In this document: positions 1-40,459 of the stretch, one piece after another
How positions within the stretch are numbered: the first letter of the stretch is position 1
Layout: each line of letters opens with the position of its first letter
IMG/VR virus record: IMGVR_UViG_3300006810_000117
Coordinates: 1-40,459 of that record
DNA from: a virus
Reading direction: 5' to 3' (one strand)
DNA: 40,459 nucleotides
Position numbers and translations under genes: made by a program
The notes under the pieces: model-generated
Seen by the model: only the letters and a program-made list of their open reading frames with translations
Database searches by the model: none
Told to the model about the DNA's origin: nothing

Positions 1-388
1 ACTTCAGAGACAAATGCCGCAACGAGTGAGACCAACGCATCGAACAGTGCAACAGCAGCTGCGACAAGTGCGACTAATGCTTCAACTAGCGAGACCAACG
101 CTGCCGCAAGCAACACCCTAGCGCAGCAGTGGGCATCACAGACGACCGGCATCGTTGACAGCACAGAGTATGCTGCAAAAGCATGGGCTATAGGTGGCAC
201 TGGTGTCACAAATACAGCTGGCGCGGGTGCATCTAAAGACTGGGCTACAAAAGCCACATCTGTAGACGGTACGGAATACTCAGCTAAGTCGTATGCTGCT
301 GGCACACTGTCTGCCCTTAATGGTAGCGCAAAACAATGGGCGTTGGGCGGTGGCGGCAGCTTTGACCGAGACACAGCCGTCACAGGCT
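1..388 (+). repeat. Left copy of the contig-end overlap (matches 40072-40459)
   Basis: Bases 1-388 align without gaps to 40072-40459. I count 16 mismatches, all between positions 117 and 307; both flanks are identical. Fifteen changes are silent and one (position 217) changes Ala to Ser. This is the signature of circular closure of a genome assembled from two co-occurring strains, not of a functional inverted or terminal repeat. Confidence 0.85.
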
Positions 389-672
389 CTGGGATTACTG
401 CTGAATACTCTGCTCGGTATTGGGCGAACCAAGCAGCCAACTCAGCCCAAGACTTTGTTGATGTTTACTATGGGTCATTCAGTAATGACACCACTGCTGA
501 GAACTACCAGCTAAACACGAATGGCGGCTCAGTGAACGTGGGTGATTTGTACTTTGATTCTACAAACAACGTGATGCGTGTTCGGTCATTCTCTGGCTGG
601 AATAACGTCGCAACAGACACTAGCCAATTTGCGACTAAAGGCTTCAGCACGGCTATGGCAATCGCACTTTAA
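1..672 (+). CDS. Tail fibre protein, C-terminal part (gene split by the contig ends)
   Basis: This is the 3' part of the gene that begins at 39565. The frame is open from base 1 and ends at the TAA at 670-672. Joining the two pieces across the 388-base overlap gives a protein of about 392 aa. The first part carries Ala/Ser/Thr-rich SETNA-type repeats, typical of the long helical shaft of phage fibres. After these come repeated 'EYAAKAWAIGG', 'EYSAKSYAAG' and 'EYSARYWANQA' units, and a C-terminal 'VYYGSFSND...GDLYFDS...MRVRSFSGW' segment that I recognise as common in marine phage fibres. The protein probably trimerises and contacts the host surface. The receptor is not predictable from this. 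Confidence 0.85.
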   Translation, partial: TSETNAATSETNASNSATAAATSATNASTSETNAAASNTLAQQWASQTTGIVDSTEYAAKAWAIGGTGVTNTAGAGASKDWATKATSVDGTEYSAKSYAAGTLSALNGSAKQWALGGGGSFDRDTAVTGSGITAEYSARYWANQAANSAQDFVDVYYGSFSNDTTAENYQLNTNGGSVNVGDLYFDSTNNVMRVRSFSGWNNVATDTSQFATKGFSTAMAIAL

Positions 673-684
673 TAGGAAACAACG

Positions 685-1023
685 ATGGCACAGAACTTTA
701 GAAGATATCACCTCAATGCCGTAGGCGTTTCTGCGGCTGACATACCCGATGCAGCAAACTTTCCGACGGGATATCACACGATCATTAGTATTCGTATGGC
801 TAACGTCACAAGCAACATGATCATGGCTAAGGCCTACATTAACAATGGCACAGACGACATATCGCTGATTGTTGATGCACCCATTCCGGCTGGAAGCAGT
901 CTTGAGCTAATCGATGGCGGCTCAAAGATTGTAGTCACAGACGCAGACCGGCTGTATGTCCAGAGCGACACCGCAGCATCGATAGATGTGACTGTTTCTA
1001 TCGTACAAGAAATCAGCGAATAG
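685..1023 (+). CDS. Small virion-associated protein, unknown function
   Basis: A 112-aa protein starting with ATG 12 bases after the fibre stop, with a GGAAA-type ribosome site just upstream. Alternating beta-strand composition (for example 'DISLIVDAPIPAGSSLELID' and 'IDVTVSIVQEISE'), no signal peptide and no membrane segment suggest a compact beta domain. Its place between the fibre and the receptor-binding cassette suggests a tail-tip or fibre-attached protein. The function is inference from position only. I do not recognise a named family. Confidence 0.7.
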   Translation: MAQNFRRYHLNAVGVSAADIPDAANFPTGYHTIISIRMANVTSNMIMAKAYINNGTDDISLIVDAPIPAGSSLELIDGGSKIVVTDADRLYVQSDTAASIDVTVSIVQEISE

Positions 1024-1031
1024 GTGCAGTC

Positions 1032-1835
1032 ATGGGACACATAGGAAACACAGTCCAGACTGCTTTTACTAGCTTCGATAAACAGACGATTACTGGCAGT
1101 GGCACAGCGGTCTACACACTGTCTCACAACGTGGCGAATGAGCAAGAAATTGAAGTCTTTGTAAACAACGTCCGTCAGGAAGGTGGGTCAGGTAAGGCAT
1201 ATACCGTGTCTGGCAACCAGATCACATTTAGCGAGAACATCGCCAGCACCGATACAGTTTACGTCAACTTTGCTGGCAAAGCAGTTCAAACGGTTAGTCA
1301 TCCATCTGACCAACCGATGCAAGCGACCACAGGCACCTTTAGCGGAGCAATTTCTGTCGGCACAATTAAAGACAGTTCGAGCACTAACACTGCGATGACC
1401 ATTGATAGCACTGGTCGTATTCTGACACCTGCGAGACCAGCGTTCTTCGCGTATCTCCCCAGCAGTGTTCCTATTAATAATACCTCTGAAACCGATATGT
1501 GCCAGTATATGACATCAACAGACTTCAATGTTGGTGGTCACTATTCAGCGTCTGGTGGTTTTGTAGCACCAATAGATGGCATTTACTCTTTTCAGGTTGG
1601 TTTTTACTTCTATCCAATAGCATATGCAGAGGTGGAAGTTCATAAAAATGGTACTAGATACCAGCGTCTGTCCAATATAGTTGCCGCAAGTGCGGTCAAT
1701 CCCTATGCAAATAATTATGCCTTTCTGATGCAGTTGTCTTCATCCGATGAAGTCAAGGTTGCTGTGTCTGCTGGTACGGCAACACTTTATCATGGTGACA
1801 GAAACACTTTCTTCAGCGGTTTCTTAGTGGGGTAA
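1032..1835 (+). CDS. Tail fibre / receptor-binding protein with C1q-like C-terminal domain
   Basis: A 267-aa protein. Residues about 10-95 form an N-terminal beta domain ('AVYTLSHNVANEQEIEVFVN', then 'YTVSGNQITFSE') typical of a small phage-fibre anchor module. Residues about 115-135 carry the linker 'SSSTNTAMTIDSTGRILTP', which is shared with three downstream genes. The last 130 residues ('GGFVAPIDGIYSFQVGFYF' through 'FFSGFLVG') read as a C1q/TNF-like jelly roll, a fold that trimerises and binds ligands. It is probably the most complete member of the cassette, because it has both anchor and tip. The receptor is unknown. Confidence 0.75.
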   Translation: MGHIGNTVQTAFTSFDKQTITGSGTAVYTLSHNVANEQEIEVFVNNVRQEGGSGKAYTVSGNQITFSENIASTDTVYVNFAGKAVQTVSHPSDQPMQATTGTFSGAISVGTIKDSSSTNTAMTIDSTGRILTPARPAFFAYLPSSVPINNTSETDMCQYMTSTDFNVGGHYSASGGFVAPIDGIYSFQVGFYFYPIAYAEVEVHKNGTRYQRLSNIVAASAVNPYANNYAFLMQLSSSDEVKVAVSAGTATLYHGDRNTFFSGFLVG

Positions 1836-1841
1836 TTAGAC

Positions 1842-2366
1842 ATGGCACTTTCTAAGATAACAAATGGTGGTGTAGCGGCATCTGGTTTACCAGCGGGTAG
1901 TGTATTGCAGGTTGTTAGCACGACAAAGACGGATACTTGGTCTGACACTCCCGGCGCAGGGGTATTTCTTGACATCACAGGTTTATCAGTAGCTATCACA
2001 CCGACTTCAACTACAAGTAAAATACTTGTGACTTTTTCTACTAATGTTAGCGCAAATGGTGCCTCCACAACAGGCGTCCGTTTAATGCGAGATTCAACAG
2101 CAATTAGCGTTGGTGATGCGGCTGGCTCCAGACCGCTTGCCACAACTGGCGGTGGGGGACATGAGGGTGCTAATTGGAACGGTGATGTTTTAGCTAGTTC
2201 GTTCTTAGATTCACCAGCTACAACAAGTTCAGTAACTTACAAACTGCAATTAACTGGAAACGCATCAGCTACGCAGTATGTGAATATGAAGGCTAGAGAC
2301 TCTAATTCTACTGCGGAGGATATGCGAATGACATCTCATATTACTGTGATGGAGATTGCAGGATGA
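1842..2366 (+). CDS. Receptor-binding cassette protein, second type (paralogue of 4639-5130)
   Basis: A 174-aa protein starting six bases after the previous stop. It is defined by 'LPAGSVLQVVSTTKTDTW' near the N terminus, 'ITPTSTTSKILVT' in the middle, 'SFLDSPATTSSVTYKL', and the ending 'HITVMEIAG'. The same landmarks in the same order occur in the gene at 4639, so the two are paralogues. The fold looks all-beta. This type is common next to fibre genes of marine phages, where it is taken to be a fibre tip. That role is inferred from context. Confidence 0.72.
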   Translation: MALSKITNGGVAASGLPAGSVLQVVSTTKTDTWSDTPGAGVFLDITGLSVAITPTSTTSKILVTFSTNVSANGASTTGVRLMRDSTAISVGDAAGSRPLATTGGGGHEGANWNGDVLASSFLDSPATTSSVTYKLQLTGNASATQYVNMKARDSNSTAEDMRMTSHITVMEIAG

Positions 2367-2429
2367 GGCATGAAGCTATCTATAATTTATACTCAGCCGT
2401 GATGATGTAGTCTGGCCGGAGAAACCATA

Positions 2430-2534
2430 ATGGCATACATAGGAAAATCACCTGTAGGCGGTGGGTTTAATAAACTATCATTCCCTGCTGCCTCTGCTAC
2501 AGACACCTACGCTCTTACGCTAGGTGCTGAATAA
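2430..2534 (+). CDS. 34-aa ORF resembling the N terminus of the next gene (possible gene remnant)
   Basis: ATG at 2430, stop TAA at 2532-2534, preceded by GGAG at 2418-2421 with good spacing. The peptide starts 'MAYIGKSPVGGGFNKL', and the gene at 2559 starts 'MAYIGSQQGTAAPILLDSIS', so it looks like the anchor end of the same family cut short by a stop codon. Either it is the stump of an old receptor-binding gene left after cassette exchange, or it is a translated mini-protein. The intact ribosome site leaves translation possible. Confidence 0.5.
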   Translation: MAYIGKSPVGGGFNKLSFPAASATDTYALTLGAE

Positions 2535-2558
2535 CTAATTTACAAACGGAGATAGCTC

Positions 2559-3026
2559 ATGGCCTATATCGGCTCCCAACAGGGGACTGCCGCGCCTATT
2601 CTGTTGGACAGCATCAGCGTTGTGAATGGACAAGCGGCATACACTATGCAGAAGAATAGTGTTAACTACTCACCAGCGTCTGAACTTACGCTACAGGTCA
2701 GTCTCAACGGACTTGTCCAAGCACCTTCTAACAGTTTCACCATAAGCGGAAGCACAATCACCTTTGCCGACCCACTCGTGACCGGAGATGTCATTGACTA
2801 CATCCTCGACCGTGAACCATCTACTGGAACGATGGAACCGCTGGATGCAAGTGTAACAGCAGACAAGATTGCAAGTTCGGTCATGCGGAACGGCATTAGG
2901 GTCAATGGTGCCACACTGTCTACTAATACTACGATTGCATCATCAGAACGCGCCATGGTCGCAGGTACATTCACGATAGACACCTCAACCACACTTACAA
3001 TCAACGGGGAGATGACCATTGTCTAA
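2559..3026 (+). CDS. Fibre-anchor type protein (MAYIG family)
   Basis: A 155-aa protein with ribosome site GGAGATAG just before the ATG. Residues 1-95 match a module I recognise from marine podovirus tail genes: 'MAYIG', 'NGQAAYTM', 'LQVSLNGLVQAPSN', 'ISGSTITFADPL', 'GDVIDYILD'. The C-terminal 40 residues ('TTIASSERAMVAGTFTIDTS') form a short beta region of the kind that ends many such proteins. It overlaps the next gene by eight bases, so the two are probably translated together. Likely role: a base that links fibre or tip proteins to the virion. This is inference from family and position. Confidence 0.72.
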   Translation: MAYIGSQQGTAAPILLDSISVVNGQAAYTMQKNSVNYSPASELTLQVSLNGLVQAPSNSFTISGSTITFADPLVTGDVIDYILDREPSTGTMEPLDASVTADKIASSVMRNGIRVNGATLSTNTTIASSERAMVAGTFTIDTSTTLTINGEMTIV

Positions 3027-3555
3027 ACTTTACGTCAACGACATCTACTCGAAGGCTGGTGCGTCAGAAGCAATCAACATCGACAGTGATGGTAACGTTA
3101 ATATTCCAAACAAACTCACTGTTGGAACTATTCCTGCTGTGTTTGCTCAAGGCGGCAACAACTCCAACAAACAAGTTGAAACAGGAGACAGAATTGGTGC
3201 CACAAACGATGGGCAAGCGGCGTTTTTAACGGATGGTACTCAGCGTTCATTTATTCAAGGCGGTATGACTTACAACAGTGCTACTGGGACATTTACTGTG
3301 CCTGTCGCTGGTCTCTATTACATCATGGGTCAATACTATTTGAACGAGAATAATACAGCAAGAATACAGTGCTACATAAATGACACTGCCGTTTCTCTAG
3401 CGCATACCCATATTAGTGGTGGAACCGTTCGTACTGAGTGTATTCAAAGCCTCTCCGCTAATGATGAAATTGAATTTAGACAAGACACTGGCAGTACCAG
3501 AACAATATATGAGGGTGTGAATCACACGCTTATAAGTATCTATTTAGTGGGGTAA
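3019..3555 (+). CDS. C1q-like tail tip / receptor-binding protein
   Basis: A 178-aa protein. The start is a TTG at 3019, supported by GGGGAG at 3006-3011 and by overlap with the previous gene. The N-terminal 40 residues ('KLYVNDIYSKAGASEAINID') act as a short linker. The rest is a C1q-like jelly roll: 'GTFTVPVAGLYYIMGQYYL', 'ARIQCYINDTAV', 'ECIQSLSANDEIEF', ending 'LISIYLVG'. It lacks the anchor module of the 1032 gene, so it may assemble on the 2559 protein. The receptor is unknown. Confidence 0.72.
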   Translation: MSKLYVNDIYSKAGASEAINIDSDGNVNIPNKLTVGTIPAVFAQGGNNSNKQVETGDRIGATNDGQAAFLTDGTQRSFIQGGMTYNSATGTFTVPVAGLYYIMGQYYLNENNTARIQCYINDTAVSLAHTHISGGTVRTECIQSLSANDEIEFRQDTGSTRTIYEGVNHTLISIYLVG

Positions 3556-3561
3556 TGGATA

Positions 3562-4098
3562 ATGGCATCAGTATTGAACGTTGACCAGATCGGTCACTCA
3601 ACATCAGGCACTACCGCTCTGACTATAGACAGCAGTGGTCGTGTTTTAATGCCTAATAAACCATTTGTGTCTGCCGCTTGGAATGGTTCTGGGACAACCG
3701 CATATTCTACTCCGCTTTCTCGTTTCACCACTTACAATACAACTGATACTAATATTGGGTCTGGTAACACGAGAATAATTTACAAAAACGATTACAACAT
3801 GCTGGATACAACTAATGGATTAGTAACCATACCAGTGACAGGTATCTATCTTATAGTTGGACATTATGCGGCGGCATTATCAGGAACTTTAGGTAGAAGG
3901 ATTGGACATCTGTTTGTAACACCCTCTGGTGGTTCTATCACGGATTATGGCGAGTGGGTTGAAAGTTACGGCACCTATGATGATTCAACAGGGACAAAAT
4001 TGTTAAGTCTTAACGCAAATGATCAAGTCGCATTTGGTCACAATGTTTCGGTTATAAATTGGGATGCGTTTGGTTTTGAAATGATTTTGCTAGGATAG
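3562..4098 (+). CDS. C1q-like tail tip / receptor-binding protein
   Basis: A 178-aa protein of the same build as its neighbours. The N-terminal linker 'STSGTTALTIDSSGRVLMP' matches the 'TAMTIDSTGRILTP' linker of the 1032 gene, and is followed by a C1q-like domain with 'GLVTIPVTGIYLIVGHYAAA' and 'LLSLNANDQVAFGHN', ending 'FEMILLG'. Linkers are conserved across the cassette while the domains differ, as expected for interchangeable binding modules. Spacing to both neighbours is a few bases. Confidence 0.72.
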   Translation: MASVLNVDQIGHSTSGTTALTIDSSGRVLMPNKPFVSAAWNGSGTTAYSTPLSRFTTYNTTDTNIGSGNTRIIYKNDYNMLDTTNGLVTIPVTGIYLIVGHYAAALSGTLGRRIGHLFVTPSGGSITDYGEWVESYGTYDDSTGTKLLSLNANDQVAFGHNVSVINWDAFGFEMILLG

Positions 4099-4110
4099 GG
4101 GTAATTAGAT

Positions 4111-4626
4111 ATGACAAGCATACTTAAAGTCTCAAGCATCCAAGACCCCACAAACAGCAACACAGCGTTACAGATTGATACGAGTGGGCGTGTGACTACG
4201 CCTGTTGTTCCTGCTTGGCGAGTGTCACTAAACGCAACCCAATCAGTTTCATCTACTGGATACACTCAAGTACAACTTGACCTAACAAGTACAGAAAACT
4301 GCTTTTTAAATGGTGGTGTGACAATCTCAAGTTATGAAGTGGTTGTGCCAATAACAGGAATTTACGCCGTACATTCTTATGTAAGGGTTGATGGCGTCGG
4401 AACAGGTTATGTGCAATTAGGTATAACGATAAATGGTGTAAGAACTGGCATGAGTGATTCATACAGTATAGAGGGTTCTCCACCGGGTAATTACACCACT
4501 ATAAACGCAAGCGATGTTTTCAGCGTAAACGCAAACGATACATTTAGAATGGAAGTTTATACAAGCAATGACAATTCTTACACTATAAATAGCAATACTG
4601 TGTTTTCAGGGCATTTAGTAGGATAG
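4111..4626 (+). CDS. C1q-like tail tip / receptor-binding protein
   Basis: A 171-aa protein with the linker 'NSNTALQIDTSGRVTTP' near residue 15, followed by a C1q-like domain ('VVPITGIYAVHSYVRVDG', 'INASDVFSVNANDTFRMEV', ending 'VFSGHLVG'). It is the fourth C1q-like protein in 3.6 kb. The domain boundaries and the 'VP-TGIY' and 'NAND' landmarks are as in the 3562 gene. Composition is more AT-rich by eye than in the replication genes, as in most of this cassette, which may reflect exchange between phages. Confidence 0.72.
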   Translation: MTSILKVSSIQDPTNSNTALQIDTSGRVTTPVVPAWRVSLNATQSVSSTGYTQVQLDLTSTENCFLNGGVTISSYEVVVPITGIYAVHSYVRVDGVGTGYVQLGITINGVRTGMSDSYSIEGSPPGNYTTINASDVFSVNANDTFRMEVYTSNDNSYTINSNTVFSGHLVG

Positions 4627-4638
4627 AGGGGGACTAAC

Positions 4639-5130
4639 ATGGGATTAATACGATTACAATCCAGCAGTCTTCCTAGTGGGTCTGTGTTGCAAGTGGTTCA
4701 GGGTATCAAGACTGACTACAGTTATACTACATCGTCATCATTCGCCAGTAGTGGTCTTAAAGCATCAATCACACCCTCATCAACCAGCAGTAAGGTGCTT
4801 GTAACAATACACACTCTGTTGGGACAAAGTAATTATCTCAAACGTATTTACTTGAAGTTGATAGGCGGTAATGCCGCCACGGGGTACATAGGTGATGATG
4901 GAACTGGTGTTGAGTGTTCTATGGCTGTCACAACAAGAGTATCGGACGCTTATGGGATGATACCAGTAAGTTTGCAGTATCTTGATAGCCCATCTACCAC
5001 ATCTTCAACAGAGTATGATTTGCATTGGGCTGTTGAGGCTAATGAAGGCATTATGAACAGGCCGCAGAATTTAGATGCAAACGGCGCTAAAACAGCAAGC
5101 ACAATCGTCCTACAGGAGATTGCTGGATGA
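4639..5130 (+). CDS. Receptor-binding cassette protein, second type (paralogue of 1842-2366)
   Basis: A 163-aa protein. 'LPSGSVLQVVQGIKTDY', 'ITPSSTSSKVLVT', 'QYLDSPSTTSSTEYDLHW' and the ending 'TIVLQEIAG' line up with the same landmarks in the 1842 gene. It is the last member of the cassette, and its TGA overlaps the ATG of the 5127 membrane protein, so the receptor-binding and lysis genes are translationally linked. All-beta, presumably a tail tip. The role is inferred from context. Confidence 0.72.
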   Translation: MGLIRLQSSSLPSGSVLQVVQGIKTDYSYTTSSSFASSGLKASITPSSTSSKVLVTIHTLLGQSNYLKRIYLKLIGGNAATGYIGDDGTGVECSMAVTTRVSDAYGMIPVSLQYLDSPSTTSSTEYDLHWAVEANEGIMNRPQNLDANGAKTASTIVLQEIAG

Positions 5131-5339
5131 GTGCGATGAAGCAGACACTATCGGTAGCACCAGAACTGCGTGTTGCTCTGGATTTAGAAGCACATGAGAA
5201 AGAGTGTGCTATTCGCTACTCAGCAGTCGAAGAGAAACTTAATATGCTAGACAAACGCCTGTGGCGGCTGGAAGCAATGATCATGGGGTCTACTGTGGTC
5301 ATCGTGGGTCTGGCAGCGTCACTATTAATGAAGATCTAA
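5127..5339 (+). CDS. Small single-TM protein with coiled coil, possible holin-like lysis protein
   Basis: A 70-aa protein. Residues about 18-49 are charged and helical ('KECAIRYSAVEEKLNMLDK'), and residues about 52-69 form one hydrophobic membrane segment ('MGSTVVIVGLAASLLM'). This build resembles XhlA-like or small holin-type proteins. It starts by ATGA overlap with the receptor-binding gene and opens the lysis module. Holin function is an inference. The 3-TM protein at 6463 is the other candidate. Confidence 0.65.
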   Translation: MSAMKQTLSVAPELRVALDLEAHEKECAIRYSAVEEKLNMLDKRLWRLEAMIMGSTVVIVGLAASLLMKI

Positions 5340-5372
5340 TGATGGGAGAGCATACCAGAGGGAGAACCTGGG

Positions 5373-5834
5373 ATGCTAGCAGAGCTGGCCGCTTGCAATG
5401 CGGCACTGGCGGTTATTACTAAAACACTTCAACACGGCAAAGAGCTAACGACTGCAGGGAAAGCTGTAGCTGACTTTGTGATTAACAAAGATGCCCTGGC
5501 CACCAAGGCTACCAAAAAGAAACACTCTATTTGGACAAAGATTGCGCCAGGCGGCAAAGAAGACATGCTGCAGACCTTTATGGCGCTAGAAGAAATCAAG
5601 AAACAAGAGGACAAACTGCGCGAGACCATGCAGCTGTATGGCCGGGCTGGGTTGTATCAAGACTGGGTACGCTTCCAAGCTCAGGCGCGTAAGTCACGCC
5701 AGGCTGCCGAGAAAGAACGCCAGCTGGCTATGGAACACTTAAAAGAAAACATCATGATTGCTACTGCAGCCCTGGCTTTGCTTGGGGTCATTGTGGGCAT
5801 CCTGGTGTTCATACTTAACACTAGAGGTATCTAA
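5373..5834 (+). CDS. C-terminally membrane-anchored lysis-module protein, unknown function
   Basis: A 153-aa protein starting after a GGGAG-rich leader. Residues 1-45 are Ala/Leu-rich, residues about 50-122 are strongly charged and helical (probable coiled coil, 'ARKSRQAAEKERQLAMEHL'), and residues about 126-148 form a membrane segment. I recall similar proteins beside lysis genes of marine podoviruses, with no assigned function. It could be a spanin-like or holin-associated factor, but no lipobox or typical Rz signal anchor is present. Confidence 0.65.
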   Translation: MLAELAACNAALAVITKTLQHGKELTTAGKAVADFVINKDALATKATKKKHSIWTKIAPGGKEDMLQTFMALEEIKKQEDKLRETMQLYGRAGLYQDWVRFQAQARKSRQAAEKERQLAMEHLKENIMIATAALALLGVIVGILVFILNTRGI

Positions 5835-5836
5835 AG

Positions 5837-6040
5837 ATGATCACAGTAGTTGTGCTTGCCTGTTATGTAGCGCAGCCCGAGTTTTGCCATCAGTTTACTG
5901 ATACGAGAGGCAGTGTTTTTACACAAGAGCAATGCGAAGCCCGAGCTTATGAGATGGGTAAAGATATCATAAAAACCGAGCAGGGGACTTTGTACCCAAC
6001 CAAGTTTAAATGCGTAATGCCAAAGGGTATCGAAACATGA
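5837..6040 (+). CDS. Small four-cysteine protein with N-terminal hydrophobic stretch
   Basis: A 67-aa protein. 'MITVVVLACYVAQPEFC' gives a short hydrophobic start. Cysteines at residues 9, 17, 33 and 59 could form two disulphides if the protein is exported. It lies between the membrane protein and the lysozyme, and its stop overlaps the lysozyme start (ATGA at 6037). A lysis accessory role is likely by position. The molecular function is unknown. Confidence 0.6.
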   Translation: MITVVVLACYVAQPEFCHQFTDTRGSVFTQEQCEARAYEMGKDIIKTEQGTLYPTKFKCVMPKGIET

Positions 6041-6459
6041 ATGAAAACCAGTTAGATCGTGTGCGTAAACGGTTGATCGCTGAAGAGGGTCTAAAGTTAC
6101 AGCTTTATCATTGTACAGCCGGCAAGCTCACGATAGGCGTAGGGCGTAATGTTGAAGACCGGGGTATCACACACGACACCGCCATGCAGATGCTAGATGA
6201 GGACATCGATATCTGCGTAGGTGAGCTTGAGAAGAACCTCAGCTGGTTCGAAGATGCCCCAGACAAGATCCAGGAAGTCTTGATCGACCTGTGTTTTAAC
6301 ATGGGTATCAATAGACTGATGGGCTTTGTTAAGACGCTGCATAAACTAAAGACCGGCGCATACAAAGAGGCCGCGGAAGAGCTCCTGGACAGCCGTTATG
6401 CGTCCTCAGTACCCAACCGTGCCAAGCGCAACGCAGACATCATAGCATCGATGGAGTAG
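6037..6459 (+). CDS. Endolysin, T4-lysozyme type (GH24)
   Basis: A 140-aa muramidase that cleaves the glycan strands of peptidoglycan at the end of infection. The start at 6037 is chosen because it overlaps the upstream stop (ATGA) and gives a normal N terminus; an in-frame start at 6010 would add nine residues. The region 'EEGLKLQLYHCTAGKLTIGVG' aligns with T4 lysozyme and gives the triad E17-(8)-C26-(5)-T32, so Cys replaces the usual Asp20. A Cys variant at this place is known in phage lysozymes and is compatible with activity. There is no signal-anchor sequence, so release should depend on a holin. Confidence 0.9.
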   Translation: MNENQLDRVRKRLIAEEGLKLQLYHCTAGKLTIGVGRNVEDRGITHDTAMQMLDEDIDICVGELEKNLSWFEDAPDKIQEVLIDLCFNMGINRLMGFVKTLHKLKTGAYKEAAEELLDSRYASSVPNRAKRNADIIASME

Positions 6460-6462
6460 CCG

Positions 6463-6834
6463 ATGATCGCAGCCCTTATACCAGCCGTATCGAGTATCCT
6501 GGACAAAGTGATACCAGATGCCGACACAAAGCAGCGCCTGGCAGCTGAGATTAGCACCATGGCAGAAAAGCATGCCCAGGAGATCGCTCTGCAGCAGATC
6601 GAGATCAACAAGGCAGACGCCAAAGGTAACTGGTTTCAGTCGTCCTGGCGTCCACTTACAGGCTACGTATGTGTCCTGGGTTTCATGGTTAACTTTCTGA
6701 TATCACCGATTGCAGCTGGGTTTGGTGTACACATACCCCAGGCTGACACATCGACTATGTTGCCGGTTCTGATGGGTATGCTCGGCCTGGGTGGCATGAG
6801 AAGCTATGAGCGCATCAAGGGTGTCGGTAAGTGA
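6463..6834 (+). CDS. Holin, GTA-type 3-TM family
   Basis: A 123-aa protein. An amphipathic N terminus (1-15) and a charged helix (20-55) precede the family landmark 'WRPLTGY' at 62-68, then hydrophobic segments at about 68-88 and 97-113 and a basic tail. This matches the 'holin of 3TMs, for gene-transfer release' family found in alphaproteobacterial gene transfer agents and marine phages. It should permeabilise the inner membrane and let the lysozyme out. It lies three bases after the lysozyme gene. Confidence 0.82.
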   Translation: MIAALIPAVSSILDKVIPDADTKQRLAAEISTMAEKHAQEIALQQIEINKADAKGNWFQSSWRPLTGYVCVLGFMVNFLISPIAAGFGVHIPQADTSTMLPVLMGMLGLGGMRSYERIKGVGK

Positions 6835-6885
6835 TGTGGTGCAAAGACGATCATACGACCAAAGAACAAGCGGAGATCAATAGAA

Positions 6886-7095
6886 ATGCCAAAGGTAACG
6901 ATGGAGCGCGTCCTGGCGTGGAAACTGCTGCCCCGGTTAGTAATGGCAGTCCTCTTATGGCAGTATGTGGCAGTCTTAGATTGGTACATGGCGATACCCC
7001 AGGACATAGTATCGACACAAGCGACAGCCCTAACAGCAACGGTTACTGGGGCGCTTAGCGGTGCCTTTGGTTTATGGTTAGGCCACGAACGCTAA
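6886..7095 (+). CDS. Small two-TM membrane protein of the lysis module
   Basis: A 69-aa protein: 'MPKVTMERVLAWKLLPR' followed by hydrophobic segments at about 12-33 and 46-65, ending in a short polar tail. I recall similar proteins ('RVLAWKLLPR', 'GALTGAF...W') after lysozyme and holin genes in marine podoviruses. A ribosome site GGAG lies about ten bases before the ATG. It may be an antiholin or second holin. It is the last gene before the late terminator. Confidence 0.7.
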   Translation: MPKVTMERVLAWKLLPRLVMAVLLWQYVAVLDWYMAIPQDIVSTQATALTATVTGALSGAFGLWLGHER

Positions 7096-7132
7096 TGCAA
7101 ATTAAATAAATAAAGATGCAATTTGTATCTAG

Positions 7133-7164
7133 ACATCGTCCCCCCAATGTGGACGGTGTTTTTT
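7133..7164 (+). terminator. Rho-independent terminator closing the late operon
   Basis: The stem ACATCGTCC (7133-7141) pairs with GGACGGTGT (7151-7159), nine pairs including one G-U, around a nine-base loop, followed by six T (7159-7164). It lies 37 bases after the last lysis gene and seven bases before the next promoter motif, so it separates the late block from the early block. Confidence 0.85.
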
Positions 7165-7170
7165 CGAAGT

Positions 7171-7186
7171 ACTTGTGTTCCCCCAT
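7171..7186 (+). promoter_or_regulatory. Promoter-like motif, copy 1 (early/att block)
   Basis: ACTTGTGTTCCCCCAT at 7171-7186. Its 14-base core TTGTGTTCCCCCAT recurs exactly at 9362, 11935 and 20877, always in a gap upstream of a gene block. It is probably a promoter for the phage RNA polymerase, and it lies directly after the late terminator. Confidence 0.75.
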
Positions 7187-7230
7187 GTTGTGTGGTAGAG
7201 AATCGGTAGGAAGTCCACTTGTGGCGAGCA

Positions 7231-7280
7231 GCTGACTTCTAATCAGCAGGTTGGGGGTTCGAGTCCTCCCGGAATCGCCA
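7231..7280 (+). other. Probable attP core: 3' half of a tRNA-Arg(TCT) gene
   Basis: The sequence folds as the 3' half of a tRNA. The anticodon stem GCTGA/TCAGC encloses the loop CTTCTAA with anticodon TCT (7238-7240). Then come a variable loop, a T arm with loop TTCGAGT closed by GGGGG/CCTCC, the 3' acceptor strand CGGAATC (7270-7276), discriminator G and encoded CCA (7278-7280). The matching 5' acceptor strand (GATTCCG) and a D arm are missing upstream, so this is not a working tRNA gene. Such fragments are the attP cores of phages that integrate into a host tRNA and rebuild its 3' end. The integrase gene begins about 0.9 kb downstream. Confidence 0.78.
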
Positions 7281-7321
7281 CTCTTGAGACTTCTGCGACA
7301 ACATGTCACAGGAGAGCAACA

Positions 7322-7540
7322 GTGAGCATATTTAAGTCAAAACCTACCCAAGTTACTTGGCAGTCAGCCAAGCCTTTCTCAGTCGATCTTTACAGCAGCC
7401 GGTACCCGGTGTGCGGCAGCCACATGGTATGGGCTGTCGTGGGCTATAAGTGGGTTCGCATCCGCAAAGCCTTCGGCCAGGTCGTGCCATTTAAGGTACG
7501 CCGCGCAGAGTGGGATCAAATTGCGAAGAGGGCTCTGTAA
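7322..7540 (+). CDS. Early small protein, unknown function
   Basis: A 72-aa protein starting with GTG at 7322 after the ribosome site AGGAGAG. It is basic and Trp/Tyr-rich ('VTWQSAKPFSVDLYSSRYP', 'VWAVVGYKWVRIRKAFGQ'), with no membrane segment. It is the first gene after promoter copy 1 and the att site, so it is expected to be expressed early and to act on the host or on regulation. No family recognised. Confidence 0.6.
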   Translation: MSIFKSKPTQVTWQSAKPFSVDLYSSRYPVCGSHMVWAVVGYKWVRIRKAFGQVVPFKVRRAEWDQIAKRAL

Positions 7541-7953
7541 TGGAGCCGCGTCTGATCGAAAAGTATCGTGTCGGGGGTGACATCAAAACCCTCGGCGCGC
7601 ACGAAACCAGGTGGCAGTTTGGCAACCACGAGATCCGCGTACGTATACGCCGTGGCAACTGGCAGTATTACATGAATGCTAATTCAAGGATCTCTGGCTG
7701 GAACGAGCGCAGCCTGGCCGATTTCCCTGAGTGGCTGGATGTGCGTTGTCCAACAATGACAGATGACCAGCTGCCGGCAGTAGAGAAATGGTTACGCCAA
7801 GCACTAGCTAATGACGGCGATACCCGTGGTTTTGAGATTAGTACTAAACGCTATTTGCCGCGCCAGAAAGAGTTTGTGGGGCAGCCGTCTAGGCATTGGA
7901 TTGCTGAGTGCGACCGGGGCAAGCCCGAAAGAATACAATCATGGACGGAGTAG
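7540..7953 (+). CDS. Early protein, unknown function
   Basis: A 137-aa protein. The ATG at 7540 overlaps the previous stop (TAATG), and this start is preferred over the in-frame ATG at 7510 inside the upstream gene. Charged, with several Trp and Arg ('RWQFGNHEIRVRIRRGNWQY'), no membrane segment, probably cytoplasmic. It lies between the att site and the integrase. I do not recognise a family, and no helix-turn-helix is evident, so a repressor role cannot be claimed. Confidence 0.6.
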   Translation: MEPRLIEKYRVGGDIKTLGAHETRWQFGNHEIRVRIRRGNWQYYMNANSRISGWNERSLADFPEWLDVRCPTMTDDQLPAVEKWLRQALANDGDTRGFEISTKRYLPRQKEFVGQPSRHWIAECDRGKPERIQSWTE

Positions 7954-7958
7954 AGAGC

Positions 7959-8141
7959 ATGTACATAGATCCCATCGACCCATTCACACACATGGTCAAC
8001 TTAAACGCTGAGATCAAACGGCTTGAGGATGAGCTGTTTGACGCCGCCGGTCGCGGCGAGCCGTGCGACAACATAGAGACTAACTTGTCGGTGATGTACC
8101 AGGCGCGAGCTGACGGCCACACAATGATCCCACTGTTTTAA
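7959..8141 (+). CDS. Small early protein, unknown function
   Basis: A 60-aa acidic protein 'MYIDPIDPFTHMVNLNAEIK', with a helical middle ('RLEDELFDAAGRG'). The start at 7959 is chosen because an AGAG-type ribosome site lies just before it; in-frame starts at 7941 or 7908 are possible. It directly precedes the integrase. An excisionase is possible by size and place, but the sequence has no recognisable Xis features. Confidence 0.5.
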   Translation: MYIDPIDPFTHMVNLNAEIKRLEDELFDAAGRGEPCDNIETNLSVMYQARADGHTMIPLF

Positions 8142-8158
8142 TATTGGAGAGCACAGTC

Positions 8159-8995
8159 ATGGATACACGTATTGAGAACTTCACTTTTAAGTATCACGCC
8201 CGGATCTGGTCTAAAGAAAAGCACCGCAACGAAAGCACCCACCGCATCCAGCGTTTTGTAGGTGTCGTGGGTAATATCGAGCTGGCTGAGATTGATGGCA
8301 GCCACCTGTACCGCATGATGGATGCATTAGAGGCAGACGGCTTATCTAAAGCAACCATTAATCGCTACGTGGCTGCCGTACAGGCGGTGTTGAGCTTCGC
8401 CAGGGCGTCTGGTATGGCAGCACGTGTAATCAGCGTTAAAACGCCCTCAGAAGACCACCGCATCCGGTTCTTTAGTGACCAGGAGCTGGACGCGATTGAG
8501 CGCTTCTGTGATAACCCTCGTATACCGATGTGGTTTAAGGAGATGTGTGATCTGGCTCGCTACACCGGCATGCGTCACTCAGAGATCAGCAACCTGCGTG
8601 ACCCATCGAAGGCGCGTGTCGAAGAGGGTGACGATGGTCTGTGGTGGATCACTCTGTTTAAGACTAAGAACGGTGATCAACGTCAGGTAGCTTTGTACAA
8701 ACAGGAAGCGATTGATGCAGCTCGCAGCCTAGCTGCCGGGTTCCCTTACAATGCAAAAGAGTTCTACCTACTCTGGAACGTCCTTAGAGCGCGTGTAGCG
8801 CCTGGTGATAAGGACTTTGTATTCCACGTATTCCGGCACACCGCAGCTAGCGCCATGGCCAACGACATGCGTTTAAACAGCGATGTCATTGGTCAGTGGC
8901 TTGGCCACAGAAATCACAAAACAACGTCTAAGTATATCCACATTAAGCCGGAAACTATTGGCGACATTGCAAAACGAATGGCGGCAGCTGGCTAG
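8159..8995 (+). CDS. int: Tyrosine site-specific recombinase (integrase)
   Basis: A 278-aa protein that should catalyse integration of the phage at a host tRNA locus. The N-terminal ~95 residues form a SAM-like core-binding domain ('HRIQRFVGVVGNIELAEID', 'KATINRYVAAVQAVLSFA'). The catalytic domain has R139 ('TGMRHSEI'), a probable K170 in the beta hairpin, H223 and R226 ('HVFRHTAAS'), H250 ('WLGH') and the nucleophile Y259 ('SKYIHI'), so all residues needed for catalysis are present. The start at 8159 follows GGAGAG; a TTG at 8144 is the alternative. The protein is shorter than lambda Int and lacks an obvious arm-binding domain. Confidence 0.93.
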   Translation: MDTRIENFTFKYHARIWSKEKHRNESTHRIQRFVGVVGNIELAEIDGSHLYRMMDALEADGLSKATINRYVAAVQAVLSFARASGMAARVISVKTPSEDHRIRFFSDQELDAIERFCDNPRIPMWFKEMCDLARYTGMRHSEISNLRDPSKARVEEGDDGLWWITLFKTKNGDQRQVALYKQEAIDAARSLAAGFPYNAKEFYLLWNVLRARVAPGDKDFVFHVFRHTAASAMANDMRLNSDVIGQWLGHRNHKTTSKYIHIKPETIGDIAKRMAAAG

Positions 8996-9024
8996 TTGCT
9001 GTTCACCCTTTGTTCTGATAAGCT
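8996..9024 (+). promoter_or_regulatory. Weak candidate host sigma70 promoter
   Basis: TTGCTG (8996-9001) and TAAGCT (9019-9024) are separated by 17 bases in the gap after the integrase stop. The -10 box is poor. It is listed because the first transcription of the RNA polymerase gene needs a host promoter, and this is the best place seen for one. Confidence 0.25.
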
Positions 9025-9057
9025 AAGTCTAAGAAAGATAGAGAAAGGCGAAAAACA

Positions 9058-9336
9058 ATGATTTATTATTATACCAAGCGTTTGTTTGAAGGAGTTTTGT
9101 ACGGTTGCATGACAACAGCCAGCAGCTGGTGTAACTGCCCTACAGCGCCACCAAACACCGCAGCATTTGATAAAAAACGCTGTTTCAAAAGACTGAAAAG
9201 CAGGTCGTATAGCCTTGTTAAAAAAGGCACAGTCGTTGCATCAAAAGATCGTTATTCGGCTGTGAGCTACGGTTTTGTAAATCTTTATACGTCGCACCCA
9301 ACCCACATTCCCTGTATCCCCTCAGTGATCTCATAA
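9058..9336 (+). CDS. Unrecognised 92-aa ORF between integrase and RNA polymerase
   Basis: ATG at 9058 with an AGAAAGG-type ribosome site about 10 bases upstream. The protein is Tyr/Ser/Cys-rich and basic in the middle ('DKKRCFKRLKSRSYSLVKK'), with no membrane segment. Base composition is more AT-rich by eye than in the flanking genes. No family is recognised. It could be a recently gained lysogeny or host-takeover gene, or a spurious ORF in a long gap. Confidence 0.45.
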   Translation: MIYYYTKRLFEGVLYGCMTTASSWCNCPTAPPNTAAFDKKRCFKRLKSRSYSLVKKGTVVASKDRYSAVSYGFVNLYTSHPTHIPCIPSVIS

Positions 9337-9361
9337 CTCATTGTATTTACTGTAATTCTAA

Positions 9362-9375
9362 TTGTGTTCCCCCAT
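9362..9375 (+). promoter_or_regulatory. Promoter-like motif, copy 2 (before RNA polymerase)
   Basis: TTGTGTTCCCCCAT, followed by AGCATATA exactly as in copy 3, giving 22 identical bases. It lies 33 bases before the RNA polymerase ATG, so the polymerase may amplify its own transcription. Confidence 0.75.
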
Positions 9376-9408
9376 AGCATATACGTAGGGGACACTAAGG
9401 GGATCAAT

Positions 9409-11913
9409 ATGACATCTATGGATAGACTAAATGGCTCTACGCTTGCCCAGCTGCAGCGTGAGAAGCAGATGATGACTGACGGCCACGACCGTTTCTTAGA
9501 CCGTCAAGCCAAGCTAAAGGATTTAAGCATTGCGCCGGCTAACTCTAGACTTCTGAAGGACGCACTCGCGGCAACCACAGAAGCATTACGTATTAGGTTG
9601 GACGAAGCGTGTGCAGCTGATGGTCGGCCTTTCGATTGGGTACTAGATCTAAAGTCTTTGGATACTGAGCTCCTAAGTTACTTAGGTCTCGTGAATTGCA
9701 TGGAAGGCGTTGGTATGGCTGCGACCAGGACTAGCGTACTTCGCAACATCGGCGGACGTGTCGAAATGGAGCACTTTAGTGTTGAGCTGAAGGCATACGA
9801 CAAGGCGCTTCACGATAGGATTACAAGCCTCGCTACAAGCAATAACAGCAGCAGCGAGCACCGGAAGAAGGCTGTAAGACACATAGCAGCTAAAGAAGGC
9901 TTTGTGCATGATAAATGGTCTCAAGAGCGTAGGATGAAAGCAGCTGCACCCATCCTTAGCGCTATACTTGAGGCATCAGGTGTCTTCGAGGTTTGGACAC
10001 AGATCAAAGACAACAAGACTGTGTACAGAATTGGTCTGTCCGAGGAAGCCTCAGAGGGCATCGCTGACATCAATCAAGAGATCAGCTGGAATGAGCCTGT
10101 GTTTACACCGATGATCACACCACCGAAACCTTGGGACAGTGATGACAGTGGTTGTTACTTAGATCCAGCACTGGCTAGTACTACGCCTCTAGTGCGCCAT
10201 ATGTCACCTAAGCAGCGTGGAATGCTAAAGTCAGCAATACGTAGTCGCCGTATGCAGCCGGCCTTAGATGCACTAAATGCAATCCAGGCTACACGTTACA
10301 CCATGAACACATACGTACTCGCAGCTGTAGAGTGGGCATGGGAAAACAGCCTACAGCCGGGCTCTAGTTTCCCTCAGCGTGACAAGCTGGAGCACATTAA
10401 GTTCCCTGAGAACTACGATGAGCTGTCTGATGAAGACAAAAAGGGCATTCGGCTGAAGGCGCAGGACATCCGTGCTCTCAATAAGCAAGTGGATGCTGAT
10501 CGCTCGATGATGACCATGGATCTAAGGCAAGCTAGAGACCTGGCTAATTACGAGCATTTCTACCTGCCTCACAGCTTTGACTTTAGGGGTCGTATTTACC
10601 CAGTGTGTAACTTCAACACGCACCGCAGCGACCACATCAAGTCTCTATTTACCATAGCTGACAAGAAGCCAATCACTGAATCTGGTGCCAGGTGGATTGC
10701 CATCCAGGTAGCCAACACCGGCGACTTCGGAAAGATCAGTAAGCAATCATTCGAAGACCGGGTGCAATGGGTCATCAATAATGCTGATCGTATAGCAGAG
10801 ATCGGTAACGACTTCGAGGGTACCTATGATGGCGATGATCCTGAGCAGCTGTACTGGTCTAAGGCAGACAAGCCATTTGCATTCCTGGCTGCTTGCCGAG
10901 AGTTCTTTGGCTTCTGGGTTCACGGCACTGACTACGAAAGCGGCTTGCCTATCAACCTCGATGGTTCCAACAGTGGCATCCAACACTTTAGTGCGGCCAG
11001 CTGTACTGAGACTGACGGAGCCCTGGTCAACCTGGTGCCAGGCGACAAGCCTCGGGACATCTACCAGGCTGTAGCAGACAAGGTGACTGATCTGTTGAAG
11101 GCTGACGATGACCCGGTGGCTAAAGAGTGGCTCGACTATGGTGTCACAAGGAAAGTCGTAAAGCGCAACGTGATGACCTACGGATACTCAAGTGGCATCT
11201 ACGGCTTCACGGATCAGCTAATGGAAGACCTGATGATCCCACTGCGTAACAGTGTGAGAAAAGGTGACCTGGATAAGCACCCATTTAGTGACCCAGGTAA
11301 GGCTGCCAGGAAGCTAGCCAATGCAAACTGGACAGCCATAAACCAGGTCATCGTAGGCGCTGCAGATGGCATGCGGTTCTTCCAGGCGTTTGCACATGCC
11401 CTGGCTGACGTTAATCAGACCATGAGCTGGTTTACGCCGGTCGGGTTCCCAGTCGATAATGCGTACTATAAAAACAAAGCTAAGCGTCTACGTATCTACC
11501 TATACGACAAGCAGGTAGACAGCCAGGTACGCACCAGCGCTGTACTCAACATGGCCGACATTCGGACTGTTGATAAACGCAAGTGTGGTGCAGCTGTGAG
11601 CCCTAACATGATCCACAGCCTGGACAGCAGTCACCTTATGAGCACTGTTCTCAAGTGTCTCACGAAAGGTGTGCGTAACTTCATGCTAATTCATGACAGC
11701 TTCGGCACAGTGCCGGCAGACACTGACAAGCTCTTCATGGCTGTACGTGAGGCGTTTGTCGCACAGTACGATGGCGTGTGTATCTACAGTTTCATCACTG
11801 ATCAGATCCTCGAACACATCGACCTGGGCTTGGACAAACAAGCGCCAACAATACCAACTAAAGGCAGCCTGGACATAAAGGCTGTACTGCAGAGTGACTA
11901 CTGCTTTGCGTAG
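9409..11913 (+). CDS. Single-subunit DNA-directed RNA polymerase (T7 type)
   Basis: An 834-aa protein, close to T7 gp1 in length. The ATG at 9409 follows AAGGGGA; a longer reading from the GTG at 9364 starts inside the promoter motif and is rejected. Family motifs are intact: 'DFRGRIYP', the first catalytic Asp at D518 ('LDGSNSGIQHFSAA'), the nucleotide-binding helix K585-RNVMTYGY593 (K631 and Y639 in T7), and the second catalytic Asp at D763 ('HDSFGT'). It should transcribe the replication and late blocks from phage-specific promoters, most likely the four TTGTGTTCCCCCAT sites. Its own early expression probably relies on the host polymerase. Confidence 0.95.
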   Translation: MTSMDRLNGSTLAQLQREKQMMTDGHDRFLDRQAKLKDLSIAPANSRLLKDALAATTEALRIRLDEACAADGRPFDWVLDLKSLDTELLSYLGLVNCMEGVGMAATRTSVLRNIGGRVEMEHFSVELKAYDKALHDRITSLATSNNSSSEHRKKAVRHIAAKEGFVHDKWSQERRMKAAAPILSAILEASGVFEVWTQIKDNKTVYRIGLSEEASEGIADINQEISWNEPVFTPMITPPKPWDSDDSGCYLDPALASTTPLVRHMSPKQRGMLKSAIRSRRMQPALDALNAIQATRYTMNTYVLAAVEWAWENSLQPGSSFPQRDKLEHIKFPENYDELSDEDKKGIRLKAQDIRALNKQVDADRSMMTMDLRQARDLANYEHFYLPHSFDFRGRIYPVCNFNTHRSDHIKSLFTIADKKPITESGARWIAIQVANTGDFGKISKQSFEDRVQWVINNADRIAEIGNDFEGTYDGDDPEQLYWSKADKPFAFLAACREFFGFWVHGTDYESGLPINLDGSNSGIQHFSAASCTETDGALVNLVPGDKPRDIYQAVADKVTDLLKADDDPVAKEWLDYGVTRKVVKRNVMTYGYSSGIYGFTDQLMEDLMIPLRNSVRKGDLDKHPFSDPGKAARKLANANWTAINQVIVGAADGMRFFQAFAHALADVNQTMSWFTPVGFPVDNAYYKNKAKRLRIYLYDKQVDSQVRTSAVLNMADIRTVDKRKCGAAVSPNMIHSLDSSHLMSTVLKCLTKGVRNFMLIHDSFGTVPADTDKLFMAVREAFVAQYDGVCIYSFITDQILEHIDLGLDKQAPTIPTKGSLDIKAVLQSDYCFA

Positions 11914-11932
11914 TCTGTAATGTGCGTGGGGG

Positions 11933-11948
11933 ACTTGTGTTCCCCCAT
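11933..11948 (+). promoter_or_regulatory. Promoter-like motif, copy 3 (replication block)
   Basis: ACTTGTGTTCCCCCAT in the gap between the RNA polymerase and the first replication gene, 37 bases before the ATG at 11986. It is followed by AGCATATA as in copy 2. Confidence 0.77.
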
Positions 11949-11985
11949 AGCATATAGACCCCATAAAAAAGAAAACGAGGATCGT

Positions 11986-12156
11986 ATGCACCCCAGAGAA
12001 AGGGTGTTGGAACAGGCGCGTCTACTCGAATCACAAGACAAACCAATCCCTGCCGACCTGGAGCGCGAAGCCAAGCGCCTGGGTCTACAGCTGACACCAA
12101 ACATCAAGAACAAAATGAAACAAGGAGTATCCAAAAATGGCAAAAGTAGCATTTGA
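11986..12156 (+). CDS. Small protein at the head of the replication operon, unknown function
   Basis: A 56-aa protein beginning 'MHPRERVLEQARLLESQD', with ribosome site CGAGGA just upstream. It is helical, charged and has a basic C terminus. It overlaps the SSB gene by 20 bases. The in-frame start at 11920 lies upstream of the promoter motif and is not used. Possible regulator or polymerase-interacting protein, but that is only from place. Confidence 0.55.
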   Translation: MHPRERVLEQARLLESQDKPIPADLEREAKRLGLQLTPNIKNKMKQGVSKNGKSSI

Positions 12157-12694
12157 AACACATAAAGGAACAGCAGAATACCCCTGGCTTAACGTACCTG
12201 ACACACAGTTCGACGCTGAGGGTAAATATAAGACTGGCTTACGTGTACCAGCTGACCAATGCAAAGAGCTGCGAGACAAGATCCGTCAGTTTGCTGTGGA
12301 TGAGTTCGGCAAGAAAGCTGAGACAGCCAAAGTGCCATACAAGCAAGACCCAGATACCGGTGAGATCATCTTGAATGCAAAGTCAAAGTATCAGCCCAAG
12401 GTCTATGACAGCAAGGGTCAGATCATCGTACCGAGCAACCTGCCTCAGATCTGGGGTGGTTCTGTATTGAAGATGGGCGGCACCCTGCATGCCTATAACA
12501 GCGCCGGTAATATTGGCGTTTCGATGCAGCTCACAAAGATCCAGGTTATTGACTTGGCCGAGCGTCAGGAAGACGGCGCCGGCTTCGCTGCAGAAGAGGG
12601 ATCATTTGTAGCCTCAGAACAAACCAACGAAAGCAACGATAATGGCTCCCCGCAAGAAGACAAACCGGAAGACGGCTTCAGCGCCAACTTCTAG
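12137..12694 (+). CDS. Single-stranded DNA-binding protein, T7 gp2.5 type
   Basis: A 185-aa protein. An OB-fold-like body (1-150) has 'YPWLNVPDTQFDAEGKYKT', 'VKMGGTLH'-like strands and 'GVSMQLTKIQVIDL'. It is followed by an acidic tail (about 152-185) that ends in Phe. An acidic tail with a terminal Phe is the hallmark of gp2.5, where it contacts the DNA polymerase and primase-helicase. Together with the following genes it reproduces the T7 2.5-3-4-5-6 order. The 3' end overlaps the endonuclease gene by 53 bases. Confidence 0.88.
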   Translation: MAKVAFETHKGTAEYPWLNVPDTQFDAEGKYKTGLRVPADQCKELRDKIRQFAVDEFGKKAETAKVPYKQDPDTGEIILNAKSKYQPKVYDSKGQIIVPSNLPQIWGGSVLKMGGTLHAYNSAGNIGVSMQLTKIQVIDLAERQEDGAGFAAEEGSFVASEQTNESNDNGSPQEDKPEDGFSANF

Positions 12695-13133
12695 ACAGAG
12701 AGCCATCAAGAATGGGTATCGCTCAGGTCTCGAAGATAAGACAGCAAGACAGATCAAGGAAAGCGGTCTTGAGGTTTTATATGAGACTGAGCGTATCCAG
12801 TTTGTATGGCCTGAGCGCCAGGCGCACTACACACCAGACTTCCGGCTGCCAAAACCTGGCGGCTATTTTTATGTAGAGACAAAAGGGCGTTGGATAGCTG
12901 AAGACAGACATAAGCATTTGCTAATAAGGCAGCAATGCCCGGACATCGATATACGCCTGGTGTTTAGCAATGCAAACGCAAAGCTCTACAAGGGCTCACC
13001 GACCACCTATGCCAAATACTGCGACAAGCATGGCATCCAATACGCACACAAAGTAATTCCCGAAGATTGGCTGCAGGAGAGCAAAGATGCAACCATCGAA
13101 AACAACAATGGAGACTTGGGGTCAGGAGAATGA
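12642..13133 (+). CDS. Endonuclease I (Holliday-junction resolvase, T7 gp3 type)
   Basis: A 163-aa protein that resolves branched DNA and helps degrade host DNA. The active-site set of T7 endonuclease I is conserved: E31 ('YRSGLEDK'), D66 ('YTPDFRLP'), E79 and K81 ('YVETKGRW'). Further similarity to T7 gp3 includes 'KHLLIRQQ', 'DIDIRLVFSN', 'AKLYKGSPTTY' and 'CDKHGIQYA'. It has a basic N-terminal extension of about 20 residues. It overlaps both neighbours, which indicates tight translational coupling. Confidence 0.93.
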   Translation: MAPRKKTNRKTASAPTSRQRAIKNGYRSGLEDKTARQIKESGLEVLYETERIQFVWPERQAHYTPDFRLPKPGGYFYVETKGRWIAEDRHKHLLIRQQCPDIDIRLVFSNANAKLYKGSPTTYAKYCDKHGIQYAHKVIPEDWLQESKDATIENNNGDLGSGE

Positions 13134-14745
13134 CGCCGGTAGGTTCGTGGCACATGAGCCATGCGATGCCTGTGGATCTAGTGACGCCAGGGCAATATAT
13201 GACAATGGCGAAAGAGGATACGCAGCGTACTGCTTCAGCTGTACCGACCACCAAACCTTCGACCAAGACTTCCAACCCACCAGCTCAGCAGCTGCGGCAG
13301 AACTTATACAGGCAGCGCATCAAGCAAAGCCGGAAGGTTTACTCCAGGGCGAGATCCAAGCAATCCCGGCCAGGGGAATAAGCCAGGAAGTTTGCAAGAA
13401 GTTTGGCTACCGGGTGGGTACATACCAGGGGCAGCCTGTACAGATAGCTACTTATTATAACCCTGGCGGCACACCAGTCGCGCAGAAGATCAGATTTAAG
13501 AACAAAGACTTTAAGTTACTCGGTGACGGCAAGAAGCTACCACTATTTGGATCACATAGGTGGCAGGGCGGGAACCGCTTGGTCATTACAGAAGGTGAGC
13601 TCGATGCCATGTCAGTGGCGTCTGTAATGCATGCAACAGCCTGTGTCAGTTTACCAGCTGGCGCTGCTGCGGCTGTAAGAGCAATCAAAGATAACTGGGA
13701 CTACGTTGCCCAGTTTAAAGAAGTTATCCTGTGCTTTGACATGGACGAGCCAGGTCGCAAGGCTGCCATCGAGGTAGCTGAGCTTCTACCGGTCGGACAA
13801 AGTCGCATCTGTTTTCTCCCTTACAAGGATGCGAACGAGACTCTACTACAGGGCAAGCACAAGGATATCGTCGGTGCCATTTTAGAGGCGAAAGTATATC
13901 GCCCGGATGGCATCGTGGCCGCAGCCGATATCAGAGATGCCATTGGTGTGGTGGACGCGGCCTCCGCCATTGCTTATCCATTTGCACGTCTGAACGAGGT
14001 AACACTCGGTCTTCGCGAGGGTGAGTTGGTCACTATTACGGCTGGATCTGGTATCGGCAAGTCTACACTGGTACGTGAGATCGCTTACTCGCTGCATACT
14101 GCCGGCCATAAGGTCGGGATGATCATGCTAGAGGAAAGCAACAAGAAGACCATCCTGGGTATGCTCGGTATCCACATGAACAAGAACGTCACTGTGGATC
14201 GAACAGGTGTCGAAGAGGCTGACTTATACAAAGCCTTCGATGAGCTGTTTCCTGGCGACAACCAGGTGTATCTCTACGACCACTTCGGATCGTCTGAGGT
14301 CGATACCATCATTCAGCGGATACGCTACATGGTGGCAGCCCTGGACGTAAAGTGGATCATCCTGGATCACGTATCAATCATGATCAGCGGCCTGGCGGTT
14401 GCTGACGAACGTAAGGCCATAGACATAGCCTGTACGGCTCTCAGAACGCTTGTGAGCGAGCTTAACATTGGCCTGATAATGGTGAGCCACCTGCGCCGTC
14501 CAGAGGGCGACAAGGGGCATGAGGAAGGCAGCAAAGTACGCCTGTCTCAGATCCGCGGCTCACATAGTCCTGTGCAGCTGAGTGACATCGTTATTGGTCT
14601 ACAGGTTGATCCTGACGACCCTGACGGTGCCTACAGATATCTGCATGTGCTGAAGAACCGGTTTACCGGTGAGACCGGTGTCGCCGGCAAGGTAAAATAC
14701 AACCTGGAAACAGGACGCTTACTAGAGGCTAGCGACACCTTTTAA
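13087..14745 (+). CDS. Bifunctional DNA primase-helicase (T7 gp4 type)
   Basis: A 552-aa protein (T7 gp4 is 566). The N-terminal zinc-binding domain has C26, C29, C49 and C52. The TOPRIM primase has E169 ('VITEGELDAMS') and D218/D220 ('CFDMDEPG'). The DnaB-like helicase has Walker A G320-T327 (K325, 'GSGIGKST'), Walker B around D427 ('WIILDH') and 'GSHSPVQLSDIVIGLQ' near the C terminus. It should unwind the fork 5'-3' and make RNA primers for the polymerase at 15377. The start follows AGGAGAG inside the end of the endonuclease gene. Confidence 0.95.
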   Translation: MQPSKTTMETWGQENDAGRFVAHEPCDACGSSDARAIYDNGERGYAAYCFSCTDHQTFDQDFQPTSSAAAAELIQAAHQAKPEGLLQGEIQAIPARGISQEVCKKFGYRVGTYQGQPVQIATYYNPGGTPVAQKIRFKNKDFKLLGDGKKLPLFGSHRWQGGNRLVITEGELDAMSVASVMHATACVSLPAGAAAAVRAIKDNWDYVAQFKEVILCFDMDEPGRKAAIEVAELLPVGQSRICFLPYKDANETLLQGKHKDIVGAILEAKVYRPDGIVAAADIRDAIGVVDAASAIAYPFARLNEVTLGLREGELVTITAGSGIGKSTLVREIAYSLHTAGHKVGMIMLEESNKKTILGMLGIHMNKNVTVDRTGVEEADLYKAFDELFPGDNQVYLYDHFGSSEVDTIIQRIRYMVAALDVKWIILDHVSIMISGLAVADERKAIDIACTALRTLVSELNIGLIMVSHLRRPEGDKGHEEGSKVRLSQIRGSHSPVQLSDIVIGLQVDPDDPDGAYRYLHVLKNRFTGETGVAGKVKYNLETGRLLEASDTF

Positions 14746-14757
14746 CGAGGTGTAGCC

Positions 14758-15111
14758 ATGTGTTTTATCAAGCTCAGAGATACTCTGACTGGCCAGCTTT
14801 TGTTTGTGAAAGAGGGTGATGGTTTCAGCGTCACCACAGACCCATTCAAAGCCAAATCATTCAAGATCAAATCACAAGAAACCCTGGATTGGTTCGACAA
14901 GTTCGAAACCAATTTGCATGGGCTATTCCCAGCGCCCCAGTGGCACGTGACGTTTATGGAAAAGGAGAGAAACTATGACGAATACTGTACCGACAATGGA
15001 TCAGCTAAGGGAAGCTCTGAAGCTGCCGCTGGAGATCCCACAGTACGAACCGAAGAACAACAACAGCCTAAGACATCAGTCGATAATGCGCTGGATGATG
15101 AAAACCAATGA
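14758..15111 (+). CDS. Unknown protein between helicase and DNA polymerase
   Basis: A 117-aa protein starting 13 bases after the helicase stop, with ribosome site ACGAGG. Residues 1-70 ('MCFIKLRDTLTGQLLFVKEG' and 'FSVTTDPFKAKSFKIKSQE') look like a real compact domain. The last 45 residues are polar and overlap the next gene in another frame. Function unknown. In T7 this position holds the amidase gp3.5 or small genes, and no amidase motif is present here. Confidence 0.55.
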   Translation: MCFIKLRDTLTGQLLFVKEGDGFSVTTDPFKAKSFKIKSQETLDWFDKFETNLHGLFPAPQWHVTFMEKERNYDEYCTDNGSAKGSSEAAAGDPTVRTEEQQQPKTSVDNALDDENQ

Positions 15112-15172
15112 AGGTGATGTCATCGAGTGCCGGCGCGGCGCTCATCGATCTAAGTGGGATCGTGAAGGATGA
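14975..15172 (+). CDS. Small unknown protein overlapping the previous gene
   Basis: A 65-aa protein 'MTNTVPTMDQLREALKLPLE', with a very good ribosome site (AAGGAGAG) seven bases upstream. It overlaps the 14758 gene by 137 bases in a different frame, and its stop overlaps the next start (ATGA at 15169). The strong start signal argues that it is translated. Helical and mildly basic; no family recognised. Confidence 0.55.
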   Translation: MTNTVPTMDQLREALKLPLEIPQYEPKNNNSLRHQSIMRWMMKTNEGDVIECRRGAHRSKWDREG

Positions 15173-15357
15173 ACATAAGCACTCATTACGGAACGCATAA
15201 ATATGCCGGGCGTAAATCTCACGTGATCAAAGAACACGACAAGTACGTGGTCATCATGATCCAGGACGCCGCGATTGTCGAAGAACGTGAGATCACCGGA
15301 CACACACAACAATACGCCGAAGATGCAGCAGAGAACTGGGTGCTCGGCGTCATTTGA
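15169..15357 (+). CDS. Small unknown protein upstream of DNA polymerase
   Basis: A 62-aa protein 'MNISTHYGTHKYAGRKSHVI', beta-rich, then a helical C terminus ('QYAEDAAENWVLGVI'). It starts by ATGA overlap and ends 19 bases before the polymerase ATG, so it belongs to the replication operon. Function unknown. Confidence 0.6.
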   Translation: MNISTHYGTHKYAGRKSHVIKEHDKYVVIMIQDAAIVEEREITGHTQQYAEDAAENWVLGVI

Positions 15358-15376
15358 CATCGAGTGGAGAGCAACC

Positions 15377-17137
15377 ATGAAACGCATCGTCTTCGACATC
15401 GAGACTAACAGTCTCGACCCTGACGTTATCCATTGTCTGATCTGTGAAGACTTAGATACGGATTCAATCAAATCGTTTACAGCTGACAATATGGAAGATG
15501 GGCTGCAGCTACTCGCCCAGGCTGATGAGATCATTGGCCATAACATAATCAGCTACGACATTCCCAGCCTTCAGAAAGTCTACAGCAGTTTTGTTCTCCC
15601 TGACACTGTACGTGTAACGGATACGCTAACGCTCTCCAGGCTGATCCACGCCGACCTTACCAATGAAGACTATGAGACCAACTGGTCACATGCAGACGCT
15701 GAGATCCTCCCGAAGCGCATGTATGGTTCCCACAGCCTGAAGGCATGGGGTCTACGTATTGGTCTTCATAAAGGTGACTATGATGGGGGCTGGGAAACCT
15801 TTAATGAAGACATGTGGTACTACTGCGTCCAGGACGTAAAAGTCACCAAGGCTCTGTACAAGAAGTTAGACCCGGACAACTACAGTCAGCCGGCTGTCGA
15901 GCTTGCTCATACCCTGGCAACACTATGTGACAAGATCGGTAAGTTTGGCTGGACGTTCGACGTGAAGAAAGCCAACGAGCTGTATGCTGTCCTGGCAGCC
16001 AGGCGCTCAGAGATCGAGGGTGAGCTGCATGACTTGTTTGACCCTTGGGAGATACACGAAGAGTTCATCCCAAAGCGTGACAACAAGACCCTGGGCTACA
16101 AAGCCGGTATACCATTCGACAAAGTCAAAGTCGTGCAGTTCAATCCAAACAGCCGGCGGCACATCGAGCGCTGCCTGACACATAAGTATGGCTGGACGCC
16201 TAAACTAACCACCGCCCAGGGACACGCACAGATCGATGAGACTGTGTTGTCTTCGCTGGACTACCCAGAAGCACAAAAGCTCGCTGAGTTCTTCATGATT
16301 CAGAAGCGCATTGGGCAGCTGGCTGAAGGCAACCAGGCATGGCTACGTCTGCAGCGTGACGGAAAGCTACACCACAGCATCATTAGCCAGGGTACTGTCA
16401 CACACCGGGCATCACACCGTAATTGTAACCTTGCTCAGGTGCCGGCCACCAGGCTGCCATACGGTAAGCAATGCCGTGAGCTATTTACAGTACAACCAGG
16501 CTACAAGCTGCTAGGTGCAGACCTATCAGGAATCGAGCTGCGCTGCCTGGCGCATTACATGGAAAACAGCACGTACACCAGGGAGCTCCTGGAAGGTGAC
16601 ATACACACCGTAAACCAGCGAGCAGCTGGCCTCGAAACACGCGACCAAAGTAAGCGGTTTATCTATGCGTATCTCTACGGTGCCGGCGCTGCCAAGATTG
16701 GTGAGGTGGTCGGTGGCGGCTTCAAAGAAGGTAGGCAGCTGCTTGATCGTTTCAATGAACGGATGCCAGCTGTAGGACGCCTGAGAAAGGCCGTAGAGAG
16801 CGCTGCAGAGCGTGGTTATCTACTGGGGCTCGATGGTAGGCACATCAAGATCAGAAGCCCTCACAAGGCTCTGAACAGCCTTCTGCAGGGTGCTGGCGCA
16901 ACCATCGCGGCTACCTGGCTAATCGAGACACAAAAGCAACTGATCGAAGCTGACCTGGACGCCAACATCATGGCCTGGGTTCACGATGAAATCCAAATAC
17001 AAGTCAGAGAAAGGGACGCAGATCATGTCGGTGATATCGTTCGAAAAAGCGCGGAAAGCGCTGGAGAAGCGTGGGATTTCTGTCTCCCAGTCGCAGCTGA
17101 GTGGCAGCTCGGAGACAGCTGGGCAGACACCCACTAA
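15377..17137 (+). CDS. DNA polymerase, family A (T7 gp5 type)
   Basis: A 586-aa replicative polymerase, shorter than T7 gp5 (704). The ATG at 15377 follows GGAGAG, and a longer frame from 15275 is rejected. The 3'-5' exonuclease has 'VFDIETNSL', 'GHNIISYDIPSL' and 'YCVQDVKVT', so proofreading is intact. The polymerase has motif A D382 ('GADLSGIELRCLAHYM'), motif B 'RDQSKRFIYAYLYGAG' with Tyr430 at the E. coli 762 / T7 526 position, and motif C 'WVHDEIQIQV' with D537. The Tyr class is linked in the literature to lytic phages, which contrasts with the integrase. The 3' end overlaps the 17025 gene by 113 bases. Confidence 0.95.
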   Translation: MKRIVFDIETNSLDPDVIHCLICEDLDTDSIKSFTADNMEDGLQLLAQADEIIGHNIISYDIPSLQKVYSSFVLPDTVRVTDTLTLSRLIHADLTNEDYETNWSHADAEILPKRMYGSHSLKAWGLRIGLHKGDYDGGWETFNEDMWYYCVQDVKVTKALYKKLDPDNYSQPAVELAHTLATLCDKIGKFGWTFDVKKANELYAVLAARRSEIEGELHDLFDPWEIHEEFIPKRDNKTLGYKAGIPFDKVKVVQFNPNSRRHIERCLTHKYGWTPKLTTAQGHAQIDETVLSSLDYPEAQKLAEFFMIQKRIGQLAEGNQAWLRLQRDGKLHHSIISQGTVTHRASHRNCNLAQVPATRLPYGKQCRELFTVQPGYKLLGADLSGIELRCLAHYMENSTYTRELLEGDIHTVNQRAAGLETRDQSKRFIYAYLYGAGAAKIGEVVGGGFKEGRQLLDRFNERMPAVGRLRKAVESAAERGYLLGLDGRHIKIRSPHKALNSLLQGAGATIAATWLIETQKQLIEADLDANIMAWVHDEIQIQVRERDADHVGDIVRKSAESAGEAWDFCLPVAAEWQLGDSWADTH

Positions 17138-17375
17138 AGAATACGATCTGACACTGCACGACCTGGAAATGTGGGTCGTCCTGGATCGAGCGCTACGGCG
17201 TCCGTTTACCACCAAAGGTCAGTTTGCCAGGGACAGCGCAACCATCATTGCATGCGCTGCCGACCTCGGGCTGATCTCTACCAGGATCGATGAAGAGCGT
17301 TGGGGCAACGTCTGGTTCATCACTCAGCACGGTATGGATTTTCACAAGGGGATATTAAATGAAATTACTGATTGA
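17025..17375 (+). CDS. Unknown protein, long overlap with the polymerase 3' end
   Basis: A 116-aa protein beginning 'MSVISFEKARKALEKRGISV'. The ATG at 17025 has AAGGGA about eight bases upstream; an earlier in-frame ATG lies at 16986. Residues 45-116 ('TLHDLEMWVVLDRALRR', 'DSATIIACAADLGLIST') look like a folded, helical domain resembling a small winged-helix. The first third is encoded inside the polymerase gene in another frame. It overlaps the exonuclease start by 17 bases. Function unknown. Confidence 0.6.
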   Translation: MSVISFEKARKALEKRGISVSQSQLSGSSETAGQTPTKEYDLTLHDLEMWVVLDRALRRPFTTKGQFARDSATIIACAADLGLISTRIDEERWGNVWFITQHGMDFHKGILNEITD

Positions 17376-18090
17376 CGCCGACATCTATGCCTTCCGGGCA
17401 GTAGCGGCAACAGAAGAAGAGACAGACTGGGGCGATGACATTTGGTCACTCTCTACTGATCTGAAGGTAGCAAAAAGGATCGTCCAGGAATCATTTGATC
17501 AATTCTATGAAACCCTGGGATCAGAAGACATCCTGTTGTGCTTCAGCAGCAAGGATAACTTCCGCAAACGCATAAACCCTACATACAAGTCGGGGCGCAA
17601 GAAGACACGCAAGCCGCTTGGTTACGTGGCTTTGTGTGACTGGCTAAAGCACAACTATCCGCACTTTAGTAAGCCTGGCCTGGAAGCTGACGACTGCCTG
17701 GGTATCATGGCGACTACACCAGAGAACGTGGGCAAGGCGATTATCGTTAGTGACGATAAAGACTTAAAGACAATACCTGGGAAGCTGTACCGGCCAACAG
17801 CCGATGAGCGTCTGGACATCACAGAAGCCGAAGCAGACAAGCATTTCTATATGCAGACGCTGACCGGCGATAGCACTGATGGCTACCCAGGCTGCCCAAC
17901 CATTGGACAGAAGAGAGCTGAGGGGCTGCTAGGTCAGCGCCCGGCATGGTCAGTGGTTGAGCAAGCATTCATTAAACAAGGTCTGACTAAGGCTGACGCG
18001 CTGCTACAGGCTCGCATGGCCAGGATACTACGCTGGTCAGACTGGGACACAACTAGGAATGAACCAAAGCTATGGGAGCCAGCAGCATGA
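17359..18090 (+). CDS. 5'-3' exonuclease (T7 gp6 type, PIN/FEN fold)
   Basis: A 243-aa protein. Acidic motifs of the FEN-like family are visible: 'LLIDADIYAFRA' at the N terminus, 'RKRINPTYKSGRK', 'GLEADDCLGIM', 'IIVSDDKDLKTIPG' and 'TLTGDSTDGYPG...IGQKRA' (helix-hairpin-helix region). It should remove RNA primers, degrade host DNA and help recombine or concatenate phage DNA. Its place after the polymerase is as in T7. Its TGA overlaps the start of the next gene. Confidence 0.92.
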   Translation: MKLLIDADIYAFRAVAATEEETDWGDDIWSLSTDLKVAKRIVQESFDQFYETLGSEDILLCFSSKDNFRKRINPTYKSGRKKTRKPLGYVALCDWLKHNYPHFSKPGLEADDCLGIMATTPENVGKAIIVSDDKDLKTIPGKLYRPTADERLDITEAEADKHFYMQTLTGDSTDGYPGCPTIGQKRAEGLLGQRPAWSVVEQAFIKQGLTKADALLQARMARILRWSDWDTTRNEPKLWEPAA

Positions 18091-18314
18091 CTTATGAATT
18101 ACTACGGACAACTACAGATATGCATGACCACCGGTATTGCGTGGGTGTCAATGGTGAGCCGATGACTAACCCTACGCACTCAGTCGTGGCAGCTGAGCAA
18201 GCAAAGAGAATCTGCGAGCGTTACAAGCTGCAGGGTCATTACTCCATCAACATGTTGTTCATGATCGATTGTGAACGCAAAGCAAAAGAGGCGGCGATTG
18301 GTCATGAGGCATGA
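18087..18314 (+). CDS. Small unknown protein
   Basis: A 75-aa protein 'MTYELLRTTTDMHDHRYCVG', with a helical C-terminal half ('AAEQAKRICERYKLQG'). The ATG at 18087 overlaps the exonuclease stop. It contains a few Cys and His but no clear metal motif. Part of the replication/nucleotide operon. Function unknown. Confidence 0.6.
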   Translation: MTYELLRTTTDMHDHRYCVGVNGEPMTNPTHSVVAAEQAKRICERYKLQGHYSINMLFMIDCERKAKEAAIGHEA

Positions 18315-18561
18315 GGATTACATGAAAGAAATGGAAGACGGCGAAGTGCATAGCCCCGGTCATTACACAATGACAGGCATGGAATGCAAAGAGGCTATCG
18401 AGGGCATGCTCGGTGACCATGTAGTGCATGCCTGGCGAGCCAACATCCTCAAGTACATTTGGCGCTACCAAGAGAAGGGCGGCATCCAGGATCTTGAGAA
18501 GGCTCAAGTCTACCTGGGGTTCCTGATCCAGTACGAGAAGGAAAATGAGACATGGCGATAG
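18304..18561 (+). CDS. DUF3310 protein (SaV-like nucleotide-kinase-annotated family)
   Basis: An 85-aa protein. The landmarks 'PGHYTMTGMECKEAIEGML', 'ANILKYIWRYQEKGG' and 'DLEKAQVYLGFLI' identify DUF3310, a family common in phages and often labelled as a putative nucleotide kinase without biochemical proof. The start at 18304 overlaps the previous gene; an ATG at 18322 after GAGG is the alternative. It lies directly before MazG and RNR genes, so a role in nucleotide pools is reasonable. Confidence 0.8.
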   Translation: MRHEDYMKEMEDGEVHSPGHYTMTGMECKEAIEGMLGDHVVHAWRANILKYIWRYQEKGGIQDLEKAQVYLGFLIQYEKENETWR

Positions 18562-18881
18562 ACAGCTTGACTGAATACCAAAAGAAAGCTGCAAGCACCG
18601 CCATCTACTCAATTAACCAACAGATCAACTACCCAGCTCTCGGCTTAGCCGGCGAGGTCGGTGAGGTGTGCAACAAGCTAAAGAAACTAATCCGTGATGA
18701 CATCACCCTGGATGACATCCGCGACGACTTGAAAAGCGAGCTGGGCGACTGCCTCTGGTACCTCGCTGTCCTGGCAAGAGACCTGGAGCTCAGCCTGGAT
18801 GAGATCGCAGAACAAAACCTACAGAAACTAGCAGATAGAAAGCAGCGAGGGACGCTGCATGGATCGGGAGATACCAGATGA
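18552..18881 (+). CDS. MazG-like nucleotide pyrophosphohydrolase
   Basis: A 109-aa protein. 'GLAGEVGEVCNKLKK' (EVGE, the ExxE half) and 'SELGDCLWYLA' (ExxD half) form the metal-binding four-helix motif of all-alpha NTP pyrophosphatases. It should hydrolyse non-canonical or excess (d)NTPs; in phages a role in altering (p)ppGpp has also been proposed. It overlaps DUF3310 by ten bases and the RNR by four (ATGA), so the three genes form a nucleotide-metabolism unit. Confidence 0.88.
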   Translation: MAIDSLTEYQKKAASTAIYSINQQINYPALGLAGEVGEVCNKLKKLIRDDITLDDIRDDLKSELGDCLWYLAVLARDLELSLDEIAEQNLQKLADRKQRGTLHGSGDTR

Positions 18882-20593
18882 ATAATATGATGAAGCACAA
18901 CCAGCATTACGGCATGACACTGCCGTTGTCCGATGAGATCGATAGGCAAAAGTATCGCCAGGTCGGTGAGGACTTCTACAGCAAGGTAGTACGTATTGCA
19001 GATGCTTTGAAAGACACACCGGAACACTTCGAGGACTTCAAGGACGCCATGCGTCACATGCGGTTCCTGCCAGCTGGCCGTGTACAGAATGCAATGGGCG
19101 CTGCCCGGCAGACTACAGCATACAACTGCTTTGTCAGCGGCATCATCGAAGACAGCATGGACGTAATCATGAAGCGAGCCGCAGAGGCAGCTGAGACCAT
19201 GCGTCGCGGTGGTGGCATTGGTTATGACTTCAGCCGGCTGCGGCCACGCGGTGAGCTGATCAAGAGCCTCGATAGTAAGGCGTCAGGCGCTGTTAGTTTC
19301 ATGGGTATCTTTGATGCCGTGTGTCAGACCATCGCCAGCAGCGGCCACCGTAGAGGCGCTCAGATGGGTGTGCTGCGTGTTGATCACCCCGACATCGAGC
19401 AGTTCATTACTACGAAACATGACAGTACGACACTGACAGGTTTCAATATCTCTGTGGGTATCACGGATGAGTTCATGAATTACCTGGATGCTGGCAAGCC
19501 TTTCCCACTGCGCTTCGAAGGCAAGGTGTACAAAGAGGTAGACCCGGTCGCCTTGTGGGACATGATCATGAGAAGCACATATGATTGGGCTGAGCCAGGC
19601 GTAGTATTCCTGGATCGTATGAACGAGATGAATAACCTCTGGTACTGTGAGACCCTGGAAGCCACTAACCCATGCGCTGAGCAGCCTCTGCCACCGTATG
19701 GTGCATGCTTGCTGGGCAGCTTTAACCTTACCAAGTACGTAGACGATAAGTCATTCGACTGGGATCAGTACAAGTCTGACATCCACACAGTAGTGAGAGC
19801 CATGGACAACGTGGTTGACCGCACGATCTACCCACTGCCTGAGCAGAAGAGTGAAGCAGAGAACAAGCGCCGCATGGGATTAGGTGTCACTGGCATGGCC
19901 AATGCTGGTGAGCTGTTAGGCTACCCATACGCTACACCTACATTCATGGAGTGGGCTGAGAAGGCACTCAAGATGCTGCGTGATGAGTGTTACACAGCGT
20001 CAGCGCTGCTTGCCCAGGAGAAAGGTGCATTCCCACTGTACGACAAAGAGAAGTACACCCAGGGCAGGTTCTTCAAGACACTACCAAAGAAGGTACGTGA
20101 GCTGATCGAAGAGCATGGATTGCGTAACTCACACCTGACTAGCATCGCACCCACAGGCACCATCAGCCTGACTGCAGATAACGTAAGCTCAGGCATCGAG
20201 CCACCATACAGTCTGTACTACGACCGTACCATCCAACAGTTCGATGGCCACCAGATCGAGCGTGTGGAAGACTACGCATACAACCAGGGCGTCAGTGGAC
20301 GCACAGCCAATGAGATCACTGCAGATGAACACGTGGATGTCTTATGCCTGGCATCTAAGTACGTGGACAGCGCAGTGAGTAAGACATGTAACGTGGGTGA
20401 TGATGTGACCTACGATGAGTTCAAGCAGCTGTATTACAAAGCCTGGAAGGGGGGCTGTAAGGGCATCACTACGTTCAGAGCAGCTGGCAAGAGGTTTGGT
20501 ATCCTCAATGAGGTAAAGCCAGACAAGGAAGAACCTGCGAAGGCTGAGGCATGCTTCATTGACCCTGGCACAGGACAGAAGAGCTGTGAGTAA
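18878..20593 (+). CDS. Ribonucleotide reductase, class II (adenosylcobalamin-dependent)
   Basis: A 571-aa single-chain enzyme that reduces ribonucleotides to deoxyribonucleotides using B12, so it needs no oxygen and no separate small subunit. Visible features are C84 ('TAYNCFVSG'), the finger-loop radical region 'NPCAEQPLPPYGACLLG' with C266, 'RRGGGIGYDFSRLRPRG', 'IAPTGTISL' and a C-terminal tail with further Cys ('EACFIDPGTGQKSCE') for re-reduction by thioredoxin-type donors. No NrdB gene is nearby, which supports class II. The host must make or import cobalamin. Confidence 0.93.
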   Translation: MNNMMKHNQHYGMTLPLSDEIDRQKYRQVGEDFYSKVVRIADALKDTPEHFEDFKDAMRHMRFLPAGRVQNAMGAARQTTAYNCFVSGIIEDSMDVIMKRAAEAAETMRRGGGIGYDFSRLRPRGELIKSLDSKASGAVSFMGIFDAVCQTIASSGHRRGAQMGVLRVDHPDIEQFITTKHDSTTLTGFNISVGITDEFMNYLDAGKPFPLRFEGKVYKEVDPVALWDMIMRSTYDWAEPGVVFLDRMNEMNNLWYCETLEATNPCAEQPLPPYGACLLGSFNLTKYVDDKSFDWDQYKSDIHTVVRAMDNVVDRTIYPLPEQKSEAENKRRMGLGVTGMANAGELLGYPYATPTFMEWAEKALKMLRDECYTASALLAQEKGAFPLYDKEKYTQGRFFKTLPKKVRELIEEHGLRNSHLTSIAPTGTISLTADNVSSGIEPPYSLYYDRTIQQFDGHQIERVEDYAYNQGVSGRTANEITADEHVDVLCLASKYVDSAVSKTCNVGDDVTYDEFKQLYYKAWKGGCKGITTFRAAGKRFGILNEVKPDKEEPAKAEACFIDPGTGQKSCE

Positions 20594-20595
20594 AC

Positions 20596-20781
20596 ATGTC
20601 GTACCATGACATAAGCAAAGGACTACCAGCGTGTGACAAGTGCAAGACCAATGATGCATTTGTCTACTCTGGTGGTGTGTTTGTATGTAGTGAATGTGGT
20701 GTACGTGAGCTGCAGAAGCAGCAGAAGACTAACCCTCACATCAGACCATGGTTAGAAGCACCACGTGGCACCGAGCACTGA
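20596..20781 (+). CDS. Small zinc-ribbon protein
   Basis: A 61-aa protein. Two Cys pairs, CDKC (residues 13-16) and CSEC (31-34), 15 residues apart with beta-type sequence between ('FVYSGGVFV'), form a typical zinc ribbon. It starts two bases after the RNR stop and is the last gene of the middle block. It could bind nucleic acid or help the RNR redox cycle; neither can be decided. Confidence 0.7.
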   Translation: MSYHDISKGLPACDKCKTNDAFVYSGGVFVCSECGVRELQKQQKTNPHIRPWLEAPRGTEH

Positions 20782-20814
20782 CTCATAACCAAAGCTAGGT
20801 AGGTGGGTGGCAAA

Positions 20815-20853
20815 CCTGGGAAGCTAATAAGGTTATAATTAGTCTCTCCCAGG
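20815..20853 (+). terminator. Hairpin after the middle operon, possible terminator
   Basis: Nested stems CCTGGGA/TCCCAGG (7 bp) and CTAAT/ATTAG (5 bp). No T-tract follows, so it is not a standard rho-independent terminator. It could be a processing site or a weak terminator ahead of the late promoter. Confidence 0.35.
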
Positions 20854-20874
20854 CTTACCATAAGTTTCAAGGCT

Positions 20875-20890
20875 ACTTGTGTTCCCCCAT
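20875..20890 (+). promoter_or_regulatory. Promoter-like motif, copy 4 (late block)
   Basis: ACTTGTGTTCCCCCAT, identical over 16 bases to copies 1 and 3. It lies about 570 bases before the first late gene (21458), leaving a long untranslated leader that includes the repeat array. Confidence 0.75.
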
Positions 20891-20948
20891 TAGAGAGAGT
20901 GGTCTCACAAGACTGCTTGATCTCTTTTGATACCACAGTACAACAGTT

Positions 20949-20965
20949 ACTAATAGTCTATTAGT
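20949..20965. promoter_or_regulatory. 17-bp perfect palindrome
   Basis: ACTAATAG-T-CTATTAGT, eight-base arms around one base. A likely site for a dimeric DNA-binding protein. It lies 59 bases after promoter motif copy 4. Confidence 0.4.
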
Positions 20966-20989
20966 TGTAAGTGATTGGATTACTTTGGT

Positions 20990-21018
20990 TGCTGACTACG
21001 GACAACCACCAGTCAGCA
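20990..21018. repeat. Hairpin A flanking the repeat array
   Basis: TGCTGACT (20990-20997) pairs perfectly with AGTCAGCA (21011-21018). Its right arm is part of the 13-mer ACCAGTCAGCATG (21008-21020), repeated at 21235-21247 in hairpin B on the other side of the array. Confidence 0.65.
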
Positions 21019-21050
21019 TGGGTAACCAGGACAGAACACTGGATACAGTG

Positions 21051-21139
21051 GATGACTAAGGTAGACTAAGGATGACTAAGGATGACTAAGGTCATCGAAG
21101 GATGACTAAGGATGACTAAGGTGGACGGTGGTGACTAAG
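21051..21139 (+). repeat. Tandem array of 10-bp repeats (GATGACTAAG)
   Basis: Seven contiguous 10-base units from 21051 to 21120. Five are exactly GATGACTAAG; two are variants (GTAGACTAAG, GTCATCGAAG). A further partial unit GTGACTAAG lies at 21131-21139. The period is about one helical turn, so every unit faces the same side of the helix, as in iteron-type protein-binding arrays. T7 has arrays of a 7-base repeat (CCTAAAG) beside its terminal repeats, which is a possible analogy. Confidence 0.85.
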
Positions 21140-21226
21140 TCCCGATTTGTATTAAAGACTAATGACCCACCACGGTTAATGTTCACTAATGTCCTAATGT
21201 CGGTGAGCTGATCAGTGTTTTTGTAT

Positions 21227-21245
21227 TGCTGATTACCAGTCAGCA
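21227..21245. repeat. Hairpin B flanking the repeat array
   Basis: TGCTGA (21227-21232) pairs with TCAGCA (21240-21245) around a seven-base loop. It shares TTGCTGA and the 13-mer ACCAGTCAGCATG with hairpin A. Confidence 0.6.
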
Positions 21246-21457
21246 TGACGCAGGTATCCAACGATTACAGCATGTTATCATGACATGGCCATGAAACCTG
21301 GTACCATACGCTGCAAAACGACCCCCCATGGGTCAACAACAAGGTCAATTTCAAAAAGAGGCTAAAGGTCTGCTTGTTGTTGTTGTTGTCAGACCCTCGT
21401 TAAACCAGCGCCACATTTGGACAACATATCACATACATACAATAGGAATACAAACAG

Positions 21458-22126
21458 ATGGCTCTAGAATCCGGCACCTACATAGACAGCTTGGTAAGCA
21501 CAAACCCAGCTGCGACTGACGGTCTCGCGCAAGCTGACGACCACATGCGGTTAATCAAAGCCACTATCCTAGCGTCATTCCCAAACATTACCGGGGCTAT
21601 GACCGCTACACATACCGTACTAAACGGCCTAGACGCCCGTGTGACATCCTTAGAAGACGCTTTCACCAGCGGCACTAAGATGCTCTTCCAGCAGTCTACA
21701 GCCCCCACAGGATGGACTAAAGACACCACCCACGATGACAAGGCGCTACGTGTAGTCACGGGTACTGCTAGTTCCGGCGGTACTAACGCCTTCTCGACAC
21801 TTGATGCCACCGCAAGTGGTACAGTCAACAGTTCAATCTCAGGCTCAACCGCTGGACACACACTGACAATCTCACAGATACCCTCACACACCCACAGTCA
21901 ACGCACAGACCGTGTACAGGAAGGTTTCGATAACGGCGTGTCATACGCAGGTTACTCGCCTAGCGCAGGAAACCACGCACCAACCACATGGAACATAGGT
22001 TCCACAGGTGGCGGTGGGTCGCACGCACACGGTGCAGGATCACTCACAGTTACCTCAACATTCACAGGATCAGCAAATGCGCTGGATGTTCAGTATGTCG
22101 ATGTAATCATCGCAACTAAGGATTAA
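21458..22126 (+). CDS. Tail collar-domain fibre protein
   Basis: A 222-aa protein, first gene of the late block. Residues 1-65 are helical ('DHMRLIKATILASFPNITGA'). The centre has 'FQQSTAPTGWTKDTTHDDKA', the signature start of the phage tail-collar domain, followed by Gly/Ser/Thr-rich sequence with His pairs ('IPSHTHS', 'GSHAHG') typical of metal-binding fibre tips, and a C-terminal 'VQYVDVIIATKD' strand. It should be a distal tail fibre. It is far from the main fibre cassette on this map, but after circularisation it remains a separate adhesin. Confidence 0.82.
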   Translation: MALESGTYIDSLVSTNPAATDGLAQADDHMRLIKATILASFPNITGAMTATHTVLNGLDARVTSLEDAFTSGTKMLFQQSTAPTGWTKDTTHDDKALRVVTGTASSGGTNAFSTLDATASGTVNSSISGSTAGHTLTISQIPSHTHSQRTDRVQEGFDNGVSYAGYSPSAGNHAPTTWNIGSTGGGGSHAHGAGSLTVTSTFTGSANALDVQYVDVIIATKD

Positions 22127-22135
22127 GAGCAAATC

Positions 22136-22417
22136 ATGAAGATTGAGGTTAAGCAGAACTGCCCACTCGATAGCTTCAAGCCATGCCGGCAGTTCGACTG
22201 CGCGTGGTTTATGAAGATTAACGGTAAGAACCCAAACACCGGCGAGCCCACAGAAGAGTGGGGATGCGCCATGGCCTGGATGCCAGTACTCATGATTGAG
22301 AATGCACAACAGAGCCGCGCAGCTGGTGCCGCAGTAGAGAGCTTCCGTAATGAAATGGTCAAACAAAATGAGCGCAACCTGCAGCAGCTAACCACAGGTA
22401 ACCTAAGACTGGAGTAA
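22136..22417 (+). CDS. Conserved four-cysteine protein of marine podoviruses, unknown function
   Basis: A 93-aa protein with 'CPLDSFKPCRQFDCAWFMKI' (C9, C17, C22) and a fourth Cys in 'EEWGCAMAW', followed by a helical, Gln-rich C-terminal half. I recall near-identical proteins from marine podoviruses at the same place before the nozzle gene. The fixed Cys pattern suggests metal or Fe-S binding, but this is inference. It is in the structural block and could be a virion or assembly protein. Confidence 0.7.
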   Translation: MKIEVKQNCPLDSFKPCRQFDCAWFMKINGKNPNTGEPTEEWGCAMAWMPVLMIENAQQSRAAGAAVESFRNEMVKQNERNLQQLTTGNLRLE

Positions 22418-22423
22418 TACGCT

Positions 22424-24043
22424 ATGCCTATCATTCCGATCCGTAACCTGGGAAAGACCGGCGTTGTCACTGATAACAGTGCGTACAACATTCCCCTCAC
22501 AGGTTTTTCTGCAGGTTTTAATGTACGTTTCGATGAAGGCAGGGTGAGCCGAGCGCCAATCTTTAGAACAATAAAAGACAGTCTCGGTTTCACGCCGCGC
22601 TTTGCATATGGCATTGTGCCGGCTACAGGCTTCGATACTGTGGTCATGGCATCAGATGCATGGGCTATGAAAGAATACGCCAGTGGCACAGTGTCAGATG
22701 TGTCTGGTTCCATCACTGGATCATCAGACCCCCGGCCATACACAGGTACGTCCCTGGCTGATGTAACCTACATCAACCGTGTAGACCGTGTACCAGTGTA
22801 CCGTAGTAGCACCGGCACTAACTTTGCTGACTTGCCCAACTGGGATAGCACTCACAGATGCAAAGCTCTACGCTCATATGGTGACCAGCTGATTGCCCTA
22901 AACATGACAGAGGGCAGCACCAACTTTCCAACCAGGGTACGCTTCTCTGACATCACGACAGCCAATAGTGTACCAGGCAGCTGGGATGCCACTGACACCA
23001 CAAAGAGCGCAGGTTTTAACGACCTCGTACAGATCCCAACCGAGATCATTGATGGCATGAGCCTCGGTAGTAACTTTATTATTTACTCAAGTGACCAGAC
23101 TTGGCTCATGGAGTTTGTTGGCGGCACGTTTATATTTAACTTCCGTAAACTCTTTAATGACGCCGGCGTAATTAACCAAAACTGTGTAGTGGAAGCTGAG
23201 GGCAAACATTATGTCTTCGGAGCTTTCGATATCTATATTCACGATGGTACGTCAAAACAAAGCATATGCGATGAGCGTACTAAGAACTTCATTTACTCAA
23301 ACCTAAATAACAACAACTCAGATGTATGCTTTACGCAACACAACCCAGTGCTCAATGAGATCTACTTTTGCTACATGTCAGGCGACAGCCGCGTAGAGTT
23401 TCCTAACGCCAACCGCTGCAACCGCGCAGCTGTGTATAATTACCGTGCGAACACATGGTCATTCATGGACATGCCGAATGTTAGCAGCGGCACTATCGCC
23501 AACGTCAACTCTGTTTCTACATATGCCAACAGCACAACCACCTATCAGCTTACCGGTGGTACCTACTACAGCCAGGAAGACAGCTTTGATAGACACGTAA
23601 TCATGGTAGGCGAAGATCAATCATCTGACGGCATCACCAGTGACAAGATGTATGGCGTAGATCTATCAGACAGTGGACAGATTGCGTTCCAGCTCGATAT
23701 CGAGGCTACCAAGCCGCCATACCTGGAGCGTACCGGTATTGACCTGGACGAGGGCGGCCTAGCAGCCCGGCAGTATGTTGTTGTAACCAGGCTGTATCCA
23801 CAGTGTGATACGATCAACACAGCTGACACCACGCTCACATTTGAGTTTGGTGCATCAGACATCCCACGTGCCACACCAGTCTATGGAACACCAGCGATCT
23901 ATGACATCCCGACTGAGCACAAGATCGACAGCCGGGCAGCCGGTAGATACCTATCATATAGAATGACCTTGGCTGACACTGACTATAAAGACTTTGAGTT
24001 GTCAGGCTTTGACATCGAGATTACCCCGACAGGAGCCAGATAA
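22424..24043 (+). CDS. Tail nozzle / tail tubular protein B-like
   Basis: A 539-aa, all-beta, Tyr/Asn/Asp-rich protein without signal peptide or membrane segments. Blade-like repeats ('CKALRSYGDQLIALNMTEG', 'SNFIIYSSDQTWLMEF', 'VVEAEGKHYVFGAFDIYIHD', 'AAVYNYRANTWSFMDM') suggest a beta-propeller, as in nozzle proteins of podoviruses (T7 gp12 or P22 gp10 role). It should form the tail tube end below the adaptor. Ribosome site GGAG lies upstream, and the stop overlaps the next start (TAATG). Confidence 0.75.
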   Translation: MPIIPIRNLGKTGVVTDNSAYNIPLTGFSAGFNVRFDEGRVSRAPIFRTIKDSLGFTPRFAYGIVPATGFDTVVMASDAWAMKEYASGTVSDVSGSITGSSDPRPYTGTSLADVTYINRVDRVPVYRSSTGTNFADLPNWDSTHRCKALRSYGDQLIALNMTEGSTNFPTRVRFSDITTANSVPGSWDATDTTKSAGFNDLVQIPTEIIDGMSLGSNFIIYSSDQTWLMEFVGGTFIFNFRKLFNDAGVINQNCVVEAEGKHYVFGAFDIYIHDGTSKQSICDERTKNFIYSNLNNNNSDVCFTQHNPVLNEIYFCYMSGDSRVEFPNANRCNRAAVYNYRANTWSFMDMPNVSSGTIANVNSVSTYANSTTTYQLTGGTYYSQEDSFDRHVIMVGEDQSSDGITSDKMYGVDLSDSGQIAFQLDIEATKPPYLERTGIDLDEGGLAARQYVVVTRLYPQCDTINTADTTLTFEFGASDIPRATPVYGTPAIYDIPTEHKIDSRAAGRYLSYRMTLADTDYKDFELSGFDIEITPTGAR

Positions 24044-24321
24044 TGGCACTCAATGATAAGACTAATCTACTTGTCCAGGACTACAGCCGGCAGCAGTACC
24101 CACAGCTCGAAGAAGGTATCCAGAGATACATCCAGGAAGAGCTGCGGAGAATACAGACAGCTGTTGGCAGTCTAGCTAACGCTGCGATCCAGGTTACTGA
24201 GAACCCACCGGACAATCCTGTTAAAGGCATGGTGCGTTTTAATGTCAGCCCATGGGATCCACTAGGTGACGGCTCAGAGGGTCTTGTTGTTTACAACGGT
24301 ACAGCATGGGTCGCGGTGTAA
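24043..24321 (+). CDS. Small tail protein, unknown function
   Basis: A 92-aa protein. The helical N-terminal half ('QLEEGIQRYIQEELRRIQTA') is probably a trimeric coiled coil, and the beta C-terminal part ('VKGMVRFNVSPWDPLGDGSE', 'LVVYNGTAWVAV') resembles a fibre-type motif seen in many marine phage tail proteins. It is coupled to the nozzle gene by a one-base overlap. Probably a small tail fibre or spike connector. This is inferred from composition and context. Confidence 0.68.
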   Translation: MALNDKTNLLVQDYSRQQYPQLEEGIQRYIQEELRRIQTAVGSLANAAIQVTENPPDNPVKGMVRFNVSPWDPLGDGSEGLVVYNGTAWVAV

Positions 24322-24611
24322 AAGTCCCGACCATCGAGCGCCCCCACTATACAGTCTACCTGGAAGGCTTCCCCATCGAGGGTGAGGGCGTACTGACGTT
24401 CGTACACTGCGATGTACACCGCTGGAATAAGAATATCAAAAGAGAGCTAATGAGAGACTTCACGCAACTTGTGAGGCTCAGGACTACGCCACTGTACTGC
24501 CTTCGGCACGACAGTAAGCAAGAGAAGTTCATAAAAATGTTTGGCTTTGCTTTCGATTTCCCAACAACGGATGGGCAGCAGCCATTAGACGTATATAAAT
24601 TGGAGATATGA
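24306..24611 (+). CDS. Internal virion protein A-like (T7 gp13-like, GNAT-related)
   Basis: A 101-aa protein. 'KRELMRDFTQLVRL' followed by 'LYCLRHDSKQEKFIKMFGFA' resembles the acetyltransferase-like tail of T7 gp13 ('HIRFLKTIGAVF'), and the gene sits in the matching place, just before the ejection proteins. Catalysis is not expected because the family is short. In T7 the protein is needed for assembly of the internal core. Assignment by weak similarity and position. Confidence 0.55.
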   Translation: MGRGVKVPTIERPHYTVYLEGFPIEGEGVLTFVHCDVHRWNKNIKRELMRDFTQLVRLRTTPLYCLRHDSKQEKFIKMFGFAFDFPTTDGQQPLDVYKLEI

Positions 24612-24612
24612 T

Positions 24613-25677
24613 ATGGGTTCAGTAGCAGCCTCTGTCGGTGGCTCACTGGTATCTGGTTACTTTGCAAACAAAGCAGCAAAGAAACAAGCAGGTGCTATAG
24701 ACCGTGCAAACCAAATGAACAACATGGGTTATACCGATGCGCGCCCATTCATCAATTCTGGATACCAGGGCGGCCAGGATGCCCTAAACAAGATGTTAAG
24801 CACAGGCGCATACCAGGGCGACCTATATGCAAACATGAACGACATGCAGAACACCGGGCTGAACAATCAGTTCAACTTCGGTAACACTACGTTCGGCTAC
24901 GGTCAAAACCTCGCAGATCAGACGCAAGGTTTCGCTGGTAACTATGGAAACCTATATGACCAGGCGATGGGCGGCGGCGCTATGAACAACGCCCTGGCGT
25001 ATGCTGACGCAAACACAGGCGCTCTTACAGACGCAGCGCTGCGCGACAGTACACGCATGCTTACAGAACAAACGCTGCCTGGTATCAACAAGGTGGCATC
25101 AGGCACAGGTAACGTCAACAGCTCCAGGGCAGGTGTCGCAGACGCTATCGCCATGCGTGATTATGGTGACCGCGCAGCTGACACAGCCGCAGGTATCCGC
25201 AGCAACCTTATCGACCAGTCTCTAGGACAGCAGCAGCGCGACTTCGGTAACGCCATGTCTGCTAACCAGGGTCTCGCTGGTGCATTTGGTACCGGCGTCA
25301 ACACAGCGAACACTGGCCTATCTAACATGATTAACGCAGGTGCCGGCTTCCAGAAGGACGCACAGCAGCAGCTAAATGCCGACAAGGCTGCCTTCGAAGC
25401 TAATCGTGACTTTGATATGCAAGCGTATCAACAGTACATGTCCGGCATCTTAGGCCGCGCACCAATGTCACCATCTGGCTACCAGGCGAACACTGTAGAT
25501 CCTACAGCTGCAACTATCAGCGGCATGGTCACCGGCGCAGGTATGGGTAGAAACTTGTACAACCAGTTTAGCGGCGGCTTCGGTGGTCAACCAAGCGCCT
25601 TCGCCTCAATGGCACCACAACAGCAGTACATCAATGCTCCAGCATACCAGGGCATGGGCTACATGAGTGGGAGATAA
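24613..25677 (+). CDS. Internal virion / DNA ejection protein (first)
   Basis: A 354-aa protein. The N terminus 'GSVAASVGGSLVSGYFANKA' is a hydrophobic Gly/Ala helix followed by Lys, typical of P22 gp7/gp20 and T7 core proteins that enter the host envelope. The rest is rich in Gly, Ala, Asn and Gln with repeats such as 'NQFNFGNTTFGYGQN', and carries 'DSTRMLTEQTLPGINKVASG'. It is predicted to be ejected with DNA and to help form a trans-envelope channel. It is the first of three consecutive ejection-protein genes. Confidence 0.75.
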   Translation: MGSVAASVGGSLVSGYFANKAAKKQAGAIDRANQMNNMGYTDARPFINSGYQGGQDALNKMLSTGAYQGDLYANMNDMQNTGLNNQFNFGNTTFGYGQNLADQTQGFAGNYGNLYDQAMGGGAMNNALAYADANTGALTDAALRDSTRMLTEQTLPGINKVASGTGNVNSSRAGVADAIAMRDYGDRAADTAAGIRSNLIDQSLGQQQRDFGNAMSANQGLAGAFGTGVNTANTGLSNMINAGAGFQKDAQQQLNADKAAFEANRDFDMQAYQQYMSGILGRAPMSPSGYQANTVDPTAATISGMVTGAGMGRNLYNQFSGGFGGQPSAFASMAPQQQYINAPAYQGMGYMSGR

Positions 25678-25680
25678 GAC

Positions 25681-26604
25681 ATGGCAATAAGTGATCCAAA
25701 TGCACAAGTGGCACCTGGGATACAATATAGCCCAGACGGCATCCCTATGCTCACGATACCCAATCCTAATCAGCCGCCGGCACCTGGTAATAACAATACC
25801 AGCGGCATGCTCAACAACCCAACACCAGGCGTATTGAGTACACAAGCTGCAGCAACAAACCAGCGCCGCAACATGGTACCTGGCGCGATCCAGATGCCAC
25901 AGATGCCTGACAATAAGATCGGCATGGGTGACATGCTGATACGGATGGGTGGCGCAGGTATGGAAGGCGCACAGCAAAGCGGTCTGCAGTCATACGCCAA
26001 CATGGCGAGAGAGTATGGCAATGTGCAAGACATAAACAACGCGGCAGGTATCGATGCATATAACGCCCAGGTCAAAGCTCTGAAAGCACAAAACGAAGCA
26101 TCCCAGAACCAACCCAAAGCACCTCAGTCATCGCCATATATGCAAGCAGCCATCGATGCTATCGATCAAATCGAAGCAAACGTGGCCATGGCCGAAAGCA
26201 ACTATAACCCATTTGATAACGTCACTGGTTTTATGGGTAACGCTTTATCATTTGTTGCAGGTACGCCAGCCCACGATACTAAGATGGCTATCGAGACCGT
26301 TGTATCATCTATTGGTTTCGACAGATTGCAGAAGATGCGCGATGATAGCCCAACCGGCGGCGCATTGGGTCAGGTGTCAGAGCGCGAACTGGCGCAGCTT
26401 AATGCATCTCTGGGTAACCTACGCCAGTCACAGAGCCGTGAGCAATTCAAAGCAAACCTGGCGCTCGTTAAGAAGCACTACATATCAGCTGTGAAAGCTA
26501 TCGAACAGCAGCAGCAAGCATATGCCGCAATGAATGGCATGGCTGCGCCTGTAGGCACGATGAGCCCATCCGATCAAGCAATCATAGACAAATACTCCCA
26601 GTAG
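25681..26604 (+). CDS. Internal virion / DNA ejection protein (second)
   Basis: A 307-aa protein. The Pro/Asn-rich N terminus (1-55) is unstructured. The middle and C-terminal parts are helical and Gln/Ala-rich ('ARDYGNV'-like segments, 'LAQLNASLGNLRQSQSREQ', 'HYISAVKAIEQQQQAYAAMN'). No enzymatic motif is seen. Its position between the 24613 gene and the very large protein fits the second component of a three-part ejection apparatus, as in podoviruses. Confidence 0.7.
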   Translation: MAISDPNAQVAPGIQYSPDGIPMLTIPNPNQPPAPGNNNTSGMLNNPTPGVLSTQAAATNQRRNMVPGAIQMPQMPDNKIGMGDMLIRMGGAGMEGAQQSGLQSYANMAREYGNVQDINNAAGIDAYNAQVKALKAQNEASQNQPKAPQSSPYMQAAIDAIDQIEANVAMAESNYNPFDNVTGFMGNALSFVAGTPAHDTKMAIETVVSSIGFDRLQKMRDDSPTGGALGQVSERELAQLNASLGNLRQSQSREQFKANLALVKKHYISAVKAIEQQQQAYAAMNGMAAPVGTMSPSDQAIIDKYSQ

Positions 26605-26616
26605 CAAGGATCTGAC

Positions 26617-29600
26617 ATGGCCGATATCAATCAGCTGATGACTGCGCTGCGTAATGCAGACGCGGCAGGGGACACTGCAGCCGCAAAACGCCTGGCTGCC
26701 TTGATCAAACAAGCCCAAGGTGGTCAAACGCAGCCCAAGCCAGTACAAGCGCCTGAGCCCGGCGTAATGGAAAGTCTCGGCAGAGGTATAGCAGACCGCG
26801 CAACTGGCATTGCTGCCGGTATTACTGAGCTTCCTGACACTGTTGCAGAGGCAGTTACAGGTTTCAAAGACCCACGACTACTCGTTCCCGGCGATGCTGA
26901 TCAGTTCATGGGTGTTGACTGGCGTAACATTGGCGACACTAAGTTTGTTGAGAACACCCCAGACATCCAGAAGCTACAGAACCCACTTGGTTTTACTGGT
27001 GATGAGTTCGAGAACACCGGCAAGTTTCTTCGCGGCGTACAAAAGGATATTGATTATCAGCGTATAACACCGTGGAATGAGGTTAAATCAAACCCAACAC
27101 CACAGAATGTTTTGGCATTTATGGGTGAGGCCGCTGTCACTAGCTTACCCGACATGGCAGCTGCTCTACTGGCGACACCAGCATACTTCGCTTCATACAT
27201 TTCACCTATTGCAGAAGAACGCGCAAAGAACGATGGCCGCGACCAGGTAACACCAGAAGATATATCAATCGCAGCCACCGCATCTTTAGCCATTGCCGGC
27301 GCTGAACGATTTGGTGCTAAGGGCATCTTCGGCGGCCAGACCGGTAACATGGTCACTAGACCTATTAAAGCTGGTGTAAAAGAATCAGGCACAGAAGCCA
27401 TCCAGGAGACCACACAGTACGGCGCAGAAACAGCAGGTACCCAAGCAGGTTTCGACCCTGCACAGGCTGCTGACCAGGCTCTAGCCGGCGCGGTAGGTGG
27501 TTTTGGTGCTGGTACAGGGTTAAGAGCTACCACAGACGCTGTTACAGCTATTGCTGGGCAAGACATTAATGCCAGAGCAGTAGCGGAAGACCTAATTGCA
27601 AAAGGTGACGTACTCAATCCTAAGATGATTGGTAACGACCCCCAGGCGGCCACTGAGTTGGCTACCAGGCTAGACACAATCGCAAAGGCAAACGACCTAA
27701 ACCTTAAAGACGTAAACAAGCAGAGTACATCAGGCGCACGTGAAGCTGTAGACAAGGCACACATCCAGGTATCAGAAGAGCTTAAACAGCTCGCTAAAGA
27801 TTTACGCACCCAGCTGGGAATCACAGACAGCGATGAGTTATCTGTTGTCCTGGACAAAGTCATGGCCATCGCTGGGCAGCGCCAGGCGCGTAACAAAGCA
27901 AAAAGCACTGTTGGTGTCCAGGAGATGCAAGCTATCGACCGCCTGACCGGTAACACCCAGGAAGGTCAGCGCATGTTGTCGCTAATGCGGCAGATGAACG
28001 AGCTGACAACACTGCATAACTCTGGATATGTTGGCGGCGTGTCTAAAATCACTGACCAGCTGTCTCCAATACCGAGCAATGTAGGCTATTCTGACCGCAG
28101 CTTGATCGAGACCCCTACACGTATCCTCGGTACTCTTTACGGTGCCTCAGTTAACCCAGTAATCCCTGCAATCCAGGGCGCTGCAGTCATAGGTGGCCGG
28201 GGCATAGATGCCATCACAGGCCGGCGTAGCCGCGTTGCGACCTATATCAAGGACAACATTAACAAAAACGAAGGCATTAAGATCTCTGATGACGCTGAAT
28301 CAGTACGCGAAACACGTAGACAAGAAGCTGAAGGCATCAAGAAGGCCAACCAGGAGCAACGCGCCAGGGCAAAAGAGATCCACAAGTCACAATACGAAAA
28401 GAACGGCGACTTACCGTTCATGAGACTGGACGCAATGCTAAAAGAGCGCGGATTAAGCCCACAAAGAGCTGTACAGCTGCTTGAGGCCATGGCAGCTGCA
28501 GATCCTGTGATCGCAGCAGACGCCCAGGCAATGATCAAAGCCATCCAGGAAGGCGGCAGAGCACCAAACATGACTGCAGTAGGCGCTGCGATGAGCACAG
28601 CGCTCGATCAGCAGTCTACATCAGTCACCAGGGACAAAGCACCGGTGCCAGGCGCATCCCAGGCAGCCGCGGCATCAGCTGCAGCCCCACGCGATGTATC
28701 TGCCGGCTATGTGCGCGGCATCCAGGACAACCAGGCTGCCAATACTGCTCTTATCGAGGCTGTAGACGCCGATCCTACGATCTCTGATGACGACAAGGCT
28801 GTACTGATTGATACCCTGGCTGATCTACGTAGCAACCTGGGAGCAAACCCAGCTGACCGGGCTATGGATATAGCTGCAAAGGCTGAGAGCCAGGTATCTG
28901 ACCCAGCATTGGTCGAAACGTACGTGATGCCGTACGTAAACCGGGTGATTGGCCAGCAAGCAACTGATAGCGAGCCTACCATTGATAGACAGGCAAACCT
29001 ATTCGGCGCGGCGCTAGAAAATGCATCAGACGTATTCGGTATTGGCTCAGACATAGGTATGACCGCAGTTTCTACGATGCCTACAGATGCTGAATTTGCA
29101 GAGATGCAAGCTGGTACATTTAAACCTGCACAAAAGAAGAAGCTCGAAGTCGCATATGGTGATTACCATAAGGGGTGGAAGCAAGCAGCTGGCACTAACA
29201 CACCTCTAGAATACACTCCAGAAAACATTGATCGTATTGCCAGAATGATGGCTACTGAAGCTCTCCGGGCTATTAAACGTGATGGGAGCGCTATTGGATG
29301 GTATGATGCTAAGTTAAAAGCAGCCAAATCTGTTATGAAACTTGTAGAACCACGCATCTCCGGCAATGAAGCAGCTTTCGACTTCGCTCTGGCAGTCACA
29401 TCAAACGGCCAGGCGGTTCTAGATAACTTTGCCCAAGCGTTAGAAGTTTTCCGCATTTACATGAAAACAGGCAAAATGCCGGCAAATTGGAATAAAGGCG
29501 GTGAAAGAAAGAAAGCTATGCAAACTAGCTTTAAGTTCTATAACGCCTACCAACAATCCGGCAGTAATATGCCTATCGAAATGTTCCTGGATACTGATTT

Positions 29601-31569
29601 TACGGTCAAAGAAATTAGCAAATGGGTTGATGATTTTAACGCAACTAATGGAACTGATATTGGTCTTAGCGTTACAGAAAACGCCGACACTACAGTCAAA
29701 GGTAGCTTTATACTGGGAGCAAAGATTGGCCAGGGTTTCTATCAGAATGTCCGGGGTAACTATGACCCATTGACCATGGACATTTGGTGGATGCGTATGT
29801 GGAACCGATTGATCGGTAGACCATTCAAGCCAGCTAAGTCAGCTGCAGACATGCAGAAGAACCGTAATATCATTGTTGAACAAGGTTTGGACGCGGAAGA
29901 TGGTATCGAAAAGCAGCTTGTGGATGCCACGTTGCAGCGTCTTGGTACCACCAGGTCAAAAGTACGCCAGAGCAAGGGTAAGATCGATGACTTTAGTCGT
30001 GAATTGAACCGCGCCTGGAACAGTTATTATAGCCGGTACCAAAAAGAAAACGGTACTAACCCGGTAAAGCCGCAGTTATTCAAAACTGTTGGCACACACT
30101 TTAAAAACCTGGCACCCGAGCTGCAAGCTACACCGACTAGCGGCAGTGAGAGATCTTATATGCGAGATGTCACTGCACGTGCCAGAGAGTTGTTATCAGA
30201 GCAGGGTTATGATATAAATACTGCAGATTTCCAAGCCTTGATGTGGTACCCAGAAAAGCAGCTTGCACAGAAGATGGGTGTCGCAAAAGGCAAAGGTGAT
30301 GACAACGATTATCTGGACGCAGCTATAGAGGCTGCAACAAAAGAAGGTATATCAAATGACCAAATCCAAGAAGCACTCCCCGATGCAGAGCGAGCAAGGC
30401 TCTTTGGTGGAACAGATACCGGACGACAAGATGGCGGCAGCAGTGCGGTCGTTGATACAGTTAGCGGAAAGCAAGCAGAATCAATCAACCGGCAACAAGG
30501 CATCCTTGACCTCGATGGCGGAGGAAATAACCGACGCCCCGGGGATACTGAACTTCCAAAAACAAGTCTAGCTGGTTCAAGAGAGCCTACACCAGAAGAA
30601 AACCGTGAGGCTCTCAATGTAGTCAAAGCAGCTTTCGAAGTCGGTAAGCCAGGCTCGCCGTACGAGAACGGTATCCGTGATTACGACACCATCAGTAAGA
30701 TTGGCCAGGCGTTTAACCACGTATTCCACCTGGCAACTAGCCAGACAGATCTCGCAAAGAAACTGCAAGTCAAGCGCAAGCAGCTGACCGACACAAAAGG
30801 TGCCAGAGTATCCTTACCTAGCCCGGAAGGGTATAAATTAGGTAGGGGTGCCAGGTTTGGCATTATCCAGTCGAAAGCTAAAAAGTATAAGGGCTCAGAT
30901 ATATTTGCAGCGCTGCATGAACTTGGGCATGCAATAGAGACTAGCTACGTGGATGAAGCAGCTCGGCAAGAGGGCTCAGAAAACCTCGGAAGAGACTTTT
31001 ACTCACCCCTCTCACAGCAGTCTATAAACGACCCAGTGAACAATGCCACGTACTCAAACACGTTCCGTGCAGCCGTGCGTGAGCTGTTGGAGCTATTTGG
31101 TGATAAAAAGGTTGCTACAGGCGAGTTTACCAACCAGGACGCCAGGGACATAATAAACGAAGTAATCCGTATGCAAAGAACAGGCATACTTGAAGGGTTT
31201 GGAACAAAGTTTCCTGTCCGTAATGATTACTCGAAGGGTATGGAGCTTGTCTCGAAGGGCAAGATAACTCAAAGCAAGTACGATACTGTGATGAGAGAGG
31301 GTGAGCGTACTTACTTTCATACACCCTACGAGCTGGCTGCGGATCTTATGGCCATTTACATGTTTGACCCAAAGTTGGCTAAACGTGAAATGCCTAAAGC
31401 CACAAAGCTAGTGCGTCTTTTGCTTAAAGATAACCCCACCATTCAATTCTTCTCAGCACCATTTAGCGCTGTTGTCGCCATGGTTATGGCAAACATGCTC
31501 CTGGCTGAGAAAGAAGACGAAGAAGAAAAGGCGCTGCTTACTCTTGGTAGAGGCGCACTAACAGCATAA
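26617..31569 (+). CDS. Giant internal virion / ejection protein with C-terminal zincin metallopeptidase motif
   Basis: A 1650-aa protein, the largest in the genome and comparable in role and size to T7 gp16 (1318 aa). The N terminus 'MADINQLMTALRNADAAGDT' is a short helical repeat seen at the start of many phage giant proteins. Residues about 160-310 are hydrophobic and Ala/Gly-rich and could enter membranes. The middle is helical and charged. Near the C terminus H1434-E-L-G-H1438 is a perfect HExxH zinc site, with E1572 in 'PYELAADLMAIYMF' as the likely third ligand, so a protease activity is plausible. No lytic transglycosylase motif was seen, unlike T7 gp16. Part of the middle (about 29160-29800) looks more AT-rich than its surroundings. 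Confidence 0.8.
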   Translation: MADINQLMTALRNADAAGDTAAAKRLAALIKQAQGGQTQPKPVQAPEPGVMESLGRGIADRATGIAAGITELPDTVAEAVTGFKDPRLLVPGDADQFMGVDWRNIGDTKFVENTPDIQKLQNPLGFTGDEFENTGKFLRGVQKDIDYQRITPWNEVKSNPTPQNVLAFMGEAAVTSLPDMAAALLATPAYFASYISPIAEERAKNDGRDQVTPEDISIAATASLAIAGAERFGAKGIFGGQTGNMVTRPIKAGVKESGTEAIQETTQYGAETAGTQAGFDPAQAADQALAGAVGGFGAGTGLRATTDAVTAIAGQDINARAVAEDLIAKGDVLNPKMIGNDPQAATELATRLDTIAKANDLNLKDVNKQSTSGAREAVDKAHIQVSEELKQLAKDLRTQLGITDSDELSVVLDKVMAIAGQRQARNKAKSTVGVQEMQAIDRLTGNTQEGQRMLSLMRQMNELTTLHNSGYVGGVSKITDQLSPIPSNVGYSDRSLIETPTRILGTLYGASVNPVIPAIQGAAVIGGRGIDAITGRRSRVATYIKDNINKNEGIKISDDAESVRETRRQEAEGIKKANQEQRARAKEIHKSQYEKNGDLPFMRLDAMLKERGLSPQRAVQLLEAMAAADPVIAADAQAMIKAIQEGGRAPNMTAVGAAMSTALDQQSTSVTRDKAPVPGASQAAAASAAAPRDVSAGYVRGIQDNQAANTALIEAVDADPTISDDDKAVLIDTLADLRSNLGANPADRAMDIAAKAESQVSDPALVETYVMPYVNRVIGQQATDSEPTIDRQANLFGAALENASDVFGIGSDIGMTAVSTMPTDAEFAEMQAGTFKPAQKKKLEVAYGDYHKGWKQAAGTNTPLEYTPENIDRIARMMATEALRAIKRDGSAIGWYDAKLKAAKSVMKLVEPRISGNEAAFDFALAVTSNGQAVLDNFAQALEVFRIYMKTGKMPANWNKGGERKKAMQTSFKFYNAYQQSGSNMPIEMFLDTDFTVKEISKWVDDFNATNGTDIGLSVTENADTTVKGSFILGAKIGQGFYQNVRGNYDPLTMDIWWMRMWNRLIGRPFKPAKSAADMQKNRNIIVEQGLDAEDGIEKQLVDATLQRLGTTRSKVRQSKGKIDDFSRELNRAWNSYYSRYQKENGTNPVKPQLFKTVGTHFKNLAPELQATPTSGSERSYMRDVTARARELLSEQGYDINTADFQALMWYPEKQLAQKMGVAKGKGDDNDYLDAAIEAATKEGISNDQIQEALPDAERARLFGGTDTGRQDGGSSAVVDTVSGKQAESINRQQGILDLDGGGNNRRPGDTELPKTSLAGSREPTPEENREALNVVKAAFEVGKPGSPYENGIRDYDTISKIGQAFNHVFHLATSQTDLAKKLQVKRKQLTDTKGARVSLPSPEGYKLGRGARFGIIQSKAKKYKGSDIFAALHELGHAIETSYVDEAARQEGSENLGRDFYSPLSQQSINDPVNNATYSNTFRAAVRELLELFGDKKVATGEFTNQDARDIINEVIRMQRTGILEGFGTKFPVRNDYSKGMELVSKGKITQSKYDTVMREGERTYFHTPYELAADLMAIYMFDPKLAKREMPKATKLVRLLLKDNPTIQFFSAPFSAVVAMVMANMLLAEKEDEEEKALLTLGRGALTA

Positions 31570-31579
31570 AGGAACCAAT

Positions 31580-31741
31580 ATGACTGATTATACAAACCGT
31601 ATTGGCATTGACATGCGTAAGTACAAAAACCAGCCACAAAAGGTTGCTAAACGTAAAAAGCCGGTACCCACCAAAAGGAAGCGTAAAGAAGATCCATCGT
31701 TTTATAAACAAGTGGTCGAGTTCGCTAAAAGCATAATATGA
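31580..31741 (+). CDS. Small, very basic protein, unknown function
   Basis: A 53-aa protein, ATG at 31580 after AAAGGAACC, TGA at 31739-31741 overlapping the next ATG. The sequence 'MTDYTNRIGIDMRKYKNQPQ' is followed by a Lys/Arg-rich middle (residues 23-37 with 'RKKPVPTKRKRK') and a short helix. Short, but with proper start signals and an ATGA junction to the terminase. It may bind DNA at packaging or be carried with the genome. Confidence 0.65.
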   Translation: MTDYTNRIGIDMRKYKNQPQKVAKRKKPVPTKRKRKEDPSFYKQVVEFAKSII

Positions 31742-32256
31742 GTAAACCAAAAGAGCCACGCGCCAAGGCACCGCCTCGGTATGGCAATGGTACCCATCCA
31801 CAACGCGCACCTAAGAACAACTATTTCGCAACGCTCATGTCCACACCAGAGGGCAGGGCGCTGCGTAAAGAGTGGTCTAAACGCCCCAGGAAGAACCCTG
31901 GGCGGCCTAAAGGTGTGCCGGATGGTTACAGAAAGAAAACAATCGAACCTCTACGGCAAGAGCTGCGAGGCGAGGCAGAAAAGGTAGTCGAAGTAATGAC
32001 AAAGAAGCTAGACGTTAATCCAGATGAGTACGCAACCGAGGCACTGGTAACAGCTGTCGAGATCATGCGGTCACCTGATGCAACCAGGGACAGGCTGTCA
32101 GCTGCGCGACTTGTATTAGACTTTACCAAGCAGAAGCCGGCATCAAAGTCAGAAATGGCTATCAGCCAGGCTGAAAGTTTCCTCGAAGGACTGTTACAAG
32201 AAGAGCAAACCAATGGACAAAAAGCTGAGGCAAATCAGGAAGAGACTACACACTGA
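31738..32256 (+). CDS. Terminase small subunit-like protein
   Basis: A 172-aa protein directly before the large terminase and overlapping it by 44 bases. The basic N-terminal region contains 'RKNPGRPKGVPDGY', an AT-hook-like GRPKG that could touch DNA. The centre is helical ('EPLRQELRGEAEKVVEVMTK', 'TRDRLSAARLVLDFTKQK'), and the C terminus is acidic and Gln-rich, as in small subunits that dock to the large one. The assignment rests mainly on position and build. It would recognise the packaging site. Confidence 0.72.
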   Translation: MSKPKEPRAKAPPRYGNGTHPQRAPKNNYFATLMSTPEGRALRKEWSKRPRKNPGRPKGVPDGYRKKTIEPLRQELRGEAEKVVEVMTKKLDVNPDEYATEALVTAVEIMRSPDATRDRLSAARLVLDFTKQKPASKSEMAISQAESFLEGLLQEEQTNGQKAEANQEETTH

Positions 32257-33784
32257 TTTCGATTACTACGCAAAAGCTGCACTGAAGATTAGAACAAAGA
32301 GGGGCGAAGTCGCCCCTTTAGTTTTGAACGAAGCACAGAAGATCTTAAACGAGGCTGTCAGCAGACAACTTGAGAGTGAAGGGAAGATAAGGATCATCAT
32401 CTTGAAGGCTCGCCAGCAAGGCTTGTCAACATACGTTGGTGGACACCTGTACTTCACTGTGAGCCAAAACAAGGCTCGTAAAGCCATGGTTATTACACAC
32501 CATGCAGACAGTACCAGGGCGCTGTTCGATATGACTAAGCGTTATCATCAGCATTGCCCTGACATTCTCAAACCATCAACTAAATACTCTTCAAGAAGGG
32601 AATTAACATTTGATGTTCTCGATAGCTCTTATGTCGTTGCCACAGCAGGTGGCGACGCGGTCGGTCGTGGCGAAACCCTTAGTTGCTTACACGCCTCGGA
32701 AATTGCGTTTTGGCCTAAGTCAACTGCGGATGAGACTTGGAACGGCCTTGTACAAGCAGTACCGAATACTAATGATACGAGTATATTTGTCGAGAGCACG
32801 GCGAACGGTGTAAACGGCGTTTTCTACAACCTCTGGAAGGGTGCAGTGGCTGGTGAAAACGGTTTCGTGCCGGTGTTTATTCCATGGTTCACCGATCCAG
32901 AGTACAGAGAACCCGTTACAGATAACTTTGAGCGTACTCCGGAAGAACAAGAGCTGTCTGAAAAGTACAACTTAGATGATGAACAGCTCATGTTCCGCAG
33001 ACGCAAAATTGCACAAAATGGCATCGACCTATTTCGTCAGGAGTACCCTTCGACACCAGACGAGAGCTTCCTGACGACTGGTCGGCCTGTTTTTAATCCA
33101 GATCAACTCGTAGACATCCTCGATGAGACAGCTGATGTCCAGGAGCGCCTGGCTTGGGAAGACGGTGAGTGGCGTAACCATTCACGTGGCGAACTTACAA
33201 CATACATGAAACACGATGAAGGTGAGCGTTATGTCATTGGAGCTGATGTGGCAATGGGTGTGCGAAACGGCGACTGGTCTGTGGCGCAGGTTCTGGACAG
33301 CAAGAAGCGGCAGGTGGCTACTTGGCGAGGTCAAATACATCCAGATTATTACGCAGAAATACTCTATGCGCTGGGAACGTATTATAACGAGGCGCATATC
33401 ATCGTTGAAAACAACGGTCATGGCATTCTTACGTGTACGCGACTAGGCAAAGACCTGGCGTATCACAACTTCTATACAGAAGTGCAGCATGACAAGATTA
33501 CAGATCGAGAGACTGTAAAGCTGGGCTTTAGTACTACAGCTAAAACTAAGCCTCTAATTATCGACCAGCTCCGCGCAGCAATGCGTGAAGAAGAGCTGCT
33601 GTTGAATGACAAAACAACCATTAGAGAAATGATGACCTACATCGTCACCGAGAGTGGTTCAATGGAAGCAGAACCCAGCTGCTTCGATGACTGTGTCATG
33701 GCTCTAGCACTAGCTAATTACATTCATGAAGGTGCCTGGGAACCTGTAGATATCCCGGATGAATTATATGTGGAAATGGTATAA
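32213..33784 (+). CDS. terL: Terminase large subunit (packaging ATPase and nuclease)
   Basis: A 523-aa protein that pumps DNA into the prohead and cuts concatemers. The ATPase has a Walker A-like 'LKARQQGLST' (64-73) and a Walker B 'ASEIAFW' with E163. The RNase H-like nuclease has D345 ('VIGADVAMG'), E399 ('IIVENNGHG') and D492/D493 ('FDDCVMALALA'). It belongs to the class that accompanies P22-like portals, not to the T7 gp19 class. The stop overlaps the portal start (TAATG). Confidence 0.93.
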   Translation: MDKKLRQIRKRLHTDFDYYAKAALKIRTKRGEVAPLVLNEAQKILNEAVSRQLESEGKIRIIILKARQQGLSTYVGGHLYFTVSQNKARKAMVITHHADSTRALFDMTKRYHQHCPDILKPSTKYSSRRELTFDVLDSSYVVATAGGDAVGRGETLSCLHASEIAFWPKSTADETWNGLVQAVPNTNDTSIFVESTANGVNGVFYNLWKGAVAGENGFVPVFIPWFTDPEYREPVTDNFERTPEEQELSEKYNLDDEQLMFRRRKIAQNGIDLFRQEYPSTPDESFLTTGRPVFNPDQLVDILDETADVQERLAWEDGEWRNHSRGELTTYMKHDEGERYVIGADVAMGVRNGDWSVAQVLDSKKRQVATWRGQIHPDYYAEILYALGTYYNEAHIIVENNGHGILTCTRLGKDLAYHNFYTEVQHDKITDRETVKLGFSTTAKTKPLIIDQLRAAMREEELLLNDKTTIREMMTYIVTESGSMEAEPSCFDDCVMALALANYIHEGAWEPVDIPDELYVEMV

Positions 33785-35808
33785 TGGATTATAAGCCTCT
33801 GAACGATGAAGAAGTCGTAAAGATTGTCGAGGATAACATCTCTCGATCTATCGGCTACTATGATAGACAGCTGAGCCGAGAGCGTGAACTGACGCAGAAA
33901 TACTACCAGGCAGAGCTACCTAAACCACAACACGATGGCAACTCTAAGTACGTAAGCCAGGACGTTTACGACAGTGTGCAGTCAATGTCTGCGGCTCTCC
34001 TGGAGAGCATGGCAGCCGGTCAGAAGATCGTAAAGTTTGCGCCACAAAACGCTGATGACGTTGTGATGGCCAACATTGCCAGCGAGTACACAGACTATGT
34101 GTGTTTTAGGCAGAATGATTTTTACTCTGTCGCCAGGGATGTGATCCACGATGGTCTGCTCGCTAGAGCCGGTCTGGCCAAAGTCTACTGGGATGAGCGC
34201 CTGGAATACGAAGTGGAAGAGTTCGCTGATCTTACAGAAGATGAGCTGGATATGCTTCTCACCCAGGACGGCGTTGAGCTTGAGGAAAGTGAAGCCAATT
34301 CGATTGGTCTTCTGTCAGGCACAATCAGCCGCGAGATGGACAAAAGCCAGGTGGTCATTGAATCAGTGCCGCCGGAAAACTTCATTATCGAGCCCCAGGC
34401 GAAATCACTGTCTACAGTGACCTTCATGGCGCACCGCGAGCGTAAGAGTATCACTGAGCTGCGCGAGATGGGTTACTCAGAGGATCTCATTGAGGAAATC
34501 GGTGACGATCACAGCGATGTAGAGCTAGAGACAGACCCAGAGATCCTGGCGCGGCATGAGGATATCGGCAGCGACCGTGGCTTCAATGCTAAAGGCTTCC
34601 AAGACCAGGTACGCACGGTCATGGTCTATGAATGCTATATTCATATCGATCCAGACGGCAGCGGCATGGCCAGGCTGCACAAGGTATGTAAGGCCGGCAA
34701 CGCGCTGCTGGATATGTATGAAGTAGACGATATACCGTTTGTTGCATTCGTCCCACTACCGATACCGCATGCCTTCTTTGGCTCTAACTTTGCCGAGAAA
34801 GTCGTATCGACACAGAATGCACGTACAGTATTGACCAGGTCGATCCTGGATCACGCTGTTATCACAAACAACCCACGCTACCTGGTAGCAAAGGGCTCAC
34901 TCACAAACCCACGTGAAATGATCGATAATCGCCAGGGCGGCATCGTGAATGTAACCAGGGTAGATGGTGTAGCCCCAATGCCCCAGGCTGGCCTTAATCC
35001 GTTTGTATTCCAAACGCTGCAGCTGCTGGAAGAGCAAAACGAAGACACGACCGGCGTTAGCCGGCTCAGCCGTGGCATCGAGAAGGACGCCATATCAAAG
35101 CAGAACTCAGCCGCCATGGTCGAGCAGCTGGCGTCTATGTCACAGCAGCGGCAAAAGATCGTAGCGCGTAACTTTGCGAATGGATTTGTATCTCCATTGT
35201 TCCACAAAGTGTACCGCGAGATCCTAGCAAATGAGACCCAGGAACGTATCGTTCAGCTAGCCGGCAACTTTGTTCCGGTCGATCCTACGACCTGGGATGA
35301 CAAGCGTGACGTAATTACTGAGCTGAAGTTGGGTTACGGAGAGCAAGACCGTGACGCACAGAAGTATCTAGCTTTGCATGCAATGCTTAGCCAGGACGAA
35401 GCTCTAGCACCAATGTACGATGCCAAGAAGCGCTACAACGTGATGAAGACCATCATGGAAAAGCAGGGCATCCTTAACGTAGATGATTATCTGACGCCAC
35501 CTGACCAGCTGCCGCCACCGCAACCAAATCCTGCACAAGAGATGCAGCAAGAGATGGCCATGAAGCAGCTGGAGATCAGCGAGCGTCAGACCGCAGTGGC
35601 TGAGATGAAGGCACAAAGCGATGCCGAGATCGCTCAGCTCAAACTGCAGCTTGAAGAGCTCAAGGCTCAGGCTGCACACGCGCTTCAGTCAGACAATATG
35701 GATCTGAAAGAGGCACAGTTCCAACACAAGAAGAAGATCGATGAAGGCGAACTCGACATCCTCAAAGTTACTGAGGATCGCCGGGGCATTGTCTCACCGA
35801 CAGGATAA
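33784..35808 (+). CDS. Portal protein, P22-like
   Basis: A 674-aa protein forming the dodecameric head vertex through which DNA passes. 'YYQAELPKPQHDGNSKYVSQ', 'ARAGLAKVYWDERLE' and 'SIGLLSGTISREMDKSQVVI' lie in the wing and crown part. The stem region includes 'HAFFGSNFAEKVVSTQNART' and 'GIEKDAISKQNSAAMVEQLA'. The last ~100 residues are a Gln-rich coiled coil ('MKQLEISERQTAVAEMKAQS'), recalling the C-terminal barrel of the P22 portal. The length is similar to P22 gp1 (725) and larger than T7 gp8 (536). Confidence 0.88.
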   Translation: MDYKPLNDEEVVKIVEDNISRSIGYYDRQLSRERELTQKYYQAELPKPQHDGNSKYVSQDVYDSVQSMSAALLESMAAGQKIVKFAPQNADDVVMANIASEYTDYVCFRQNDFYSVARDVIHDGLLARAGLAKVYWDERLEYEVEEFADLTEDELDMLLTQDGVELEESEANSIGLLSGTISREMDKSQVVIESVPPENFIIEPQAKSLSTVTFMAHRERKSITELREMGYSEDLIEEIGDDHSDVELETDPEILARHEDIGSDRGFNAKGFQDQVRTVMVYECYIHIDPDGSGMARLHKVCKAGNALLDMYEVDDIPFVAFVPLPIPHAFFGSNFAEKVVSTQNARTVLTRSILDHAVITNNPRYLVAKGSLTNPREMIDNRQGGIVNVTRVDGVAPMPQAGLNPFVFQTLQLLEEQNEDTTGVSRLSRGIEKDAISKQNSAAMVEQLASMSQQRQKIVARNFANGFVSPLFHKVYREILANETQERIVQLAGNFVPVDPTTWDDKRDVITELKLGYGEQDRDAQKYLALHAMLSQDEALAPMYDAKKRYNVMKTIMEKQGILNVDDYLTPPDQLPPPQPNPAQEMQQEMAMKQLEISERQTAVAEMKAQSDAEIAQLKLQLEELKAQAAHALQSDNMDLKEAQFQHKKKIDEGELDILKVTEDRRGIVSPTG

Positions 35809-35811
35809 CAA

Positions 35812-36075
35812 ATGGATAAACAAGAAGAGCAAGCACTAGAAATGGGTGACGCAGCGCAGAAGCTGATTGCCGATCCCACTTTCACCGAAGTCGTAAACAC
35901 CCTGGTCGAGGGTAGCTTTCAGCAATTCGTAAACTCGAAACCTGAGAGCCCACAAGACCGGGAACGTGCTTACAACGCATATCGTGGTCTGACGGACATT
36001 GTAGCTACATTACAACAGCGTGTAGCCGTCCGTGATCAGATCTTATCAAACCGTGACAACAACGAAGAGGAATAG
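35812..36075 (+). CDS. Small protein between portal and scaffold, unknown function
   Basis: An 87-aa acidic, helical protein ('MDKQEEQALEMGDAAQKLIA', 'RAYNAYRGLTDIVATLQQRV'). It starts three bases after the portal stop and ends six bases before the scaffold start, so it is surely co-translated with assembly genes. It could be a portal or scaffold cofactor. No family recognised. Confidence 0.68.
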   Translation: MDKQEEQALEMGDAAQKLIADPTFTEVVNTLVEGSFQQFVNSKPESPQDRERAYNAYRGLTDIVATLQQRVAVRDQILSNRDNNEEE

Positions 36076-36081
36076 GTCTAC

Positions 36082-37125
36082 ATGAGCGACCAACAAAACC
36101 CTCAGCAAATCGAACTAGCCTTAGATCCAATCACCGGCGAAGTCGATCCAACCGAAGCCATCTTACAGCGGTGGGAAGACCCTGACGAAAAACAGGCATC
36201 TGAAGACCCCGAAGAGGCAACAGCTGACGTTACAGAAGAGACTAATGACGTTGAGCTGGATGATAGTGAAGAAATCCAAGACGATGATGATCTTGAAGAC
36301 GATACCGACCTTGACGAAGATATTGAGGAAGACACTGAAGAGACAGAAGACGAAGACGATGGCGAAGAGGAAACCATTGAGTTATCCGATGACACCATGG
36401 TCGAAGTTGTAGTCTCAGGTGAAACTCAACAAGTATCGGTAGGCGATCTCAAGAGACTTGCCGGCCAGGAGAAATCACTCACTCAAAAGTCTCAAGAAGT
36501 TTCGAGACTACGCAAAGAAGCAGTAGAATCTAGTGAGAAATCACATCTCGTTCTTCAGAAACTAATCGAGAAAGCAGAAACAGAATACAAACCATACGCT
36601 GACGTAGACATGTTAGTCGCATCCAAGACGATGTCCGATAACGACTTTGCTGCACTACGTAAAGAAGCCCAGCTGGCCAAAGCCAACCTGGATTTCTTAA
36701 AAGAAGAGGCTGATGGTTTCTATCGCGGTCTGCAGCAGCAGCAACAAAGATCAATGCAAGAGGCGGCGACCGAGTGCGTAAAAACACTCCAGAACGAGAT
36801 GCCAAACTGGTCTAACCAGCTGTACAACGATATCCGCGCCTACGCGGTGTCTCAGGGACTACCCCAGGAACAAGTGGACACATACGTCGATCCTAACGTG
36901 ATCATGCTTTTAAACAAGGCGCGTATGTTCGATGAGGGACGGAAGGTAGCAACTGTGAAGAAAAAGACACCAAAGAAGCGTGTTCTGAAGAGCAAGCGAG
37001 CCCCGGCAACACCAACGCAAAGACGCAATGAAAAGACTGAGCAAGTCAGGAAGCGTCTGCACAATTCGGTTAGCCAGGACAGGGATGATATTGCAGATTT
37101 GATTATGTCTCGTTGGGAAAACTAA
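36082..37125 (+). CDS. Scaffolding (capsid assembly) protein
   Basis: A 347-aa protein directly before the capsid gene. Residues 1-105 are extremely acidic (long Asp/Glu runs such as 'DDDLEDDTDLDEDIEEDTEE'). Residues 120-225 form charged helices and probably a coiled coil. The C terminus from about 290 is strongly basic ('KKKTPKKRVLKSKRAP') and ends in a helix, the usual capsid-binding end of scaffolds. The polar charge distribution and place make the call. It should be lost or degraded on maturation. Confidence 0.8.
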   Translation: MSDQQNPQQIELALDPITGEVDPTEAILQRWEDPDEKQASEDPEEATADVTEETNDVELDDSEEIQDDDDLEDDTDLDEDIEEDTEETEDEDDGEEETIELSDDTMVEVVVSGETQQVSVGDLKRLAGQEKSLTQKSQEVSRLRKEAVESSEKSHLVLQKLIEKAETEYKPYADVDMLVASKTMSDNDFAALRKEAQLAKANLDFLKEEADGFYRGLQQQQQRSMQEAATECVKTLQNEMPNWSNQLYNDIRAYAVSQGLPQEQVDTYVDPNVIMLLNKARMFDEGRKVATVKKKTPKKRVLKSKRAPATPTQRRNEKTEQVRKRLHNSVSQDRDDIADLIMSRWEN

Positions 37126-37147
37126 TTTGCCTAATGGAGATTAACTC

Positions 37148-38032
37148 ATGGCAGTATTTACCACATATGACCAGGTAGGAAAAGCGGAGGACGTTTCTTC
37201 TATTATCACCGATATCACGCCTACGGATGTGCCTTTTACTACCTCGATTAAGTCCGAGAAAGTATCAGCACGTGTATTTGAGTGGCAAGAAGATGCGTTA
37301 GCTGCGGCAGCCGACAATAAGCAAGTGGAAGGGGCAGCCTTTTCAGCTGGAAGTCAGACAGCCACAACCTTACGAACGAATAATACACAAATCCTAAGTA
37401 AGGTTTTCGAAGTGAGTGCCACCGCCGATGCTATTAAGACGCATGGCCGAGCACGAGAGACCGCCCATCAACTTTCGAAAGTTCTGAAAGAGATTAAGCG
37501 CGATCTAGAGTTCGCTTATGTCGGCCAGGACAACGCCAAAGTGACTGGTTCAGCCTCAGTGGCACGTGAGATGGATTCAGCCATCGCACAGATCACAACT
37601 GACGTTGATGCCGGCGCAAACGCCACAGACGCATTGACAGAAGCGAAGCTCCTGGAGCTGGGCGAAGACTGCTACGATAACGGCAGTGATCCATCGATCT
37701 TCATGATCAAACCTGCGGATGCCACCATTGTTGCTAACTTTGCAGCATCATCTGGTCGCAACCGTGAGTTCGCTCAGACACGCTCACTGATAAATGTGAT
37801 TGACCTGTACGTTAGTCCATTTGGTGAGTACAAGATTGTACTTAACCGCCACATGAAGACAACGCATGCACTCCTCATTGATCCGTCAATGTGGCGTTCA
37901 GCTGTGTTGCGTCCGTTCTCACGTACTCTGCTGGGTAAGACATCAGACGGCGATACACACGCCGTTGTGGGTGAATACTCACTGAAGCACATGAACTACG
38001 GTGCAGATGGTATGATTTCTGGCTTGTCATAA
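37148..38032 (+). CDS. Major capsid protein, SU10/DUF5309-like
   Basis: A 294-aa protein with ribosome site GGAGATTAA and the most prominent spacing in the head block, as expected for a highly expressed gene. The N terminus 'MAVFTTYDQVGKAEDVSSII' and 'DITPTDVPFTTSIKSEKVSA' match the DUF5309/SU10 capsid family (HK97 fold). Further landmarks are 'VFEWQEDALAAA', 'QILSKVFEVSATADAIKTHG', 'DLEFAYVGQD' and the ending 'LKHMNYGADGMISGLS'. It is not of the T7 gp10 family. A terminator follows. Confidence 0.88.
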   Translation: MAVFTTYDQVGKAEDVSSIITDITPTDVPFTTSIKSEKVSARVFEWQEDALAAAADNKQVEGAAFSAGSQTATTLRTNNTQILSKVFEVSATADAIKTHGRARETAHQLSKVLKEIKRDLEFAYVGQDNAKVTGSASVAREMDSAIAQITTDVDAGANATDALTEAKLLELGEDCYDNGSDPSIFMIKPADATIVANFAASSGRNREFAQTRSLINVIDLYVSPFGEYKIVLNRHMKTTHALLIDPSMWRSAVLRPFSRTLLGKTSDGDTHAVVGEYSLKHMNYGADGMISGLS

Positions 38033-38044
38033 GCCATAACTGAT

Positions 38045-38096
38045 GGGTGGTACCCTGGAGTTTTGCTCTCCTTATCCGGGGTATCACCCTTATTTC
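38045..38096 (+). terminator. Terminator after the capsid gene
   Basis: GGGTGGTACCCTGG (38045-38058) pairs over 14 bases, with two G-U pairs, to CCGGGGTATCACCC (38076-38089), around a 17-base loop, followed by TTATTT. Its place just after the capsid gene matches the T7 Tphi position and would make capsid mRNA more abundant than the distal tail genes. Confidence 0.75.
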
Positions 38097-38109
38097 CAAG
38101 GAGTTCTTT

Positions 38110-38424
38110 ATGAATACAAAAGACACAACGAACCTGGTTGGTATCGATACCGACTTTGGTCAAGACGCTGACGGTTTATTCCGTAAACACTCACAGAACA
38201 TCAGCCAGGCATTTATGGACGATGTCCGGGATGCACGTAACGCTAGTGCAAATGAGCGCATTGGTAACTTCCAGCGCGTGGCATCAATACCCACCATCGT
38301 AATCGAGAAATGGATGCGTGAGGGCTTCAACATTTATGACCCAAACGTAAACGGTAAAGAGATCATCAAGCGTCTAAAGGCTGAGAACCTCGATGGTTTC
38401 CTGACAACAGATAAGAGCATTTAG
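38110..38424 (+). CDS. Small head-associated protein, unknown function
   Basis: A 104-aa protein. The ATG at 38110 lies after AAGGAG; a longer frame from 38047 would run through the terminator stem and is rejected. Helical, with 'LFRKHSQNISQAFMDDVRDA' and 'IPTIVIEKWMREGFNIYDPN'. I recall similar proteins after the capsid gene in marine podoviruses, without function. It could be a head completion or decoration factor. Confidence 0.65.
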   Translation: MNTKDTTNLVGIDTDFGQDADGLFRKHSQNISQAFMDDVRDARNASANERIGNFQRVASIPTIVIEKWMREGFNIYDPNVNGKEIIKRLKAENLDGFLTTDKSI

Positions 38425-38667
38425 ATGGCTTACTCAGGCTCGAAGAAGTTTGTAAAGACGGTCAAGACAAAGACCGGGACAAAGAAAGTACGCTACGGCG
38501 CTAAGGGTTACTCAATAGCGCCTGGTACATCCAAAGGCGATAGCTATTGCGCCAGGTCAGCTGGGCAGATGAAGAAACATCCGAAAGCAGCTGCAAATCC
38601 CAATTCACCGCTGCGCCTGTCCAGGAAGAAATGGAAGTGCGCCGGTAAGAAATCACGGAGATCATGA
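38425..38667 (+). CDS. Basic small protein, DUF6321-like
   Basis: An 80-aa, Lys/Arg-rich protein. 'KGYSIAPGTSKGDSYCARSA' and 'NSPLRLSRKKWKCAGKKS' are the landmarks of a short family found in many phages (I believe DUF6321). Two Cys (in SYCARS and WKCAG) are part of the family pattern. It is the first of three consecutive basic mini-proteins between the capsid and adaptor genes. DNA binding inside the head is a reasonable guess. Confidence 0.68.
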   Translation: MAYSGSKKFVKTVKTKTGTKKVRYGAKGYSIAPGTSKGDSYCARSAGQMKKHPKAAANPNSPLRLSRKKWKCAGKKSRRS

Positions 38668-38786
38668 TGCCAAATGTTATGGGAAAGAAATACCCCTACA
38701 CTAAAGCTGGTAAAGCTGCCGCTAAAAAGGCCGCTACAAAAGTTGCAAAGAAGACTAAAGGCAAAACCAAGAAGGGATATGCGTAA
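38664..38786 (+). CDS. 40-aa Lys/Ala-rich mini-protein
   Basis: The ATG at 38664 overlaps the previous stop (ATGA), and TAA at 38784-38786 overlaps the next ATG (TAATG). The peptide starts 'MMPNVMGKKYPYTKAG', followed by 'KAAAKKAATKVAKKTKGKTK', which resembles histone-H1-type or DNA-condensing tails. I recall the 'MPNV-GKK-PYT' start from other phages. Start and stop overlaps on both sides support translation. Confidence 0.65.
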   Translation: MMPNVMGKKYPYTKAGKAAAKKAATKVAKKTKGKTKKGYA

Positions 38787-38950
38787 TGTCTCTGTACAGG
38801 AACATACATGCAAAACGTAAGCGTATCGCCGCCGGCAGCGGTGAGAAGATGCGTAGCCCCGGTGCCAAAGGCGCACCTACAGCTAAAGCATTTACCAAAG
38901 CAGCCAAGACTGCAAAGAAGCCAGCAAAGAAGAAAACCAGAAGGACGTAA
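38786..38950 (+). CDS. 54-aa Lys/Arg-rich mini-protein
   Basis: ATG at 38786 and TAA at 38948-38950. 'MSLYRNIHAKRKRIAAGSGE' is followed by 'KMRSPGAKGAPTAKAFTKAA' and a Lys-rich end. I recall the 'MSLYRNIHAKRKRI-AGSGEKM' start as a recurring phage mini-protein. It is the third of the basic trio and ends three bases before the adaptor gene. Very basic, so it probably binds DNA or the acidic inner head surface. Function unknown. Confidence 0.68.
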   Translation: MSLYRNIHAKRKRIAAGSGEKMRSPGAKGAPTAKAFTKAAKTAKKPAKKKTRRT

Positions 38951-38953
38951 GCT

Positions 38954-39565
38954 ATGAATTATGGTGATTTGAAGACCCACTTCGATGCCTTGCTAAACCG
39001 GTCGGATATCACACCAGCTCTTACGACCATATTTGTTGACCAGGGCATTGCACGTATTCAGCGCCAGCTGCGTACACCTCTCAACGAGAGCAAGACTACA
39101 TACAACGTAACAGGATCTACTCCTAGCATCACACTGCCAACAGATTTCCTGGAGATCATCAGCCTCTACGCGAATGAGTATGAGCTGCAGCGTATTACTA
39201 TGAAAGAATACCGTAAGCTGCAGCAGTCAGCTCAGCAGGGTAAGCCACGCTACTTTGTGAGAGAACAACAGAACCTGCTCCTGTGGCCAACGCCCACCAC
39301 CGGCGACATTGTGCTGTACTATTACGCTGAGTTTCCAGCCCTGGTGAATGGTACCGACACCAATAACCTAACTTTGGTAGCCAGCGACCTCATTACTTAC
39401 TCAGCATTAACCTTTGCAGCGGATTACTACCTGGATGAAAGAGCCCAGGTGTTCGAAACAAAGTACCAGCAGTTTCTAAATGAAATCCAAGAGCAAGCCA
39501 ACGACCAGGAGCTCAATGGTGGCACTCAGCAGATCCTACCGGCTTACCAGTATGGAGATTACTAA
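38954..39565 (+). CDS. Head-tail adaptor (tail tubular protein A-like)
   Basis: A 203-aa protein, close to T7 gp11 (196). 'GDLKTHFDALLNRSDITPAL' and 'IDQGIARIQRQLR'-type helices open the protein. Then come 'YNVTGSTPSITLPTDFLEII', 'YRKLQQSAQQGKPRYFVREQ' and 'LLLWPTPTTGDIVLYYYAEF', a pattern I know from adaptor proteins of marine podoviruses. The C-terminal helix lies at 'LTFAADYYLDERAQVFETKY'. It should join the portal to the nozzle (22424). The stop overlaps the fibre start. Confidence 0.85.
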   Translation: MNYGDLKTHFDALLNRSDITPALTTIFVDQGIARIQRQLRTPLNESKTTYNVTGSTPSITLPTDFLEIISLYANEYELQRITMKEYRKLQQSAQQGKPRYFVREQQNLLLWPTPTTGDIVLYYYAEFPALVNGTDTNNLTLVASDLITYSALTFAADYYLDERAQVFETKYQQFLNEIQEQANDQELNGGTQQILPAYQYGDY

Positions 39566-40459
39566 TGGCAGCAACCACCAGCTTCTTTACGTCATCCGGG
39601 GTATCCTCGACACTGCAAACCACATTTGCTGAATCTGTAACAGCAGCCCAGGCAGCCCAAGTAGCAGCTGAGGCGGCTCAGACAGCTGCAGAAGCCGCAC
39701 AGACAGCTGCAGAAAACGCTAGAGACACAGCAAACACCCTCGCAGGTAATGCTCAACAGTCAGCCGCATCTACATCCACAGCCGAAACCAATAGTGCAGC
39801 CAGTGCAACAGCGGCGGCGACCAGCGAGACAAACGCATCGAACAGCGAAACTAATGCCGCAACCAGCGAGACCAACGCAGCCACTAGCGCATCTGCCGCA
39901 TCCACAAGCGAGACAAACGCTGCAACCAGCGAGACCAATGCGGCCACCAGTGCAACTAATGCCTCGACCAGCGAAACTAATGCGTCAACAAGCGCAACCA
40001 ACGCAGCAGCCAGTGCTACTGCAGCGGCAGCAAGTGAGACAGCCGCAGCTGCTAGCGAGACTGCAGCAGCAACTTCAGAGACAAATGCCGCAACGAGTGA
40101 GACCAACGCATCGAACAGTGCAACAGCAGCTGCGACAAGTGCGACTAATGCTTCAACTAGCGAGACCAACGCTGCCGCAAGCAACACACTGGCGCAGCAG
40201 TGGGCATCGCAGACGACTGGTATTGTCGATAGCACAGAGTACGCTGCAAAAGCGTGGGCTATCGGTGGCACTGGTGTCACAAACACATCTGGCGCAGGTG
40301 CATCTAAAGACTGGGCTACAAAAGCCACATCTGTAGACGGTACGGAATATTCAGCTAAGTCGTATGCTGCTGGCACATTGTCTGCCCTTAATGGTAGCGC
40401 AAAACAATGGGCGTTGGGCGGTGGCGGCAGCTTTGACCGAGACACAGCCGTCACAGGCT
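39565..40459 (+). CDS. Tail fibre protein, N-terminal part (continues at base 1)
   Basis: The ATG at 39565 overlaps the adaptor stop (TAATG). The frame runs to the window end and joins position 1 in frame, because 40072 is a first codon position. Residues 1-25 are the likely virion-binding end ('MAATTSFFTSSGVSSTLQTT'). Residues about 26-190 are Ala/Ser/Thr/Asn/Glu heptad-like repeats ('ATSETNAATSETNA') forming a long shaft. The repetitive composition also opens long false frames on both strands here. The repeats are probably where assembly broke. Confidence 0.88.
   Translation, partial: MAATTSFFTSSGVSSTLQTTFAESVTAAQAAQVAAEAAQTAAEAAQTAAENARDTANTLAGNAQQSAASTSTAETNSAASATAAATSETNASNSETNAATSETNAATSASAASTSETNAATSETNAATSATNASTSETNASTSATNAAASATAAAASETAAAASETAAATSETNAATSETNASNSATAAATSATNASTSETNAAASNTLAQQWASQTTGIVDSTEYAAKAWAIGGTGVTNTSGAGASKDWATKATSVDGTEYSAKSYAAGTLSALNGSAKQWALGGGGSFDRDTAVTG
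40072..40459 (+). repeat. Right copy of the contig-end overlap (matches 1-388)
   Basis: Gap-free match to 1-388 with 16 differences, 15 of them silent. It shows that the molecule closes on itself (a circular map from circular permutation, concatemers or terminal redundancy) and that more than one strain contributed to the sequence. Confidence 0.85.

Follow-up and report, generated by a model that had tools for sequence, protein, structure and literature searches.

Organisation of the locus

The stretch of DNA analysed here, called the window throughout, is a virus record of 40,459 bases. Between a lysis-gene block and the gene of a phage RNA polymerase it carries the 3' part of a tRNA gene, followed on the same strand by three ORFs and a tyrosine recombinase gene (Table 1). 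The tRNA-derived segment, positions 7226–7280, reads GAGCAGCTGACTTCTAATCAGCAGGTTGGGGGTTCGAGTCCTCCCGGAATCGCCA and covers tRNA-Arg(TCT) from the D stem (3' strand) to the encoded CCA; the strands of its anticodon stem were assigned by direct reading of the sequence. The sequence-only reading had described 7231–7280 as the 3' half of this tRNA without a 5' half nearby. Coordinates and description are correct, and the exact identity with 20 alphaproteobacterial tRNA-Arg(TCT) loci extends five bases beyond those 50, to 55 nt. The Rfam tRNA model matches positions 7220–7271 with 29.3 bits, barely exceeding the cut-off of 29, and the folding energy of the fragment alone is nothing unusual (z 0.58). 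Because ARAGORN detects no complete tRNA in the window, the 5' half of tRNA-Arg(TCT) is absent, which rules out a phage-borne tRNA gene. Chance similarity and a non-tRNA hairpin are excluded because the 55-nt match to host tRNA genes is exact. A megablast search of the window against the phage collection returned no matches.

The recombinase downstream of the fragment is complete, as had been proposed. In addition to its Pfam and PHROG matches, it contains a SAM-like domain (2.3e-05), and its profile matches the structures of XerA, XerD and the HP1 integrase. The catalytic residues are in place: K175, H228, R231, H255 and Y264 are invariant across the alignment, and the box I arginine, R144, is present in the window and substituted only in one divergent row (L087). 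Translation likely starts at the ATG at 8159 rather than at the TTG at 8144. The first of the intervening ORFs (7322–7540) is 86–97% identical in close relatives and 39% identical in L006, L010 and L011. No repressor or excisionase was recognised with Pfam and PHROG in the ORFs scanned, small ones among them, although divergent versions might escape such a search.

The lysozyme and holin genes mark the late-gene side, upstream of the tRNA fragment. The hairpin and T run behind them, which the output of a simple terminator-type scan does not contain, are kept in those relatives whose locus extends that far. Inverted repeats flanking the core were considered as arm-type Int sites, but the one in the window is just 7 bp long and equally frequent in shuffled sequences (128 of 200). 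In L005, L006, L007, L010 and L011, the core is flanked by inverted repeats of 12–13 bp, a length reached in 0–1 of 200 shuffles. These repeats, whose sequence varies between phages, are possibly arm-type Int sites.

Table 1. Coordinates of the features discussed in the text (positions in the window unless a locus handle is given)
Feature	Position	Strand	Remarks
Lysozyme	6010–6459	+	PF00959 1.6e-12
Holin	6463–6834	+	PHROG 3427 8.6e-30
Terminator-like hairpin and T run	7133–7164	+	ACATCGTCC...GGACGGTGT + TTTTT; closes the lysis-gene block before the putative attP
Putative attP core	7226–7280	+	Identical in 20 host tRNA loci; Rfam tRNA 29.3 bits; begins with the D stem 3' strand
Anticodon arm	7231–7247	+	GCTGA-CTTCTAA-TCAGC; presumed Int core site, proposed place of crossover
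Anticodon stem 5' strand	7231–7235	+	GCTGA
Anticodon loop	7236–7242	+	CTTCTAA
Anticodon	7238–7240	+	TCT
Anticodon stem 3' strand	7243–7247	+	TCAGC
Variable loop	7248–7252	+	
T arm	7253–7269	+	
Acceptor stem 3' strand	7270–7276	+	
Discriminator	7277	+	G
Encoded CCA	7278–7280	+	
Small ORF between putative attP and int	7322–7540	+	No Pfam/PHROG match; conserved in relatives
ORF between putative attP and int	7510–7953	+	No Pfam/PHROG match; 60% identity in L013/L046
Small ORF directly 5' of int	7908–8141	+	No Pfam/PHROG match; 95–100% identity in close relatives
Tyrosine recombinase (integrase)	8144–8995	+	Phage_integrase (PF00589) 1.6e-16; PHROG 1 1.4e-38
Single-subunit T7-type RNA polymerase	9364–11913	+	PF00940 6.7e-83; PHROG 414 2e-188
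Ribonucleotide reductase	18878–20593		PF02867 1.6e-111
50-bp prophage repeats (tRNA-Lys(TTT) 5' half)	L084:8647–8696 and L086:8515–8564		G087 = IMCC1322

A mosaic genome

The window had been read as a T7-like podovirus, and this holds for one part of its genome. The RNA polymerase, SSB, endonuclease, primase-helicase, DNA polymerase and exonuclease are T7-like. The virion and packaging genes are not of the T7 type: LUZ24/PaP4/tf-like and GAP52-like phages provide the best relatives of the portal, of the major capsid protein and of a virion protein encoded at 22424–24043; the terminase is of the T4-like type. To judge from these gene affinities, the phage is a mosaic. In the region 1032–5130, six tandem ORFs of 155–267 aa (w1032, w1842, w3019, w3562, w4111 and w4639) cross-match the same stretches in related phages, which suggests a row of duplicated and diverged tail-fibre-like genes.

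Conservation of the core and its association with the integrase

In 11 phage contigs, the 52 nt at 7229–7280 are invariant while both flanks have diverged. Some of these phages are distant from the window phage, with RNA polymerases about 44% and integrases 36–38% identical to its own. The generality of the arrangement was assessed on 80 loci with related integrases. In many of them, the 3' half of a different tRNA (Met(CAT), Phe(GAA), Pro, Leu or Ser) is present, in most cases 5' of int and in the same orientation. The layout of a tRNA fragment beside int is thus conserved in relatives, and the type of tRNA tracks the integrase tree: the tRNA label changes 14 times on a tree of 62 rows, in which near-identical rows add to the clustering, against a mean of 25.1 for shuffled labels, and none of 200 shuffles was as low. 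The label Arg requires several changes on this tree, so Arg as a target was retained or acquired on more than one occasion.

The nearest distinct integrase relatives, L096–L103 (47–50% identity), yielded no tRNA fragment in the pattern search or, for four of them, with Rfam; some members may therefore use another kind of site. The same result, by pattern search and by Rfam where scanned, was obtained for L096–L105 as a whole, the closest integrases outside the clade of the window (about 40–50%). Upstream of a further related integrase, a tmRNA-like match (L120:1718–1826, Rfam E 0.001, under the family cut-off) suggests a tmRNA gene as the target of that enzyme.

The predicted host clade

SAR116 bacteria are abundant in surface oceans and, to our knowledge, few of their phages have been isolated so far. 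When 84,980 prokaryote species genomes were searched by pattern, 24 stretches were returned; 20 of them contain the exact 55-mer, and in nearly all of these 20 ARAGORN calls a complete tRNA-Arg(TCT). The prediction of a bacterial host whose tRNA-Arg(TCT) contains 7231–7280 has thus held up, with full-length matches rather than any shortfall below 45–50 bases, and the matching genes belong essentially to one clade. Twelve of the 24 stretches are titled SAR116 or Puniceispirillum, and several that bear generic or other titles, L018, L026 and L032 among them, come from genomes of the SAR116 order. Within this order (Puniceispirillales; 136 genomes, defined as the order to which the SAR116 single cell AG-911-J17 belongs), an exact 49-nt core occurs in 22 genomes, and 37 carry it with at most two mismatches. 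Among 385 genomes sampled across the class, only three have the exact 49-nt core, and all three are also in the list of the order. The tRNA matches therefore point to a clear host clade, the SAR116 (Puniceispirillales) bacteria. The cultured strain Candidatus Puniceispirillum marinum IMCC1322 is probably not the best host, because the anticodon stem of its tRNA-Arg carries two paired changes relative to the core (two mismatches).

Other elements also insert at the SAR116 tRNA-Arg gene, for example a 6.2-kb island that has an integrase-like gene of its own. Several SAR116 genomes have two or three exact or near-exact tRNA-Arg(TCT) 3' ends within about 1–9 kb (G001:C4, G076:C7, G082:C20, G083:C6, G008:C197 and G009:C22), which makes this gene a likely hot spot of integration. 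Two of these islands were rejected as relatives of the window phage: that of G001 encodes a 385-aa integrase-like and a methyltransferase-like ORF without the RNA polymerase of the window, and the stretch of G009, examined by eye, has no recognisable integrase or phage gene. The viral contig L012, which carries a complete tRNA-Arg, was rejected as a junction, as it contains no homologue of the window proteins.

A collinear prophage in strain IMCC1322

A search with the RNA polymerase family found a phage-type enzyme in one of the 136 SAR116-order genomes, on a contig of 2,753,527 bases (G087). The carrier is IMCC1322, because the coordinates agree with the region 385,000–425,000 given by Nishimura et al. 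2017 (PMC5332604). Lysogens that bear such a polymerase are accordingly rare or under-sampled. The prophage of about 40 kb is collinear with the window. The terminase (77%) and the ribonucleotide reductase (76%) are the most similar proteins, in this order, followed by the virion protein 22424–24043 (71%) and the portal (64%), while the integrase (34–36%) and the RNA polymerase (30%) are far more distant.

Direct repeats of 50 bp flank the IMCC1322 prophage at 384,647 and 424,515, 39,868 bp apart. Each consists of TTTATC and the 5' half of tRNA-Lys(TTT) and terminates in the anticodon arm; a complete tRNA-Lys(TTT) gene lies at 384,615–384,690. The free phage contigs L143, L144 and L155 carry an identical 44-nt tRNA-Lys(TTT) 5' half upstream of int, and L135 may have a 5'-half attP for tRNA-Asn. 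In attPs of this kind, the phage would supply the 5' half of the tRNA together with the DNA upstream. Such 5' fragments are the rarer type, accounting for 159 of 3919 islands in Islander (PMC4383910). The integrase relatives therefore comprise a 3'-half set (Arg, Met, Phe, Pro, Leu and Ser) and a 5'-half set (Lys, perhaps Asn).

Because a collinear prophage in IMCC1322 is bounded by a tRNA repeat, the group integrates into SAR116 tRNA genes, and the genome comparison indicates that stable integration does occur in it, IMCC1322 being a cultured strain. The prophage itself was reported in 2017; its att boundary, the tRNA-Lys(TTT) 5'-half repeat, is newly mapped. The search for prophages or junctions that the sequence-only reading had called for succeeded in part: it led to a relative with both its attL and attR junctions at tRNA-Lys, whereas no integrated copy and no attL/attR junction of the window phage was found among the exact-core loci.

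Proposed integration pathway

Full-length tRNA matches, a core and layout conserved in relatives and a collinear SAR116 prophage together uphold the proposed attP. Very probably, 7226–7280 is the attP core that the integrase recombines with the 3' part of the SAR116 tRNA-Arg(TCT) gene (attB). It is a well-supported and ordinary attP with the usual layout, and its phage group had been suspected of being temperate before. Less commonplace are the occurrence of two attP geometries in a single integrase family and the mapping of the IMCC1322 prophage boundary. After infection, the phage genome would circularise, and Int would pair attP with the identical host sequence and recombine the two. The crossover is expected in or near the 7-nt anticodon loop, with the anticodon arm as the presumed Int core site. 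This proposal draws on the established mechanism of tyrosine recombinases. It also fits the left edge of the identity between tRNA and mobile element, which always falls at 7225–7232, just 5' of or inside the anticodon arm, corresponding to site A of Islander (PMC4383910). The host 5' half, joined to the phage-borne 3' part, would rebuild the tRNA gene on the integrase side (attL), while the displaced 3' half would lie at the opposite end, behind the lysis genes (attR). The predicted attL reads host 5' half GGTTCCGTAGCTCAACTGGATA, core and then CTCTTGAGACTTCTGCGACAAC, and the predicted attR reads AGTCCACTTGTGGC, core and then host downstream DNA. The exact crossover, integration of the window phage itself and a regulated lysogeny are what we infer from this arrangement.

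Alternative explanations

A tRNA fragment by itself is no proof of function. Phages can carry tRNA genes, so the piece might be a tRNA gene of the phage in decay, or a scar left by transduction, without any role in integration. Decay would, however, yield neither a core that stays invariant between two diverging flanks nor tRNA fragments that differ between related integrases while occupying the same position, with a kind of tRNA that tracks the integrase tree. Because the tRNA piece follows the integrase in this way, an attP is favoured, and a decaying gene is highly improbable. Slightly less improbable, although still very doubtful, is a genuine attP whose host is a bacterium outside SAR116 that shares the tRNA-Arg 3' half. 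tRNA halves are conserved among kin, and a few exact matches are titled Rhodospirillaceae, Rhodobiaceae or Yoonia. Against this, no fewer than three loci whose titles are generic or different sit in SAR116-order genomes, the exact matches are confined to that order among the 385 class genomes, and the collinear prophage resides in a SAR116 strain.

A more serious objection concerns only the step to lysogeny and leaves the attP reading untouched. The attP and the integrase may work, yet, as with T7-like cyanophages, integration may happen only rarely and transiently while the phage goes through its lytic cycle, and true lysogeny would not arise. Phage S-TIP37 integrates in 0.3–1% of infected cells and forms no stable lysogens (Shitrit et al., PMC8776855), no repressor was found in the window with Pfam and PHROG, and only one prophage with an RNA polymerase turned up among the 136 SAR116-order genomes. 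The collinear prophage of the cultured strain IMCC1322, with its tRNA direct repeat, shows in turn that the group integrates stably, and purely transient integration is on balance unlikely. The mosaic nature of the genome matters here: T7-like cyanophages form no stable lysogens, whereas a cultured strain stably harbours a relative of the window phage. It is conceivable, at somewhat under an even chance, that a single SAR116-type podovirus integrase family has repeatedly switched tRNA target and attP geometry, and that its mosaic phages with T7-like polymerase are, unlike the cyanophages, truly lysogenic.

Relation to known phages and significance

The closest known counterparts are OBV_N00085 and three TOV-EVGs, which are collinear with the 385–425 kb region of IMCC1322 and were named temperate phages of SAR116 (PMC5332604). 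They share with the window phage a genome of about 40 kb, this collinearity and an encoded integrase. No att site is mentioned in the text of Nishimura et al. 2017, who state that predicting hosts from tRNAs was unsuccessful for their genomes (PMC5332604). The attP of the window, unlike theirs, is mapped, to tRNA-Arg(TCT), whereas the IMCC1322 prophage uses tRNA-Lys(TTT). A tRNA fragment beside a tyrosine integrase is also found in the cyanophages P-SSP7 and S-TIP37 and in HTVC019P-type pelagiphages, and pelagiphage integrases are detectable homologues of the window enzyme (25–28% identity). The cyanophage and pelagiphage examples found differ in targeting tRNA-Leu and in their hosts, and the window differs from them in its virion genes, which are not T7-type. 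For T7-like cyanophages with int and attP, integration is transient only (PMC8776855).

The MedDCM fosmid phage groups G16 and G18 were tied to SAR116 by their int/att (Mizuno et al. 2013, PMC3861242) and follow the same logic of an integrase and an attP identical to a SAR116 tRNA. They are other phage groups, with an average GC content of 35% and 44% against about 50% in the window, and the MedDCM phages listed with the window integrase reach 24–28% identity at most. The LUZ24/PaP4/tf-like podoviruses have a homologous portal, major capsid protein and virion protein (28–38% identity). Unlike them, the window phage has a T7-like replication and transcription module with a phage RNA polymerase and a ribonucleotide reductase.

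New here are the target gene and the host clade named for this phage. An uncultured marine phage, from a group in which predicting the host by tRNA had previously been unsuccessful, thereby receives a testable integration site and host clade, and a mapped prophage boundary is added for a sequenced cultured strain. As the phage has a T7-type polymerase and one of its relatives persists as a stable prophage, marine podoviruses of this kind now allow a direct test of lysogeny.

Follow-up and report, generated by a model that had tools for sequence, protein, structure and literature searches.

How could a phage that carries an integrase and has no recognizable repressor keep its prophage silent? 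This question is raised by a viral locus in which an integrase and four small genes lie between a putative phage attachment site (attP) and an RNA polymerase (RNAP) gene. The DNA analyzed, referred to here as the window, is an entire IMG/VR record of 40,459 bases. Comparison of its two ends found no overlap and, therefore, the completeness of the record is not established; a regulator may sit in a piece missing from it. By its sequence, the window phage is a T7-like, marine-type phage carrying an integrase. It has its own single-subunit T7-type RNAP, matched in PHROGs, as Autographiviridae-like phages do, and endonuclease I (PF05367, E=2e-51 with Pfam), a phage lysozyme and a holin are also encoded. 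The genes after the RNAP were named by eye, without a family scan, as SSB, primase/helicase, DNA polymerase and exonuclease. Among 50,697 phage records, the best RNAP matches listed were about 30-32% identical, and all 2,580 matches were below 60% identity. In viral contigs, RNAP loci were found at 95-100% identity (seven full ones, L001-L007), at 92% (one partial, L020) and at 36-46% (12 further loci). The features discussed below are collected in Table 1.

Table 1. Positions of the features of the window discussed in the text
Feature	Positions	Strand	Remarks
Intrinsic-terminator-like hairpin with T run	7131..7164	+	end of the late (lysis) operon, immediately upstream of P1
P1, phage-RNAP promoter-like repeat TTGTGTTCCCCCAT	7173..7186	+	58 bp upstream of the attP anticodon arm
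Putative attP core, tRNA-Arg(TCT) 3' half with CCA	7226..7280	+	47 bp of it present exactly in 11 viral stretches
72-aa small phage protein	7322..7540	+	widespread; pN/pS 0.11-0.28
137-aa protein (from ATG 7540)	7540..7953	+	putative accessory (swap) slot
60-aa acidic protein	7959..8141	+	directly 5' of the integrase; identical in the five relatives compared
Tyrosine integrase	8144..8995	+	PF00589 E=1.6e-16; phrog_1 E=1.4e-38
92-aa fast-evolving protein	9058..9336	+	conserved C-terminal motif; adjoins the promoter-like repeat before RNAP
P2, promoter-like repeat	9362..9376	+	47 bp upstream of the RNAP start codon
T7-type single-subunit RNAP	9409..11913 (ATG 9409)	+	phrog_414 E=1.9e-188
P3, promoter-like repeat	11935..11949	+	directly downstream of RNAP and upstream of the replication genes
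T7 gp5.7-like winged-helix protein	17025..17375	+	profile match PDB 5LGM E=1.5e-6
P4, promoter-like repeat	20877..20890	+	before the second genome half (structural genes, named by eye)

With the small genes called by their first position, the order of the cassette is late terminator, P1, attP, 7322, 7540, 7959, integrase, 9058, P2 and RNAP, and every ORF from 7322 to the RNAP is on the plus strand. The original prediction had placed an integrase and four unrecognized proteins on one strand between the att site and the RNAP, and had stated that no repressor is recognizable. The first statement agreed with the ORFs and the family scans, and the second was borne out in the cassette and in the other window genes scanned. 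In all, 28 window proteins were compared with Pfam, and the searches for MarR proteins took in all frames. Twenty proteins besides those of the cassette gave no regulator above the cut-off in Pfam, as did 10 of them in PHROGs. The product of 5127-5336 resembled MerR-DNA-bind at E=0.022, which is below the cut-off, and some further weak matches of window proteins had E>0.01. A profile built in-house from six MarR-type proteins of phages had no match in any window ORF of at least 30 aa (best E=1.4, the integrase), none in the stretch from Bordetella phage BB8, and nothing at E<=1e-3 in 91 related loci, many of them incomplete. The Pfam MarR model PF01047, detected in 14/14 control genomes, was absent from the record. 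Neither the six-sequence profile nor PF01047 found a MarR-like regulator next to the integrase of the window.

HTH genes were seen in distant relatives. L011 and L012 carry an XRE-type HTH gene before the integrase (PF01381, E=4e-10 and 1e-9). A protein of 174-220 aa, with an HTH-like stretch recognized by eye, lies between the integrase and the RNAP in L008, L009, L011 and L012; Pfam MarR scores were weak in two of these (E=0.12 and 0.21) and there were none in the other two. The family member in L151 matched MprA at E=0.001, below the cut-off.

Four copies of a promoter-like repeat, TTGTGTTCCCCCAT, which was absent from the original prediction, were found in the window, all with 0-1 mismatch. 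When up to three mismatches were allowed, the count was 4 against 0.98 expected, and none of 100 shuffles reached 4. P1-P3 are at conserved positions in those close relatives whose sequence extends that far. In distant relatives, the element is altered in sequence, yet it is repeated again. Sequence drift with retained repetition is what should be expected of promoters that co-evolve with their own polymerase. Among 82 contigs with both integrase and RNAP, a 12-mer of the pre-RNAP stretch recurred 3.3-4.6 kb downstream of the integrase start in 43 and 50-2700 bp upstream of the integrase in 39; in 22 contigs, neither region had such a 12-mer. The corresponding counts with five random reference stretches as controls were 1-4 (after the integrase) and 0-6 (before it).

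A copy of P1 was found 58-120 bp before attP in 16/24 loci (p<=0.037). For the window, the comparison of P1 with the pre-RNAP stretch gave p=0.003 against 300 other window stretches. These 24 loci are 23 of the 33 same-strand tRNA halves described below plus L016, in which a tRNA-Leu-like stretch was placed by eye; the 10 remaining halves were excluded as near-duplicates or for having too little sequence upstream. No P1 copy was found in the other eight loci (L145, L123, L128, L130, L133, L134, L008 and L016). In L016, a shared element was seen outside the stretch tested.

Upstream of P1, the terminator-like hairpin of the window folded as RNA at -14.3 kcal/mol (z=-3.96), and 0/200 shuffles were as good. 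L003 carries the same hairpin (-15.7, z=-6.0). This hairpin was not picked up by a consensus scan of 6800-9450. In 22/25 loci, the distance from the end of a terminator-like hairpin to attP is 67-124 bp (three weak; scored without a shuffle control). For the interval from terminator to attP, enrichment of a sigma70-like site was found over 13 groups combined (Fisher p=1.1e-4), and also when the worst member of each group was taken (p=0.006); the site had been spotted by eye before the test, and the scoring matrix may not match the hosts. In the window, the sigma70-like site of this interval was not significant (p=0.43), and the consensus scan of 6800-9450 found no host promoter (0 vs 2.7 in shuffles). 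L007 has a weak sigma70-like site after the integrase (TTGCCG-17-TATAAA, p=0.08). When the gap between integrase and RNAP was scored for such sites among 25 loci, L112 gave p=0.025, L130 0.05 and the window 0.83.

From its identity as the 3' half of a tRNA-Arg(TCT) gene, we infer that 7226-7280 is attP. ARAGORN called no tRNA in the window, and no attB was seen for the window phage. An exact copy of 47 bp of the core is present in 11 viral stretches, one of which (L250) has a complete tRNA-Arg gene; none of the 11 gives a host. The phage records showed general tRNA similarity to the core, with no host indicated. To place this element among its relatives, 86 loci with integrase and RNAP (82 contigs, window included) were scanned over 310 kb upstream of the integrase, 113 kb between integrase and RNAP and 440 kb downstream. 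Forty tRNA-like elements were found, 39 of them upstream of the integrase (33 on the integrase strand); the gap between integrase and RNAP contained none, and one (tRNA-His) was downstream. The anticodons of the 39 upstream elements were TCT, CAT, GAA, TGT and TTT. Most of these elements are 3' halves, and ARAGORN called a tRNA at four of those submitted (L120, L121, L127 and L149).

One of these four, L149, looks like a candidate integrated copy. A complete tRNA-Met at 27-103 is followed by the integrase at 432 and the RNAP at 1427, so that the tRNA stands directly before the integrase-RNAP block, as would be expected after integration. Only 26 bases precede the tRNA, which leaves flanking host DNA unproven, and L149 is a distant relative of the window phage. 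Also, since ARAGORN called a tRNA in the phage attP of L120 and L121, a called tRNA alone does not prove integration.

Our preferred reading, which we hold tentatively as plausible though short of probable, is that lysogeny is controlled by a self-amplifying polymerase loop and by the placement of attP, with no dedicated repressor. Because the RNAP lies behind the promoter-like repeat P2, it probably amplifies itself. attP is placed between P1 and the integrase-RNAP block, and the terminator-like hairpin separates P1 from the late genes. On recombination of attP with a host tRNA-Arg gene, P1 (in relatives also the host-type promoter beside it) would be carried to the opposite end of the prophage, leaving the integrase and RNAP behind the host tRNA gene. 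Polymerase would then be too scarce to start the loop, and the prophage would be silent. Since the gene has its own promoter-like repeat in front of it, lack of RNAP should be self-maintaining. The loop could be restarted by excision or by leaky transcription running on from the tRNA. The small genes are proposed to be accessory, early host-directed or integration-related, and not the switch.

The original prediction had named control of lysogeny through the RNAP gene as one alternative. This part fits the anatomy of the locus best; that integration is what silences the phage we infer from the layout. The proposal draws its support from four near-identical repeats at telling sites, the upstream bias of attP, the presence of P1 before attP, the 12-mers common to many contigs, the terminator-like hairpins, the sigma70-like enrichment in relatives, L149 and the lack of a recognized repressor. 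Against it, the sigma70-like sites of L007 and L112 would stay joined to the RNAP after integration, a P1 copy is missing in 8/24 loci, and 22/82 contigs lack the common 12-mer. The window itself has no significant sigma70-like site, and no prophage of its clade was found by a scan that requires short exact motifs.

The strongest rival explanation is integration without lysogeny. The phage would be essentially lytic, with rare, transient integration and no immunity, hence no repressor; we regard this as possible, if doubtful. T7-like cyanophages that have an integrase and a tRNA attP integrate without forming stable lysogens, and a repressor homologue was not found in these phages (PMC8776855). 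The lack of a recognized repressor in the window is consistent with this explanation, and so is the lack of a prophage relative in genome contigs: a scan with motifs from the RNAP alignment, which requires short exact motifs, found no prophage of the window clade. A motif matched in 122 stretches, two of which encode a remote RNAP relative (25-27% identity). The cyanophages P-SSP7 and S-TIP37 are like the window in having an integrase, a tRNA-derived attP and, according to the authors, no repressor homologue. However, their attP is described as lying downstream of the integrase, with tRNA-Leu as the target (PMC8776855), whereas the tRNA half of the window is 913 bp upstream of the integrase with a promoter-like repeat in front. 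The integrase of P-SSP7 precedes the RNAP and, unlike in the window, a gene annotated as a MarR-like regulator comes before the integrase. The resemblance of L149 to an integrated copy also argues against this explanation. Finally, the HTH-like family of 174-220 aa lies between integrase and RNAP in 7/34 clusters (with iterative profiles used to extend the families, which lowers the certainty of remote members), which suggests regulation in the wider group.

Another possible explanation, which is compatible with the others and which we consider unlikely, is that P1 serves replication or packaging from a position close to the end of the genome. attP would be adjacent to it only through its left-end position, and the layout would not serve silencing. 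A promoter of this kind is known from T7 (phiOL). The late terminator-like hairpin ends directly before P1, and contigs end within 200 bp of attP in 5/29 loci, as a genome end might give. This explanation does not account for the absence of tRNA elements between integrase and RNAP, with one further right, across 86 loci, nor for the sigma70-like enrichment in relatives.

The possibility of a new lysogeny regulator among the four small genes had also been raised. None of the four had a match at E<0.1 in Pfam, PHROGs, NCBIfam or PADLOC. Remote-homology search and structure prediction had been suggested for all of them; the former was run on all four and found no family, and the latter was run on 9058 only. 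Coding selection was seen in all four, to unequal degrees, when the window was compared with L003-L007, of which L003-L006 are mutually close and thus do not provide five independent comparisons. The pN/pS of the integrase and RNAP was 0.07-0.15 for comparison.

Relatives of 7322 were found in 41 viral loci, and 31/36 of the loci outside the clade had no integrase or RNAP relative in the stretch fetched, which was at most about 12 kb. As a lysogeny gene, 7322 was therefore rejected, since it is widespread in phages without an integrase. 7540 (pN/pS 0.49, from one relative only) is absent from L003 and L004 and diverged in L007. Its slot in L005 holds a Mom-like DNA-modification gene (phrog_1384, E=8e-19), and the layout of L006 is the same, which suggests a Mom-like gene there as well. 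7540 is classed as an accessory gene in a swap slot. A weak match of 7540 to an antitoxin model was seen at E=0.19.

The pN/pS of 7959 was 0.00, with no amino-acid changes and five silent ones against each of L003-L007. It was not found outside the window clade in a search that reaches close relatives only, nor in phage records. An ORF before the integrase of L040 looked alike by eye, BLASTP gave no alignment and no homology is claimed. The highest pN/pS of the four belonged to 9058 (0.38-0.61). Its C-terminal motif VSYGFVxLYTSHPTH is conserved, its N-terminus is shifting and its counterpart in L007 has 41 aa. The AlphaFold model of 9058 had a pLDDT of 47 and is useless. With iterative profiles, which make remote members less certain, the 9058 family was found just before the RNAP in 6/34 integrase clusters and together with the HTH-like gene in 2/34. 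Because of this co-occurrence, 9058 is not a simple replacement for the HTH gene, and that idea was rejected. The choice of 9058 as the best regulator candidate was not upheld, given its fast evolution, short counterpart in L007, poor model and occurrence beside an HTH-like gene.

We find it quite unlikely that one of the small genes (7959; with less likelihood 9058 or 7322) encodes a regulator that escaped detection and represses P2 or the early promoter. The 7959 protein is invariant in the clade, and a MarR-like gene is kept at this position in other integrase-carrying T7-like phages. On the other side, no family match was obtained, 7959 has only 60 aa and is acidic, 7322 occurs in phages without an integrase, and 9058 is fast-evolving and short in L007. 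L134 and L145 have no noteworthy ORF between attP and RNAP besides the integrase. A new regulator among the four genes is thus not supported in general; 7959, being invariant, acidic and without a match, is the one that may still fill this role.

A repressor elsewhere in the genome would have spoken against the original prediction. Outside the cassette, the record yielded one regulator-like fold, the winged-helix protein at 17025-17375, but its profile similarity is to the gp5.7 family (PDB 5LGM is the T7 fusion protein 5.5/5.7). gp5.7 acts on the stress form of the host RNAP, and T7 is strictly lytic. That this protein is the regulator is very improbable: its model (pLDDT 66) does resemble mostly MarR/PadR chains (best Foldseek E 0.03; VIA Z reaching 8.9 across 72 residues, where a Z near 8 can reflect a common arrangement), but the gene is part of the replication block, and L008 and L015, both of which have an HTH-like gene of their own, retain it as well.

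The proposed control of the window phage by its polymerase loop can be compared with known systems. The window resembles the LUZ100/HTVC019P type in that a T7-type RNAP is directly downstream of a tyrosine integrase. LUZ100 also has a phage promoter directly before the RNAP. A protein of 109-121 aa precedes the integrase in LUZ100, HTVC019P, HTVC201P, CRP-804, CRP-125 and Limnohabitans YIMV22061; it is annotated as MarR-like in 5/6 and as hypothetical in the Limnohabitans phage, whose protein was grouped with the others by sight. In contrast, no MarR-like gene was found in the window, and the annotation of Bordetella phage BB8 has none before the integrase. LUZ100 has a tRNA-Leu, encoded on the opposite strand, that separates marR from the integrase. 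The authors of the LUZ100 study suggested a related loop, held in check by MarR, and did not obtain stable lysogens (PMC10134795). In mycobacteriophage BPs, attP is inside the control region, and integration itself alters the control gene (PMC4557955). Integration would likewise change the control gene in the system proposed for the window. The attP of BPs cuts the repressor gene, whereas that of the window, which lies before 7322 and outside called genes, would cut promoters off from integrase and RNAP.

The proposal may be extended to a large marine-type T7-like group, in which lysogeny would be repressor-free, attP would lie between the early promoter or promoters and a self-amplifying RNAP, and integration would unplug the lytic cascade. 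In this general form, we consider it somewhat unlikely. The same logic may apply to other integrase-carrying T7-like phages with a tRNA or attP left of the RNAP. By annotation, a tRNA is left of the RNAP in LUZ100 and the Limnohabitans phage, and attP is presumably left of it in P-SSP7, as judged from the published description. A literature search covering few subscription journals recognized no published statement on the splitting of promoters by attP in T7-like phages. Integrases are common among marine T7-like phages, being present, for example, in 9/10 roseophages of one study (PMC11092137). As to whether and how marine T7-like phages keep lysogens silent, the papers considered here propose a MarR-like regulator or describe integration without lysogeny. 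If our proposal is true, integration that cuts the RNAP off from its upstream promoter would explain silence in phages that have no repressor.

Phages of the window's kind are common in the viral collection searched, since 514 viral stretches encode a relative of the protein named as the large terminase. Short motifs of this protein were matched in 514 stretches, all of which (514/514) encode a relative, with 75-100% identity among the best 80 of the 514. The winged-helix protein carries an N-terminal extension and also resembles Rhizobium phage proteins and a protein of Bordetella phage BB8. Judged by eye, the ORFs in a row resemble duplicated genes for fibre or decoration proteins.

Other genes of the window
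Feature	Position	Remarks
Eight ORFs in a row	685-5130	112-267 aa; between tail-fibre-like end and lysis genes
T7 gp5.7-like winged-helix protein	17025-17375	within replication block
Large terminase	32213-33784	named by eye

The contig start lies less than 200 bp from attP in five of the 29 loci (L007, L114, L122, L125 and L149). Such a start could mark either a physical end of the genome or a point where the assembly broke because phage and host have this sequence in common. At positions 1-500 of L149, a metagenome contig from a more distant relative, the block of integrase and RNA polymerase (RNAP) is immediately preceded by a complete tRNA-Met. A T7-like prophage may have integrated here, with this stretch as its attL end.

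A terminator-like hairpin overlaps the integrase stop codon in six relatives (L108, L114, L117, L120, L132 and L137), with energies of -9 to -14 kcal/mol, computed without a shuffle control. These hairpins might resemble an attenuator ahead of the RNAP; no such hairpin was seen at the integrase stop codon of the window.

An XRE-type helix-turn-helix gene lies upstream of the integrase in two relatives with 40% RNAP identity (L011:854-1093 and L012:667-906) and, therefore, different clades have different regulators. In the close relative L005, a Mom-like DNA-modification gene (4283-4831; phrog_1384, E=8e-19 for this copy) stands in place of the 137-aa ORF 7540, and, judging from the layout, one likewise occupies this position in L006. 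This replacement suggests that the 7540 position is a slot of the cassette in which counter-defence genes are swapped.
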